Shown here: positions 1 to 64,000 of the stretch, piece after piece
Layout of the letters: the number at the start of each line of letters is the position of its first letter
How positions within the stretch are numbered: position 1 is the first letter of the stretch
From: Halichondria panicea
Lineage: Eukaryota; Porifera; Demospongiae; Suberitida; Halichondriidae
Assembly: GCF_963675165.1 (NCBI RefSeq)
Contig: NC_087384.1
Span: 4,457,182 to 4,521,181, forward strand
Length of the DNA: 64,000 nt
Reading direction: 5' to 3'
Notes under the pieces: generated by a model
What the model was told of the DNA's origin: nothing
Seen by the model: the letters and a program-made list of their open reading frames with translations, nothing else
The model's database searches: none
Program-made: the position numbers and the translations under genes

Positions 1-1303
1 CCGCTCTGCAGCACACGGGGTGAATGCTCTATGAGCATCTTGTTATGGTATATATCGTTATATTGCTCATACATTGTGGTCAGACATCGAAGGATTGTTA
101 AATACAGTACATGCCTGGTAATATCAATATCACCCAGGATGTGGTAAATATACCTAGATGATATTGAGAATGTGATTCAACCTAAAGCACCCACTACCAT
201 AATTATTAGCTTGCATCACGGAAACTGGGGTGCATGGATGTGTGGCAAATCCCAATGCAGTCAAGTAGAACCCTGCAGTATAGTCTGATTGGTATTAAGT
301 ATAATGATTCTTGAAATTTGATCGAACCAATAAAAGTAGGTTATTACATCTTCCCTCGTGCTAATACAACTCTTGCCCTCGGACTTGGGTTGTATTAGCT
401 GTACATCCCTCGTGCATGAGTATAATAACCTATACGTATACACCGGTAGTAGCCTATAGCATCACCAAAGCTTTTTGGGCGTGAACCGACCTTCTGTTAA
501 AGTTAAAAGAAAGGACGTCGAGTTGCAAGCCTATCTTGAATTTGTTCTAACCTTTAAATAATTACGAAGCTAGTTCGTTTCTTTTGGAGGTTGAAAAATT
601 ATGTTGAAGTCCTGGTGTCGCATCTAATTGGAGGTTACTCTACTATCCTCGATTATAGGCTGCTTAAATTACATAGTTTCCCACAGCCTGGAATCGAGGC
701 TATTGTTTGACCTCTATTTAGGACGCGGCATAAAAAAATAATTGTCAACGCAGTAGTCGCTACTTTTAGAGGTCAGAAAATTGGAAAAGATCGAGGGTGT
801 TGCATATTTGGAGGGTCGCTTTAAATCGAATAAGTACGGTAGGCCAATCATCTTGCAGTATTTTCACGTGGTTAGTTACACTTCCGTTAGCATTTTTAAA
901 AAAACTGCAATTCACTATGCTGTGAATTAGCCACGTGATCAAATCGCACTTGAAATAACAATTCATACAGTGTTACATAATGCAGCAGACAAATCCAAGA
1001 TATAGGCTTGCAACCTGGAGGAGGTACGACATGCATGCAGGAGCAATAGTCTAATTATAGACTTGATTTGCTGACTCAGCATTAATAAACCTTGGGCCTG
1101 CACATGTAATTACAGCTCTCAATCAAGCCTAATTGCTCCTACATTTCGTACCTCTTCCAGATAGTCAGGCCACGCCTAACTACCTCCTCCGGCCCATCAC
1201 CCTACACACATACATATGTACACAAACCCTGACCATCTCGAGCATTCACCTCATACTTAGTTATACTATAGAGCAGGAGCTTCATCACAGCCTCCTCCTC
1301 GCC
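1..1303. other. Gene-poor left edge
   Basis: No coding region is convincing here. Open frames are short and have no recognisable domain. Around 645-704 there are facing motifs (cctcgattataggc and gcctggaatcgagg) that resemble the ends of the foldback family described at 29860-29934, but they are too eroded to call as an element. Confidence 0.4.
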
Positions 1304-1495
1304 ATGGCAACAGAGAGCCAGTGTAACACGTGCAGGTGGTCCGTACCTTTGGTTAAATTGGTGGCCACTGCATGGCCAGCTGTCCAAGGGCTATGTGAGG
1401 AGAGTCACAGCGGCGATCGAGCATTACTTAACTATAGGATTGGCACCACTTTTGTAGCGATTTTCATTGATTCTGCGGATTGTTAAGGCAAGGAT
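1304..1495 (+). pseudogene. U unit 1, eroded MATES-type short gene
   Basis: This begins at an ATG with MATESQ, like the intact copy at 5239-5388. It also shares the later block encoding LSKGYVRRVTAAIE in a different reading frame. The beginning and the later block are both recognisable, but an indel between them shifts the frame. It is one of six copies in the window. Copies two to six each lie upstream of, and head-to-head with, a minus-strand G gene or G remnant; the partner of this copy would lie outside or has been lost. No known domain is recognised. Confidence 0.5.
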
Positions 1496-1673
1496 AAGAT
1501 CTGGAAACTGGCTGCCCTGATGGATTTTACATACACTTTCTCGTGTATGTATGTATGTATATGTGTATGTGTGTGCTGTGATACTCCACTTTATGATTTG
1601 AAAGATGACCCCATTTGGTTTGACTGCATGCGTAAAGTAGATCTACATAAGCTGCATAGTTGAAGCTTTTCAT

Positions 1674-2015
1674 CCGTGTATATGCAAGGGTCATCATGAG
1701 ATTCTACAACCAGTTTCCAAACAACTATACAACATTACTGTGTATATGCAAGGGTCATCATGAGATTCAGTTTCCAAACAACTATACAACATTACTGTAT
1801 ATATGCAAGGGTCATCAATCTCATCATGAGATTCTACAACCAGTTTCCAATTGTGTATATGCAAGGGTCATCATGAGATTCTACAACCAGTTTCCAAACA
1901 ACTATACAACATTACTGTGTATATGCAAGGGTCATCACATGAGATTCTACAACCAGTTTCCAACCGTGTATATGCAAGGGTCATCATTGAGGTTCTACAA
2001 CCATGCAGTTTCCAA
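1674..2015. repeat. Short tandem repeat array, about 60-bp unit
   Basis: Six imperfect copies of a unit containing 'tatatgcaagggtcatca' followed by 'gattctacaaccagtttcc' begin near 1675, 1739, 1796, 1854, 1917 and 1965. Copies differ by internal deletions. The array keeps partial frames open, but the encoded peptide is only the translated repeat and is not taken as a gene. The last copy contains an extra 'atgc' inside 'aaccagtttcc', one of the 4-bp length differences listed in the findings. Confidence 0.85.
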
Positions 2016-2159
2016 ACGACTGAACCATGCATCGGAACTTTTCTCAGATTCCTTTTCTCTCTTAAACTTCCACTTAATTCTGTATAAAACTAGTCCCACT
2101 TAAAAATTGCTATAATATAGGATTGGCTGAGAAAAGCACCAAAAAGTATTGAAACAGGC

Positions 2160-2840
2160 GACTGAGGAGGGGGGAGAATCGTATCCTCAATCTTCATCAC
2201 AACATCATAAACAGCTATAGTGTAGACAATACTTTTATGCATTCACATCACTACACTATACATTACAATGCGACAATGCTTGTAGACTCTATGTTTAAAA
2301 ATGTGTTCTCCTTGGTCCACATACATTTCAAACCAGTTTAAACAAATAATCATATACCTTCAAACACTAGCTATAGTTATAATTATTTTATCGCAATGGC
2401 CTGGTATACACTTCTCTATGCATTGTGTGGACTGACTGAAGTACACTTACAAATAACCCAACCACAGTTTATATGTCACTTTTTTTCACTGTGCTCTCCC
2501 CCTTCGTGTTTAAAGTGCACAATATAAGTGTCTAGAGCTCTTTTATTAACCCCACGCATACATGCATGTATTGATTTTTGGTTACAAAGTCAGTGTAAGC
2601 AGAATTGAAATAACAGTGTGTGTGCATGCTATATTTATTTCACATAAACAGCACTACATGTACATGATGAGGTATACTTATAATGATGTCCAAGCTGTGC
2701 AATAGTATATTTTTGTGAATAAAAGAAACCCTAAGACTTATCATAATCATGAAGTACTATACAATCATAGAAAACATAGCAAGTATAGTTCTCTGTATTG
2801 TAATAGTATAGTAAATGGATGCTAACAGCTGGAAATGTAA
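2160..2840. repeat. Duplicated 3' flank of G1 (empty-site copy)
   Basis: This segment matches the 3' flank of G2 (about 5760-6540 continued at 7513-7709). Shared landmarks include 'cattcacatcactacactat', 'gtgctctcccccttcgtgtt' and 'agtcagtgtaagcagaattg'. G1's copy lacks both LINE insertions present in G2's flank, so it provides the empty sites. The tandem unit is therefore the G gene plus its flanks, roughly 5.8 kb. Confidence 0.8.
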
Positions 2841-4496
2841 TTATGTGGTTGATGGTAACAACAGTGCGTATTCGCTTGGATCACTGATACGATGTGGAAG
2901 AGCTTCTTCATCTGTAGACGATCCTGTCTGGTGTGTAGCTCGTGTTTGATGACAGCAGCTGAAACCACACCATTTAGTTAGGGAAGATATCATCCATGAA
3001 ATAAACATTAAGATGTACAGCAGTACTAAACATATAGCGATAATCAATACAAACAACCATGGACTATTCCTAAAAGCCTCGTGGTAAATGTACCAAGCTG
3101 ACCCCATTGCAAACAGTATTAGGAAAAAAGCATCAAAATAGTTGTAACGGTCTTTCTTGTATGGTCGTAGGCCAAGGATGATAGCAGGTGTAATAATGAA
3201 GATCATTTGGTACACAATAAGGTGGTACACCTGACCACCAAAGGCTATGAATATTATTCTCAGCAGTAGGTAGACGCCTGCAAACCATCGACAGTCTCTA
3301 GTACCAGGTGTTGTGCCGTTCTTGAAATAGCCCTGTGTGATGTTTGCTAGCTCGTGAATTAGAACACATTTGATTTTGCAGGAAAAAAGGCATCTCTGAA
3401 AGAAACGGTTCTGGTAAAATAGCAGAAACACTGCTGGTAGAAATACCACGGTAACAGTGAGGATTGATGAGAGTATAGCGAGTGGAATGTATGTGCCCAC
3501 ATTGAAATCGGCTGCGAAGAAGAGAGTGTACGTTACATTTCCGTATTTGTCATATAAAGGTATTGGCTTCAACAGGCTAATTGAAATGGAACAAAATTTG
3601 CTGTAGGATAGTAAAAAGAATGTTGCAAATGCATTTACTACAGAGCCTTTTAGTTCCCAGCGTCTCCGAAACCTTGCTAAGCACTTGTGAAATGGCCTCC
3701 AGCAAATTACAATTATCTTGCATCCTCTGTCGTGGAGTGAAATGAACAAGTATACAGCCAAAGTAAAAGTGATTGGATACAGAGCTTCTAAGTACTCCAA
3801 TGCTACGACTGTGAGTGTGCTCATGTGCTCACTGATACAGAAGGGAGGAATTAAGAACAGAAAGAAGTCCAAATTGAATAGTCCCATAAAGTCAGCCACA
3901 AATTTATAAAAGGAATAGGAGGGAGTATATCCACTGATAGCAAATGGGTCATTTCTACACAATACAGTGTTTAGCACCTGAGCAATCAAAACAAAGCTGT
4001 ACAAAACTGGGGAAACAAAATTTATCCGGAACACAATAACAATCACACAGAGCAAAGTCAACGGTACTGTAAGCCTGACAAAGAAGAGTAGCCATCCTAA
4101 AGGTTGTGGCATGCATTCCTTACACTCTTTGTAGTAAGAGAAGGCGGCCGGTCCCAGTCCTGGTTGACAGTGACTACAGAGTAGCCCTGTGCGATTGAGA
4201 GGACCACACATTTCCTTGTCTAGCTTTGATACATCAGATGGTAGTTTGATGGATCTAGATAGGTGACTTTTTGTATTGTATGGGCAAGCTCCAAAATGCT
4301 CTGTGTCATTGTTGTATGTTATGCAGTAATCGTCTAGTATTTTTATGCTGTATGTCACATTCGAGCACTGCAATATAGTATCGATCTGTTGTCCGCACTC
4401 ACACTTGTTTGCTTGGCGTATAAACCATGTAGGGCATACTTGACTGGACACTAGAACTACCTGTAGTACAATAGTAATCACTCCAAGTATCATCAT
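2841..4496 (-). CDS. G1: signal-peptide, Cys-rich, ten-pass membrane protein
   Basis: Intronless, 551 aa from the ATG at 4494-4496. The frame stays open further upstream but without a better ATG, and homology to G2-G4 begins here. Residues 1-18 form a signal peptide. Residues 19-130 are a Cys-rich ectodomain with CPTWF, CECG, FGACPYN and a GLLCSHCQPGLG...CKEC module resembling ephrin-receptor-like Cys-rich repeats. About ten hydrophobic segments follow (roughly 132-156, 160-180, 198-218, 230-253, 285-307, 338-360, 402-420, 424-443, 452-470, 480-503), with a conserved LRPYKKDRYNYFD loop. The C-tail ends DPSEYALLLPSTT, giving a YxxL motif kept in the paralogs. The protein should sit in the plasma membrane, but its ligand and function are unknown. 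I cannot name the family. The ectodomain suggests a receptor or channel-like sensor (inference). Confidence 0.85.
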   Translation of the reverse strand: MMILGVITIVLQVVLVSSQVCPTWFIRQANKCECGQQIDTILQCSNVTYSIKILDDYCITYNNDTEHFGACPYNTKSHLSRSIKLPSDVSKLDKEMCGPLNRTGLLCSHCQPGLGPAAFSYYKECKECMPQPLGWLLFFVRLTVPLTLLCVIVIVFRINFVSPVLYSFVLIAQVLNTVLCRNDPFAISGYTPSYSFYKFVADFMGLFNLDFFLFLIPPFCISEHMSTLTVVALEYLEALYPITFTLAVYLFISLHDRGCKIIVICWRPFHKCLARFRRRWELKGSVVNAFATFFLLSYSKFCSISISLLKPIPLYDKYGNVTYTLFFAADFNVGTYIPLAILSSILTVTVVFLPAVFLLFYQNRFFQRCLFSCKIKCVLIHELANITQGYFKNGTTPGTRDCRWFAGVYLLLRIIFIAFGGQVYHLIVYQMIFIITPAIILGLRPYKKDRYNYFDAFFLILFAMGSAWYIYHEAFRNSPWLFVLIIAICLVLLYILMFISWMISSLTKWCGFSCCHQTRATHQTGSSTDEEALPHRISDPSEYALLLPSTT

Positions 4497-5238
4497 CTCA
4501 AACTTAAAACTAGCTTGCACTCTGCAAATGTATACAATTGGAACAGAAAAACTGAACCAACCTTTTCGATTAAAACTGCAGTTGATTAAAACAAAACATT
4601 GCAGTTGCACATGGCAGTTGATGAAACAAATTGAAAGCAAATGCTAAAACTCTTAAGTAAACTGTTAAAATTCATTAAAACCTTTTACGCTGTTAGTTTA
4701 ATGTTTAATATTCTCATCACTGTACATGCCTTCATTGCAGTGTATAATTATTATACATACATGTGTATTATAACATTTAAAGCTCCTCATTCACCCTCCT
4801 CTCGGCCCCCTCACACACATAGACCACGACTGTTCTTCAAACATTCTAACTCTTTATCGCCACCATGTAGATCTAGTAGATAGCAGAGGGGGTGCTTGAA
4901 CCCCCCTGACCTTGGACAGTTATCTGTGTGTCACACTCATAGACTGATTGAAGACCGAAGTCACTTTTAAACTTGTTACTAGCTGAGTAAGCTGTATTAG
5001 ACCTGTTTTGTGTCTTTTAAAAGCTGTGCTATAAGCTGACTAGCACTGCTGTAGTGCAAACTAGCACAGTAGAAGCACCGTTTTACTCTTGCACTAAATT
5101 ACCATGTGAAACCAGAGATGACGCAAAAGTGGACGTGGCCCCCAAAATTGCGTGCGTTGACGCACATATTTCCTTTCCTTTTGCATCAGCACCTACCTAC
5201 TTGTTTTTTAGATCTACCACTGCTACCCCCTCCTTGCC
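4497..5238. other. Divergent intergenic region between G1 and U2
   Basis: This is the presumed shared promoter region of a head-to-head pair: G1 on minus and the small U2 frame on plus. It contains a segment with 'ttttcgattaaaac' and 'gcagttgat' that recurs upstream of the G remnant at 11,396-11,640, so the region is duplicated with the gene. No promoter motif is recognised with confidence. A possible 3' splice site (tttgcag on the minus strand, near 4516-4522) could indicate a 5' non-coding exon for G1. Confidence 0.4.
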
Positions 5239-5388
5239 ATGGCAACAGAGAGTCAGAATAACACATCGACACGGGTAAGGACTTACATTGACTCAGATGA
5301 TGACCAGCTGTCCAAGGGCTGTGTGAGAAGAGTCACAGCAACAATCGAACGTTACTCTATTTACGTGCACACAGAGGTACACCAATAA
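5239..5388 (+). CDS. U2: intact 49-aa MATES-type small ORF
   Basis: ATG at 5239, stop TAA at 5386-5388, 49 residues. It begins MATESQNNTSTR, continues with an acidic IDSDDDQ stretch, then LSKGCVRRVTATIERYSIYVHTEVHQ. There is no signal peptide, membrane segment or known domain. Related copies occur at 1304, 10866, 11827, 21397 and (tail only) about 15,225. The sequence CGG/CAG followed by GTAAGG near codon 12 could instead be a splice donor, in which case this is the first exon of a longer gene. It lies 742 bp upstream of G1's start in opposite orientation. Whether it is translated is unknown. The reason to keep it is that the opening peptide is conserved across copies. Confidence 0.4.
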   Translation: MATESQNNTSTRVRTYIDSDDDQLSKGCVRRVTATIERYSIYVHTEVHQ

Positions 5389-6540
5389 CAGCTTTGGTAT
5401 AATTACAATAAGGCATCAATAATCAGGATGTTCAGACAACTCATTCTAAGGTAACAAGTATTAGTTATTGCCCATGCACGAGTGCAATATATGGCATGTT
5501 GCACGAGGGCGCCTGCAATTACTGGCTTGTTTCCCATGCAATGACGTCAAACTCTTCTGATGGTCAATTTTTCCCTATAAATTGTAATGAAAGACATGTG
5601 TTTTGAATGGAATTTTGGTGAATTCATTACTTTTGCTGAATTTCATAGTAAAATTTTAGGTTTTCTTCCCATAACTATAGTGCATTGGGGTATAGAGTCT
5701 AGTAGCCTATAAAAGGGACCAAATGAGTTATTGCTGGGAGGGGCATAAGTCCCAAAAGTATATTTCTTTCTCAAAATCTATTGAATTTACAAACAGTGCA
5801 AGTGCATATAATCCTAGTGCATTATCATGCATTCACATCACTACACTATACATTACAATGCGACAATGCTTGTAGACGTTTGATGTTTAAAAATGTGTTC
5901 TCCTTAATTGGTCCACGTACAATTCAAACCATGCAGTCAAACAAACAATCATATACCTTCAAACACTAGCTATAGTTACTATCATTTTATCATTAATTTT
6001 TATAATTTATTAATTATGGCCTCTATGCAAAATTTACACTTCTCTATGTGTGGACTGACTGAAGTACACTTTCAAATATCCCTCAACCACAATTTGCATG
6101 TATGACACTTTTTTCTGTGCTCTCCCCCTTCGTGTTTCAATACTGCCAATCTTAGTAATTTTCGAGGACTACCGTAGATGTGTGAAATACATGCCATGCA
6201 TGTGTTATTTGAGGCCGCAAATTAATGACTGTAGATACTGAACTGGAGTGAACGTTCTGGCAATCAATCTGCATGTATCCATATTGTATTTATAATAGTT
6301 TTTTATAATTACCATTATAGTTGCTAAAACTTTATATACTCACTCTCTTTCTAATAGTGTAAAGACTTAGTTACCGATTGCTAAACTTAGTGAGTGGGGT
6401 TCAACATGCACAATGTAAGTTGACCCCATGCAATGCCATGCATAATTATACATTTAGTTACGAGTGTCCACATTAGTTACCAAGTCAGTGTAAGCAGAAT
6501 TGAAATAACAGTGTGTGTGCATGCTATTACGTACATAAAC
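5389..6540. other. Intergenic, duplicated flank; no gene seen
   Basis: From about 5760 onward this is the second copy of the flank described at 2160-2840. The earlier part (5389-5760) contains no open frame or repeat that I can identify. The block ends where the LINE fragment begins. Confidence 0.5.
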
Positions 6541-7512
6541 CAAGTCACAGATGTTATTTCTCAAGACAGTAAGCTAAATATGTTTGCTGATGACATGGCC
6601 TTATACAGAGTTATCACATCTACTAATGACTACGTGAATCTTCAAAAGGACATTTCTAAAGTCTCAAATTTTTTGAACACTAAATTATTAGAATTTAATC
6701 TTGGCAAGTGTAAGTTTATGTCCGTTTCTAAGAAAACATCGCGCTTATTGAAGGCTCCAACTCTACTTCTAAATGGTTATGTACTACAGAGCAGGTTTCT
6801 AACTACAAGTATTTAGGAATTACCATATCGGCTGACTTGAGCTGGCACACTCACATCAATACGATTTGTAATAAAACAAGGAAGTTGATAGGTCTCCTAC
6901 ATCGCAGGTTCTCTGGGAATTCTTCTCCAACAACACTGTTAAAGTTGTATACATCGTTCGTGAGACCACATCTGGAATACGCATCCTCTGTATGGAACCC
7001 ATTTCACAAGTGTGAAATAAACAATTTAGAAAAAGTCCAGAGATTTGCTATGAGAGTCTGTCTAAAGAAATGGAATTTGAAAAGTGAAGAATTACTCACC
7101 TTGACCAGGCTTCCTTCTCTGCAGCTGAGGTGCCTTGCTGCGGTGCTTTGCCACCTTTTCAAAATACTACACAATCTAACTGACTTCCCAAACAACCCAG
7201 CAACCAAGAGAAATATGACGTACAGTAGTAGAACTGTTAACTGTTTTACTCTGGTCCCCTACCAATGTAGAACATCCTTTTACAAATTCTCATTTTTTCC
7301 GCATGCAAGCACAATATGGAATAGGCTGGTTAGCCACAAGGACTTTACTTTAGTAGACTGTACTAGTATAAGTTCATTTAAGTCTCATCTGTATTCACAT
7401 CTAGTTGACATGTTGTAATTATTAAAACGTATGTTATAGGACTCACTTCACCCTAGCTTTGTAGCTATTTGTGTATCCTTGCAATTAATTGCTAAATCTT
7501 TCATTAAAAAAA
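6541..7512 (+). mobile_element. 5'-truncated LINE, reverse transcriptase 3' half
   Basis: The 3' part of a non-LTR retrotransposon pol gene. The RT catalytic motif FADDMALYR is encoded at about 6583-6609, followed by LGKCKFMSVS, YLGITISADLSWHTHI and a C-terminal region with ASSVWNPFHKCEINNLEKVQ, the usual 'thumb' signature of jockey/CR1-type LINEs. A frameshift near 6795 separates the two halves, so the copy is dead. The 3' end is an A-run (about 7505-7512). Its limits are set by comparison with 2630-2660, where 'cacataaac' runs directly into 'agcac'. The lack of 5' sequence fits target-primed reverse transcription with 5' truncation. Confidence 0.85.
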
Positions 7513-7709
7513 ACAGCACTGCATGTACATGAGGTATACTTCTTATGTCCAAGCAGTGCACAGTGTTTTTGTGAATAAAAAGAAACCCTAAGACTTATCA
7601 TTATGAAGTACTATAAATTATAGTAAGCATACTGAATAAGTTAGTCTCTGTATAATTATAAAGTAGTATACATGTCATAGTATATGCTGCTAACAGCAGG
7701 AAATGTAAT

Positions 7710-8637
7710 GTGCTGCGCATAACTCATCCTAGCTGGCACGAAGACAACCCTAATACACTCTACTCAATCCACAATTCTCACCTTAACTTTGCTACAAAAG
7801 AAAAAGACCTAGGCTTGTGCATAGCCAACAACCTCTCCTGGTCACTGCATTATAACCTCATATCGTCTAAGGCCTACCGAGCTCTTAACCTCATCCGATG
7901 GACGATTTCAATGAAATCAGAAACCAGCACAAAAAAATCGTTATATATAACCCTAGTTAGATCCCAGGTCACCTACTGCTCCCAAGTCTGGAGACCAAAT
8001 TTGATCAAGGACATTCAAAAACTAGAAAGAATCCAGAGGAGAGCCACCAAATTCATACTCAATGATTACTCAAGCTCATACAGATCAAGGCTGTCCGATT
8101 TGAAGCTACTACCTCTAATGTACTGGTTTGAAATACAGGACATAATGTTTCTAGTAAAGTCACTAAAGGAACCCTCGGACAACTTCAACATAAGAGATCA
8201 CATCAAATTCGTTACTGGTCGCACCCGCTTCAGTTGCAACAACAAACTCACTGTACAAGCCAATCACTACAGCGCAAGCAGACACTTCTACCTCAATCGT
8301 ATCACAAGGTTATGGAACTTGATGCCCACTATGCTGATGGATATCAGCGCACCACTAACTTCAACAAAGAATACACTCCACCATTACTTCTGGGAGCACT
8401 TCAAACAAAACTTTGTCTCTGACATCCCATGTACCTACCACTTAATGTGCCCATGCAACAGATGCTACACACGTAATTATAGCTAGCTTCACATGTAATC
8501 ATTAAATTATCCAGCTGTGTCGCTCAATGCGGCACAGTCTGTCAGCTATAGTCTTTGCTACAACAATCACTTGTTTTTATATCATTCACGTTACAGGCTG
8601 TAAAGTCTTAATAATAATAATAATAATAATAATAATC
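7710..8637 (+). mobile_element. 5'-truncated LINE of a second family, (TAA)n tail
   Basis: An open frame of about 258 codons (7710-8486) encodes the C-terminal part of a LINE polyprotein: KDLGLCIANNLSWS, LVRSQVTYCSQVWRPNL, KLERIQRRATKFI, ITRLWNLMP and a terminal MCPCNRC cysteine cluster. This is a different family from the element at 6541. The 3' end is (taa)n at about 8611-8636 instead of poly-A, typical of CR1/L2-like elements. The insertion sits exactly at the end of the G2 coding region: the G1 copy of this site reads straight from 'gaaatgtaat' into the G stop codon. The reading frame of this 3' fragment is uninterrupted, suggesting recent arrival. Confidence 0.85.
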
Positions 8638-10303
8638 ATGTGGTTGATGGTAACAACGGTGTGTATTCGCTTGGGTCACTGATACGATGTGGAAGGGCTT
8701 CGTTATCTGTAGACGATCCTGTCTGGTGTGTAACTCGTCTTCGGTGGCAGCAGCTGAAACCACACCGTTTAGTGAGGGAAAATATTATACATGAAATGAA
8801 CACTACGGTGTACAGCAGTACTAAACATAAAACGATAATCGTTAAAAACAACCATTGACTTTTCCTAAAAGCCCTGTTGTAAATGTACGAAGCAAATCCT
8901 ATTGCAAACAGTACTAGGCAAAAAGTATCAAAATAGTTGTAACGGTCTTTCTTGTATGGTCGTAGGCCAAGGATAATGACAGATGTAATAATGAATACCA
9001 CTTGGTACGCTATATTGTGGTATGCCTGAGAACTAAAAGCTATGAATATTATTCTCAGCAGTAGGTAGACTCCAGCAAACCACCGACAATCCCTAGTACC
9101 AGGTGTTGTTCCGTTCTTGAAATAGCCCTGTGTGATGTTTGCTAGCTCGTGAATTAGAACACATTTGATTTTGCAGGAAAAGAGACATCTCTGAAAGAAA
9201 CGGTTTTGATAGAATAGCAGTAGCACTGCTGGTAGAAATACCATGATAACAGTGAGGATTGATGCTAGTATAGCGAGTGGAATGTATGTGCCCACATTGA
9301 AATCGGCTGCAAAGAAGAGGGTGTATGTTACATTTCCGTATTTGTCATATAAAGATACTGGCTTCAACAGGCTAATTGAAATCAAACAACATTTGCTGTA
9401 GGATAGTAAAAAAAACGTTGCAAATGCATTTACTACAGAACCTTTTAGTTCCCAGCGTCTCCGGAACCTAGCTAAGCACTTGTGAAATGGCATCCAGCAA
9501 ATAACAATTATCTTGCATCCTCTGTCGTGGAGTGAAATGAGCAAGTAGACAGCCAAAGTGAAAGCGACTGGATATAGAGCTTCTAGGTACTCCATTGTTA
9601 CTACTGTGAGTGTGCTCATGTGCTCACTGATACAGAACGAAGGAATTAGGAACATAAAGAAATCAAAATTGAATAGTCCCACAAAATCAGCCACAAACTT
9701 ATAGAGTGAATAGGAGGGAGTATATCCACTGATAGCAAATGGGTCATTTCTACACAATACCGTGTTTAGCACCTGAACCATCAAAACAAAGCTATTCAGA
9801 ACTGGATAAGCAAAATTGATCCGGAACACAATAACAATCACACAGATCAAAGTCAATGGTACTGTAAGCCTGACAAAGAAGAGTAGCCATCCTAAAGGTT
9901 GTGGCATGCCTTCCTTACACTCCTTGTAGTAAGAGAAGACGGCCGGTCCCAGTCCTGGTTGGCAGTGACTACAGAGCAGCCCTGTGCGATTGAGAGGACT
10001 ACACATCTCCTCATCTAGCTTTGATACATCAGATGGTAAATCAATGGATCTAGATAGGCGACTTTTTGTGTTGTATGGGCAAGCTCCGAAATGCTCTGTG
10101 TCATTGTTGTAAGTTAAGCAGAAACCGTCTGCTATTGTTGTCTTGTTTGTCACGTTCGAGCACTGCAATACATTATCCATCTGTTGTCCACACTCACACT
10201 TGTTTGCTTGGTGTATAAACCATGTTGGGCATGCTTGACTCGATACTAAAACTACCTGTACTGCAATTGCAATCGCTCCAAGTAGATGTATGGTCACGGT
10301 CAT
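8636..10303 (-). CDS. G2: ten-pass membrane protein paralog
   Basis: Intronless, 555 aa from the ATG at 10301-10303 (MTVTIHLLGAIAIAVQ), which matches G4's start. The layout matches G1: signal peptide, Cys-rich ectodomain of about 115 residues, about ten membrane segments, LRPYKKDRYNYFD loop, and a tail ending SEYTPLLPSTT. One ectodomain cysteine is changed: the usual CKECMPQP just before the first membrane segment reads CKEGMPQP, so a disulfide present in G1, G3 and G4 may be missing. The LINE at 7710-8637 abuts the stop codon, so any native 3' UTR and polyadenylation site must now come from the LINE or lie beyond it. Otherwise the frame is intact. Function unknown. Confidence 0.85.
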   Translation of the reverse strand: MTVTIHLLGAIAIAVQVVLVSSQACPTWFIHQANKCECGQQMDNVLQCSNVTNKTTIADGFCLTYNNDTEHFGACPYNTKSRLSRSIDLPSDVSKLDEEMCSPLNRTGLLCSHCQPGLGPAVFSYYKECKEGMPQPLGWLLFFVRLTVPLTLICVIVIVFRINFAYPVLNSFVLMVQVLNTVLCRNDPFAISGYTPSYSLYKFVADFVGLFNFDFFMFLIPSFCISEHMSTLTVVTMEYLEALYPVAFTLAVYLLISLHDRGCKIIVICWMPFHKCLARFRRRWELKGSVVNAFATFFLLSYSKCCLISISLLKPVSLYDKYGNVTYTLFFAADFNVGTYIPLAILASILTVIMVFLPAVLLLFYQNRFFQRCLFSCKIKCVLIHELANITQGYFKNGTTPGTRDCRWFAGVYLLLRIIFIAFSSQAYHNIAYQVVFIITSVIILGLRPYKKDRYNYFDTFCLVLFAIGFASYIYNRAFRKSQWLFLTIIVLCLVLLYTVVFISCIIFSLTKRCGFSCCHRRRVTHQTGSSTDNEALPHRISDPSEYTPLLPSTT

Positions 10304-10466
10304 CTTTAAACTTGACACTATTTTGAGAAATGTTTGCAATTATTAACTAATGTACTTATTATTGTAAGAGTGACAAACTGAACTTTGCATGATTAGTGCC
10401 TGCATGTCTTTATTTATGATAATTGCAGCTGCTGAGCAAACACCAGTGGCACTAAATTAAAAAGCT

Positions 10467-10665
10467 GAATGTGTGAACACAAACACTGAGAGTATTCATG
10501 GAAACCTAACCAAATGGAAACCTATAACCATGAACACAAAACACTGAGAGTATTCATTGAAACCTAACCAAATGGAAATCCTTAAATCTTTGCATGAACA
10601 CAAACACTGAGAGTATTCATTGAAACCTAACCAAATGGAAACCTATAACCAAATCTTTGCATGTG
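10467..10665. repeat. Tandem repeat, three copies of about 60-75 bp
   Basis: Three copies of a unit with 'aacacaaacactgagagtat' followed by 'gaaacctaaccaaatgg'. A single related piece occurs upstream of G4 near 20,166-20,200, so the unit predates the G duplication and expanded only here. A C-run followed by (ac)n lies at about 10,777-10,820. Confidence 0.8.
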
Positions 10666-10783
10666 CTATCATAATTATGGTGTTGTTATTTGCAAACTGT
10701 ACATGGATGTAATGTTATTGCGACATGTATAGTAGGTTGTAGCATCACCAAAGCTTTTACATATTCAATGTTCACCCCCCCCC

Positions 10784-10822
<39 letters not shown>

Positions 10823-10865
10823 CATGACCGTCTCAGTCCAGGAGTTTCATCTCAGCCTCCTCCTC

Positions 10866-11005
10866 ATGGTAACATAGAGTCAATAATACACTGACACAGG
10901 TGATCCGTACATTGGTTCAGTTTGTGTCCAACTGCCCCTATCATCAGCTGTCTGAGGGTTATGTAAAGAAAGTCACAACTGGATCAAACACTACTCTATA
11001 ATAAT
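10866..11005 (+). pseudogene. U unit 3, eroded MATES-type copy
   Basis: The copy starts at an ATG but meets TAG at the fourth codon (ATG GTA ACA TAG). It still shares the following block with U1: a 'ggtgatccgtacattggttc' segment, then 'catcagctgtctgagggtta'. It lies 563 bp upstream of G2's start, head-to-head. The sequence between the opening and the 'ctgtc' block is preserved here, which shows that copy U2 has lost about 50 bp internally relative to U1, U3 and U5. Confidence 0.55.
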
Positions 11006-11299
11006 TATACACATGAAGAGGTGCGTATATATAATAAGGTACAGGTGTAGATCTACTTGGCATTTGAGAGTGCAACTTATGTGCTTCAGGAGTGGAAATA
11101 GTTGGAGTTATGGCATCACATCATTTTTTCTGAAAAGCAAAGTTCAAATGGTACTACTCCAAACAGACCACACTCATTTTCCGTTAGCACTGTATATACT
11201 AACTTGACTAATGGGGAAAGCATAATTATACTTTGTGCCCTCAAACGTGCTTTGATTATAATAGTATAATTATTATTGCTCGAAAGAGATAACCCCTTC

Positions 11300-11391
11300 C
11301 CTACCTTCCAGACACAAATTTCAAAGGACATTGGTATCTGCACACTGACTGGACACCAGTAATACAATCGCAATACTCCTGGTATCGTCAT
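11300..11391 (-). pseudogene. 5' remnant of a fifth G gene
   Basis: On the minus strand, an ATG at 11,389-11,391 begins a signal-peptide coding segment that matches G1 and G3 at the DNA level ('actggacacca', 'caatcgcaatactcc'). A short deletion shifts the frame so it reads MTIPGVLRLYYWC instead of a hydrophobic leader. Homology stops after about 90 bp. The rest of the gene is gone. Upstream of it is a complete set of G-type flanking sequence, including a U unit, so a whole tandem unit was once present between G2 and G3. Confidence 0.6.
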
Positions 11392-11395
11392 CTAC

Positions 11396-11640
11396 TTAAC
11401 ACAATGAAAAAACTTATTTAACAAGGTTTTCGATTAAAACAACATTGCAGTTGATGAAACGAAACAAAGACTAAAGGTTCAAATAAACTGTTGTATTCTG
11501 TTAGTTCAATACATCACTGTACTTAACACAATGAAAAAACAAGGTTTTCGATTAAAACAACATTGCAGTTGATGAAACGAAACAAAGACTAAAGGTTCAA
11601 ATAAACTGTTGTATTCATTGAACGCTGTTAGTTCAATATA
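11396..11640. repeat. Direct duplication in a G upstream region
   Basis: The block 'cttaacacaatgaaaaaac ... aaactgttgtattc' occurs twice in tandem (about 11,396-11,505 and 11,521-11,622), with a 9-bp length difference near the start. It matches the region just upstream of G1 (about 4556-4680), so it is part of the G promoter flank duplicated locally. Confidence 0.8.
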
Positions 11641-11826
11641 GCTTATAACATCACTGTACATGCATGCGTGTATTTATTTTGCAGTGCATGTATATCAAAC
11701 ATGTGTATACATAGACACTGCTAACACTTTATTATCCCCCTCCCCCCCCCCCCCCTCCACACACACAGACCACAACTGTTTTTCAAGCATTCATACTATA
11801 CTCTTCATCGCCGCCTCCTCCTCACC

Positions 11827-11990
11827 ATGGCAACAGAGAGTCAGAATAATACATCGACACAGGTAAGGACTCAGATGATGACCAGCTGCCCTAACATCAG
11901 CTGTCCAAGGGCTATGTGAGGAGAATCACAGCACCAATTGAAAGTTACTCTGTATACGTGCACACAGAGGTACTAATGATTTCACCAATA
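11827..11990 (+). pseudogene. U unit 4, MATES-type copy
   Basis: It opens with MATESQNNTSTQ, the best conserved N-terminus of the set after U2, then shifts frame and stops at TGA within the 'ggctatgtgagg' block. Reading the downstream block in its own frame gives LSKGYVRRITAPIESYSVYVHTE. A GTAAGG directly after the twelfth codon and a 'catcag' before the second block look like splice signals, but the gap is only 38 bp, too short for a normal intron. It lies upstream of the G remnant at 11,300-11,391. Confidence 0.5.
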
Positions 11991-12354
11991 ACAGCTTTGG
12001 TATAATTTCAGACCCTCATTCTAAGGAAACAATCAATATTGTTTATTAATAGGTCGTTGATTGACTCACAATAATAAACCCCTAGATCCTGGAATTCTGT
12101 ATCGTACTATTGCAAACATGAGGTACGTTAATATTTTTCAAGTAACAGCTTTTGGTATCAAGTTAAAAGCATGGTCCAATAATGTTTGTCCCAGGAGTTA
12201 ATACCTAGAAACTGGATAATAGCCGTGCTCAATTTTAAGAACAATCCATGCACTGCTAGTTTTTTTCTACTCACTTTTCTAACTATGAGACAGATAATTG
12301 CTTAGTCTAATTGTTATCCGCTATCAAAGTCTTTATCGTAATATTTATACGATA

Positions 12355-12566
12355 TACCGTATAGCGGGTAATTTTCGGGGGACAAAATATTTGTGGTTGA
12401 TCAGCATTTATAGTCATTTCATGGATAATATTTTCGTGGTTGCTGCTTGCACTGCAGGTAAAGGTAGGCAAGGTCGCTTCATTCGTGGGTAAAATATTCG
12501 TGATCAGACCTTCAACCACGAAAACCACGAATATTTTGCCCCATGAAAATTACCCTCTATACGGTA
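12355..12566. mobile_element. MITE with taccgtata/tatacggta termini
   Basis: An inverted-repeat element of about 212 bp. The left end 'taccgtatagcgggtaattt' faces the right end 'accctctatacggta', and inner parts also pair (accacgaa/ttcgtggt). No coding capacity. It belongs to a family seen again at 20,570-20,799, 29,646-29,861, 30,002-30,390 and 31,964-32,148. Confidence 0.75.
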
Positions 12567-12655
12567 TATATATTGTTAGCACAATAATTAAGTTTCAGTC
12601 TAACAAATTACTGTGTTGAGTCCAAATTTACAATGACATAACTTATACTTAAGTA

Positions 12656-12910
12656 CAGTAAAACCTTGACTATCCGGAAGCTCGATTATCTGGCTTTGCA
12701 ATATCCTTTTTAATAATTCAGAAAATGGGCATGTCCTGTGAATGCGCATGTCCATTACAGCTTTTACTATGGAGACAGGCCTGCTTATCTTCTGCGCATG
12801 CGCAGACAACCATGTGGCACAAATTATGAATTAATTGGGGGATAAAGGCATAAAGGCGTGGTTTATCCACTCGTCCGACCTGCCTCGGGAACCAAGGTAA
12901 AGTTTCACTG
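12656..12910. mobile_element. pogo-like MITE, TA target duplication
   Basis: Ends 'cagtaaaaccttgac' and, inverted, 'cagtgaaactttacc', each flanked by TA. The ends and TA duplication match the pogo/Tigger branch of Tc1-mariner. About 255 bp, non-coding, so dependent on a transposase made elsewhere. Confidence 0.6.
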
Positions 12911-13413
12911 TAACACTCTAGATCTGCTTATAGTAGTCCTCTCAATGATCGGATTGCTTACTTGTCACTCATTCACTTTTCTAATCATAGTAGTTTTGAA
13001 GATTTGTGGATATAACTAACGGGTATATTTACGAATGAGTGCATGCATGGGACTCAAAGTGTACTCATCCTTATTACCCCATGCATAAATTAGTTTATGA
13101 GTGTCCACACTAATTTGATAACTTGCAATAATTACGAAATCAGGCAAAACAGGATTGAAATAAGTGCTTTTGTTTTATCTATAGTGACTAGAAATACTTT
13201 CACTACACCACTGTACATGAAGTATACCAAGTATAGTGCATGTACATATAGTGCTTGTACGTATATGCATGGTGTTGATGTTTTTGTAACAAAAAAAAAC
13301 CCAAGGACTTATCATAACTATGAAATAATCGTAGTAAACATACCGGGTACATCTATATAGTTCGTTCTAGTATCTGTTGTTTGCTGAGTATTCTGCTAAC
13401 AGCAGGTATGTAA

Positions 13414-15075
13414 TCAAGTGGTTGGTGGTAACAGTGGTGTGTATTCGCTTGGATCACTGATACGATGTGGAAGGGCTTCGTTATCTGTAAACGATCCTGT
13501 ATGTTGTATAGCTCGTCTTTGAGGGCAGCAGCTATAACCACACCGACTAGTGAGGGAAGATTTCATCCACGAAATAAACACTAAGATGTACAGCAGTAGT
13601 ATAAATGTAACGATAATAAAGACAAAAAACCATGGGCTATTCCTAAATGCCTCGTGGTAAATGAACCAAGCTGACCCCATTGCAAACAGTACTAGGAGAA
13701 AAGCATCAAAATAGTTGTAACGGTCTTTCTTGTATGGTCGTAGGCCAAGGATGATAGCAGGTGTAATAATGAAGATCATTTGGTACACAATAAAGTGGTA
13801 CGTCTGAGAACCAAAGGCTATGAATATTATTCTCAGCAGTAGGTAGACTCCAGCAAACCACCGACAGTCCCTAGTACCAGGTGTTGTTCCATTCTTGAAA
13901 TAGCCCTGTGTGATGTTTGCTAGCTCGTGAATTAGAACACATTTGATTTTGCAGCAAAAGAGACATCTCTGAAACAAATGGTTTTGATAGCATAACAGAA
14001 ACACTGCCGGTAGAAGTACCATGGTAACAGTGAGGATTGATGCTAGTATAGCAAGTGGAATGTATGTGCCCACATTGAAATCAGCTGCGAAGAAGAGAGT
14101 GTATGTTACATTTCCGTATTTGTCATATAAAGGTACTGGCTTCAACAGGCTAATTGAAATCGAACAAAATTTGCTGTAGGATAGTAAAAAGAAGGTTGCG
14201 AACGCATTCACTACAGAGCCTTTTAGTTCCCAGCGTCTCCGAAATCTTGCTAAGCACTTGTGAAATGGCCTCCAGCAATTTACAATTATCCTGTATCCTC
14301 TGTCGTGGAGTGAAATGAACAAGTATACAGCCAAAGTGAAAGCGATTGGATATAGAGCTTCTAGGTATTCCAATGCTACGACTGTGAGTGTGCTCATTTG
14401 CTCACTAATACAAAAGGGAGGAATTAAGAACATAAAAAAGTCCAAATTGAATAGTCCCACAAAATCAGCCACAAATTTATAAAATGAATAGGAGGGAGTA
14501 TATCCACTTATATCGAATGGGTCATTTCTACACAATACAGTGTTTAGCACCTGAGCAATCAAAACAAAGCTGTACAAAACTGGAGAAACAAATTTTATCC
14601 GGAACACAATAACAATCACACAAATCAAAGTCAATGGTACTGTAAGCCTGACAAAGAAGAGTAACCATCCTAAAGGTTGTGGCATGCATTCCTTACACTC
14701 TTTGTAGTAAGAGAAGACAGCTGGTCCCAGTCCTGGTTGGCAGTGACTACAGAGTATCCCTGTGCGATTGAGAGGACCACACATCTCCTCATCTAATTCT
14801 GATACATCAGAGGGTACATCATTGAATTTTGATAATCGACTTTTCGTGTTGTATGGGCAGGCTCCAAAATGTTCTATGTCATTGTTGTAAGTTAAGCAGA
14901 AACCCTCTAATATTTTTATACTATTTGTCACATTCGAGCACTGCAATATAGTATTGATCTCTTGTCCACACTCACACTTGTTTGCTTGGCGTATAAACCA
15001 TGTTGGGCATGCTTGACTGGACACCAGAACTACCTGTAGGACAATCACAATCACTCCAAGCATTGCCTTCTTCAT
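13414..15075 (-). CDS. G3: ten-pass membrane protein paralog
   Basis: Intronless, 553 aa from the ATG at 15,073-15,075 (MKKAMLGVIVIVLQ); an alternative ATG lies four codons later. The layout is as in G1: leader, CPTWF/CECGQ/FGACPYN/GILCSHCQPGLG Cys-rich ectodomain with all the usual cysteines, about ten membrane segments, LRPYKKDRYNYFD, and a tail ending SEYTPLLPPTT. It is closest to G1 in the membrane region (shared FRIKFVSPVLYSFVLIAQ and YQMIFIITPAIILG) and forms the G1/G3 pair as opposed to G2/G4. No lesions. Only the tail end of a U unit remains upstream (about 15,225-15,305). Function unknown. Confidence 0.85.
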   Translation of the reverse strand: MKKAMLGVIVIVLQVVLVSSQACPTWFIRQANKCECGQEINTILQCSNVTNSIKILEGFCLTYNNDIEHFGACPYNTKSRLSKFNDVPSDVSELDEEMCGPLNRTGILCSHCQPGLGPAVFSYYKECKECMPQPLGWLLFFVRLTVPLTLICVIVIVFRIKFVSPVLYSFVLIAQVLNTVLCRNDPFDISGYTPSYSFYKFVADFVGLFNLDFFMFLIPPFCISEQMSTLTVVALEYLEALYPIAFTLAVYLFISLHDRGYRIIVNCWRPFHKCLARFRRRWELKGSVVNAFATFFLLSYSKFCSISISLLKPVPLYDKYGNVTYTLFFAADFNVGTYIPLAILASILTVTMVLLPAVFLLCYQNHLFQRCLFCCKIKCVLIHELANITQGYFKNGTTPGTRDCRWFAGVYLLLRIIFIAFGSQTYHFIVYQMIFIITPAIILGLRPYKKDRYNYFDAFLLVLFAMGSAWFIYHEAFRNSPWFFVFIIVTFILLLYILVFISWMKSSLTSRCGYSCCPQRRAIQHTGSFTDNEALPHRISDPSEYTPLLPPTT

Positions 15076-15224
15076 ACTAAACACAAGAAAAAAAACTCAT
15101 CAGCTAATATCCATGGGAGTCATGAACTGCACTCATGCAGCTAAATTAAAAACAACAGTGCAGCTGATGAAACAAATTGAAAACAAATACTAAAAGTCCA
15201 TGTAAACTGTTGCTTAAAAATTTA

Positions 15225-15305
15225 ACACATGCAGCGGCGATCAAACACTCTATACACACAGAGGATTATTTCACCATAATTACAACATGCAGCTTTGGTA
15301 AAATA
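15225..15305 (+). pseudogene. U unit tail fragment upstream of G3
   Basis: Matches only the last part of the U units: 'cagcggcgatcaaacactc', then 'cacacagaggattatttcac' and 'cagctttggta'. The ATG half is absent. It shows that G3 also once had the head-to-head U partner. An extra 'atgc' sits in 'aacatgcagctttgg' compared with 'aacagctttgg' at 5387 and 11,988. Confidence 0.5.
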
Positions 15306-15838
15306 ACCGAGGTCCAAATAATGTAACCTCCGAATATGCTGTGAGCTTTTTATTATTATGAGCTCCACAACAGCAAGTATTGTATAGTGTAAGTGATGTG
15401 AATTGGCATGCTGTCAGACTGCAACAAAATAATGTTGCAGCTATGTAGTAGAGACATTGAAGATGAAAATTATATACATGTATCATTTGTTCCTTGAAAT
15501 GTTTCTAAAGAAAGTCACTGATGTTTTGTTCTACAATACTCAATGAGGTTCAAGCAGGTAGCTGGAAACTTGTTTTAAAGACGAGTCACTCTAGACTATT
15601 AAGTGCATGTCTATACTATAGCTGAAGTGATATTTAAGTCGGCCGGTACGTGTAGTTGTAGTTGAGAAGGATAATGTTGTTTCAGTCTTCTTATGTTTAT
15701 TGTGTCATTCAGGTCTTGCAAGCATTTTAACTATAGAAACTCGATGTCTAGCCAATGCGTTATGATGGGAGTATATAAGTGAATGTATTCCAGTGTTGTT
15801 TTATAATGAAGTGAGAAGTGAGCAGATATGTATGGTAT
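15306..15838. other. Intergenic, nothing recognised
   Basis: Short AT-rich open frames only. No repeat with a second copy in the window was noticed. Confidence 0.3.
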
Positions 15839-15839
15839 A

Positions 15840-17215
15840 TGGTTAATAGGGTTACTTGATTGTTTTTTCCTTTGTACCTTTTGACAAGTCTAGGTCTCCA
15901 CATGCAGTATTGACTGCATGAGTGATGCGGATTTTTAGGCGAGTTGGTGCATCAGATGGAGTGATCTTCATATCATGTTTATAGGGTCTATACATTACGG
16001 TGTTTGTCATTAGTAGCAATCGATATAAAGTCTGCATTTACTTGCATTTAGTGAAACTTCCATGGATCACCACCAGCTGCATAAAGAATCAATCCGACTG
16101 CATTAGCAGGCCATCATTTACGCTCGTAATGATTTAATATCGTCTGCAAAGATGTAAGATGTAACATATGGCATATTAGTTGATTTGTTCATAACAAGAA
16201 AAGAATCGGTCCAAGAATGATCCCCTGTGGTACACCTGAACAAACAGGAAGAAGTGCAGATTTGGTGCCGTCAATTGATATAAAATGATGTCTGTTTGAC
16301 CACAATTCCCATGTTCCATATAGCTTCAATATTCAATATTCATGTGAAACAGTGTCAAAAGCTTACTCTTTGACTTTGCTAGTTTGTCTTCTATGTGTAC
16401 GAGTACAGTTTATCTGATGTATAATTGCTGGGTTGAACCAGTGAGGACTTGATCTTGAAGGTAGACCTTGACTCCAGGTTAGGGTATAACAGTCTCACAT
16501 GCAGCTGTTTAGAGCTTTAATTCTGATACTGCTTGTGGTGTTGCCAAGAGACTGGCTATTGTGCAAGCTTGGGTAAGTCAGCTTTGAGATAGTTGCGTGC
16601 GTGGTGCTGGTTCATTGAGTACATTCTTTAAAATGAGATTGATTTGTTGATGTTTAGTAAATTAATGTCTGCAGTTACTGGGTATAGTGGAGTCCAGGGC
16701 AGTTCCCCACAAATTAATATTGAATTTTCAAGTCTATAAATGGTGCATTGGTAGCATCAATAGGGTATTTTTGTGAGTGAGCTGTGACATCATTTGCATA
16801 AAGTTTTGCGAAAGGGGTGCATTGCAGAGTGGATGACGAGAACAATGAGTTAGCACTGAAGAACAGTTATAGCATCATGCGCATTCAGATCACAGAGTAA
16901 AATTACATCATCATGAGTGCCTGTGGGTGCAATGAACTGATATTCAGATCTTGTTTATACCGGGCTCAACAGGTGTTATTATGTTTAGTACTTTTGGTGA
17001 TAAATCAAGCTCAAAGGTTATCATTTTTGTGTGTAAATGACAAGTGATTATTTTGACGCGATAGTGCTTTTAACTGCGATTAGGACACCACCACCACCAC
17101 GAGTTTTTCTATCATCTCTATAATAAACCATGTATTACTTCTGGTAATTTGTATAATTATATAGATCATATCGTAGCCATGTTTTTGTTATACAAACAAT
17201 GTCTTAATTAAGCTG
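15840..17215 (-). mobile_element. Decayed LINE: endonuclease and RT remnants
   Basis: Read on the minus strand, 17,215 down to about 16,850 encodes pieces of an APE-type endonuclease: TKTWL, then YRDDRKTRGGGGVLIAVKS, then a degraded ILLCDLNAHD (usually GDFN). Farther on, 16,420 down to 15,840 encodes RT pieces: KAFDTVSHE, CSGVPQGIILGPILFLL and FADDIKSLRA. Stop codons and frameshifts occur throughout, and the segment between endonuclease and RT is shortened. The order endonuclease-RT is typical of jockey/CR1-like LINEs. This is a third LINE family or lineage in the G cluster and the oldest by decay. Confidence 0.75.
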
Positions 17216-17310
17216 TGCTGTGTATTTGATAAACTTCGTGCATTCGGTGGGTTGAATGGAATTTGAGTGATATACTCAGAGGTAGGGGTTGGTAGAATAT
17301 GCTTGAGATA

Positions 17311-17716
17311 CAGTAGACTCTCGTTAATCCGGTCACCCTTGGGACCATGCAGCTTGGCCGGAATAGCGAGGTGGCTGTAGCTCAGGAAATAGCCGCGGCT
17401 TAAAAACAACCTTACCTCGAATCTAATGACTACTTTTGCGGTCCTTGTCTTGAGGATAATGTAGGATATTGAATCATTTTGTTCTCTATTTTATTTACTA
17501 AACCACACCCAAAACGTCATATCCAGCCGTAATACACGTATAAAATTGCATTGAAAACCTTGTTTGGGACAGCCAGCACTGGCCGGTAACCGGAATAGCG
17601 AGTGGCCGTACTTCAGGGTGAGTTTTGTGCAGTAAACATATAGCTAGCATTCCAACCCAAATGGCCGGTATATCGAGGTGGCCGTACTTCAGGGAGCCGG
17701 AATAGCGAGAGTACTG
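17311..17716. mobile_element. pogo-like MITE, 406 bp, TA duplication
   Basis: Left end 'cagtagactctcgttaatcc' and right end 'gccggaatagcgagagtactg' (inverted) form terminal repeats flanked by TA on both sides. Sub-terminal 'ggccgtacttcaggg' and 'ggccggaatagcgag' motifs recur inside. The ends fit pogo/Tigger elements. No coding capacity. Confidence 0.75.
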
Positions 17717-18350
17717 TATTACTATTCTTTTATGCTCAAGTTAATTATTCTTTTCAAATTGCCTATTATTCTGTTCAAATCACCTGTTATTCCCATAATT
17801 ATTATTCCTACAAAGCACAACATAGACCCCATGTCATCGCACATGTAACTATATAATTATAATGGCCACATGACTCTATCTAACTACCACCACTACTACC
17901 ACTATGCAGGTCTATATACAAAATTAATGTTTATACATGATTCGTACTGACCTGTACTTCCGAAACCTGCGAAACCTGCAGTGCCTATTATGCTGGCATA
18001 ATCTACCAACCCGGCCTACTCAGAGGGTTAGTCATCCTCTGAGTCGGAGGATGCCCACTATACTGATTGTATAGGAGTGATAAACGAATTACAGGGTTTA
18101 ATAACAGCGTTACTGTTTTCTATTTGGCTACTGGTTGGAATACTTTCATTGTAAACATCTCTTATATGAGTCCATATAGTGGTGTGTGATATTGGCATTT
18201 TGTGGCTATAAAAAAACCCTCAATCAGTGTTGTTAATAATATTACAATCGTCACAGTATAATATAAGACTATGGAGTGTTGAAACTTAATATTTCTGAAG
18301 CATCAGTCAATAATATCTATAGCTGCATTTTGTTAACAGCTGTGTACATA
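17717..18350. other. 3' flank of G4
   Basis: AT-rich, no open frame of note. A local hairpin 'ctcagagg...cctctgag' lies near 18,019-18,040. The end of the region shows the 'ttaacagctg' motif seen at the 3' side of the other G genes. Confidence 0.35.
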
Positions 18351-20009
18351 TCAAATGGGCTGTGATAGCAGCGGCATGTATTCGCTTGGGTGTCTTATAC
18401 GGTGTGGAAGGGCTTTATTATCTGCAGACAATCTTGTTTGGTATGCAACTCGTTTTCGACTACAGCAGCTGAAACCACGGTTAGTAAGGGCTGTTATCAT
18501 CCATGAAAGGAATAGTCCTATGTACAATACTGGTATACCTATAACGATAATTAATGCAAAAAGCCAACCAATATTCTGGAATGCCTTGCGGTAAATGTAC
18601 AAAGCTGATCCTATCGCAAATATTAGTAAGAGAAAAGCATCGAAATAGTTGTAACGGTCTTTCTTGTATGGTCGTAAACCAAGGAGGATAGCAGGTGAAA
18701 TAATGAAGACCATTTGGTACACAACAAGGTGATACATCTGTGCATTAAAGGCGATGAATATTATTCTCACCAGCAGGTACACACCAGCAAACCATCGACA
18801 GTCCCTAGTACCAGGTGTTGTTCCGTTCTTGAAGTTGCATTGTGTGATGTTTGCTAGCTCGTGAATTAGAACACAATTAATTTTGCTGGAAAAGAGGCAT
18901 CTCTGAAAGAAACGATTCTGGTAGAATAGTAAAAACACTGCTGGTAGGAATACCATGGTAACAGTGATGATTGATGCTAGTATAGCGAGGGGAATATATG
19001 TCCCCGTATTGAAATCAGCTGCGAAGAAGAGAGTGTATGTTACATTTCCGTATTTGTCATATAAAGGTATTGGCTTCAACAGGTTTAAAGAAATCAAACA
19101 AAATCTGCTGTAGGATAGTAAAAAGAACGTTGCAAATGCATTTACTACAGAGCCTTTTAGTTCCCAGCATCTCCGAAACCTTGCTAAGCACTTATGAAAT
19201 GGCCTCCAGCAAAGTACAATTATTCTACATCCTCTGTCGTGGAGCGAAATGAACAAGTATACAGCCAAAGTAAAAACGATTGGATATAGAGCTTCTAGGT
19301 ATTCCAATGCTACGACTGTAAGTGTGCTCATGTGCTCACTGATGCAAAATGAAGGAATTAGGAACATGAAGAAGTCCAAATCGAATAGCCCGAACAAATC
19401 AGCCATAAATTTAAGAAATGAATAGGAGGGGGTATATCCGCTTATAGCAAATGGGTCATTTCTACACAATTCAGTGCTTAGCACCTGAGCCATCAAAACA
19501 AAGCTATTCAGAACTGGAGAGGCAATATTTATCTGGAACACAATAACAATCACACAGATCAAAGTCAATGGTACTGTAAGCCTGACAAAGAAGAGTAGCC
19601 ATCCTAAAGGCTGTGGGATGCATTCCTTACACTCTTTGTAGTAAGAGAAGACAGCTGGTCCCAGTCCTGGTTGGCAGTGACTACAGAGCAGTCCTGTGCG
19701 ATTGAGAGGACCACACATCTCCTCGTCTAGATTTGATACATCAGAGGGTACCTCATTTAATTTATACAGTTGGCTTTTGGTGTTGTATGGGCAGGCTCCA
19801 AAATGTTCTGTATCATTGTTGTAGGTTAAGCAGAAACCGTCTACTATTTCTATCCTGTTTTTTGCATTCAATCGCTGCAATACATTATCCATCTGGTGTC
19901 CACACTCACAATTGTTTGCTTGCCGTATAAACCATGTTGGGCATGCTTGACTGGACACTAAAACTACTTGTACTGCGATTACAATCGCTCCTAGTATATG
20001 TACGGTCAT
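18351..20009 (-). CDS. G4: ten-pass membrane protein paralog, lost ectodomain Cys
   Basis: Intronless, 552 aa from the ATG at 20,007-20,009 (MTVHILGAIVIAVQ). Same layout as G1-G3 but the most divergent copy. In the ectodomain the usual LQCSNVT reads LQRLNAKN, so a conserved cysteine and an N-glycosylation site are both gone. Later the usual ITQGYFKNGTT reads ITQCNFKNGTT, adding a cysteine. The tail ends SEYMPLLSQPI instead of SEYTPLLPSTT but keeps the YxPLL core. About ten membrane segments and the LRPYKKDRYNYFD loop are preserved. Upstream is U5 (21,397) separated by a MITE. Function unknown. Confidence 0.85.
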   Translation of the reverse strand: MTVHILGAIVIAVQVVLVSSQACPTWFIRQANNCECGHQMDNVLQRLNAKNRIEIVDGFCLTYNNDTEHFGACPYNTKSQLYKLNEVPSDVSNLDEEMCGPLNRTGLLCSHCQPGLGPAVFSYYKECKECIPQPLGWLLFFVRLTVPLTLICVIVIVFQINIASPVLNSFVLMAQVLSTELCRNDPFAISGYTPSYSFLKFMADLFGLFDLDFFMFLIPSFCISEHMSTLTVVALEYLEALYPIVFTLAVYLFISLHDRGCRIIVLCWRPFHKCLARFRRCWELKGSVVNAFATFFLLSYSRFCLISLNLLKPIPLYDKYGNVTYTLFFAADFNTGTYIPLAILASIITVTMVFLPAVFLLFYQNRFFQRCLFSSKINCVLIHELANITQCNFKNGTTPGTRDCRWFAGVYLLVRIIFIAFNAQMYHLVVYQMVFIISPAILLGLRPYKKDRYNYFDAFLLLIFAIGSALYIYRKAFQNIGWLFALIIVIGIPVLYIGLFLSWMITALTNRGFSCCSRKRVAYQTRLSADNKALPHRIRHPSEYMPLLSQPI

Positions 20010-20569
20010 CTTCAAACTTGACACTAGAATGTTTCACACATCAACTAACACACTATAATTATTGCATGACTGAACTATATAGGGTTTTCTATATTTGGTG
20101 CATTTTGTAACAACTGCTGCTGAAACAAACACCAGTGGCACTAAATTCAAAAACTATGAATGTGTGAACACAAACACTGAAACCTAACCAAACTGTTGTT
20201 GGTTACAAATGGTTAGGCCTTGATAAATTATGCTTTTTTTTCACCCATTCAAATCTTGAAAAATGTGCCTATTAGCTATCTCCATCATAAAAAATTTTCC
20301 TGCGCATAATAATTATAAGATCTAGATGTAGACATAAACACAGCACACAACTGACACAAGACATTATTAATATTATTATCATGATTCTCAGTGTTATAAC
20401 TATTGCTGACTTGAACTACCGTAAGCGTTCTAATTATAGAACCAGCCTCGGTTAGGACGCCCTATTTTATAACACCCATATGCTATCATACTATTTTTTT
20501 CATACATTGTTTCTAGAAAAATAATTATTTTACTGGTTCTTTAATTAGAATGATTACGGTATTCCATAA

Positions 20570-20799
20570 TACCGTATAGCGCGAAATTTTCGAGGGGCTT
20601 AATTTTCGTGGATTTCGTGGGTTAGCAATCTTACACGAAAATTAAGTCCACGAAAATCGTTCTTTACCTGCTATAACGTGCAAGATTTAAAGGCGTGGCT
20701 TCCGGTAAGCAGTCATTCCGCGAACATTGTGCAACGAAATGGCTTTTAGAGGCCAATCCACGAAATATAAGTGCCTCGAAAATTTCGCGCTATACGGTA
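20570..20799. mobile_element. MITE, taccgtata family
   Basis: About 230 bp with ends 'taccgtatagcgcgaaattt' and inverted 'taccgtatagcgcgaaattt', nearly perfect over 20 bp. The interior has 'aattttcgtggatttcgtgg' and its complement. Non-coding. It is inserted between G4 and U5. Confidence 0.8.
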
Positions 20800-21396
20800 T
20801 TCACTTTTAGGCCAATGTTAATCAATGTCTTGTTTCTGGTTACCTCCCTCCTCAAATTTCACTGCCTCATCAAAAAACTCATTATTATGACATCACTCCA
20901 TTATTTTCATTAGCCACACCTACTTGTGGGTGTGTCACATGATAAATAGCATAGATTGCAGCATAGATTAGGTAAGATTTTCCTTTTTCATATTTGTGGT
21001 TTTATTGTATATCCAGTGTGGTTAACAGGAAATGGGGTTTTACAGGAAGTGATGTCACAATAATGAATAATGATAACCTCCCTCCCTCACTAGTGGTAAG
21101 GTGATTTCCAAACCAGAAACAAGACATTGACGAACACTGGCCTTAGTATTTTTTGTCCTAAAAACGTCGTTGTGCAAAACTTAATGTAATGATTTTTACC
21201 AAAAATAGACATTGATGCCCAATTATTCTTTAGACACCTATTATTATGCTAAAATTATTTTGAGCATAATACAAATGGTGTAAATAGTAGCCTGTAGCAT
21301 CACCATTTTTATACATTCACATAAGCCTACACACAGACCAAGCATTCATCCTGGGCAACATAATTATAATCCAGGAGCCGCAGCCTCTGCCTCGCC
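20800..21396. other. Intergenic with a facing repeat pair
   Basis: No gene. 'atgtcttgtttctggtt' (20,828) and its complement 'aaccagaaacaagacat' (about 21,112) face each other about 285 bp apart, suggesting the ends of a foldback element of about 300 bp. The interior is unremarkable. Confidence 0.45.
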
Positions 21397-21639
21397 ATGG
21401 CAATAGAGAGTCACCATAATACTGACACATGCATGCAGATGGTAGGTACATTGGCTCAGTTCGTGGCCAACTTCATGCCCCTATCATCAACTGTTCGAGG
21501 GCTATGGAAAAGAGTCACAGCGGCAATCGAACAATACTCTATTATATACATGCACAGTGGAGAGGAAGTTGAAACAGGGGGCCCAGCCCCCCCCCCCCCC
21601 CAACATCGAATGCCTGAGTTGGATAGGTGTTCTAATTAA
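21397..21639 (+). CDS. U5: open MATES-type ORF, possibly non-functional
   Basis: 80 codons from the ATG at 21,397. It begins MAIESHHNTDTCMQ, continues GTLAQFVANF, then WKRVTAAIEQYSIIYMHSGEE, and ends in a proline run coded by a C-tract. The first 50 residues align with the other U units in one frame, so together with U2 it is one of two copies still open across both conserved blocks. The last part over the C-tract is probably not original. Head-to-head with G4, 1.4 kb upstream. No known domain. Confidence 0.35.
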   Translation: MAIESHHNTDTCMQMVGTLAQFVANFMPLSSTVRGLWKRVTAAIEQYSIIYMHSGEEVETGGPAPPPPQHRMPELDRCSN

Positions 21640-22196
21640 CCAATTGACAAGGAGAAAACATAAATTTGTAAGCAGAATGAAAGAAGGATTGCTTTTTTGG
21701 ACGTTTCTGATGATAATACTCTTGTAACATGTTTTATAATTGAACGCAATTCTGCTGTATACGGCATTATTATACAACTTGAATGTATAACAAAGTATAA
21801 CAAACTTCAGTGTGTGTGTGGTGTGTGTGTGGGTTATGAGAGTACAAATAATTATTATATAGACCTTAGCACTTGTTCAGAGCTAATAAGCTTGCAGCTA
21901 ATCATGATGTCATAATGAAGAGGTCTGGCTTCCTGCATGTCTCAAATTTTCCGCCGCTCTGCGGGGTGGGGTGCTTTGTACCACCCAAGTGGCCCCCCCA
22001 ACCTTTTAACTGTTCTTACTCCACTGATGCACACATGCAGAGGTGCATATAATAAGCCTTGTTTATGAATTACTTGTCGTATACATGTGTAGTCACAATT
22101 CACAATAGTAATAGGGTTTGTTTGTTTGTCGCAAATGATTAACTACGCATTCAAAATCTGATATACGGTATCTTGTATTTTGTTTTGATTCTTTAG

Positions 22197-23340
22197 CCCG
22201 GTTTAAGGTACCACCAGTGTCGGTGGTGCAGGCCAAAGGTGTGGACGCAGTCTTAAGTGTCTGTATCTTGGTGCTGTTAACCACAGTTGGGGAATCAATG
22301 GAACCTTTCCAGCAGAAGGCAAGCACCCACCTGATGTTACCCGTACCCAAGCGTCTGATAATACCCCAGCAACAGCACATTACAACAACACTGTGGTGCT
22401 GTGTAGAGTTGTTGAAATGGAAGGAGGGCTCGGGCTCCAGTATGTGGACTTACTGAGACGCAGTACACTTTTACATATCCCAACCACAATCGGTATAATG
22501 GCACATTTTTTTCCACTGTGACTCCTGTTGAAGGAGGGAATCAAATGAAAGGAACAGCTAGTGAACCAGTTGCTGGATCATTTACATCAGCCAGAGCTAG
22601 GTGGCTAGTGTACTTATACTGATCATGGTTCTTTGTGGTTTATAAGTGCTTCTCTACGGGTGTAAGAACAGTTGTCAGCCAAGGAGAAGACTCAGATAAA
22701 AAATGTGTGATGTTTGAAGCAATGGTAATAATCACTATAATTATTGTATATCAATGGTCTAGTTGTTATTTTTTCAGGTCCCTGAATGTACACTGTTTAC
22801 TTTGTATCGAGTGGAATTTGGATCACTACTAGTAGGATTCTAAGAGTGGTGCTCTTAACGCATCTGGAAATGTTTCAATCACCTTCTCACTTCCTACTGA
22901 CATTCTAACAAATATCTCTGTGCTGCTAATGGAATTGACCTGATGTTTGAGAGTTTATTAAGTGAGTAAATCTCTGTTTCACTTTACACGGAGTCATATA
23001 ATACTCTTCAGGTACTAGTGATATTCAAAGACTTCTACCTGAGACTATAATTGTTCCGAAAGCATCAGTATGTGTGGCCATATTGAATATGCTGTGGATT
23101 CTTTTTCTCTTGGGGCTCTTAATGTATTTAGTTCCCATCACAAGTTATCATGCACAAGTGAGTCCAGCAGCATTATGTTGGCTGTGCCAAGGAGTACGGG
23201 TGATAGTTTCAGTATCAGTCACATACCTCCTGGAAGATACAGTCTCCTTGCTTTTGACCTGGAGAACAACCGTCTGCCAAGAATGCCACTCTCTCTAGCA
23301 TCTACAAGTGAAATACTGGAAGTGAGTACGTCACGAGGTA
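22197..23340 (+). pseudogene. A copy 1, ectodomain exons (Ig/FN3-type receptor), broken
   Basis: Exons homologous to those of B, but disabled. The Ig exon starts at 22,197 after 'ctttag'. A 1-bp loss near 22,250 shifts its frame, 18 bp near 22,370 are missing, and a deletion fuses the middle of the Ig exon to the late FN3 exon ('gggctcgggctccag', about 22,430). The exon starting about 22,779 (GTCCCTGAATG) runs into TAA at 22,840-22,842, a stop shared with A' and A''. The next exon (about 23,011-23,336) has 'ataattg' in place of 'gattg'. The signal-peptide exon is not found upstream. Homology to A' begins near 22,090. Confidence 0.75.
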
Positions 23341-24193
23341 AGTGTGTAATGGTGCGATGTGTAGCAATTAACACTGTGAGTACTAGCTGCATGTGCATGT
23401 ATACCCATTGGTATAGAACTCCGGCCCGTTAGAAAGAGCCATACAATTGACAAATGCTGAACATCAATTTTTTTACTACACAGCATACATGTATATGGCT
23501 CATTACACAAACATACAAGTGTATGTAAGGCTCACACACAAACATACGTATATATGTATAGTCATGTAATAATAATAAGAGGAACTGCACTGCTCTTGTT
23601 AGGCCGTAACATGTAACATCTGTTGGCTATTGTCATGTAGGATCATAGTGATAGTTTATGCTGCACGTCATATGTTTTTGTGTATGTGTATATGTACGTG
23701 GCTAACAGTCGACCATTGTACATGCATGTGTGCATCTCTAGGAACTGCTGCTCCCCTGCCCAATAGTGTAGGAATCACTGCCGTTAAGTTAATCAATGGA
23801 GATGTTGAAGTGTACTGCTCTATATACCTGTAACGAACTGCTTGGTGTTGGTTCATTCAATCAACTCGCCAGAACAATTATAATTATGTCCGGCTCATCA
23901 ACTCTACTGATGAAAGAAAAACTGTCTTCTCTGTTGATCTCATTGGTATAATGCCACAGCCTTTGTAGCAGTGCTCACTTGGGAGAAAATGACTCTATAT
24001 TTGACAGTCAATTATCCCTCATCACCCAACTAGAAACATATCCTAACCGGAAACATCGGTTAGGTTGTTTCAGTCAGATTATTTGTTACGATGTAGGAGT
24101 AGTATTATAGTTGTTGACAATGCCTTGATAAGATTGTTAATTAGCCTAGTTTATTCAAAACAATTATTCATCTTAAAATATTCCCACCTGCAG

Positions 24194-25398
24194 CTGTCTC
24201 AACCATGCCAATCATTTCGGCTCCTCAGACACTACCCACTGCAGTAGTAGCAGGTCAGTCAAAACCAACCATCAACTACGGCTCTAAATGGCCAATAATT
24301 GGTACTAACTGCATGGGTCTACTAGCTGTCTTGCATGTACATGCACTTCTATGTATGAAAAAGGATTTTTGCTTTCTTGTTGCATGCACTGTGATTACTA
24401 CACTGGTGGTGGTGTCCATTTCTTTAGTTCTTCTGGTTCTAGTCGTAATAAAGAGGACTAAACGAGGCAGAAAAGTATTAAATTCCAGCTGCCGTCACAT
24501 GAAAAGGTACACCCATTTTACACTAGTTGTAATTATGCATGCATAATATTATAATTTATAGTGAAATTTTGAGCATGTTTTCAACTTTTTATGTTTATTG
24601 TATCTTTCATACTGTGGGCACACATACTGTATTCATTTCAGTACTAGTCACTTCAGTGGATACAGCAATGCATCCTCAGTACAGGTAAGTATAGATAACC
24701 ATGTATAACGTCTAGTGAAAGACTTACATTACTTAACAGAATATCTAATTTGGGTAGGAATGTCAGAGTTGTGGGATTTAATTAGAAAGTATATGCTCTT
24801 ATCATGCACAATTTCAGGATAATTAAACTGTGTTGTCTACAGAATGAAGGTGTTGAATTAACGTCTGTTATTGGACTCCACGATGTGTGCAAGGATGACA
24901 ATTACAACATAGCTGACAGCGGTATTGCCTTGTCATCAACTTACAATGTAATCCGTGAAGAGAACTTACATGACAGAGGCAAATCACCATATGATGTAAT
25001 CATCACTGAGGACCTTTCCGATATTGGTAGTGGAGTGTATGACGTAGCACGTAAGGAGAACATGAATAACTCAGCAGACGCCACACGATCTCCTTATGTT
25101 GTGGTCAGTAGCGAGTACTTACCGCCACCTGGCTACGAATCAGTCACGGCTACAACGTCATCTGCTTCACTGTTTCCCCCATCCCTAGAGCAGCGAAGCT
25201 CCGTCTCTTCCTGCCCCATACGACTCTGGAGTGGATACTCTTTTAGAGAGTGTCGTTAACGGGTCAGTTCAGAATGATGTTGTGGTAACAAAGGACGAGT
25301 CAAAGCAAGGAGATGTATTTTTAAATGAGAAATCTGCTGATGAGACAAAAGACGATATTGATGACGACGGACAAGAGGTCATAGTTGAGGTGAGCAGA
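24194..25398 (+). pseudogene. A copy 1, membrane segment and tyrosine-rich tail exons
   Basis: Exon 24,194-24,506 encodes a linker and one membrane helix (FCFLVACTVITTLVVVSISL, then basic KRTKRGRK). Exon 24,642-24,684 is short (STSHFSGYSNASSVQ). The exon from 24,843 encodes a cytoplasmic tail with repeated tyrosine motifs: YNIA, YNVI, YDVI, YDVA, YVVV and YLPPPGYESV. YNVI and YDVI are 12 residues apart, within the 6-12 spacing of ITAMs. The exon phases agree with B's. A frame change near 25,190 leads to a stop at 25,259. The last part resumes in another frame and ends with acidic residues before GTGAGC at about 25,391. This is part of the same broken gene as 22,197. Confidence 0.7.
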
Positions 25399-25545
25399 TA
25401 ATTGTCACGAATTTGTCATTAGTTTGATTGTGTCAGTATCACGAGTTTTCCATGTACAGAAAAATATATGGATTTAGCTCATGTCTTCTCTTGCAACTCG
25501 CAGTCCATTTGCACAGTATCCAGACACAAGGTTCATTATAAGTGA

Positions 25546-26610
25546 AACATTAAGTCAGAATTTAGTACGTCAATAAAAAATACATCATTTTGAGCTGAAT
25601 GCATACAATATGTAATTAGTTTTTCGTTGTCTAGGCTACAGCGTGATTTGTGGTTAAGATTACAAGGGTGACTGTAGATACCAAGCATTAGCCCCGGGTA
25701 TTGATGAAAATGGTATAATCTGTAGCTTATCTATACCTTTCTAATTTGTTGGATCATTTTTTAAAGGAATCAGCGGAATATTTTTTTTCAGCTGATACTT
25801 TTCGATTCCCGGTGTATGGTTATAGTTCTTGTACGTCCATCACAGAAATTAACAATTAAGGGGAGTTTAGTTGATTTATATATAGAAACTGTTGTTTTGT
25901 TTTATCTTCTACCTTTATAGTAGGTATCAGGAGTGCATCCTGTAGGTATTTATTCCAACATTAACTTTGAAGCCACTCCCATCGGTTTTGGTGGAAAAGT
26001 TGTGACGGACGTTGCCCAGCTGCGTAGCTAGCATCACCAACCATTCTCGTGCAAGTAAGCTGCAAGTACAATGTATACAAGCTCAGATTTTTTGGTAAAG
26101 CAAGCTTTAGCTGTGTCTAGTTACAAAGAAATGCATACCAAAAGAAAAGTGTGTACTTTGCTATTGTGATACGGTTTTTAGCGTTATATTGATTTGCATA
26201 ATGAAATTTCAGATAAGTATACGTCTGTCACAAAATATGTGTACGTCCGTCACGAGGAAAAGTAGCCCATTTAAAGAAGACGCTAGCCATAATTTGTTTT
26301 TTCCAAATAATTTATCAGCATAAACATGTTTTTATTATCCTAAGGCTAGTTACAAGCAAATTAACTAGCACACTTCACAGACTTTTGTGAGTGAACAGTT
26401 CTACATACATAATTTCAATTTCTCTGAATACGTCCGTCACAGTACTTAAAATTCACCTGCAACGCACCAGAAAATTAAAAAATGTGTGCTGTTGAATTTA
26501 CTGAGTGATTCTACTGACACCTATATTTTAAAGTTTTCGCTTGTACTTAGTGTTCAGTACAAAACAATCTCTGAATTGTAACGTCCGTCACCACGGAATT
26601 GCCCTATAGC
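25546..26610. mobile_element. Insertion with repeated GTCCGTCAC motifs in A intron
   Basis: A' runs from 'caaggttcattata' directly into 'gccggctaatgattcc' (about 52,935-52,960), whereas A has about 1.07 kb in between. The insert carries the motif cgtcc(g/a)tcac or its complement six times (near 25,830, 26,004, 26,224, 26,250, 26,431 and 26,581). It has no open frame and no clear inverted ends. The repeated short motif suggests a non-autonomous transposon or satellite-like module (inference). Confidence 0.55.
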
Positions 26611-26639
26611 TGGCTTATGATTTTCCCTCATCCCCATAG

Positions 26640-26763
26640 CACCTGTATGTGATGGTCAAAACAGAGCCAGGTGCCAACTCAGACGACCCCACAAGGGTTG
26701 TGTACGCTCAGGTGAACAAGAAGAAACAGAAGCCTGTCCGTCTTACTGGGTCAGCTGCCGCTG
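26640..26763 (+). pseudogene. A copy 1, ITIM-like tail exon
   Basis: This exon follows 'ccccatag' and ends at 'gccgctg' before GTGAGC, 124 bp. It encodes LYVMVKTEPGANSDD, then RVVYAQVNKKKQKPVRL. VVYAQV fits the ITIM consensus (I/V/L/S)xYxx(L/V/I). The equivalent exon in A' (about 52,974-53,100) is also open and changes only a few residues. It would lie between the tyrosine-rich tail and the death domain. Confidence 0.65.
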
Positions 26764-26939
26764 GTGAGCACTACTATACTTGTGTTTACCTCGTTATAGT
26801 CTTCATAAAAACCACACAGTGGTCAATACTTCCATGTGCATGTACAAGTCAGGTAAGTTTTCTACGTGAAGTTGCACGATTTTGGAGAAACTGGGTGACA
26901 TTCGATACACATAATATTATACTAATCTAATCCTTTTAG

Positions 26940-27232
26940 TTGCTGCTCCCGTGAAGCGCTCACCGCTCATCTGTGACACCCTAATGGAAGAGCTCCATCT
27001 TCTGGCAGGGAGGTGGAAGGACCTAGCGAGAACACTGGACATGGATGAAGAGGACGTGATAATATCTTCAGTAATAACGAGAATGACCAACTGAGGCTGC
27101 ATGAGCTGGTGGAGCTTTACTTCAGTAGCACACAATACAGACACACTTGGGAGGAGGTGGTGCAAATGTTGACAGATGTTGAGGAACATAGAATTGCTGA
27201 GAGAATTCAAAAGGATAAAGTTGATTCACTAG
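26940..27232 (+). pseudogene. A copy 1, death-domain exon with frameshift
   Basis: This exon, after 'cttttag' and ending before GTAAATG, encodes a death-fold domain. The first half reads LICDTLMEELHLLAGRWKDL followed by ARTLDMDEED. The second half, in another frame, reads NNENDQLRLHELVELYF, then YRHTWEEVVQMLTDVEEHRI. The pattern (helix 2 'W..LAR.L', helix 5 'TW..V...L') is that of the death domain family. The exon is 293 bp; 294 would keep phase, so one base is missing near 27,058. A' lacks this exon completely. The domain would place the receptor upstream of death-fold adaptors (family knowledge, not shown here). Confidence 0.75.
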
Positions 27233-27309
27233 GTAAATGTACTGAGCTGTATATGATCATAATTGTGTGACACGGGTATACATGCTTGTATGTAAGTTGC
27301 TCCCATGCA

Positions 27310-27900
27310 CTTCAGTAATTATGCCTCGGTGCGCATGCATGCGCAAGCGAGGTATACGGTAGTGTGTTTGTGTGTGTGTATATCAGTCTGTCTGTCTGTC
27401 TGTCTGTCTGTGTATAGACTGCTACAGCTGCTCAAGGATCAATGAAGAGTTTCTATAGGCTTCCAGTAACGTTTTCTTAATTGGATTTTAATTCGTGGAT
27501 TTGCAAAATAATGCTTCGTTCTCGAGTTATACCTACTTTTGGTTATTTGGAATGCTATTGCAGCCTTTTTAGAAGAGTGCGTAGCAAAACTTGTCCATGG
27601 AATGTTGCTACTGTACTTAGTAGTTAGCTCTGCACTAGAATGCTAGCTATTGGTAGCTGCAAGAGTGAGAAGAGAGCTGGACTTTTGTCATCAATCGTTT
27701 TTTAACAACAATCATGGTCGATCATTACCCACTCGTTGAGTTTCTCTGTGATTCTCATGCAGCAAAATAAATATTCATAAAAATGTTCATCATCATAATT
27801 GTAATCATGGTGTGTCTCCTGCAATGCGCAGTAAATGTGGGTGTGGCTTCCTTAAACGGGGAATGACCAATATTTTCCACGCTGCCTGAGGCACCCTCCT
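27310..27900. mobile_element. Repeat-like insert with GTCT microsatellite in A intron
   Basis: Begins with an inverted 'cctcggtgcgcatgcatgcg' / 'cgcaagcgagg' pair, followed by (gt)n and (gtct)n tracts. The whole block between the death-domain exon and the last exon is missing from A', where the exon-26,640 equivalent is followed after a short stretch by 'tgcctgagcaccctcctact', also found at 27,886. Probably a transposon or SINE-like element. The superfamily is not determined. Confidence 0.4.
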
Positions 27901-27980
27901 ACTGATATTCCTATAGAGACACCACTGCATGCATGGTTAGGCTATTGCAGAGGGTTGATTTTCTCATTGTTCACACACAG

Positions 27981-28060
27981 GTATTGCGGAGCCAATCAAG
28001 CAGCTTCTGTGGATTCTTGTGACCGTATTCAGTCCACTGCAAGTACATAGCCCTAGCTGA
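27981..28060 (+). pseudogene. A copy 1, last exon
   Basis: Follows 'cacacacag' and encodes GIAEPIKQLLWILVTVFSPL ending in TGA at 28,058-28,060. The phase matches the end of the death-domain exon (..DSL G|). The same exon is present in A' (ending 53,329). The short hydrophobic end could be a tail anchor or the end of the death-domain module. Confidence 0.5.
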
Positions 28061-28634
28061 ACAATCTGTCATCTTGATTGTAATCAAATTTTTAACTTCC
28101 CCTCACTGGATGCAATAGCCCCTGTAAACCGTGTATTTTTTCTAGCTATAATATTATTGTTTCATAATCTTACTCATTTGTGTGAATTTGCATTGCTTTC
28201 TTGTTTGTCTGATGCATTTTATATAGAGAAGCTTATACCTTAATGTTACTATTATAAACTGACGGGTACTAATTTTAGCAAGTTATGTCTGAGGAAATAA
28301 TGAAACCAGGAGTGCACCCCTGATAAAACGCATTAAAATATAATTATAAAAAAAATTTTTCCGATGATATAAATGTACTTTTTAGAGTATGCTAGAAGCA
28401 AGCTAGCCCAATCTATATATTTCTGACTCAAACTTCAATCAACATTCAATCTAAAGAAACCATAGAAATACCAATTTATTAATTTTATAATAATAATATA
28501 TACATCTTGGCATAGTTATTGATTTGCTGCAAATCCCCCAAAATTATAGTATACCCTAAAAACTGAAAACGCTAAAATTACTATACCTGGGTATATGTAC
28601 TACAATACATGTATAATATAAAATTATCCACTGT
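28061..28634. other. Intergenic between A and B
   Basis: Homologous to about 53,330-53,900 in the second unit. AT-rich, no open frame recognised. Confidence 0.4.
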
Positions 28635-28722
28635 CAGGGTTTCATCTATAGGATTAAAATTGGGGGGGGGGGAGGGGGGAAGATTCACCCCAGCCCCTCC
28701 CCCCCCGTAAATGAAACCCTGA
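28635..28722. mobile_element. 88-bp MITE with G/C tracts, empty site in copy 2
   Basis: Ends 'cagggtttcat' and inverted 'cagggtttcat' around a G-run and a C-run that can pair. It is flanked by CTGT on both sides. In the second unit the site reads 'cccactgtacaataata' without insertion (about 53,904-53,920), so the element arrived after the A-B unit was duplicated. Confidence 0.75.
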
Positions 28723-28856
28723 CTGTACAATAATAGTGTTGAAACTTAAATTGGTGTGAAATCCTTATAGTGAATCTGACTCACTCATTAAATCCACCAG
28801 GGCCTATTTTCAACTTCACTCACTCCCTTTCACCGTTTCCCCCATAGCCTCCTTCT

Positions 28857-29118
28857 TTCACCCTCCCTCTTTCTCTCTCCCCCCCCCCCCCACTCCTATA
28901 GACTCTACCACCCTTATTCCCTTTTTCTTTCTCTTTCTCTCTCTCTCATAGCCTAGGTGCATGCATTGCATGCCGTTATACATAAAATTATATGCACTCT
29001 AAGTTTGACACTTTGAATTGAGTCTCCCTCCTCCCTCTCTCCCTCTCTCCCTCTCTCTCCCTCTCTCCCTCTCTCCCTCTCTCTCCCTCTCTCCCCCTCT
29101 CCCTCTGCATCTCCCTCC
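28857..29118. repeat. Polypyrimidine (CT-rich) tract
   Basis: About 260 bp with almost pure C/T runs on the plus strand, including (ctctccct)n at 29,029-29,105, interrupted by a short mixed segment near 28,940-29,020. The second unit has a shorter version (about 54,040-54,210). Such mirror-symmetric tracts can adopt triplex structures. No function is shown. Confidence 0.8.
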
Positions 29119-29337
29119 CTAAGCATTTGGTTAAGCTATATACACTGTGAAGTCAATTTGTCTGTAACTATAGTTGTTGTTGCCTATAGCTAGGAGCTTG
29201 TCTCTAGCTAATTTGTCTAGCCTATATATATAGAATCCCTCTACACCAAGATAAGAGCTCAACAAATACGGCCCCACCATAGTTAACCCTGACTTTTTTT
29301 AGGACACGTCCTCTTTTTTTAATTTATATATTATACA

Positions 29338-29504
29338 CAGTGGAACCCCTCTATAACGGACACCTTTGGGAAACAATGTTTTGGATTTTATACGGAGGTA
29401 GTCTTAATTATTGAGAGATTGTGTTGTACACAAACTGTTCATTTTAACCACATAGCAACTGGCTTTTATTCGGAGGTGGTTGCATGTTAACAGAGATTCC
29501 ACTG
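29338..29504. mobile_element. MITE with cagtggaacccc ends
   Basis: Left end 'cagtggaacccctctataac' and right end '..agagattccactg', about 167 bp, with inner 'ttttatacggaggt' / 'ttttattcggaggt' repeats. The end sequence is characteristic of Tc1/mariner-pogo-derived MITEs. The equivalent part of the second unit (near 54,400) does not contain it. Confidence 0.65.
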
Positions 29505-29645
29505 TATATAGATCTAGTTACAAATTGAAAAGGAATAATAAATGCTACCCAGGCCGATTAATTTTGTCTCCGCCAACTAGGGCCTGGGGACGAGGCTAAA
29601 GCATTGCAATGTCATGTGCACACTGAATATAGTATATATATAATA

Positions 29646-29861
29646 TACCAATATAGCGCGAACTTTTTGAGGCACTTATTTCATGGAATGGCCTCTAAAA
29701 GCATTTCATTCCACAATGTTCGCGGAATGACTGCTTACCGGAAGCCACGCCTTTATATCTTTGCACGTTATAGCAGATAATTCTAACAATTTTCGTGTAG
29801 GATTGCTAACCCACGAAATCTGTGAAAATTATGCCCCTTGAAAATTTCACGCTATACGGTA
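29646..29861. mobile_element. MITE, taccgtata family, with nested insertion
   Basis: About 215 bp. Its interior is closely related to the element at 20,570-20,799 in inverted orientation ('cgcggaatgactgcttaccg'). The right end 'cgctatacggta' is interrupted by the palindrome at 29,860-29,934, which duplicated 'gctatacgg'. Confidence 0.75.
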
Positions 29862-29934
29862 GCCTCGATCCCAGGCCGAGTTTTCGCTTTTATAACGGTT
29901 ATAAAAGCGAAAACTCGGCCTGGGATCGAGGCTA
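29860..29934. mobile_element. 75-bp perfect palindrome with 9-bp target duplication
   Basis: The arm 'tagcctcgatcccaggcc' continues through 'gagttttcgcttttataac' and then returns as its exact complement, ending cgaggcta. It is flanked by 'gctatacgg' on both sides (29,851-29,859 and 29,935-29,943). The arms equal the outer 36 bp of the 1.08-kb element at 49,177-50,256. The 9-bp duplication and long inverted ends match Mutator-like (MULE) foldback elements (family assignment inferred). Confidence 0.85.
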
Positions 29935-30001
29935 GCTATACGGTAATTCGGTAGATGCACAAGTACGTACCGGCCAGTATAGATCCAAAATAAATGTAAT
30001 C

Positions 30002-30390
30002 CCGTATATCTTCTAATTTATCGGACACTTCTAATTACCCCGGACACTCTTTTGGACAATTTTCGTTGTTCTAATACAACGGACACTCCAGTGCTTTAAT
30101 ATTACATTTGTTCTAAATATCCGGACAATACCCTTGAAAAGTTGAGTTTCATTCACAAGTAAGACTTAGAGTGCTGCAGTTAGATAGCTTTGAGAGCTAG
30201 TTTTAGATAGCTAGTGCAACTATTCAGTCGCACACTGTTCTATTAAACTTAGCTAGCTCGCATGCAGCTGCTTGCTTGTTCTAATTATTCCGGACACTTT
30301 GCATGCTCTATAAAAATCTGTTCCAATTATACCCGGACAATTTCCAAAATAATTATTTTTTGCTGTCCGATAAATTAGAAGATATACGGT
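30002..30390. mobile_element. MITE with ccgtatatcttctaattt ends
   Basis: Left 'ccgtatatcttctaatttat' and right inverted copy, about 25 bp nearly perfect, 389 bp in all. Inside are several 'ttctaatta..ccggaca' repeats. No coding capacity. Confidence 0.8.
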
Positions 30391-30829
30391 ACATAGTTTA
30401 CATGCACATAATTATGTATAGTAATGGAGAAAAGAGGCTGGGCATGAGTGGAACACAATGTAAGACATTAGCATTAGACTGCAGTGAGACAGTAAGACAG
30501 CCCTGGAATAGTTGTGCAGCAAAATCTTAACATCTTGAATGACAAAAATTGAACATGTGTGCAAAAAAATGCTATGATGCAGTCATGCTCTATACTACAA
30601 ATGTACATTGTTGCTTTATAATGATATTCATTAATTTTTATCTTGTCATTAGATCTAATTGAACTCTCGATCTCGTGGCCATGATTTTGTGAATAGATAG
30701 TCTATATCTAGGTACGTAACTCATTCCTCTGCTCTCCCTCGTTTTAAGCTACTTGTATACTAGGCTGTAGCCAGGTAATTTAATTGTGATTATTAACCCG
30801 AGGCGCGTGGGCGGCCACGGGTTATAGTA

Positions 30830-31158
30830 GTTGTTTGGTTTGTTTGTTTGTTTGTTTGTTTGTTTGTTTGTGACAGGTGAATCTACTCACCTGGATGCCA
30901 CAGCACTGTGTTTACAGCATGGATAGCCTTCATACAACAAGTTATTAATTTTAATAGTGGCAGAATTTCATGTTAAACCTTCGTTGTCAAATAAAAACGA
31001 GCAAAAGCTAAGAAGCTTGTGACTGGGTCTGCTTACCTGGATGCTCTAGCACTGCGTTTACAGCATGGGTAGCCTCCACACAACAATTCAGTACTTCTAA
31101 TAGTGGCAGCTTTCGGTGTTAAAGCTTCGTTGTCTAATAAAAGCGAGCAAAATGTAGC
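30830..31158. repeat. (GTTT)n and a 140-bp direct repeat
   Basis: (tttg)n at about 30,832-30,870 is followed by two copies of a block (about 30,872-31,010 and 31,020-31,158) that share 'cacctggatg', 'gtttacagcatg', 'taatagtggcag' and 'cttcgttgtc'. The block lacks a counterpart upstream of B', where 'taggctgtagccaggtaatt' leads quickly to the B' first exon, so the region 30,790-31,590 is an insertion specific to B. Confidence 0.65.
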
Positions 31159-31672
31159 TTGAACAGAACTTGCACATGCGTTACTTATAACTGAAGTGAT
31201 CCTGTACCAGGTCCAGAACAATGGAACAGGGTCACTAAAGTAGAAAGCTGTATATATACCAGGAACAATATTGGAACAGGGTCACTAAAGCAGAAAGTTT
31301 GCTTTAGCTGACTGGGATCCATGCAGGACCTGGAGCCATACTTCTCTGAGACTCCATGCTTCTTTGCTGTGATCCTAATCCACAGTGCATATATTTATAG
31401 TACTACTACCTGTTCTCAAATGTTTCAGCATGCCTCCAGTCTGGTTTAGTTTTATTGCTCCTGAGTTGCTGTGCAAGTCATGCATGATGATGATAACAAC
31501 ATCACTATTGCACTGCATTATATCAGTCTTCTGGTTTCTTTATAATCATGTCACCAGCCGAGGGTTTGCACTTTAGTGCTCTAGTTATAGCAAAAAAAGT
31601 GTTTTTTCTACATCTAGATCTACTCAAATTAATTTTTCTCCCACATTATTTTGTTACAGATAAAACAAAGCG

Positions 31673-34600
31673 ATGAAAGCTGTGTGTGTACCATTTGTAC
31701 TACTATTGATGTTCCATCTCAGTCAAGGTTTGCATACCGTATTAATGATCGCCTTAAATCGTAATATCATTGTAGCTTGTGCATGTGTGCATGTTCGTCC
31801 GTTAATATAATACGTATGATATTAATTTACATAGGAGTCTATTGTTCTTTAATACTGCTATACATATACGTATACACCTAATACAATTGCCAATACCCTG
31901 CTAGTTACTTGTGGTGTTCTTCAACACTTAATCAATCAACCAACGTTAACCTTCACATTATTGTACCGTATATCGGGTTTCGAATGCGAAGTTCTTTCGA
32001 TTGTGAATTATAAGTTTCGCATAGATAGCAAACGAAAGATGCGCAGGAGCATGCGCATGCTATTCACCAAAGTTAGAAACACAATAGGATTTGTACAGTA
32101 TCATTTGCAAATGATAAACTATACGCATTCAAAACTCGATATACGGTATTTTCTTTCAATTCTTCAGCCCAGTTTACAGTACAACCAGTGTCGGTGGTGC
32201 AGGCTGAAGGTGTGGACGCAGTGTTTGAGTGTCTGTATCCTGATGCTGTAACCCACAGTTGGGGAATCAATGGAACCTTTCCAGCAGATGATAAGTTCCC
32301 ATCTGATTTTACTCGTACCCCACCGTCTGGTGATACCCCAGCAACACTGACCATCCCAGCTACAGCACATTACAACAACACTGTGGTGCAGTGTGAGGTA
32401 GTGGTTAGAGTGGAAGGAGGGTTCGATGGTATACGGACAGAGAATGCTACCTTGACAATATTTGGTAAGTCCCTCATACATGTATACGTCTACATACTCA
32501 TGCCACTCACTATATCGTAATCTGTTACTACAGCCATTACTGTTAATGCAAGTAATGATACGGATACAATCATTTTGTCATGGGCGGACCTCAACTTTAC
32601 TACCAACCTTACGTACTGTGTGAACTTCAACAAAACGACAATTGTCTGCAATAAGACACTTCCTCCAGTGTGTGGACTGACTGAAACGCAGTACACTTTC
32701 AAGTATCCCAACCACAGTTTGTATGACACTTTTTTTTTCACGGTGACTCCTGTTGATGGAGGGAATCAGATGAAAGGAACAGCTAGTGAACCAGTTGCTG
32801 GATCATTTACATCAGCCAGAGGTGACCAGTGTACTTACTGATCATGGTTCTTTGTGGTTTATAAATGCTTCTCTACAGGTGTAACAACAGTTGTCAGCCA
32901 AGGAGAAGACTCCGAGGAAAAATATGTGATGTTTGAAGCAATGGTAATATCACTATTATTGTATATCAATGGTCTAATTATTATTTTTTCAGGTCCCTGA
33001 ATGTACACTGTTTACTTTGTATCGAGTGGAATTTGGATCACTAGTAGGATCTCAGAATGGTACTCTTAACGCATCTGGAAATGTTTCGATCACCTTCTCA
33101 CTTCCTACTGACATTCTAACAAGTATCTCTGTGACACTCACTGCTGCTAATGGAATTGACCTGATGTTTGAGAGTTCATTAAGTGAGTAAATCTCTGTTT
33201 CACTTTACATGGAGTCATAATACTCTTCAGGTACTAGTGATATTCAAAGACTTCTACCTGAGACTGATTGTTTCGAAAGCATCAGTATGTGTGGCCGTAT
33301 TGAATATGCTGTGGATTCTGTTTCTCCTGGGGCTCTAATGTATTTAGTTCCCACCACAAGTGAGTCCAGCAGCATTATGTTGGCTGTGCCAAGGAGGGGT
33401 GATAATTTCAGTATCGGCCACATACCTCCTGGAAGATACAGTCTCCTTGCTTTTGACTTGGAGAACAACAGTCTACCAAGAATGCCATTCTCTCTAGCGT
33501 CTACAAGTGAGATTGTGGAAGTGAGGACATCAAGAGGTAAGTGTGTAATGGTGCGCATGTATAATTACAGGGATTTGCTGAGTTCTTGCAACTGCAACAT
33601 CGAGAGCAGAACTACCTGTCACGTGAACAGTTATGTAATTCTGGCTCATTCCAAACCAATTTTTCTCCAATAAAGCCTTTAGGCCATTTATTTTAGGAAA
33701 AAATCGAACTATACAGGAGGCTTTGTTCTGCATTGCAAGCCTTTGCACCACAGCTCAAAGCTATCCTTGAGCATTTCCAATCGTTTTGTGAGCTACTATT
33801 AGTCTGTCACACAACCTGTGTCACAGACCTGTGTATCCAGCTGGTAAGACAGATTTTACTGAGACTAGTGATACACTTTCAACAGCTTGCAGGCAGGCTG
33901 GGGCAAGTAGTAGCTTGCAAAACGATTAGAATCTCAAGGATAGCTTCAGCTGACAAGGTCTTTCCTATGTAAGTCGATGTTTTCCCAGTTTAACAAAAAT
34001 AAACGGCTCTATTGGAGAAAAATTGGTTTTGGAATGAGCCACAATTCAATCTTGTTACATAACGGTTCACGTGACAGGTACTTCCGCTCTCGACATTGAG
34101 TTGCAAGAATTCTTCAAATCCCTGTAAACACTGTGAGTACTAACTGCATGTGCATGTAGCCAATGGTAGAACGCCTGCCCGTTAGTGAGAGAAGGAGTTC
34201 ATTGGTGAGAGCCATAGACAATGCTGAACAACAAATGTTTGTGTACAGTGTATATGTATGGCTCATACACTAACATACGTAGTATATACAGTCATGTACA
34301 GTGTATATAATAATTTATAAGAGGAATGCACTGCATGCTCTTGTTAGGCCCTAACTTGTAACTGTTGTCATGTAGGCTTAACGCCATGCGTGTGTGGCTA
34401 ACAAGCAAATGTTTTTGTGTATGTGGGTGCATCACTAACAGTTGACAGTTGTTATTGTACATGTGTGCATTTCTAGGAACTGCTGCTCCCCTGCCCAATG
34501 GTGTAGGGAACATTACCTTTAAGTTACTCAGTGGAGATGTTGAAGTGAACTGCTCTATACCTGTAACGAACTGCTTGGTGTTGGTTCATCCAATCAACTC

Positions 34601-36375
34601 TCCAGAACAATTATCTGTCCAGCTCATCAACTTTACTGATGACAGAACTATTGTCTTCTCGGTTGATTTTATTGGTAATGTCACAGTAGCAGTGCTCACT
34701 TGGGGGGAAAATAACTCTATATTTGACGGTCAGTTGTCCCTCATCACCCAACTGGAAATATATACCGGTAAGAAGATTAGTTACATGTGTTTTAGTCAGT
34801 CTGCATGGGTTGTATGTATCACTTTAAGCATGCGCAAATAATTATGATGATGGACAGTGGACTCTAAATGCTGCCAACTTGTGAACATGCGCAAGTTATT
34901 TGCAGCATCAAGTAATTAATTCATTTTTGTTATTGTAGCCACCTGTTGTCAGTAGATGTTTACTCAGGTACTAAACTGAAACTGCATTGTTATTATACAT
35001 TAATTTTGTAATTTTCACAGAATTCCTAGCTGTGATCACTTATTAGCAAAACACCCACTCTCTTCCATCCAGCCATACAAGTGGTGATCAGCCCCAGTGG
35101 TGGTCCAATGGCTGGTCAGAGTTTCTCCCTCACTTGTTCCCTGAGTGGAAGGGCCTCTCTACAATCCACCCTCTCCTACCAGTGGACGAGGGAGGGAGGG
35201 TCACTCATTACCAGCACAGCAACCCTCAACTTCGACACTCTCTACTTGTCAGACGCTGGTCAGTACAGCTGTCAGGTCATCCTCACCTCCAGTCAGCTTG
35301 AGGGGGAACACACTGTAGCTGCTCACTACACCATTGAGTTCATGAGTAAGTGCCACTATGTCTAGACATTATGATTTATCCATTTAGTAAAATCATTTAT
35401 GGACTGTGCGTAGCTAGTGCTCAATGGATCATGCTGCTGTTGTGACCGTCAATTTGTTTTATAGCACTCAACATTCAACTCCGTCTGGATGTAATAACAA
35501 ACTGTGAGGTGTATATTGAGTCAGAGACAATGGCCAAAGCCAGTGGCATCACTAACAGACTATCTCAAGGTGTTGAAGGATTGTGTGCTTGTGGGTTCAG
35601 CCCCTCCCTTCTCACTGACGAGTTCATCAATTGTTTTGACGGCTCCTCTAGTCATGTGACCTACAGAGCTGTGCTGACTGGAACAGAAACTGTGTCTGCT
35701 GTGGAACTCATTTCTTTAATTGAACAATGGATCAGCGACACTTCAAGCATCATAGTACAAAGTACCCGACTTGGTTTGACAAACACTTGCCCTGTGGTGA
35801 TCACTGACAGAGACAGTCTAGAGTGCCCTGAGGATATCACTAATCTGACAACTGCTACTACCTCACCCACAGAGAGTGTAGTGGTCAATGTTGGTGCAGT
35901 GGCTGGTTGGGTGGTTGCTGGAGTCTTGGCCATTGCTGTGCTAGTACTGATCATATTGCTTGTCCTGGTTATGTTGAGGCAATGGAGGTCTGGATCCAAG
36001 GACATGAGTGATGAGAAGACAGGCAGCCAACCAACACAGTGAGTGTTAGTTGTGTGAATGAAGTAGCTGTACATACATACTTAGGTATATTTGGTTGTAG
36101 AGAGCTCCTTTGTAATAAATTACCTAATTTTGTGCATTAATAATTATACGATAATTAATTCTTCTATTTCGTACAGACTAGCCCCAGTGGTGATGAGTCA
36201 TCTCCCCTCCCCTGATTACGAGGGGTTGAGCGAACTACAAGAGGAGGCTACCTATGAGGTGGTGGACCAGCCACGCCCCCCTCCTCCTGCAGACTACCAG
36301 CTCTCAGCCTGTGCAGCTTATGCATCCACTGACTGCAACACAGAAAACAGTAGACACTATAACAACACAGTCTAG
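31673..36375 (+). CDS. B: Ig/FN3 single-pass receptor with paired-tyrosine tail
   Basis: Ten exons: 31673-31727, 32168-32464, 32534-32821, 32879-32943, 32993-33182, 33231-33536, 34477-34767, 35073-35345, 35465-36038, 36177-36375. They sum to 2538 bp (845 aa) with matching phases and GT-AG sites. Exon 1 is a signal peptide (MKAVCVPFVLLLMFHLSQ). Exon 2 is an Ig domain (FECLY..HSWGING..NNTVVQC). Exon 3 is FN3-like (IILSWADLNF) and exons 4-5 form a second one. Exons 6-7 are Cys-containing modules I cannot name. Exon 8 is a clear Ig domain (SLTCSL..YQW..LYLSDAGQYSC). Exon 9 holds a SEA-like juxtamembrane domain and a membrane helix (GWVVAGVLAIAVLVLIILLV). Exon 10 is a tail with YEGL, eight residues, YEVV, then PRPPPP. 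It is expected at the plasma membrane as an adhesion or recognition receptor (inference). Confidence 0.85.
31964..32148. mobile_element. taccgtata MITE in intron 1 of B
   Basis: Left 'taccgtatatcgggtttcg' and right 'gcattcaaaactcgatata' then cggta. It lies about 20 bp before the Ig exon. B' has the same element at about 55,349-55,541, and the right end (tctgatatacggta) survives at the same place in A, A' and A''. The insertion therefore predates the split of the A and B genes. Confidence 0.75.
33568..34124. mobile_element. Foldback element in intron 6 of B, TA duplication
   Basis: 557 bp, ends 'cagggatttg' and inverted 'cagggattt', flanked by TA. Long arms pair over most of the element: 'gcagaactacctgtcacgtg' faces 'cacgtgacaggtacttccgc', and 'aagctatccttgag' faces 'ctcaaggatagctt'. 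Also present in B' (56,974-57,518) and absent from the A genes, where the intron reads 'gcaattaacactgtgagt'. The insertion therefore came after the A/B split and before the B/B' split. Confidence 0.8.
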
Positions 36376-36626
36376 TTTGTCAATGTATGTGTCACTGTTT
36401 CATGTAATTTAGCAAGTTGTTTTTAATTATTGTGTTTCAGGTTATGGTATTGTCTACTGAAGGCAAAGATCGTCAATAAAATGTTATTATTATGAGGAAG
36501 TGGCATCGTTGACGCCCACTCGTCACTGATCAACAAGCTCTACATGTATACATAGAGCATAGATTGAAAGTTAGAAGAAGGAAAATCTATGATCTAGCTA
36601 GCTAGCTAGCTAGCTTATAAGAATCA

Positions 36627-37876
36627 ATGGCTACTGTAACTCTATTTCTTTGTTGTCTGCTGGGAAGTGTTTCTCTTGTGCATGTATGGACAACCTTTGA
36701 GTGAGTTGATATGCAGTGCAACTAGTTATAGTGCATGTAGTCTAATTAATGAGCTAAACTATCTCAATCTTTTGTAATATTGATCTAGTAGACCTAGATG
36801 AAACAAATATTTATCAATTATTGTATTAATGGCATACAGTTCGACTAGCATCACCAACTGAGCCCCCTGACACTGACCACACTGGAGATGTCATCTCGTT
36901 CTCTGATGTTGGATCTAGAGCATGCAGGAACTGGTACTAATCCACGAGCCTGGTATTGCTACACCTTAGACCCTGGTGGTGTAGTGTGGCAGGGTCCTGA
37001 TGGGACTAACGTGCCCATAGGCGTCCCGAACAATCCCAACACAGCCGCAGTTGATGACGAACTGATCCTAACTGGTGTTTCTGGAGTTGCCATTGCTCTG
37101 CATCGTGGTCCCACACACTTCAGTTCTGATGGAGAACACTGCTGTAGGAGGTTTAGCACAGGACTGAGTAGATGTGTCACCTTCAGTGAGTGCTGACTAT
37201 ATTGTCTATGTCCAATACTAACCCCCCACATGCAGCTCCCTGCCCCACACTGAGTCCCCTGTCTAATGGAATGATCTCATACGACCCTGGTACTGACATG
37301 GCCACAGCCACCTACATCTGTGACACTGGGCACACTCTGACTGGTACCATCTCATCCATTACCTGTAATAAGGCCACAAGGCAGTGGAGTAGCACTGAGA
37401 GATTCACTTGTGAACGTAAGAAACATTTGCTATAATATTCACATTCACTGACCTCCTTGCATACAGTGATTTGTCCAGACCTCATGCACCATCCCAGCCA
37501 ATGGAGCACCACTTGTGTACAGTGACACCACCATCCCCAGAGATGATGGCTCCATGGCCTGTGACACTGGCTACCAGGTTACTGGACTGATGATGAGGAC
37601 GTGTAGTGTCAGTGGATGGAGCACTGGAGATGACCCTGTCTGTACTGGTGAGGGGGATGTGTTGTTGAACTGATATCAAGAGTTCCCCCACAGCTATCTG
37701 TCCTGTCCTCACCCTCTCCAATGGATTCATCGTCTACGATCCAAACTCATCCCCCGTACTAGAGGGAGCCATGGCTACACACGCCTGTGTCACTGGATAC
37801 CAACTGTCCTTATCTCCAGCTACTAGGATCTGTCAGTCTGACAGAATGTGGAGTGGAGATGACATCACTTGTGAAC
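36627..37876 (+). pseudogene. C: sushi-domain protein gene, disabled by 4-bp insertions
   Basis: Starts 250 bp after B. The first exon encodes a leader (MATVTLFLCCLLGSVSLVHV). Exon 36,840-37,185 encodes a module with VVWQGPDGTNVP and SRCVTFS, but an extra CATG at about 36,921-36,926 shifts its frame into a stop (NWY*). Three sushi (CCP) exons follow: 37,236-37,415 (CPTLSPLSNGMISYD..GHTLTG..CE), 37,467-37,647 (with another extra 4 bp after GACCTC and a 9-bp loss) and 37,694-37,876 (CPVLTLSNGFIVYD..ITCE). Sushi repeats usually mediate protein binding on secreted or surface proteins. Homology to C' stops at about 37,893, where the 9.4-kb insert begins, so any further exons are lost. Confidence 0.75.
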
Positions 37877-38070
37877 GTATGTACTCAGACTGACTTAATA
37901 AGGTATTACGAAACCAAAGAAATGCCAATTTCTTTCAAACATAAAAAAAAACAGTGAATCTGAATCTACTCACCAAGGAGAGCACAAATGCGTTGTTCCT
38001 GAACTTCTTCTTACTGACGATCTTTACAAAAATGCAGGTAAAGGTGGCCATCTAAATTGTGCAGCTAGCG

Positions 38071-38213
38071 GCGGATTGTTCCTTTATAGTGGCCGCGGTC
38101 AGTGGATTTAAAGCCGCAGCGCTAGTGCTTTAAATAGAAATTAATTCAAAGCGGATTGTTCCTTTATAGTGGCCGCGGTCAGTGGATTTAAAGCCGCAGC
38201 GCTAGTGCTTTAA
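38071..38213. repeat. 63-bp direct repeat
   Basis: Two identical copies (38,071-38,133 and 38,151-38,213) of a GC-rich block containing 'gtggccgcggtcagtgg' and 'gccgcagcgctagtgctt', 80 bp apart. They sit immediately upstream of the exon pair at 38,280-38,606 and could be promoter or transposon-end repeats. Confidence 0.85.
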
Positions 38214-38279
38214 TACGTATATGGTAAGTGATTTTTTTGTGGTTGCTTTGCTTACCAGTTTGTATAACTGTGATACAGA

Positions 38280-38606
38280 ATGGGAACTCCTGATCCGCCT
38301 GAACAAACACCTCAGCGTCCAGCACGGACCCCTGTTCCAGTCACTCTTTCTCCAATTCCAAGGCCTGTCTCTAGCTCTCCTCCCAGTGATCCTGCAGTGC
38401 AAGGTATTAAAGTACTTCCTCTCTCCATCTCACTTTAACTGACACTGAATTCTTTCCCAATGGAGACAGATTCATACGAATCTAGTTCTTCTAGTGATGA
38501 AGACTACGTGCCTCCTGCTCCTACTCCACAGCGAGGTAGAGGCAGGGGCCGTGGTCGTGGCCGTGGTGGGGGTGGTGCGGGTGGTGCAGGAGGCAGAAGT
38601 GTCTAT
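38280..38606 (+). CDS. Partial gene: Pro-rich then acidic and RG-rich exons
   Basis: Two candidate exons: 38,280-38,403 (MGTPDPPEQTPQRPARTPVP, low complexity, Pro-rich) and 38,470-38,606 (DSYESSSSSDEDY, then PQRGRGRGRGRG and Gly-rich), with a 66-bp intron. The second exon ends at TAT before GTAAGT, in phase 0. No further exon is found before the Helitron. Composition resembles disordered N-termini of nuclear proteins and of some DNA transposases (for example piggyBac-like), but no catalytic domain is present, so the identity is open. Confidence 0.4.
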
Positions 38607-39867
38607 GTAAGTATTGAAGTTTTATTATTAATTAATAGTGTTGTTTGAACTTTCCATAATTTCCTCCATATATCTGCAGATATCTGCAGATATTCAATGC
38701 ACCAGTGACCATAAATCAAATAAAGTAGTACTCTTGATCGATTGAACTCTTGAATGTATTATAACAATTCTATGTAAAACCTACTGATAAAATGTGAATA
38801 AATAATGTGAAATGTAGTTTAAGGTAGTTAAACGTAGTTAACGCGGAGTAGTCCAACTACGGCCTAACCTCGAGGAATACCGCCTTCTGAAGGCATGCAC
38901 TGGTATTGCGCATGCCTACCAATCTAGGTACATGTGCTCTAACTGATATAGCTATATGACAAGCAGGCGAATTCTTTAGCCTCCCTCCCACCCATTCTCG
39001 CAGGCTTGGAGCTTTTCCATCATTGCGATTTCAGTCGCATGATGTTGATCACCAAATGGGGCTGAATGAGGGCCCCCAACATACGGTCATAATGTTAACC
39101 ACAGGGGCCCCTCACTCAGTAATCCCTCAAAACCTAACCACAGTCACGTGACCCCCAACCCCCAGCGCGGGATCGAGACTGAGGGTCACATGACGTCTGA
39201 TTAGGCTTGGTACTACCAAATGATTATAATATTCGCATACAGGATATGACGCTTAATTACTGCGATGCTACATACAATAACTACGACTATAGTTAATTGT
39301 ACAACAAATTAACAATGACTAGCCTCGAGACCACCCAGATTAGTATTTCAATCGTCATCACTAGCCTCCTTCACAAGGCTTCAATACAGTGAGGCCTGTA
39401 ATTACATGCCTGTGTAAGTAAATTCTTAATCAAATAAATTTTTTTCCACAAACAGCTGCAAGTGGGAGTGCCAAATGAGCATTAAATAGAAGAAATAAAT
39501 AGCAAAACATGTATAATTATAATAATTATGAGTTAGTGTTTTGTTTTTCCCTTTTCAAAAGGGTGTTGTTTCGTTTCATTCGGCCGGTTTCCAAGACACC
39601 TTTGAGGTACGGCCTTCATCTCGTTTTTCGTTGTTTTCGAGGGATTCGCCTAGAGCCCTATACACCCCGTTCACATCACGTGTCTTTGTTATTGGGACAC
39701 TGCAGGGGATAAACACACAGTAACATTGAATACTCACAATAGTCTTCACTCACCGTATTGACGCTCAAAAGAAATGTTTTAATGAAAAGAAATTATGGTT
39801 GCCCATTTGTTGGTTTGTTTGTTAGCTCTAAGGTCTCTTGGACCAGTGTGCTCAGAGACACAAATGG
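38607..39867. other. Insert region between the RG-rich exon and the Helitron
   Basis: No gene recognised. Near 39,133-39,200 the motif 'cagtcacgtgaccc' faces 'gggtcacatgacgtctg', another small inverted pair. Near 38,820-38,860 there is 'aggtagttaaacgtagttaa'. The rest is AT-rich. Confidence 0.35.
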
Positions 39868-40217
39868 AAGGAATACTTTTAGCCACACATTCAATGAACG
39901 GGCAATGAACGGGCAGTAAACCGTTTGACATAAGTCTCCATGAACAAACAACAATGGGCAACCTACGCACAGAGTGCGTGTGAAACATTGAACAATTAAG
40001 TTCTACACTTAGAGTCAATTACTTTAAGTAATAACAGAAAGAAAAGGTGGTTACCCATATTATGTTGATGGAAGGAATACTTTTAGCCACACATTCAATG
40101 AACGGGCAGTAAACCGTTTGACGTAAGTCTCCATGTATAACAACAATGGGCAACCTACGCACAGAGTACGTGTGAAACATTGAAAGGGAGGGACGTAAGT
40201 TCTACACGTAGAGTCAC
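39868..40217. repeat. 150-bp direct repeat at the 3' side of the Helitron
   Basis: The block from 'gaaggaatacttttagccac' to 'aagttctacac.tagagtca' occurs twice (about 39,868-40,017 and 40,071-40,217), about 86-98% alike, separated by about 55 bp. It lies directly after the Helitron's last codon, as expected for the non-coding 3' part of an autonomous element, but I do not see a secure terminal hairpin with CTRR. Confidence 0.6.
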
Positions 40218-43200
40218 TTACTTTGTCACAGATGTCACTACTTTGTAGTGGTCACCCGTGTGATAAATATACAAACCCTTTTTGTCCCGAGGAGGGGGGA
40301 TGTTGGGGTCTATTTTGCTCGGACAGTGACACAGCCAGGCATTTCCAGCCGTTCTCGAGTAGACGAACACCCTTCGCTCGAGCAGATGGGCCAGTGCAAA
40401 GATCTCCAAGTGAGTTCCCCAGGTACGTGTTTGGTCCATTTGCGTGCCCCTGACGTAGGAGATCATGTCCGGGTAACCTGCATCGATCAACCAATGTTTA
40501 CCATTAAACAAATGTTGAAATCACACGTGCTTTACAATGGCTCGCCTGACAGTAATGTGTTGACGTTGATAGCCGGAAATGACCACAGACATTGCCCTGA
40601 ACATGCACCCCATCATGTCAACGAGCGAGGGTAAATGGGGCCGAGTCAGGGCAATGTTTGGTCCGCCGGCGGTGACGATATTTCTGTGGTGATTAATTTT
40701 CAGCAGCAAACACGCCGATTTCTGTTCAACCTCGTCCAGAGGGTTGAAGCAGAACGATTCACCGTGATTGCTACCACGATTCTCTGGGTCTTCAACTATA
40801 TGGCAATCACCAGCAGAGGTGACTGCCTCGTTTAGTTTCTTAACTGGGGGTTTGTTAACATTGCTGGGGACTTTCCTTTCAAGGTTACATTGCCGTTTGG
40901 CTGGCGGGAAGACTGCAGGCGTCCTTTCCTTTCATTTCTTAACTGGGGGTTTGTCGACATTACTCCCTTCAACCGTACACTGCCGTTTGGCTGGCGGGAC
41001 AATCGCAGCTGTCATTTTCCTTTTTCTGTTTTGTTTAACGGGCAATTCGTACGCTGCCAAGTCTGGCCTGAATGCTAGCCTGAGCCTGTTACACTCCTCC
41101 ACACACGTTCTAGAGGCCATGATGGAGTCGGGTGTAAAGGACGTCAGGTGTACACCGTCTATGGACCTGACTCTGGACAACGCCACGTACGCCATGCCCT
41201 CACCAAACACGCTGTCAGATAGGTCGATGATGGCACAGTCGAGCGAGAGACCTTGGCTCTTGTGTATGGTGACGGCATAAGCGACTATTAGAGGGAACTG
41301 GTTCCTGGAAATGTAGAATTTTTTCAGGACACAGAACCGGTTAGCAACTCTGGTCACTTTGTACGGTTCTGCCACACGGTCGAACTTAACAGTCACGTGT
41401 TTAGATTCTATTTCAAGAACGGTGCCTACGGCTCCGTTTACTAGACCGTCTTCGGTGGATAGGTTTCGTCTCAACATGACGCGGGCATTAACGGCCAGGT
41501 GGAGCACTTCTTCCAGACCAGCCGTCAAGCTGCTGTCTTTGTTCATTTCTGTCAGACGCTTTTCGGCCTGTTTGTTCCACTCTCCGTTGGCGCAGGCACC
41601 CTCGTCGATGACGTCTCTACAACGCAGTGGTATTATCTTACTGTCTAGAGTGTTTAAAAGATCAGAGTTAACTGTTGCACACGCTTTTCTAGTCGAGAAA
41701 AGGCATATGGGTTTTTTACCCTCGCGTTTCAGTTGCTCGTACTTTTCTAGTACGGGCACATTGAAGACGCGTTCTGTCAGGAGAGAGACTGCCTGTTCGC
41801 TAGGAAATCCCCTCCTGACGCCGTCGAGTATTTCAGTGTACAATTTGTCCCCTTTTTGTCTTTCGTTAATGGTAAGCTCGTCGTACACTACTGTGCTTTT
41901 CCAAATGTTTGCGGACCCTATGCAACCTATTCTGAGCGATAGCACTTTAGTGGGAACGCTTTGGAACATCGGTGCACCGTTAACGGGTGGTAGCTGGAGG
42001 ATGTCGCCCACAAAGAGCATTGTTTTACCCCCAAACCATTCGGCCCCCCCGTAGATCTCGTCAAGTCTCAAATGTATGTACGTTAGATTGAGACTTGACA
42101 CCATGGACACCTCGTCAATTATGAACACCTTTACGTTCATTAGTTGTTGCCTGAGGTATTTTAGCGTTTGTTTGGGCAGTTCCCAGTATGATGCAGTTTT
42201 ACTGTCGTGCTCTATCGGCAACTGAAAGAGCTGGTAGGTGGTAACACCGTTTACATTACAAGCTGCTAGGCCCGTGGGGGCGGCTACTGCACTTGAATTG
42301 GGTAAATCCGGCCACGTGGCTTTGACAAACGCTCTAAGCGCCTGAATGAGGAAGGACTTGCCCGTTCCCCCCACACCACTAACAAACATTTGCAATGGTT
42401 TGATGTCTGTGCATTTACAGTCTCCTTTTTCATGGTCTAATTCGTGCAACAAATGCCCAGTGATTTTTTTGTACACACGGCTTTGGTCGTCGTTTAGCAT
42501 GGACAGTCTCCTGTCCAGCGTTATGGGGTCTACGTCGAGGTCTAGCTCGAGATGGCGATCCAAGTGTGATTTGGCCATGCCCTGGAGCAGGAGGTTGACG
42601 TCGTCTTCCTCCTCCTCCACCTCTCTTTTCTGACGTTTCGACCTTCTGGCGTTTGAGATATCCCGCGATCTCTTATTGACGTCCAACATCTTCTGGAGCT
42701 TGTCGTGGTGAGCGAGGAGGCCTTCGTTCTGCCTCCTCTCGAACGGCGACTCTCCGTCGAGGAGGAGGTCACCCTCGTCAACGAACGGGACAAAGAGCAG
42801 AATGAGGCAGTAGTAGTACTCTTGCTCCTGTTCTTTTCTGTTGGTGGGTGTGACTGATAACGCGAGGTTTGACGAGCCTCCTGTACGTTTTCTCACCCTG
42901 GCGGTCCCTAGCGTACCAGTCAATGTGTGCGACAAAGTCGTGCAGGCACATGGAGGACAGTCTGTCTGGCCTGTTTGGATAGTGAACGTCTATCAGGCTA
43001 GGGGCGTACATGTCAGTGCTTTTCGGGTTCATTTTTAAGAGCTGAGCGTAGTTTTTGAGCTTTCTATTGCGTTTGTACGGTAGCAAAGCATTCACGTAGT
43101 GAACATCGTTTGATTTCTCATGAAAGTGGTCACCTGTAACACCCCTCGTGCTGCCCTACTTCTCGGGTTTTAAAGGCTATTAAAGCAAACTTCCACTAGA

Positions 43201-45059
43201 GAGTAGTGCCCGTGCTAGACAGGCTAGACAGTTCCGCAAACGTGTCTTGCATGGCGCTTTTCTCTGCTTTTGTGACGTACGCCGTAATGTAACCGGTGAG
43301 CGCCATGCTGGTCTCGGCTATGTACTGGACGTCAACGTTAGCTTTCCAAAGGTGCAGCAGCAAGGGATTGTAATCGTTGATTCTGGCTTCTTGGCCTTTT
43401 CTGGGAAGATCGTACACTCTCTGCCTAGCATTGGTTTTTTCCATGGCGTTTAAAGTGGCCGTGGCCGTCGCTATTCTGGGAAAGTTGAATCTACACCTTT
43501 TAATGTACTTTCCCTTACCCATGTGTCTAGGCCTAGAACAGTAGTTGTTGCACCGATGCATCTGATATTTCATGACCAAGGCGTACAGTTCCGGGTCAGT
43601 TTCTTTGTCTGGGATGTTACACGTGATTCTCTCCTGTATCCAGGCGAGAACCACGTGATCGGGGTCGACCCCCATCACGGGGGCTCCCTTTATCCAAAAC
43701 ATGACGTGGTAATGCGGTGCACCTCTGTTCTGAAACTCTTTTTTGATAAAAGAGCACACCACCTCGCCAAACAACTTGCCACGCATAATTACAATTTAGA
43801 ACATCGCGCGGAATTTGTGCGAGAACTGCTTGGACACCGAGGCGGGGTCTTCATTGCACATTTTAGAGATGTCTACTTTTGAGCCGGGATCGTAGTCGCC
43901 GAGTAGCTTAAGGAACTCCAAAATGTCTGGCGAGCTATATTCTGCACAGCTTAGCGTCATGAAAATGGTAGCTGGACCATTCTCCCTAACTAGAGCATTC
44001 AATTCACCGGCAGTTTTATGCCAGTACTGCTTGGTTCCACGCACACTACGCATGATTGTGGAGAGGTTTTCCTCTAGCTCGCCGTCTTTTTTTTTCTAGC
44101 TGTTTCAGCAGGTCTTTGACAGGGGAATGTCTGATCGTGGTGTTTTTAAGCACGTTGAAAATGCCCGCCTTGATCTTTCTCAAGAGTTTTTGGTGCGTGA
44201 GGTAGAACAGGTACTCGCTACTTTTTCTGTACCTAGAGTCTTTGTTGTTTAGACGCGACTTTACGTACTCGCTGAAACTCAGGTGCTCGTCGCGAGGGTG
44301 AAACTCGCCGAATCTACCTGTTGGGAAAAGGTTTGGGAAGCACATGACGTCTAAATGCTCCTGGCTACTTTTTAACGGATATTCGTCTACCTTGAGCATT
44401 TTAAACTGGTCTATGTCGGCAACGTTGGGTTTGAACGTGTCTAAACTACGTACCGTGTAAGCTTGTATGCCGGCCGCGTATCCCGACTTGTCGGTCACCT
44501 TTTCGAGCATGGTACTGGTTGCACTGTTTGCAACCTCTATGACTACGTCCTCCATGGACTGTTCTACTTTTCCCGGTTGCACGTCTACGTACAACCAGTT
44601 GATTTCTTTGAGTTTTGTCAAAGCTCCTTCGATTTTGTTTATGTCGACGAACTTCCACCAAAGAACGTTTTTCTTTGTGGGAACCCCGTCGACTTTAACG
44701 TACAGCTGCAGTTTAGGTAGTCCGCATTCGTTCAGAGCTAGCGTTTCAGCCGTGTTTGCCATGGGCAATGGCAGAATGAACATGTTACCGCGGCACGCTT
44801 TGAGACAATTGTACGAAGGAACTTTCTTCGAATACGGATGCAACCTGATGACAGTTTGAAACGTTTTCGCTAGTTGAATCAATTGCAAGCTAAAGGCGTC
44901 GAGCCACTTCAGCTCGTCTGGCAGGGGTGCCGTTTCTAGACCGTTCACTACGGCCCTAGGTGGAATCCGACTAGAAAAACATTTGCAATATGAAAAATTG
45001 CTAGGATTGGCCAGGGGGACCACAAAAAAGCGTGGAAACAAGAAATCCGACGAGAGCAT
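40218..45059 (-). mobile_element. Decayed Helitron: Rep-helicase-OTU polyprotein (Helentron-like)
   Basis: Reading down from the ATG at 45,057-45,059. An N-terminal region (45,059-44,090) of the type preceding Helitron Rep. Rep with the HUH motif (APHYHVMFW) at about 43,715 and the paired-tyrosine motif YITAYVTKAEK near 43,270. A PIF1-family helicase (42,935-40,935) with SGVGGTGKS, IIDEVSM, GDILQLPPV and TIHKSQGLSLD. An OTU-type cysteine protease region (GCMFRAMS at about 40,600; LYIYHTGDHYKVV near the end). Lesions: frameshift at an A-run (44,089-44,097), TAA 43,796, TAG 43,196, frame changes in 43,190-43,095 and near 42,890, TGA 40,932 and TGA 40,521. The last two lie in one frame, so helicase and OTU were one protein. 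A C-terminal OTU is the layout of Helentrons/Helitron2. Confidence 0.85.
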
Positions 45060-45509
45060 AACTCCAATCCGTTACGTCAATCACATGTACTGGTAGTTTT
45101 CCATGTTTTCCCGGCCAATATAATATAAATATGCAATTTTTACTGGTGGGTGATGACCAATCCTTTTATTATACATCCATTTTGGAATGTGCGGGCATAT
45201 AATTATGATGATTTGTGATGAATTGATGTTCCTAATACATGCAGTGTTGAACACAGGTACACACATGCAGTCCATCCATGCGTAGTAACATGCACGGACC
45301 GTACTGGTGACCTACATGGAATGATGTGGTGGATGGAAGCTGGTAGATGGATCTGGAACATAGTCTATATACTATGTATTGTACATGTTCATGACGTTGT
45401 AACGGATTGGAGTTATGCTCTCGTCGGATTTCTTGTTTCCACGCTTTTTTGTGGTTCCCCTGGCCAATCCTAGCAATTTTTCACATTGCAAATGTTTTTC
45501 TAGTCGGAT
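44965..45509. repeat. 115-bp inverted duplication of the Helitron head
   Basis: The arm 44,965-45,079 (including codons 1-31 of the Helitron polyprotein) recurs inverted at about 45,394-45,509, about 97% identical, with a spacer of about 310 bp. The plus-strand arm opens with the same peptide (MLSSDFLFPRFFVV), then leaves homology exactly where the element at 45,510 is inserted. It may be a second, head-to-head Helitron copy truncated by that insertion, or a snapback duplication. Confidence 0.8.
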
Positions 45510-46650
45510 CAGTGGCGTAGGCAGAGGGGGGGCTGAGGGGCTAGAGCCCCCCCCTTTTGTGCTTTATCAACTTCTACTCAACTGCGATCTGTCCATGTAT
45601 TCTGCACTGTACTGCAATGCGTATAGTTACTAGAATGCCGGATGTCATTGAATGGAAATGTGGGCAGGGCCATCTAATGCGCATGCTGACTGCTGAGCAA
45701 AAGCATAGATAGTAGAGGAAGGGGATTGGAAACACAGGCAATTAACACTATTTCACACGGACCGTCCTCAATTATAGCCGCGACCATGGATGCAGCTTAA
45801 AGTGCTGAGCTTGCAATAAACTTTTTGTGCACTAATGGCAGTTTATGATCATGCATAGACAACAATGAACAATCAACAAAAGGTATAAGCATGATCTAAA
45901 CATAATTATACATAAATTATCAATGTTCTTCCAGTGATTTCTCAGTCCAAGTTCTTGCCACACATCGACACTGCGGTGACAAAATCAGAGCACGAATAGT
46001 GATTTTCAAAATCTAATGGATTGGAAGCAATAATATGGACATTGATCTTTAATATTGCCGAGTCTCGAATATAAACTCAACTTAGTTATGGAGATGCTAC
46101 CCCGCAAAGATGGCTAGTGGAAATCAACAAATCGGTCAATAACTCAAAAAGTATGATATCCCCACTTTCAATATATAGCTGAAGCAATAAAGTACCATCA
46201 TGTACTACTACTGTGACCATTCATTTACAATAGATGCAATTCATAAGTCAGTTCTTACCCCACAAATAAAAAGAAGAAGCTAAGTGTTGTAAAATCTTCA
46301 AATTTTGTGTGCTACCAAGAGTGAACATGACTTCTAGCTAGATAATAATGTTTCATTTTGTACCTAGCCATGCCTCAAGACAAATTTTAGGGCTATTCAT
46401 ACATTTACTTACCTAGTATCCTCTCATTTGCTTCTTTTCAAAAGCTTCTCTTGACCTCAAAACCAGTAAAATCACACCTCAAGGTGTCATAGGTTGCCAC
46501 GCGCACGGTCCCAGAGGCCTTACGTTGCAAGCATAAGCTCACGTGATCCCGTTTCCAATCCCCTTCCTCTACTATATATCTATGGCAAAAGTGATGCCCT
46601 GCTCAACTGATTTGAGCCCTGCCCTTCCCAAAATCCTGGCTACGCCACTG
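45510..46650. mobile_element. Non-autonomous DNA transposon, cagtggcgtag ends
   Basis: Left end 'cagtggcgtaggcag' and right end inverted 'cagtggcgtagccagg', typical of hAT-type elements. Sub-terminal inverted segments ('agtagaggaaggggattgg' near 45,708 and its complement near 46,555) extend the pairing. 1141 bp, no transposase. The flanks (agtcggat / cagattcc) do not give a clean 8-bp duplication, so the exact right boundary or the superfamily is uncertain. It sits inside the inverted Helitron-head arm. Confidence 0.65.
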
Positions 46651-47280
46651 CAGATTCCCTTTCTTTTTCAATGCAAGTGGAACGTCAAGAGGCAGTACAG
46701 AAGTCCAAGAAGAGAAGACAGGACTAATCAGATATCTTCTAGAATATCTCTGGATTGATAATTATAGTAATGAGTAATATTGCTTGATATGTTGAATTTG
46801 TGAATCAGTATTAAGTCTTTCTGGAAGCTCTTGTTTGAGATCTTCGCTTCTAAACATCTGCATTTATTATGGACGCAGTACTGCTGTGCACAGTATTAAT
46901 TTCTAGTGTCATTATATCATTATATCACTGTATTTTTAGCCAACTGTGATGAACTGAAGATTTTACAGTACATAGCTGATACTTACCAGTTTCCGGTCAC
47001 GCCCAGATACAATCAATACCAGGCCGAGGAGGCGACCTAGCGTTCAATTAGAGACGGATTGGCCTGGGATCGAGGCTAGTGCATAACCAGCTTTTCTAAA
47101 AGCTACCACTATGCAAAAATTCACCACAATTATGACGTCAGTTCTGGACACGTGATAGTAATAGTAGCTGGATGATGGGCTTATAATCGAGTGAAAATAC
47201 CCTCGTGCAAGAACTTCGAGGCAAAAGAGGGGATGGGCGTTTATTCAAGATGGGCTTATTTTCGCGACGGTACGGTATAG
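46651..47280. other. Right end of the 9.4-kb insert
   Basis: No gene. A truncated member of the cgaggcta family lies at about 47,017-47,078 (left end eroded to 'taccaggccgagg', right end 'ggcctgggatcgaggcta'). Homology with the A'' flank starts at about 47,281 ('agctagctcatgtttgg', also at 62,849). Confidence 0.55.
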
Positions 47281-49176
47281 CTACAGCTAGCTCATGTTTG
47301 GATCCTTCGCAGCCAGGTAGCTAGGTATGGTGCAACATTAAATTAGCCTTCTTACTTCTTTTCACATTCCTTTTATGCCATAATTATGGAGTGTTACCGC
47401 TGACTAAACACATAGTCAAATCTGATTGGCGTATTCTTTTGATCTCATGAATTGCGAAATGATTAGGTACAATTCACAATAGCAATAGGGTTTGTACAGT
47501 CTCAAATGATAACTACGCATTCAAAATCTGATATACGGTATCTTGTATTTTGTTTTGATTCTTTAGCCCAGTTTAAGGTACCACCAGTGTCGGTGGTGCA
47601 GGCCGAAGGTGTGGACGCAGTCTGTATCTTGGTGCTGTAAACCACAGTTGGGGAATCAATGGAACCTTTCCAGCAGAAGGCAAGTACCCAACTGACGTTA
47701 CTCGTACCCAAGCATCTGGTAATACCCCAGCAACACTGACCATCCCAGCCACAGCACATTACAACAATACTGTGGTGCTGTGTAGAGTTGAAGGAGGGCT
47801 CAGGCTGACCGAGAATGCTACCTTGACGATATTTGGTAAGTCCCTTGTGCATATACACCATGCCACTCACCATTATCTATGTTGTTATTTACAGCAATTT
47901 CTGCTAAAACAAGTATATAATGATACGGATATTATCATTTTGTCATGGGCTTACGTTTACTACCAACCTCACGTACTGTGTGAACTTCAACAAAATGACA
48001 ATTGTCTGCAATAAGACACTTCCTCCAGTGTGTGGACTTACAGAGACGCAGTACACTTTACATATCCCAACCACAATCGGTATGACAATTTTTTTTCACG
48101 GTGACTCCTGTTGATGGAGGGAATCAGATGAAAGGAACAGCTATAGTGAACCAGTTGCTGGATCATTTACATCAGCTAGAGGTGACTAGTGTACATGTAT
48201 ACTTATACTGATCATGGTTCTTGTTTTGTGGTTTATAAGTGCTTCTCTACAGGTGTAAGAACAGTTGTCAGCCAAGAAGAAGACTCAGATAAAAAATGTG
48301 TGATGTTTGAAGCAATGGTAATAATCACTATAATTATTGTATATCAATGGTCTAATTGTTATTTTTTCAGGTCCCTGAATGTACACTGTTTACTTTGTAT
48401 CGAGTGGAATTTGGATCACTACTAGTAGGATTCTAAGAGTGGTGCTCTTAACGCATCTGGAAATGTTTCAATCACCTTCTCACTTCCTACTGACATTCTA
48501 ACAAATATCTCTGTGCTGTGCTGCTAATGGAATTGACCTGATGTTTGAAAGTTTATTAAGTGAGTAAATCTCTGTTTCACTTTACACGGAGTCATATAAT
48601 ATTCTTCAGGTACTAGTGATATTCAAAGACTTCTACCTGAGACTGATTGTTCCGAAAGCATCAGTGTTTGTGCATGGTCGTATTGAATATGCTGTGGATT
48701 CTTTTTCTCTTGGGGCTCTAATGTATTTAGTTCCCATCACAAGTTATCATGCACAAGTGAGTCCAGCAGCATTATGTTGGCTGTGCCAAGGAGTACGGGT
48801 GATAGTTTCAGTATCAGTCACATACCTCCTGGAAGATACAGTCTCCTTGCTTTTGACCTGGAGAACAACCGTCTGCCAAGAATGCCACTCTCTCTAGCAT
48901 CTACAAGTGAAATACTGGAAGTGAGTACGTCACGAGGTAAGTGTGTAATGGTGCGATGTGTAGCAATTAACACTGTGAGTACTAGCTGCATATGCATGTA
49001 TACCCATTGGTAGAACTCCGGCCCGTTAGAAAGAGCCATACAATTGACAAATGCTGAACATCAATTTTTTTATACACAGCAAACATGTATAATATGGCTC
49101 ATTACACAAACATACGTATATGTATAGTCATGTAATAATAATAAGAGGAACTGCACTGCTCTTGTTAGGCCGTAAC

Positions 49177-50256
49177 TAGCCTCGATCCCAGGCCGAGTTT
49201 TCGCTTTTATAACGGTTAGGCGAACAACTAGGCCTGGTACTAGTTGTCTGCGCATGCGTCAAATTTTCATTGTATTTGTGGTCGGCAAAAATATTTAATA
49301 AATCAATAATCGAAATTTGTACACAGAAAATGTACAGAGTGAGTACACAAAAGATGCACATAGGGAGCTGCTTCACAAGGGCCTGGGGAGTTGCCAGTTG
49401 TGCTGCAGCACGATTACAGTGACCCAGGGCAACTTCAAGATGATTGAATGCCTTCAAATTACGTTTCAAAACGATTTAGCAGGCTGCTGGACTTCTCTGA
49501 TTCTAGGCCCCAACTCGTAACTCAGTTAAACTTTGCTTGAGAAAACGTAGATTCTCTTGATGCCTCTGAGCTACCCAGCAACGCTCGAACGAGCAGGTCA
49601 TACTCCAGTCCTGTAAGTATAGGACAATATTAAAAGAAACCAAACACGGTTAAACCCTTACCTCAAACTGTCCAGTCTCGTCCGTTAGTATAGCCAAGAG
49701 GAACAATGTTGGGATAGCTGGATAGTAGCCATTGCTCTGTGTACAGAGAAGTAGACATTCAAAATACGTGTAGATCTAATTTCTCGTATTAAACAAGTTA
49801 TAGTGTCATTGTCGACGAGCTGATGATGGCAGCACCAAGTTCTCTAGCTCACACTCTTCACTTGATCCACCATATTAATGATGATACTATAGTCTACCTA
49901 GATCTTTAATACCAAACATAAACAAGACTTGATAGCATAGCCCACACAAAAATATCTGACCTTAACAAGCTTGACAAAGCTTTATACCTCTTCCCTTGTT
50001 GTTCAGTCTTCAGAATAATGTTTTCTAAGCTTCAGAGAAGAGAGAAGCTTCAGCTAAGAGCCATTCCAATAATGATAAAACGGGAACTGACTTTTAGTAC
50101 ACGATAGTACACGAATATAAATGTCACGAAAGTGAACGAGAATATCCATTCGTCAGAATCTGACGAACGATTGACGCATGCGCAGACAACTAGTACCAGG
50201 CCTAGTTGTTCGCCTACTCGTTATAAAAGCGAAAACTCGGCCTGGGATCGAGGCTA
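49177..50256. mobile_element. 1.08-kb MULE-like foldback element in A'
   Basis: Terminal inverted repeats of about 85 bp: the left end starts tagcctcgatcccaggcc, and the right end is the complement, continuing with 'ggcgaacaactaggcctggt' and 'ctgcgcatgcgtc' on both sides. Flanked by 'ggccgtaac' (49,168-49,176 and 50,257-50,265). A at about 23,603-23,611 has a single uninterrupted 'ggccgtaac', the empty site. No transposase-like frame inside. Confidence 0.9.
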
Positions 50257-52109
50257 GGCCGTAACATGTAACATCTGTTGGCTATTGTCATGTAGGATCA
50301 TAGTGATAGTTTATGCTGCACATCATATGGTTTTGTGTATGTGTATGTACGTGGCTAACAGTCGACCATTGTACATGTGTGTATTTCTAGGAACTGCTGC
50401 TCCCCTGCCCAATAGTGTAGGAATCACTGCCGTTAAGTTACTCAGTGGAGATGTTGAAGTGCACTGCTCTATACCTGTAACGAACTGCTTAGAATTGGTG
50501 TTGGTTCGTTCAATCAACTCTCCAGAACAATTATATGTCCGGCTCATCAACTCTACTGATGAAAGAAGAACTGTTTTCTCTGTTGATCTCATTGGTATAA
50601 CGCCACAGCCTTTGTAGCAATGCTCACTTGGGAGAAAATGACTCTATATTTGACAGTCAATTTTCCCTCATCACCCAACTAGAAACATATCCTAACTGGA
50701 AACATCGGTTAGGTTGTTTCAGTCAGATTATTTGTTACGATGTAGGAGTAGTATTATAGTTGTTGACAATGCCTTGATAAGATTGTTAATTAGCCTAGTT
50801 TATTCAAAACAATTATTCATCTTAAAATATTCCCACCTGCAGCTGTCTCAACCATGCCAATCATTTCGGCTCCTCAGACACAACCCACTGCAGTATAGTA
50901 GCAGGTCAGTCAAAACCAACCATCAACTACGGCTCTAAATGGCCAATAATTGGTATACTAACTGCATGGGTCTACTAGCTGTCTTGCATGTACATGCACT
51001 TCTATGTATGAAAAAGGATTTTTGCTTTCTTGTTGCATGCACTGTGATTACTACACTGGTGGTGGTGTCCATTTCTTTAGTTCTTCTGGTTCTAGTCGTA
51101 ATAAAGAGGACTAAACGAGGCAGAAAAGTATTAAATTCCAGCTGCCGTCACATGAAAAGGTACACCCATTTTACACTAGTTGTAATTATGCATGCATAAT
51201 TATAATTTATAGTGAAATTTTGAGCATGTTTTCAACTTTTTATTTTTATTGTATCTTTCATACTGTGGGCACACATACTGTATTCATTTCAGTACTAGTC
51301 ACTTCAGTGGATACAGCAATGCATCCTCAGTACAGGAAAGTATATATAACCATGTATATAACGTCTAGTGAAAGACTTACATTACTTAACAGAATATCTT
51401 TGGGTAGGAATGTCAGAGTTGTGGTAGAAAGTATACAAACATACTCTTATCATGCACAATTTCAGGATAATTAAACTGTGTTGTCTACAGAATGAAGGTG
51501 TTGAATTGACGTCTGTTGTTGTACTCCACGATGTTTGCAAGGATAACAACTACAACATACGTAGCTGACAGCGGTATTGCCTTGTCATCAACTTACAATG
51601 TAATCCGTGAAGAGAACTTACATGACAGAGGTAAATCATCGTATGATGTAATCCTCACTGAGGACCTTTCCGATATCGGTAGTGGAGTGTATGACGTAGC
51701 ACGTAAGGAGAACATGAATGACTCAGCAGACGCCACACGAACTCTTTACGTTGTGGTCAGTAGCGAGTACTTACCGCCACCTGGCTACGAATCAGTCACA
51801 GCTAAAACGTCACCCATTTCACTATATTACCCCCTCCTATGATCCGAGAGAGCAGTGAAGCTCCGTCTCTTCCTGCTCCATACAACTCCGGAGTGGATAC
51901 TCTTTTAGAGAGTGTCGTTAACAGGTCGGTTCAGAATGAAGTTGTGGTAACAAAGGACGAATCAAGGCAAGGAGATGTATTTTCAAATGAGAAATGTGCA
52001 AATAAGACAAAAGACGATACTGATGATGACGGACAAGAGGAAAAGGTCATTGTTGAGGTGAGCAGATAATTATCACGAATTTGCACATTATTTTGATTGT
52101 GTCAGTGTC

Positions 52110-52826
52110 TAGCCTCGATTCCAGGCCGCGAAGAGAAAGGCGGCCTGGTATACCTTGTATGCACATGCGCGAAATAATTGACAGCAATTTCATCATACAA
52201 ACCGGACAAAGTTACAATATGTAACCATGGCAGCTTTCAGAGACACTAATTAAATAATTATGCTGCAGCAGTGTTACTTCTTCTAGCTCTGTTTATCAAT
52301 GAGACAGTTCAAGAAAGCCTCCCAGACAGCTAGAGCTGCCAGCTAGGAAGAGTGGTGGACTCTTTAATACATCAGTATATATAGATCTTGAGTGAATAAC
52401 TTCCTGAGTGTCGAGTTAAAGCTCTTTCAGGAGTGATCATTAGCTTCTTTATCTTCAGCAATGACTTCTTGTCGAACATAAAGGCAAAATTTGGTAGCAG
52501 AAGACTTGCCTGGTCCATATTACCACAGCCTCATCAGGGGACCCATAGGAACACATCATGCCTTTCCTATAACATCTGTAGCCTTACAGTGTAGAGTGTC
52601 GTTAAGTAGAGACTTGGCTTGATACAATAAAGGGCAAAAGTTAGTCGTCTTTGCACAATACTTCTAAATAAGTTCTATGTAACGGACTGTAACTTCAGAA
52701 TACAAATAGTATACGGTTGACAGTATCCACAAATACACGGATTACCCCCTTTTTGGGGTAATGTACACGCATGCGCATACAAGGTATACCAGGCCACCTT
52801 TTTCTTCACGGCTGGAATCGAGGCTA
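52110..52826. mobile_element. 717-bp MULE-like element in A', 9-bp duplication
   Basis: Ends 'tagcctcgattccaggccg' and inverted 'tagcctcgattccagccg'. Sub-terminal 'cctggtataccttgtatgc' occurs on both sides. Flanked by 'gtcagtgtc' at 52,101-52,109 and 52,827-52,835. The A copy has one 'gtcagtatc' at about 25,433-25,441, the empty site. No coding capacity. Confidence 0.9.
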
Positions 52827-54436
52827 GTCAGTGTCACGAGTTTTCCCCTTGTACATGTATGTATGTACGGAAAAATATATGGATAATTAGTTCTCTTGCA
52901 ACTTACAGTCCATTTGCCCAGTATCCAGACACAAGGTTCATTATAGCCGGCTAATGATTCCCTCACTCCCATAGCACCTGTATGTGATGGTCAAAGCAGA
53001 GCCAGGTGCCAACTCAGACGATCCCACGAGGGTCGTGTACGCTCAGGTGAACAAGAAGAAACAGAAGCTTGTCCGTCTTACTGGGTCAGCTGCAGCTGGT
53101 GAGCACTACTATATTTATGTTTACCTCGTTAGTCTTCAGAAAACCACATATGTCACGCTGCCTGAGCACCCTCCTACTGATATTCCTATAGAAAAGACAC
53201 CACTAGTTAGGCTATGCAGAGGGTTAATTCTCTCATTGTTCATACACAGGTATTGCAGAGCCAATCAGCATGCTTCTGTGGATTCTTGTGACCGTATTCA
53301 GCCCACTGCAAGTACATAGCCCTAGCTGAACAATTTGCATGTCATCATGATTGTAATCAAATTTTTCAACTTCCCCTCACTGGATGCAATAGTCCCTGTA
53401 AACCGTGTATTTTTTCCATAGCTATTGTTTCATAATTTTACTCGTTTGTGTGAATTTGCATTGCTTTCTTGTAAAATCAATAACGCTGATGCATTTTATA
53501 GGAATTAACGAGAAGATTTTTATGCTTATACTTTGTTACTATTATAAACAGGTACTAATTTAAAATTGTGTCCGCGCTAATAATAAAACCAGGAGTGCAC
53601 TCCTGATATAAGAGAGTATGCTAAGCAAGCTAGCCCTATCTATACATCTGACTCCAAAGTTTAATCGACATTCAAAGGGCAGATCATCAAAATCAAGCTG
53701 TTAGGACGCCTTACAACACACCTTCACTACAGCACTCATAATTTTATACATCTTTTGGCCAATAATTATTGTGCTAATAAATTTGCTGCAAATCCGCCAA
53801 AATTAGTACCCCCTAAAATTAAACTGAAAACGCTAAATTACTATACCCGTAATAGTAATCTTACTAAGTTAGGTATATGTACTATACAATTATACTATAT
53901 ATACCCACTGTACAATAATAACTAGTGTTGAAGCTTAAATTGGTGTGAAGTCCTTATAGTACACTCATTTAAATCCGCCAGGGCCTATTTTCAACTTCCC
54001 ACTCTCCCTCTCATCGTTCCCCCAACTTTTATAGCCTCCTTCTTTCACCCTCCCTCTTTCTCTCCCCCCCCCCACTCCTACCACCCTTATTTGTTCTCTC
54101 ATATAAGTGCATGCATTGCATGCCGTTATACATATAAAATTATATGCATTCTAAGTTTGACACAAACACTCTTTGAACTGAGTCTCCCTTCCCCCCCCCC
54201 CTCTCTCTCATCCATATATACTAGCATTTCCTTTCAGATTACATTTAAGAATATAATATTCATTCAACACGTCAAGATGTGCATGAATGAAGGTGTAAAC
54301 ATAATAAATTATAGATATATGGCCCACCAAAATAATTATTATAGTTAACCCTGACTTTTTTTAGGACACGTCAATTTGTCTATTCTAGTTACAAAAGTCA
54401 ATAAAAATTAATACTAATAATTAACTATTACATTGC

Positions 54437-54491
54437 TAGCCTCGTTCCCAGGCTGATTGTCTCCGCCAACTAGGGCCTGGGGACGAGGCTA
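54437..54491. mobile_element. Short member of the cgaggcta family
   Basis: 'tagcctcgttcccaggc' faces 'gcctggggacgaggcta' with 'ctccgccaactag' between. The right half is also present in unit 1 (29,555-29,602), so this copy predates the A-B duplication. No target duplication is recognisable. Confidence 0.55.
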
Positions 54492-55061
54492 AAGCATATG
54501 CATTGCAATGTCATGTGCAGATAAAATTAATGTTTCACACCGGTAGATGGCCCAAGTACGTACCAGCCATGCAGTGGATCCAAATGAAGTAATACATAGT
54601 TACATGCGCACGCGTATGATGGTAATGGAGAAAAGGGGCCGGGCCGGGCATGAGGTGGAACACAATGTAAGACATTAGACAGTGCGTGCCCCCCTGCTAT
54701 CTACAGCCCTGGAATAGTTAACTGTGCAGCAAAATCTTAACATCTTGAATGAAAGTTAACAACTTACATGTACAAATGTACAATGTTGCTTTATAATGAT
54801 ATTCATAAATTTTATGCTCAATTAGTCTAGATCTAATTAGATGAACTTTTGTGGCCGGCCATGCACATGATTTTGTGAATAGATATGATAGACTAGCTAT
54901 ATCTAGTTAACTCATTCTGCTCTCCCTCGAGCTCCGTTTCAAGCTACCTGTATACTAGGCTGTAGCCAGGTAATTAAATTGTGACTCTAACCAAAAAAGT
55001 GTTTTACATCTCGAGCTTTAATTTTTCTCCCACATTATTTTGTTACAGATAAAACAAAGTG

Positions 55062-58000
55062 ATGAAAGCTGTGTGTGTACCATTTGTACTACTATTGATG
55101 TTCCATCTCAGTCAAGGTTTGCATACCGTATTAATGATTGCCTTAAATCATAATATCATTGTAGCTTGTGCATATGTGTTCGTCCGTTAATACGTATGAT
55201 ATTTATAATTATGATATTAATTTATATAGGGGTCTATTGTTCTTTAATACTGCTATACACCTAATGCAATTGCCAATACCCTGCTAGTTACGTGTGGTGT
55301 TCTTCAACACTTATAATCAATCAACCAACGTTAACCTTCACATTATTGTACCGTATATCGGGTTTCGAATGTGAAGTTCTTTCAATTGTGAATTGTAAGT
55401 TTTCGCATAGATAACAAACGAACGACACGCACAGAGTGGATCATGCGCATGCTATTCGCCAAAGTTAGAAACACAATAGGATTTGTACAGTGTCATTTGC
55501 AAATGATAAACTATACGCATTCAAAACTCGATATACGGTATTTTCTTTAGATTTTTCAGCCCAGTTTACAGTACAACCAGTTTCGGTGGTGCAGGCCGAA
55601 GGCGTGGACGCAGTGTTTGAGTGTCTGTATCTTGGTGCTGTAAGCCACAGTTGGGGAATCAATGGAACCTTTCCAGCAGATAATGAGTTCCAACCTGATT
55701 TTACTCGTACCCAACCGTCTGGTGATACCCCAGCAACACTGACCATCCCAGCTACAGCACATTACAACAACACTGTGGTGCAGTGTAGAGCTGTTGTTGA
55801 AGTGGAAGGAGGGTTCGTTGGTAGACTGACCGAGAATACCACCTTGACAATATTTGGTAAGTCCCTCATATACATGTACGTCTACATACTCATGCCACTC
55901 ACACTATGCCATAATCTATTACTACAGCCATTACTGTTAATGCAAGTAATGATACGGATGTGATCATTTTGTCATGGGCGGACTTCAACTTTACCACTAA
56001 CCTCATGTACTGTGTGAACTTCAACAAAATAACAATTGTCTGCAATAAGACACTTCCTCCAGTGTGTGGACTTACTGAGACGCAGTACACTTTCAAGTAT
56101 CCCAACCACAGTGGGTATGACACTTTTTTTTTCACGGTGACTCCTGTTGATGGAGGGAATCAGATGAAAGGAACAGCTAGTGAACCAGTTGCTGGATCAT
56201 TTACATCAGCCAGAGGTGGCTAGTGTACCTACTAATCATGGTTCTTTACTGCTTCTCTATACAGGTACTGGTGTAAGAACAGTTGTCAGCCAAGGAGAAG
56301 ATTTAAATGAAAAACTTGTGATGTTTGAAGCAATGGTAATAATAATTATATAGATTCGATTTGTTGTCTAATTGCTATTTTTTCAGGTCCCTGGATGTAC
56401 ACGGTTTGTTTTGTATCGAGTGGAATTTGGATCATCACTAGTAGGATCTCAGAATGGTACTCTTAACGCATCTGGAAATGTTTCAATCACCTTCTCACTT
56501 CCTACTGACATTCTAACAAACATCTCTGTGACAATCACTGCTGCTAATGGAATTGACCTGATGTTTGAGAACAGTTTATTAAGTGAGTAAATCTCTGTTT
56601 CACATTACATGGAGTCATAATACTCTTCAGGTACTAGTGATATTCAAAGACTTCTACCTGAGACTGATTGTTCCGAAAGCATCAGTATGTGTGGCCGTAT
56701 TGAATATGCTGTGGATTCTTTTTCTCCTGGGGCTCTAATGTATTTAGTTCCTACCACAAGTGAGTCCAGCAGCATTATGTTGGCTGTGAGGAGGGGTGAT
56801 AATTTCAGTATCGGCCACATACCTCCTGGAATATACAGTCTCCTTGCTTTTGACTTGGAGAACAACAGTCTACCAAGAATGCCATTCTCTCTAGCGTCTA
56901 CAAGTGAGACTGTGGAAGTGAGGACGTCAAGAGGTAAGTGTGTAATGGTGCGCATGTATAATTATATCAGTTACAGGGATTTGCTGAGTTCTTGCAACTG
57001 CAATATCGAGAGCAGAACTACCTGTCACGTGAACAGTTATGTAATTCTGGCTCATTCCAAACCAAATAAAACCTTTAGGCCATTTATTTTGGGAAAAAAT
57101 CGAACTATACAGGAGGCTTTGTTCTGCATTGCAAGCCTTTGTACCACAGTTCAAAGCTATCCTTGAGCATTTCCAATCGTTTTGTGAGCTACTATTAGTC
57201 TGTCACACAACCTATGTCACAGACCTGTGTATCCAGCTGGTAAGACAGATTTACTGAGACTAGTGATACACTTTCAACAGCTTGCAGGCAGGCTGGGGCA
57301 AGTAGTAGCTTACAAAATGATTAGAATCTCAAGGATAGCTTCAGCTGACAAGGTCTTTCCTATGTAAGTCGATGTTTTCCCAGTTTAACAAAAATAAACG
57401 GCTCTATTGGAGAAAAATTGGTTTGGAATGAGCCACAATTCAATCTTGTTACATAACGGTTCACGTGACAGGTACTTCCGCTCTTGACATTGAGTTGCAA
57501 GAATTCTTCAAATCCCTGTAAACACTGTGAGTATACTAACTGCATTGTGCATGTAGCCAATGGTAGAACGCCTGCCCGTTAGTGATAGAAGGAGTTCATT
57601 GATGAGAGCCATAGACAATGCTGAACAACAAATGTTTGTGTACAGTGTATATGTATGGCTCATACACTAACATACGTAGTATATACAGTCACGTACAGTG
57701 TATATAATAATTTATAAGAGGAAATGCACTGCATGCTCTTGTTAGGCCCTAACTTGTAACTGTTGTCATGTAGGCTTAACACCATGCGTGTGTGGCTAAC
57801 AAGCATATGTTTTTGTGTATGTGGGTGCATCACTAACAGTTGACAGTTGTTATTGTACATGTGTGCATTTCTAGGAACTGCTGCTCCCGTGTCCGATAGT
57901 GTAAGGAACATTACCGTTAAGTTACTCAGTGGAGATGTTGAAGTGAACTGCTCTATACCTGTAACGAACTGCTTAGTGTTGGTTCATTCAATCAACTCTC

Positions 58001-59733
58001 CAGAACAATTATTTGTCCAGCTCATCAACTTTACTGATGACAGAACTATTGTCTTCTCGGTTGATTTTATTGGTAATGTCACAGTAGCAGTGCTCATTTG
58101 GGTGGAAAATAACTCTATATTTGAGGGTCAGTTGTCCCTCATCACCCAACTGGAAATATATACCGGTAAGAAGATTAGTTTAGTCAGTCTGGGTTGTATG
58201 TATCACTTTAAGGATGCGCAAATAATTATGATGATGGACAGTGGACTCTAAATGCTGCCAACTTGTGAACATGCGCAAGTTATTTGCAGCATCAAGTAAT
58301 TAATTCATTTTTGTTATTGTAGCCACCTGTTGTCAATAGATATTTACTTAGGTACTAAACTGAAACTGCATTGTTATTATACATTTGTAATGTTCACAGA
58401 ATTCCTAGCTGTGATCACTTATTAGCAAAACACCCACTCTCTTCCATCCAGCCATACAAGTGGTGATCAGCCCCAGTGGTGGTCCAATGGCTGGTCAGAG
58501 TTTCTCCCTCACTTGTTCCCTGAGTGGAGGGGTCTCTCTACAACCCACCCTCTCCTACCAGTGGACGAGGGAGGGAGGGTCACTCATGACCAGCACAGCA
58601 ACCCTCAACTTTGACACTCTCTACTTGTCAGACGCTGGTCAGTACAGCTGTCAGGTCATCCTCACCTCCAGTCAGCTTGAGGGGGAACACACTGTAGCTG
58701 CTCACTACACCATTGAGTTCATGAGTAAGTGCCACTATGTCTAGACATTATGATTTATCCATTTAGTAAAATCATTTATGGACTGTGCGTAGCTAGTGCT
58801 CAATGGATCATGCTGCTGTTGTGACCGTCAATTTGTTTTATAGCACTCAACATTCAACTCCGTCTGGATGTAATAACAAACTGTGAGGTGTATATTGAGT
58901 CAGAGACAATGGCCAAAGCCAGTGGCATCACTAACAGACTATCTCAAGGTGTTGAAGGATTGTGTGCTTGTGGGTTCAGCCCCTCCCTTCTCACTGACGA
59001 GTTCATCAATTGTTTTGACGGCTCCTCTAGTCATGTGACCTACAGAGCTGTGCTGACTGGAACAGAAACTGTGTCTGCTGTGGAACTCATTTCTTTAATT
59101 GAACAATGGATCAGCGACACTTCAAGCATCATAGTACAAAGTACCCGACTTGGTTTGACAAACACTTGCCCTGTGGTGATTACTGACAGAGACAGTCTAG
59201 AGTGCCCTGAGGATATCACTAATCTGACAACTGCTACTACCTCACCCACAGAGAGTGTAGTGGTCAATGTTGGTGCAGTGGCTGGTTGGGTGGTTGCTGG
59301 AGTCTTGGCCATTGCTGTGCTAGTACTGATCATATTGCTTGTCCTGGTTATGTTGAGGCAACGGAGGTCTGGATCCAAGGACATGAGTGATGAGAAGACA
59401 GGCAGCCAACCAACACAGTGAGTGTTAGTTGTGTGAATGAAGTAGCTGTACATACATACTTAGGTATATTTGGTTGTAGAGAGCTCCTTTGTAATAAATT
59501 ACCTAATTTTGTGCATTAATAATTATACGATAATTAATTCTTCTATTTCGTACAGACTAGCCCCAGTGGTGATGAGTCATCTCCCCTCCCCTGATTACGA
59601 GGGGTTGAGCGAACTACAAGAGGAGGCTACCTATGAGGTGGTGGACCAGCCACGCCCCCCTCCTCCTGCAGACTACCAGCTCTCAGCCTGTGCAGCTTAT
59701 GCATCCACTGACTGCAACACAGAGACCAAGTAG
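55062..59733 (+). CDS. B': Ig/FN3 single-pass receptor, paralog of B
   Basis: Ten exons: 55062-55116, 55560-55856, 55928-56215, 56265-56335, 56387-56582, 56631-56933, 57875-58165, 58452-58724, 58844-59417, 59556-59733. They sum to 2526 bp (841 aa), all phases consistent. Domains are as in B: leader, Ig, FN3-like pair, two unnamed modules, Ig, SEA-like, membrane helix, tail with YEGL..YEVV and PRPPPP. Differences: two extra codons in exon 4, two in exon 5, one fewer in exon 6, and a tail that ends earlier (..DCNTETK*) because a small change replaces the last ten codons of B. Exon 2 differs from B at many positions, whereas exon 9 differs at only two. The distribution suggests diversification of the outer Ig domain and homogenisation of the tail. 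Confidence 0.85.
55349..55541. mobile_element. taccgtata MITE in intron 1 of B'
   Basis: Same element and position as 31,964-32,148 in B, with a few length differences. It belongs to the ancestral intron insertion shared by A and B genes. Confidence 0.7.
56974..57518. mobile_element. Foldback element in intron 6 of B'
   Basis: Copy of the element at 33,568-34,124 at the same intron position, with the same cagggattt ends and TA flanks. A 12-bp deletion is visible near 57,065 ('ccaaaccaaataaaacc'). Confidence 0.75.
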
Positions 59734-59950
59734 ACACTATAACAACACAGTCTAGTTTGTCAATGTATGTGTCACTGTTTCATGTAATTTAGCAAGTTGT
59801 TTTTGTGTTTCAGGTTATGGTATTGTCTACTGAAGGCAAAGATCATCAATAAAATGTTATTATGGCATCGTTGACGCCCACTCGTCACTAATCAACAAAT
59901 AGAAGAAGGAAAATCCATGATCTAGCTAGCTAGCTAGCTTATAAGAATCA

Positions 59951-61330
59951 ATGGCTACTGTAACTCTATTTCTTTGTTGTCTGCTGGGAAGTGTTTCTCT
60001 TGTGCATGTATGGACAACCTTTGAGTGAGTTGATATGCAGTGCAACTAGTTATAGTGCATGTATAATTAATGAGCTAAACTATATATCTCAATCTTTTGT
60101 TATAATGTATAATATTGATCTAGTAGATCTAGATGAAACAAGTATTTATCAATTATTGTATTAATGGCATACAGTTCGACTGGTATCACCAACTGAGCCC
60201 CCTGACACTGACCACACTGGAGATGTCATCTCGTTCTCTGATGTTGGATCTAGAGCAGGAACTGGTACTAATCCACGAGTCTGGTATTGCTACACCTTAG
60301 ACGCTGGTGGTGTAGTGTGGCAGGGTCCTGATGGGACTAACGTGCCCATAGGCGTCCCGAACAATCCCAACACAGCCGCAGTTGATGACGAACTGGTGTT
60401 TCTGGAGTTGCCGTTGCTCTGCATTGTGGTCCCACACACTTCAGTCCTGATGGAGAACACTGCTGTAGGAGGTTTAGCACAGGACTGAGTAGATGTGTCA
60501 CCTTCAGTGAGTGCTGACTATATTGTCTATGTCCAATACTAACCCCCACCCCCCACAGCTCCCTGCCCCACACTGAGTCCCCTGTCTAATGGAATGATCT
60601 CATACTACCCTGGTACCGACATGGCCACAGCCACCTACATCTGTGACACTGGGCACACTCTGACTGGTACCATCTCATCCATCACCTGTAATAAGGCCAC
60701 AAGGCAGTGGAGTAGCACTGAGAGATCCACTTGTGAACGTAAGAAACATTTGCTATAATGTTCACATTCACTGACCTCCTTGCATACAGTGATTTGTCCA
60801 GACCTCACCATCCCAGCACCACTTGTGTACAGTGACACCACCATCCCCAGAGATGATGGCTCCATGGCTACCTACACCTGTGACACTGGCTACCAGGTGA
60901 CTGGACTGATGATGAGGATGTGTAGTGTCAGTGGATGGAGCACTGGTGAGGGGGATGTGTTGTTGAACTGATATTAAGAGTTCCCCCACAGCTATCTGTC
61001 CTGTCCTCACCCTCTCCAATGGATTCATCGTCTACGATCCAAACTCATCCCCCGTACTAGAGGGAGCCATGGCTACACACGCCTGTGTCACTGGGTACCA
61101 ACTGTCCTTATCCCCGGCTACTAGGATCTGTCAGTCTGACAGAATGTGGAGTGGAGATGACATCACTTGTGAACGTATATGTACTCAGACTGACTTAATG
61201 GGTAACTAACTGCCAGTTATACATCTGTTTTAGTGATTTGCCCCAACCTTGGCGTACCAACCAATGGAGGAGTGACCTACAGTGACACCACCATCCCCAG
61301 AGCTATGGACTCCACTGCCACCTATCTGCA
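59951..61330 (+). pseudogene. C': sushi-domain gene, disabled by deletions
   Basis: Same leader exon as C (ATG 59,951). Exon 60,175-60,506 keeps the frame that C lost (GSRAGTGTNPRVWYCYTLD) but has a 10-bp deletion after GATGACGAACTG, so its end is out of frame. Sushi exons: 60,559-60,738, 60,790-60,945 (TIPAPLVYSDTTIPRDD..; 3' part with the last Cys deleted), 60,992-61,174 and a fourth, 61,234-61,330 (CPNLGVPTNGGVTYSDTTIP), which breaks off mid-domain. The lesions differ from those in C, so their common ancestor was intact in these exons. Confidence 0.75.
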
Positions 61331-62182
61331 GGTATTATTTTCGTATCCACTATAGAGCTGGTTCTACTGCCAGAAAGTTTCCAAAAGGAGCAGAACTTCT
61401 AAAACTACTACAATAGGATTGCACGACTATGGAATTGACTGGACCCTATCGATCTAACATCAATACAATCTATTACGAACTAAGGGAAAATTCGACATTG
61501 GTGCTCGTGCCCCTGTGAAAACTGTCTCATGCACACAATTGCAAATTAGTATGGTTTAGTCTCACTCTGTCAGTACTCATGAGATCACAAACTTGCAACA
61601 TTGTCATGTCATTCTCAAATACACTGTTTCTAGACTAGACTACTGCTCAATAATAATAACTCAAGCCTCAAGTTGAAGCTTGAGGATAGGCTCAAAGATA
61701 GACCTTTAGTCTTCAGACTTCACTATGCTAGGTAAAGCCATCGTCTATATGATAATATCTCCAGACTTGCATAAAGTAAGTCTGCAATGCGTAGGCATCC
61801 TGTGGCTTTGTTGCCTGTCAGGCTCCGCCCATCTACTGAAAGCACACTCATTTTCACTATGCCACCACTGTGCCACCGTCACGCGACTTAGCGAGGCAGG
61901 CTCTCCTTTTTCTTGGACGGTTCGTTCTTTCTTTGTTCCTCCAATTCTTTATCTTAGCTTATTGACCGTGAACAAAGAACGGAAAAAGGAGAGGCTGCGA
62001 AGGAGGCTACCTCTGCCTGAGGTCACACTAATAACATGCCATGATTCTTGAATAGATAGAATTCCATCAAATAAATCGAAGCTAAGCATCTCGTGTTGAG
62101 ATGTCAGTGGAAAACCAACATAATTATTCTCCCATACCTTTCGTATACCTAAAAAACAACAACATGCTGTCAGCTTTACCGT
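61331..62182. other. Breakpoint region after C', possible LINE 3' scrap
   Basis: The fourth sushi exon stops abruptly at about 61,330. The next 170 bp contain a frame with CSCPCENC, resembling the CPCNRC cysteine cluster at the end of the LINE at 7710-8486, and could be a LINE 3' remnant (weak). At 61,960-62,010 'gaacaaagaacg' follows its complement 'cgttctttctttgttc', another small inverted pair. No gene recognised. Confidence 0.3.
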
Positions 62183-62268
62183 TAGCCTCGACCCCAGGCC
62201 GCTAGGTCGCCTACTAGTATTTTTCAACTTCGTTATATTAAAAAAAAATCGGCCTGGGACCGAGGCTA
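62183..62268. mobile_element. 86-bp MULE-like foldback, near-perfect 9-bp duplication
   Basis: Ends 'tagcctcgaccccaggcc' and 'ggcctgggaccgaggcta'. Flanks 'ctttaccgt' (62,174-62,182) and 'ctttacctt' (62,269-62,277) match at 8 of 9 bases. Confidence 0.8.
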
Positions 62269-62458
62269 CTTTACCTTATGCTACGGCGTACGTCAAAATT
62301 ATAACCATTCACATCAAGTTTTGATAGTTGTCATACAAAGTAGGTGCATGTCATTGTCCTCAGGACAACCCTATATTGTATATCTTTTAACTAGCACTGC
62401 AGGATATAAAACTTTTAACTCCCATACTGTACTGAGGGTGCATAAACTAGTTTGTTCT

Positions 62459-64000
62459 ATGGCATGTTGCATCACTACCATGGCAACCATATGGCATAAT
62501 GCACTGGGATTATGTGTACTCCTACTATTACTACATCTCAGTCAAGGTTTGCATACGTATATCGTCAGGAGTACATTAAGATATCGTATATACCAGGAGT
62601 CGATAAATTGATGTAGAGCTTGTGCATGTGTGTTTGTCAGTTACGCATGATAATAATTGTACTTGCTTTAATAGCAACAAGCACAATAGTCTCCATAATT
62701 ATTATGGAGACTATTATTATAGAAGGCCATACCCTGTACAGTCTCGCGGGCAGACGTTGGTAGGGGAGGGGGTCGTCTGGTCACTCTTACACTGATTCTG
62801 TTGCACATGCAAGATATTCGTTAATTGACTTATTTACAGCTATAGCTATAGCTAGCTCATGTTTGGATCCTTCGCAGCCAGGTAGCTAGGTATGGTGCAA
62901 CATTAAATTAGCCTTCTTACTTCTTTTCACATTCCTTTTATGCCATAATTATGGAGTGTTACCGCTGACTAAACACATAGTCAAATCTGATTGGCATATT
63001 CTTTTGATCTCATGAATTGCGAAATGATTAGGTACAATTCACAATAGCAATAGGGTTTGTACAGTCTCAAATGATAACTACGCATTCAAAATCTGATATA
63101 CGGTATCTTGTATTTTGTTTTGATTCTTTAGCCCAGTTTAAGGTACCACCAGTGTCGGTGGTGCAGGCCAAAGGTGTGGACGCAGTCTGTATCTTGGTGC
63201 TGTAAACCACAGTTGGGGAATCAATGGAACCTTTCCAGCAGAAGGCAAGTACCCACCTGACGTTACTCGTACCCAAGCATCTGGTAATACCCCAGCAACA
63301 CTGACCATCCCAGCCACAGCACATTACAACAATACTGTGGTGCTGTGTAGAGTTGAAGGAGGGCTCAGGCTGACCGAGAATGCTACCTTGACGATATTTG
63401 GTAAGTCCCTTGTGCATATACACCATGCCACTCACCATTATCTATGTTGTTATTTACAGCAATTTCTGCTAAAACAAGTATATAATGATACGGATACTAT
63501 CATTTTGTCATGGGCTTACGTTTACTACCAACCTCACGTACTGTGTGAACTTCAACAAAATGACAATTGTCTGCAATAAGACACTTCCTCCAGTGTGTGG
63601 ACTTACAGAGACGCAGTACACTTTACATATCCCAACCACAATCGGTATGACAATTTTTTTCACGGTGACTCCTGTTGATGGAGGGAATCAGATGAAAGGA
63701 ACAGCTATAGTGAACCAGTTGCTGGATCATTTACATCAGCTAGAGGTGACAAGTGTACATGTATACTTATACTGATCATGGTTCTTGTTTTGTGGTTTAT
63801 AAGTGCTTCTCTACAGGTGTAAGAACAGTTGTCAGCCAAGAAGAAGACTCAGATAAAAAATGTGTGATGTTTGAAGCAATGGTAATAATCACTATAATTA
63901 TTGTATATCAATGGTCTAATTGTTATTTTTTCAGGTCCCTGAATGTACACTGTTTACTTTGTATCGAGTGGAATTTGGATCACTACTAGTAGGATTCTAA
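62459..64000 (+). pseudogene. A'' copy, cut by the window end; has a leader exon
   Basis: A leader exon at 62,459-62,546 (ALGLCVLLLLLHLSQ, same LSQ G|GTTTGC splice junction as B) is followed by the Ig exon from 63,132. The Ig exon carries the same 10-bp deletion as A' (reading AVCILVL*), and the FN3 exon the same 'tata' insertion. The last bases are the shared GTAGGATTCTAA stop. From about 62,838 it is nearly identical to A' (from 47,281), so A' and A'' are a recent duplication with a period of about 15.56 kb. This is the only A copy in the window with a signal-peptide exon. Confidence 0.75.

Follow-up and report, generated by a model that had tools for sequence, protein, structure and literature searches.

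What kind of process leaves the duplicated segments of one genome differing, time and again, by exactly four bases, and by circular permutations of CATG in particular? The question is raised by a stretch of 64 kb (here called the window; contig C8, positions 4457182-4521181 of a eukaryotic assembly of 131 Mb in 39 contigs, possibly a sponge to judge by its genes), for which a preliminary description had reported a recurrent gain or loss of CATG or ATGC between duplicated copies. Our analysis reveals that the CATG insertion is one case of a broader rule, by which a short word W becomes W·rc(W)·W (rc, reverse complement), as in CA to CATGCA or AG to AGCTAG.

The relevant features of the window are the following, where C and C' are duplicated segments, square brackets enclose the extra bases, INS marks a site read as an insertion, and long and short refer to copies with and without the extra bases.

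2002..2005, + strand, CATG insertion with CA core in a tandem-repeat unit, CAAC[CATG]CAGTTT; INS, 1 long and 2 short
22595..22598, + strand, AGCT insertion with AG core, CCAG[AGCT]AGGTGG; INS, 1 long and 4 short
23881..23884, + strand, TAAT insertion of the class that turns ATAT into ATAATTAT; INS, 1 long and 3 short
27477..27480, + strand, TTAA insertion with TT core, TTTC[TTAA]TTGG; INS, 1 long and 4 short
31788..31791, + strand, TGCA insertion with TG core; INS, 1 long and 2 short
34802..34805, + strand, TGCA difference with TG core between C and C', AGTC[TGCA]TGGG; unpolarised
36679..36682, + strand, TGCA insertion with TG core, CTTG[TGCA]TGTATG; INS, 2 long and 2 short
36920..36923, + strand, GCAT insertion in copy C between AGAGC and AGG, giving AGAGCATGCAGG; C' is short at 60254/60255
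37190..37435, + strand, Sushi-repeat reading frame in copy C (PF00084, E 1.7e-7)
37230..37233, + strand, ATGC difference in copy C, CCAC[ATGC]AGCTCC in the alignment of the preliminary description; a change in C-run length adjoins
37485..37488, + strand, TGCA insertion in copy C, CCTCA[TGCA]CC; a separate 9-base difference adjoins
47914..47917, + strand, TATA insertion with TA core; INS, 2 long and 3 short
48671..48674, + strand, TGCA insertion with TG core; INS, 1 long and 4 short
53336..53339, + strand, TGCA insertion with TG core; INS, 1 long and 2 short
57730..57733, + strand, TGCA insertion with TGC core; INS, 1 long and 3 short
60759..60971, + strand, Sushi-repeat reading frame in C', spanning the short allele of the 37485 site (PF00084, E 5.1e-6)

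All 18 strings quoted in the preliminary description exist, 0-11 bases from the positions assigned to them, and of the nine pairs formed from them four are clean and two plausible. More specifically, local alignment gives a clean four-base gap of the CATG type for the pairs 36915/60250, 37478/60803 and 34331/23589 (the site at 57730 is the C' counterpart of the last), and the site at 2002 has a clean four-base gap against the neighbouring tandem units. The pairs 5927/2332 and 15284/5387 have their four-base gap in a gapped or weak alignment, the latter with a score of 39, where shuffled sequences reach at most 21. The other three are less secure: the gap at 37230 is not uniquely placed because a change in C-run length adjoins it, though the total length difference fits; that of 23718/50375 is split 2+2 and ambiguous; and 54577/29973, for which local alignment gives no four-base gap, is not supported. 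As to the frame shift that had been proposed for copy C, this copy has +4 differences from C' at 36920 (one long copy, one short and four other, hence without a polarity call) and at 37485, with differing reading frames on the two sides. The Sushi frame of copy C lies between the second and third of the sites described there.

A tandem array related to the Sushi-repeat segment of the window, with copies about 1.19 kb apart, is found on contig C4 (741001-751000). The minus strand of the window carries Helitron-like reading frames at 40932-45071, with a PIF1 helicase match (PF05970, E 1.5e-22), a weak match to Helitron_like_N and DUF6570. It also carries four tandem copies of a hydrophobic protein of 560-600 amino acids (2841-4643, 8636-10339, 13414-15096 and 18351-20033), and the one copy of the four that was scanned, 8636-10339, had no Pfam match. 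An Rfam search of the 64-kb window gave no match.

We have collected indels of at most 30 bp between paralogous stretches paired by BLAST, with duplicates removed, in 324 kb of contig C8, 27 kb of contig C4 and a 3-kb locus of contig C12, all in one assembly; the genome-wide evidence consists of word counts. Alignments had an identity of at least 75% over at least 80 columns, and each event at most three mismatches in the 10 bases on either side, without a further gap. Merging calls of the same length at most 14 bases apart reduced 871 clusters to 834 indels, most of which come from gene-family clusters on a single contig. The sites described at 37226 and 37478 (37485) are missing from this table because gaps adjoin them; the 34802 site, present in an earlier event list, is missing from the final table as well.

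The distribution of lengths among the 834 indels (185 of one base, 157 of two, 62 of three, 138 of four, 33 of five and 49 of six) shows that four-base indels are commoner than those of three or five bases. Among the 138 of four bases, 36 are rotations of CATG, for which the tetramer background is 0.024 (binomial p 1.5e-26); rotations of self-complementary tetramers number 86, with a background of 0.114 (p 4e-46). Both p values assume independent events, and paralogues are only partly independent. Within the surveyed parts of the three contigs, the recurrent CATG difference is therefore real and well beyond what chance would give.

The direction of the events was read from which state is private among the available copies, a reading that conversion between copies could mislead in single cases. 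On this basis the 86 self-complementary events comprise 44 insertions and 1 deletion, with 41 left uncalled, and the other 52 four-base events 23 insertions and 5 deletions, with 24 uncalled. Insertions are thus in surplus in both groups, more strongly so in the self-complementary one (Fisher p 0.028, residual relatedness ignored). Clear examples are GGAC[CATG]CACACATC, with one long copy against 21 short ones, and GAAC[TGCA]TGGAGAGG, with one against 18; two or more long copies were counted by eye in 11 of the 86 events (12 if the one deletion is included). The long state is the derived one wherever polarity could be called, so that the gain in the earlier 'gain or loss' stands and the loss comes down to that one deletion, next to the 41 uncalled events.

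The commonest class of four-base indel, 57 of the 138, has exactly two bases of overlap. Cores other than TA account for 35 of the 57 (22 of the 35 are CA or TG), and in 29 of these 35 the middle is the reverse complement of the core, the other six not fitting. By core the rule holds in 11 of 11 cases for CA, 10 of 11 for TG, 2 of 2 for AG, 2 of 3 for TT, 1 of 3 for AA, 1 of 1 for GA, and 1 of 2 for both TC and AC; with CA and TG set aside it therefore rests on 8 of 13 events. The unit is not specifically CATG, as had been supposed, since AG, TT, AA, GA, TC and AC cores obey the same rule in smaller numbers, and C[ATGC]A is what W·rc(W)·W yields for a CA core. A process confined to CATG was ruled out, other self-complementary classes behaving alike.

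TA sites fall outside CATG altogether. The middle of the 22 TA cores is AT in 12, TA in 7, and AC, CG and GC in one each, so that they yield TATA and, within ATAT, also TAATTA. TA is also the core in 43 of the 53 two-base indels with exactly two bases of overlap (20 insertions, 2 deletions, 21 uncalled). The preference for CAG noted earlier is visible in the base that follows CA, which is G in 12, C in 6 and A in 3 of 21 events, insertions and uncalled events pooled (p 0.017 against a G+C background of 0.619, T excluded, which after CA cannot score at exactly two bases of overlap). CAG is favoured but dispensable, as CAC, CAA and GCA cores are also seen. The short copies indeed lack ATGC at the site and have the dinucleotide core alone. 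Simple slippage was rightly judged inadequate, because the short allele holds one dinucleotide and no tandem unit; the overlap is below four bases in most of the 86 self-complementary events, with exactly two in the lead.

The words that such insertions leave behind are themselves in excess. Under a trinucleotide model the ratio of observed to expected numbers (O/E) in the 324 kb is 2.27 for W·rc(W)·W words and 2.27 for XX'YY'XX' words, whereas the remaining W·V·W words come to 1.10 and the remaining palindromic hexamers to 1.08. The excess is found in each of six 54-kb parts (1.88-2.70 across the two classes) and again on contig C4 (1.82 and 1.99). Genome-wide, CATGCAG occurs 67,841 times (34,061+33,780) and CAGTCAG, of the same base composition, 23,278 times (11,380+11,898). 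Period-4 palindromic words with GC or AT cores are equally in excess (GCATGC, O/E 3.58; ATGCAT, 1.94), yet GC and AT cores are absent from the 57 events whose overlap is exactly two bases. Nine-base words built from a three-base W reach an O/E of 4.16 against 1.46 for controls; these were not counted under the same rule and were set aside because a few words lead, namely TGTACATGT, TAATTATAA and TGCGCATGC.

Four sites in high-copy families, picked after the rule had been formed and all reported here, extend the comparison. Site (a), between CCTCGATCCCA and GGCC in a dispersed repeat, has 2,347 uninterrupted copies (1,173+1,174). The seven four-base inserts at this CAG site are TGCA (four times), GCTA (AG·CT·AG), GGAA and GGCA; five of the seven, at five loci, obey the rule, and GGAA and GGCA do not fit. 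A wider search, with 1-14 bases of any kind before GGCCG, gave 19 matches: TGCA four times, GCTA, TGCATGCA, GCTATA, GCTTA, ATGCA, GGGTA twice (11 kb apart), G, A, one insert of 9 and one of 14 bases, and four that merely extend to a second GGCCG. The four TGCA copies lie on contigs C3, C5, C8 and C12, and their flanks match at 17-22 of 60 positions on the right and 14-31 of 60 on the left. At site (d), CA.A, the inserts are TGCA twice (both on C12 and perhaps not independent), CA twice and ACA once; both four-base inserts obey the rule, and the two that turn CA into CACA are exceptions or slippage and speak against the pairing scheme set out below. Site (c), T.TA.G, gave TA twice and one further match that extends to a second motif. 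A dispersed element found at 49176-50257 of the window and elsewhere has TAGCCTCGATCCCAGGCC ends and, in comparisons of paralogues, flanking duplications of 9-11 bp; its word CCTCGATCCCAGGCC has 2,347 copies.

The conversion of ATAT to ATAATTAT is a related class of insertion, and the largest single one. ATAATTAT has 100,191 copies in the 131 Mb, about one per 1.3 kb (23881-23884 in the window is an example), and its reversed word 5,899, so that it is 17 times as frequent as this control. All 12 TAAT insertions are in the context A.TA.T. In the 324 kb, 158 of the 254 ATAATTAT words lack a sibling whose flanks are similar, and the class is therefore not explained by a single repeat family. At site (b), an ATAT in the TA|CCGTATAG family (GGGTATATTTCG), there are 377+380 uninterrupted copies and 52 with inserts of 1-10 bases; read by eye, these are TAAT 20, TTAT 1, TAGT 1, TA 14, TT 1, T 4, three bases 4, TAAGT 2, TAATAT 3 and longer 2. 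Contig C11 has ten of the 20 TAAT copies, including three pairs at a spacing of exactly 448 bp, and hence not all 20 are independent. The change from ATAT to ATAATTAT keeps the two-base duplication, as does the six-base form TAATATTA, but its AT middle is not the reverse complement of an end; it is the main unexplained part of the data and may represent a second route. A scheme in which a 4-bp target is duplicated and the junction bases are inverted was rejected, since it suits ATAT to ATAATTAT and fails for CA to CATGCA.

TA-flanked inverted-repeat elements are also present. A MITE family with ends CCGTATAGCG..CGCTATACGG is present at 28513-28738 of the window and in further copies on C8, and a related inner word, TATAGCGGGTATATTTCG, has 757 copies in the genome. 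TA|CAGGGATTTG.. elements with matching CA..TG ends are present on C8 as well. The word TACATGTA occurs 104 times in 264 kb, 7.8 times expectation, and 92 of its 124 copies in the 324 kb have no sibling of similar flanks. One scar site also holds a TA-flanked MITE (TA followed by CCGTATAG.., with alleles CACATGCTG, CACATGCATGCTG, CACATACTG and filled), which was first taken as direct proof of excision; it proves nothing, because the order of the alleles suggests that the scar came first and the +4 state plausibly predates the insertion.

The reading that we tentatively favour is that of a long-lived and recently active process inserting short self-complementary units, in which breaks with a stagger of two nucleotides are joined with the addition of P nucleotides. 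The strands of the double helix would be cut two nucleotides apart, and fill-in would place W on both ends. Before joining, one end or both would be extended by P nucleotides, the reverse complement of the bases in which that end terminates, as might arise when a hairpin-capped end opens off-centre. If W is not self-complementary, as with CA, the tails (TG on one end, CA on the other) could pair over two bases to give W·rc(W)·W, whereas for a self-complementary W such as TA or CG four bases could pair to give W·W. The longer pairing of self-complementary tails is proposed as the reason why CA gains four bases and TA two, and the share of TA in the two-base indels (43 of 53) is as this argument predicts. 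In 29 of the 35 non-TA events the bases gained match the end in reverse complement. In addition, three inserts at site (a), AG·CTT·AG, AG·CTAT·AG and CA·ATG·CA, look like P nucleotides accompanied by one or two extra bases. Two observations count against P nucleotides: in the ATAT class (12 TAATTA events) there is no such match to the end, and GCATGC-like words are in excess without matching events.

Among the possible break-makers are a transposase that caps the flanking ends or another agent with a two-base stagger. That the genome has been shaped by a germline process so far undescribed, in which an enzyme cuts with this stagger, chiefly at the dinucleotides CA, TG and TA, and the ends are rejoined after gaining the mirror of their own last bases, is unlikely though by no means far-fetched. 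Were it true, palindromic scars would number in the tens of thousands; they would make up much of the CATGCA excess and perhaps many of the 100,191 ATAATTAT words, and the process would rank among the main causes of short insertions and frameshifts.

A rather unlikely alternative is that Tc1/mariner-type elements or MITEs left excision footprints, with a 2-bp target duplication around 0-4 bases of the element ends. The W·M·W arrangement with its 2-bp duplication matches the footprints described in the available part of PMC4561436, and +4 is given as the typical (78%) somatic Tc1 footprint in the available part of PMC13148408. TA-flanked inverted-repeat elements do occur (for instance TA|CCGTATAGCG.. 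and TA|CAGGGATTTG..), and TA cores carry middles of no bases, AT or ATAT, with TACATGTA in excess. The ends of an element would be constant, yet the middle at non-TA cores tracks the target word (29 of 35). TACATA and TATGTA, the forms of the Tc1 +4 footprint, are not in excess (O/E 0.80 and 0.84), and among the inverted-repeat candidates listed no family with a CA or TG duplication stood out. The 228 candidates with a 2-bp duplication (among them TA 69, AT 42, GC 25, CG 16, CA 14 and TG 4) are a weak test of this, because outward extension of the repeats favours self-complementary dinucleotides. Excision could fit the TA class (middles AT 12, TA 7, others 3) and the ATAT class, the more so in view of the TA-flanked elements and the TACATGTA excess.

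Quite improbable is template switching or polymerase-theta joining, in which a 3' end, nascent or resected, would briefly copy two bases of the opposite strand and return. Short-range template switching writes inverted copies according to the available part of PMC7954356, and the excerpted text of PMC11292364 has polymerase theta starting stem-loop synthesis from two terminal base pairs; against this, the inverted copy here is of two bases and directly adjacent, in every case the return duplicates those two bases, and the spread of insert lengths to be expected is mostly lacking (62 three-base and 33 five-base indels against 138 of four). The reverse process, in which microhomology deletion (CA..CA) shortens words like CATGCA, is disfavoured to the point of being most improbable: all 28 CATG-class events of the earlier event list overlap by at least two bases, which speaks for it, but polarity gives 44 insertions against 1 deletion, the corresponding words are in excess rather than depleted, and few events fall at non-palindromic words with the same overlap. 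An artefact of assembly or base calling is hardly credible, for although the evidence comes from a single assembly, 11 of the 86 self-complementary events have the extra bases in paralogues that diverged later, and the word excess is found at tens of thousands of places. The earlier idea of a footprint-like or end-joining process was partly right, and it remains the best available class of explanation.

Whatever its agent, the mutational signature borne by this eukaryotic genome is sharply defined and can be predicted to the single base, and its effect on reading frames is illustrated by the two +4 differences between C and C' in the Sushi-repeat region. If a germline break-maker is responsible, these insertions would form a readable record of the positions of breaks and the mode of their joining, and they would account for an excess of words that motif searches could take for regulatory sites. 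Insertions of the form W·rc(W)·W did not come up in a limited search of the open-access full-text literature, which is weak evidence of novelty.

The comparison with known systems brings out both likenesses and differences. The scars of template-switch mutations, as far as the available sources describe them, share the local inverted copies, whereas here the copy is of two bases only, is adjacent and leads back to the same dinucleotide. Tc1/mariner footprints resemble our insertions in that a 2-bp duplication flanks a short middle, the usual result in somatic tissue of C. elegans being +4 in the available part of PMC13148408; they differ in that the targets here extend beyond TA (35 of 57 events have other cores) and the middle tracks the target word. 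For the hAT elements the likeness lies in the scar bases, which here too are inverted copies of flanking bases and not derived from an element. The target duplication of Ac/Ds is 8 bp, as against exactly two bases of overlap here (57 of 138), and Ac/Ds scars are variable, whereas the outcome here is near-uniform with no element tied to the sites. The palindromic footprints that Ac/Ds forms from flanking DNA have been read as evidence for hairpins in the available part of PMC4561436, and in V(D)J joining P elements derive from the opening of hairpins by Artemis, as stated in the accessible portion of PMC13041557. With V(D)J joining our insertions share the reverse complement of an end's last bases at the joint, sometimes with extra bases; they differ in having no recombination signals and no programmed locus, in being scattered genome-wide, and in that both ends bear the same dinucleotide.
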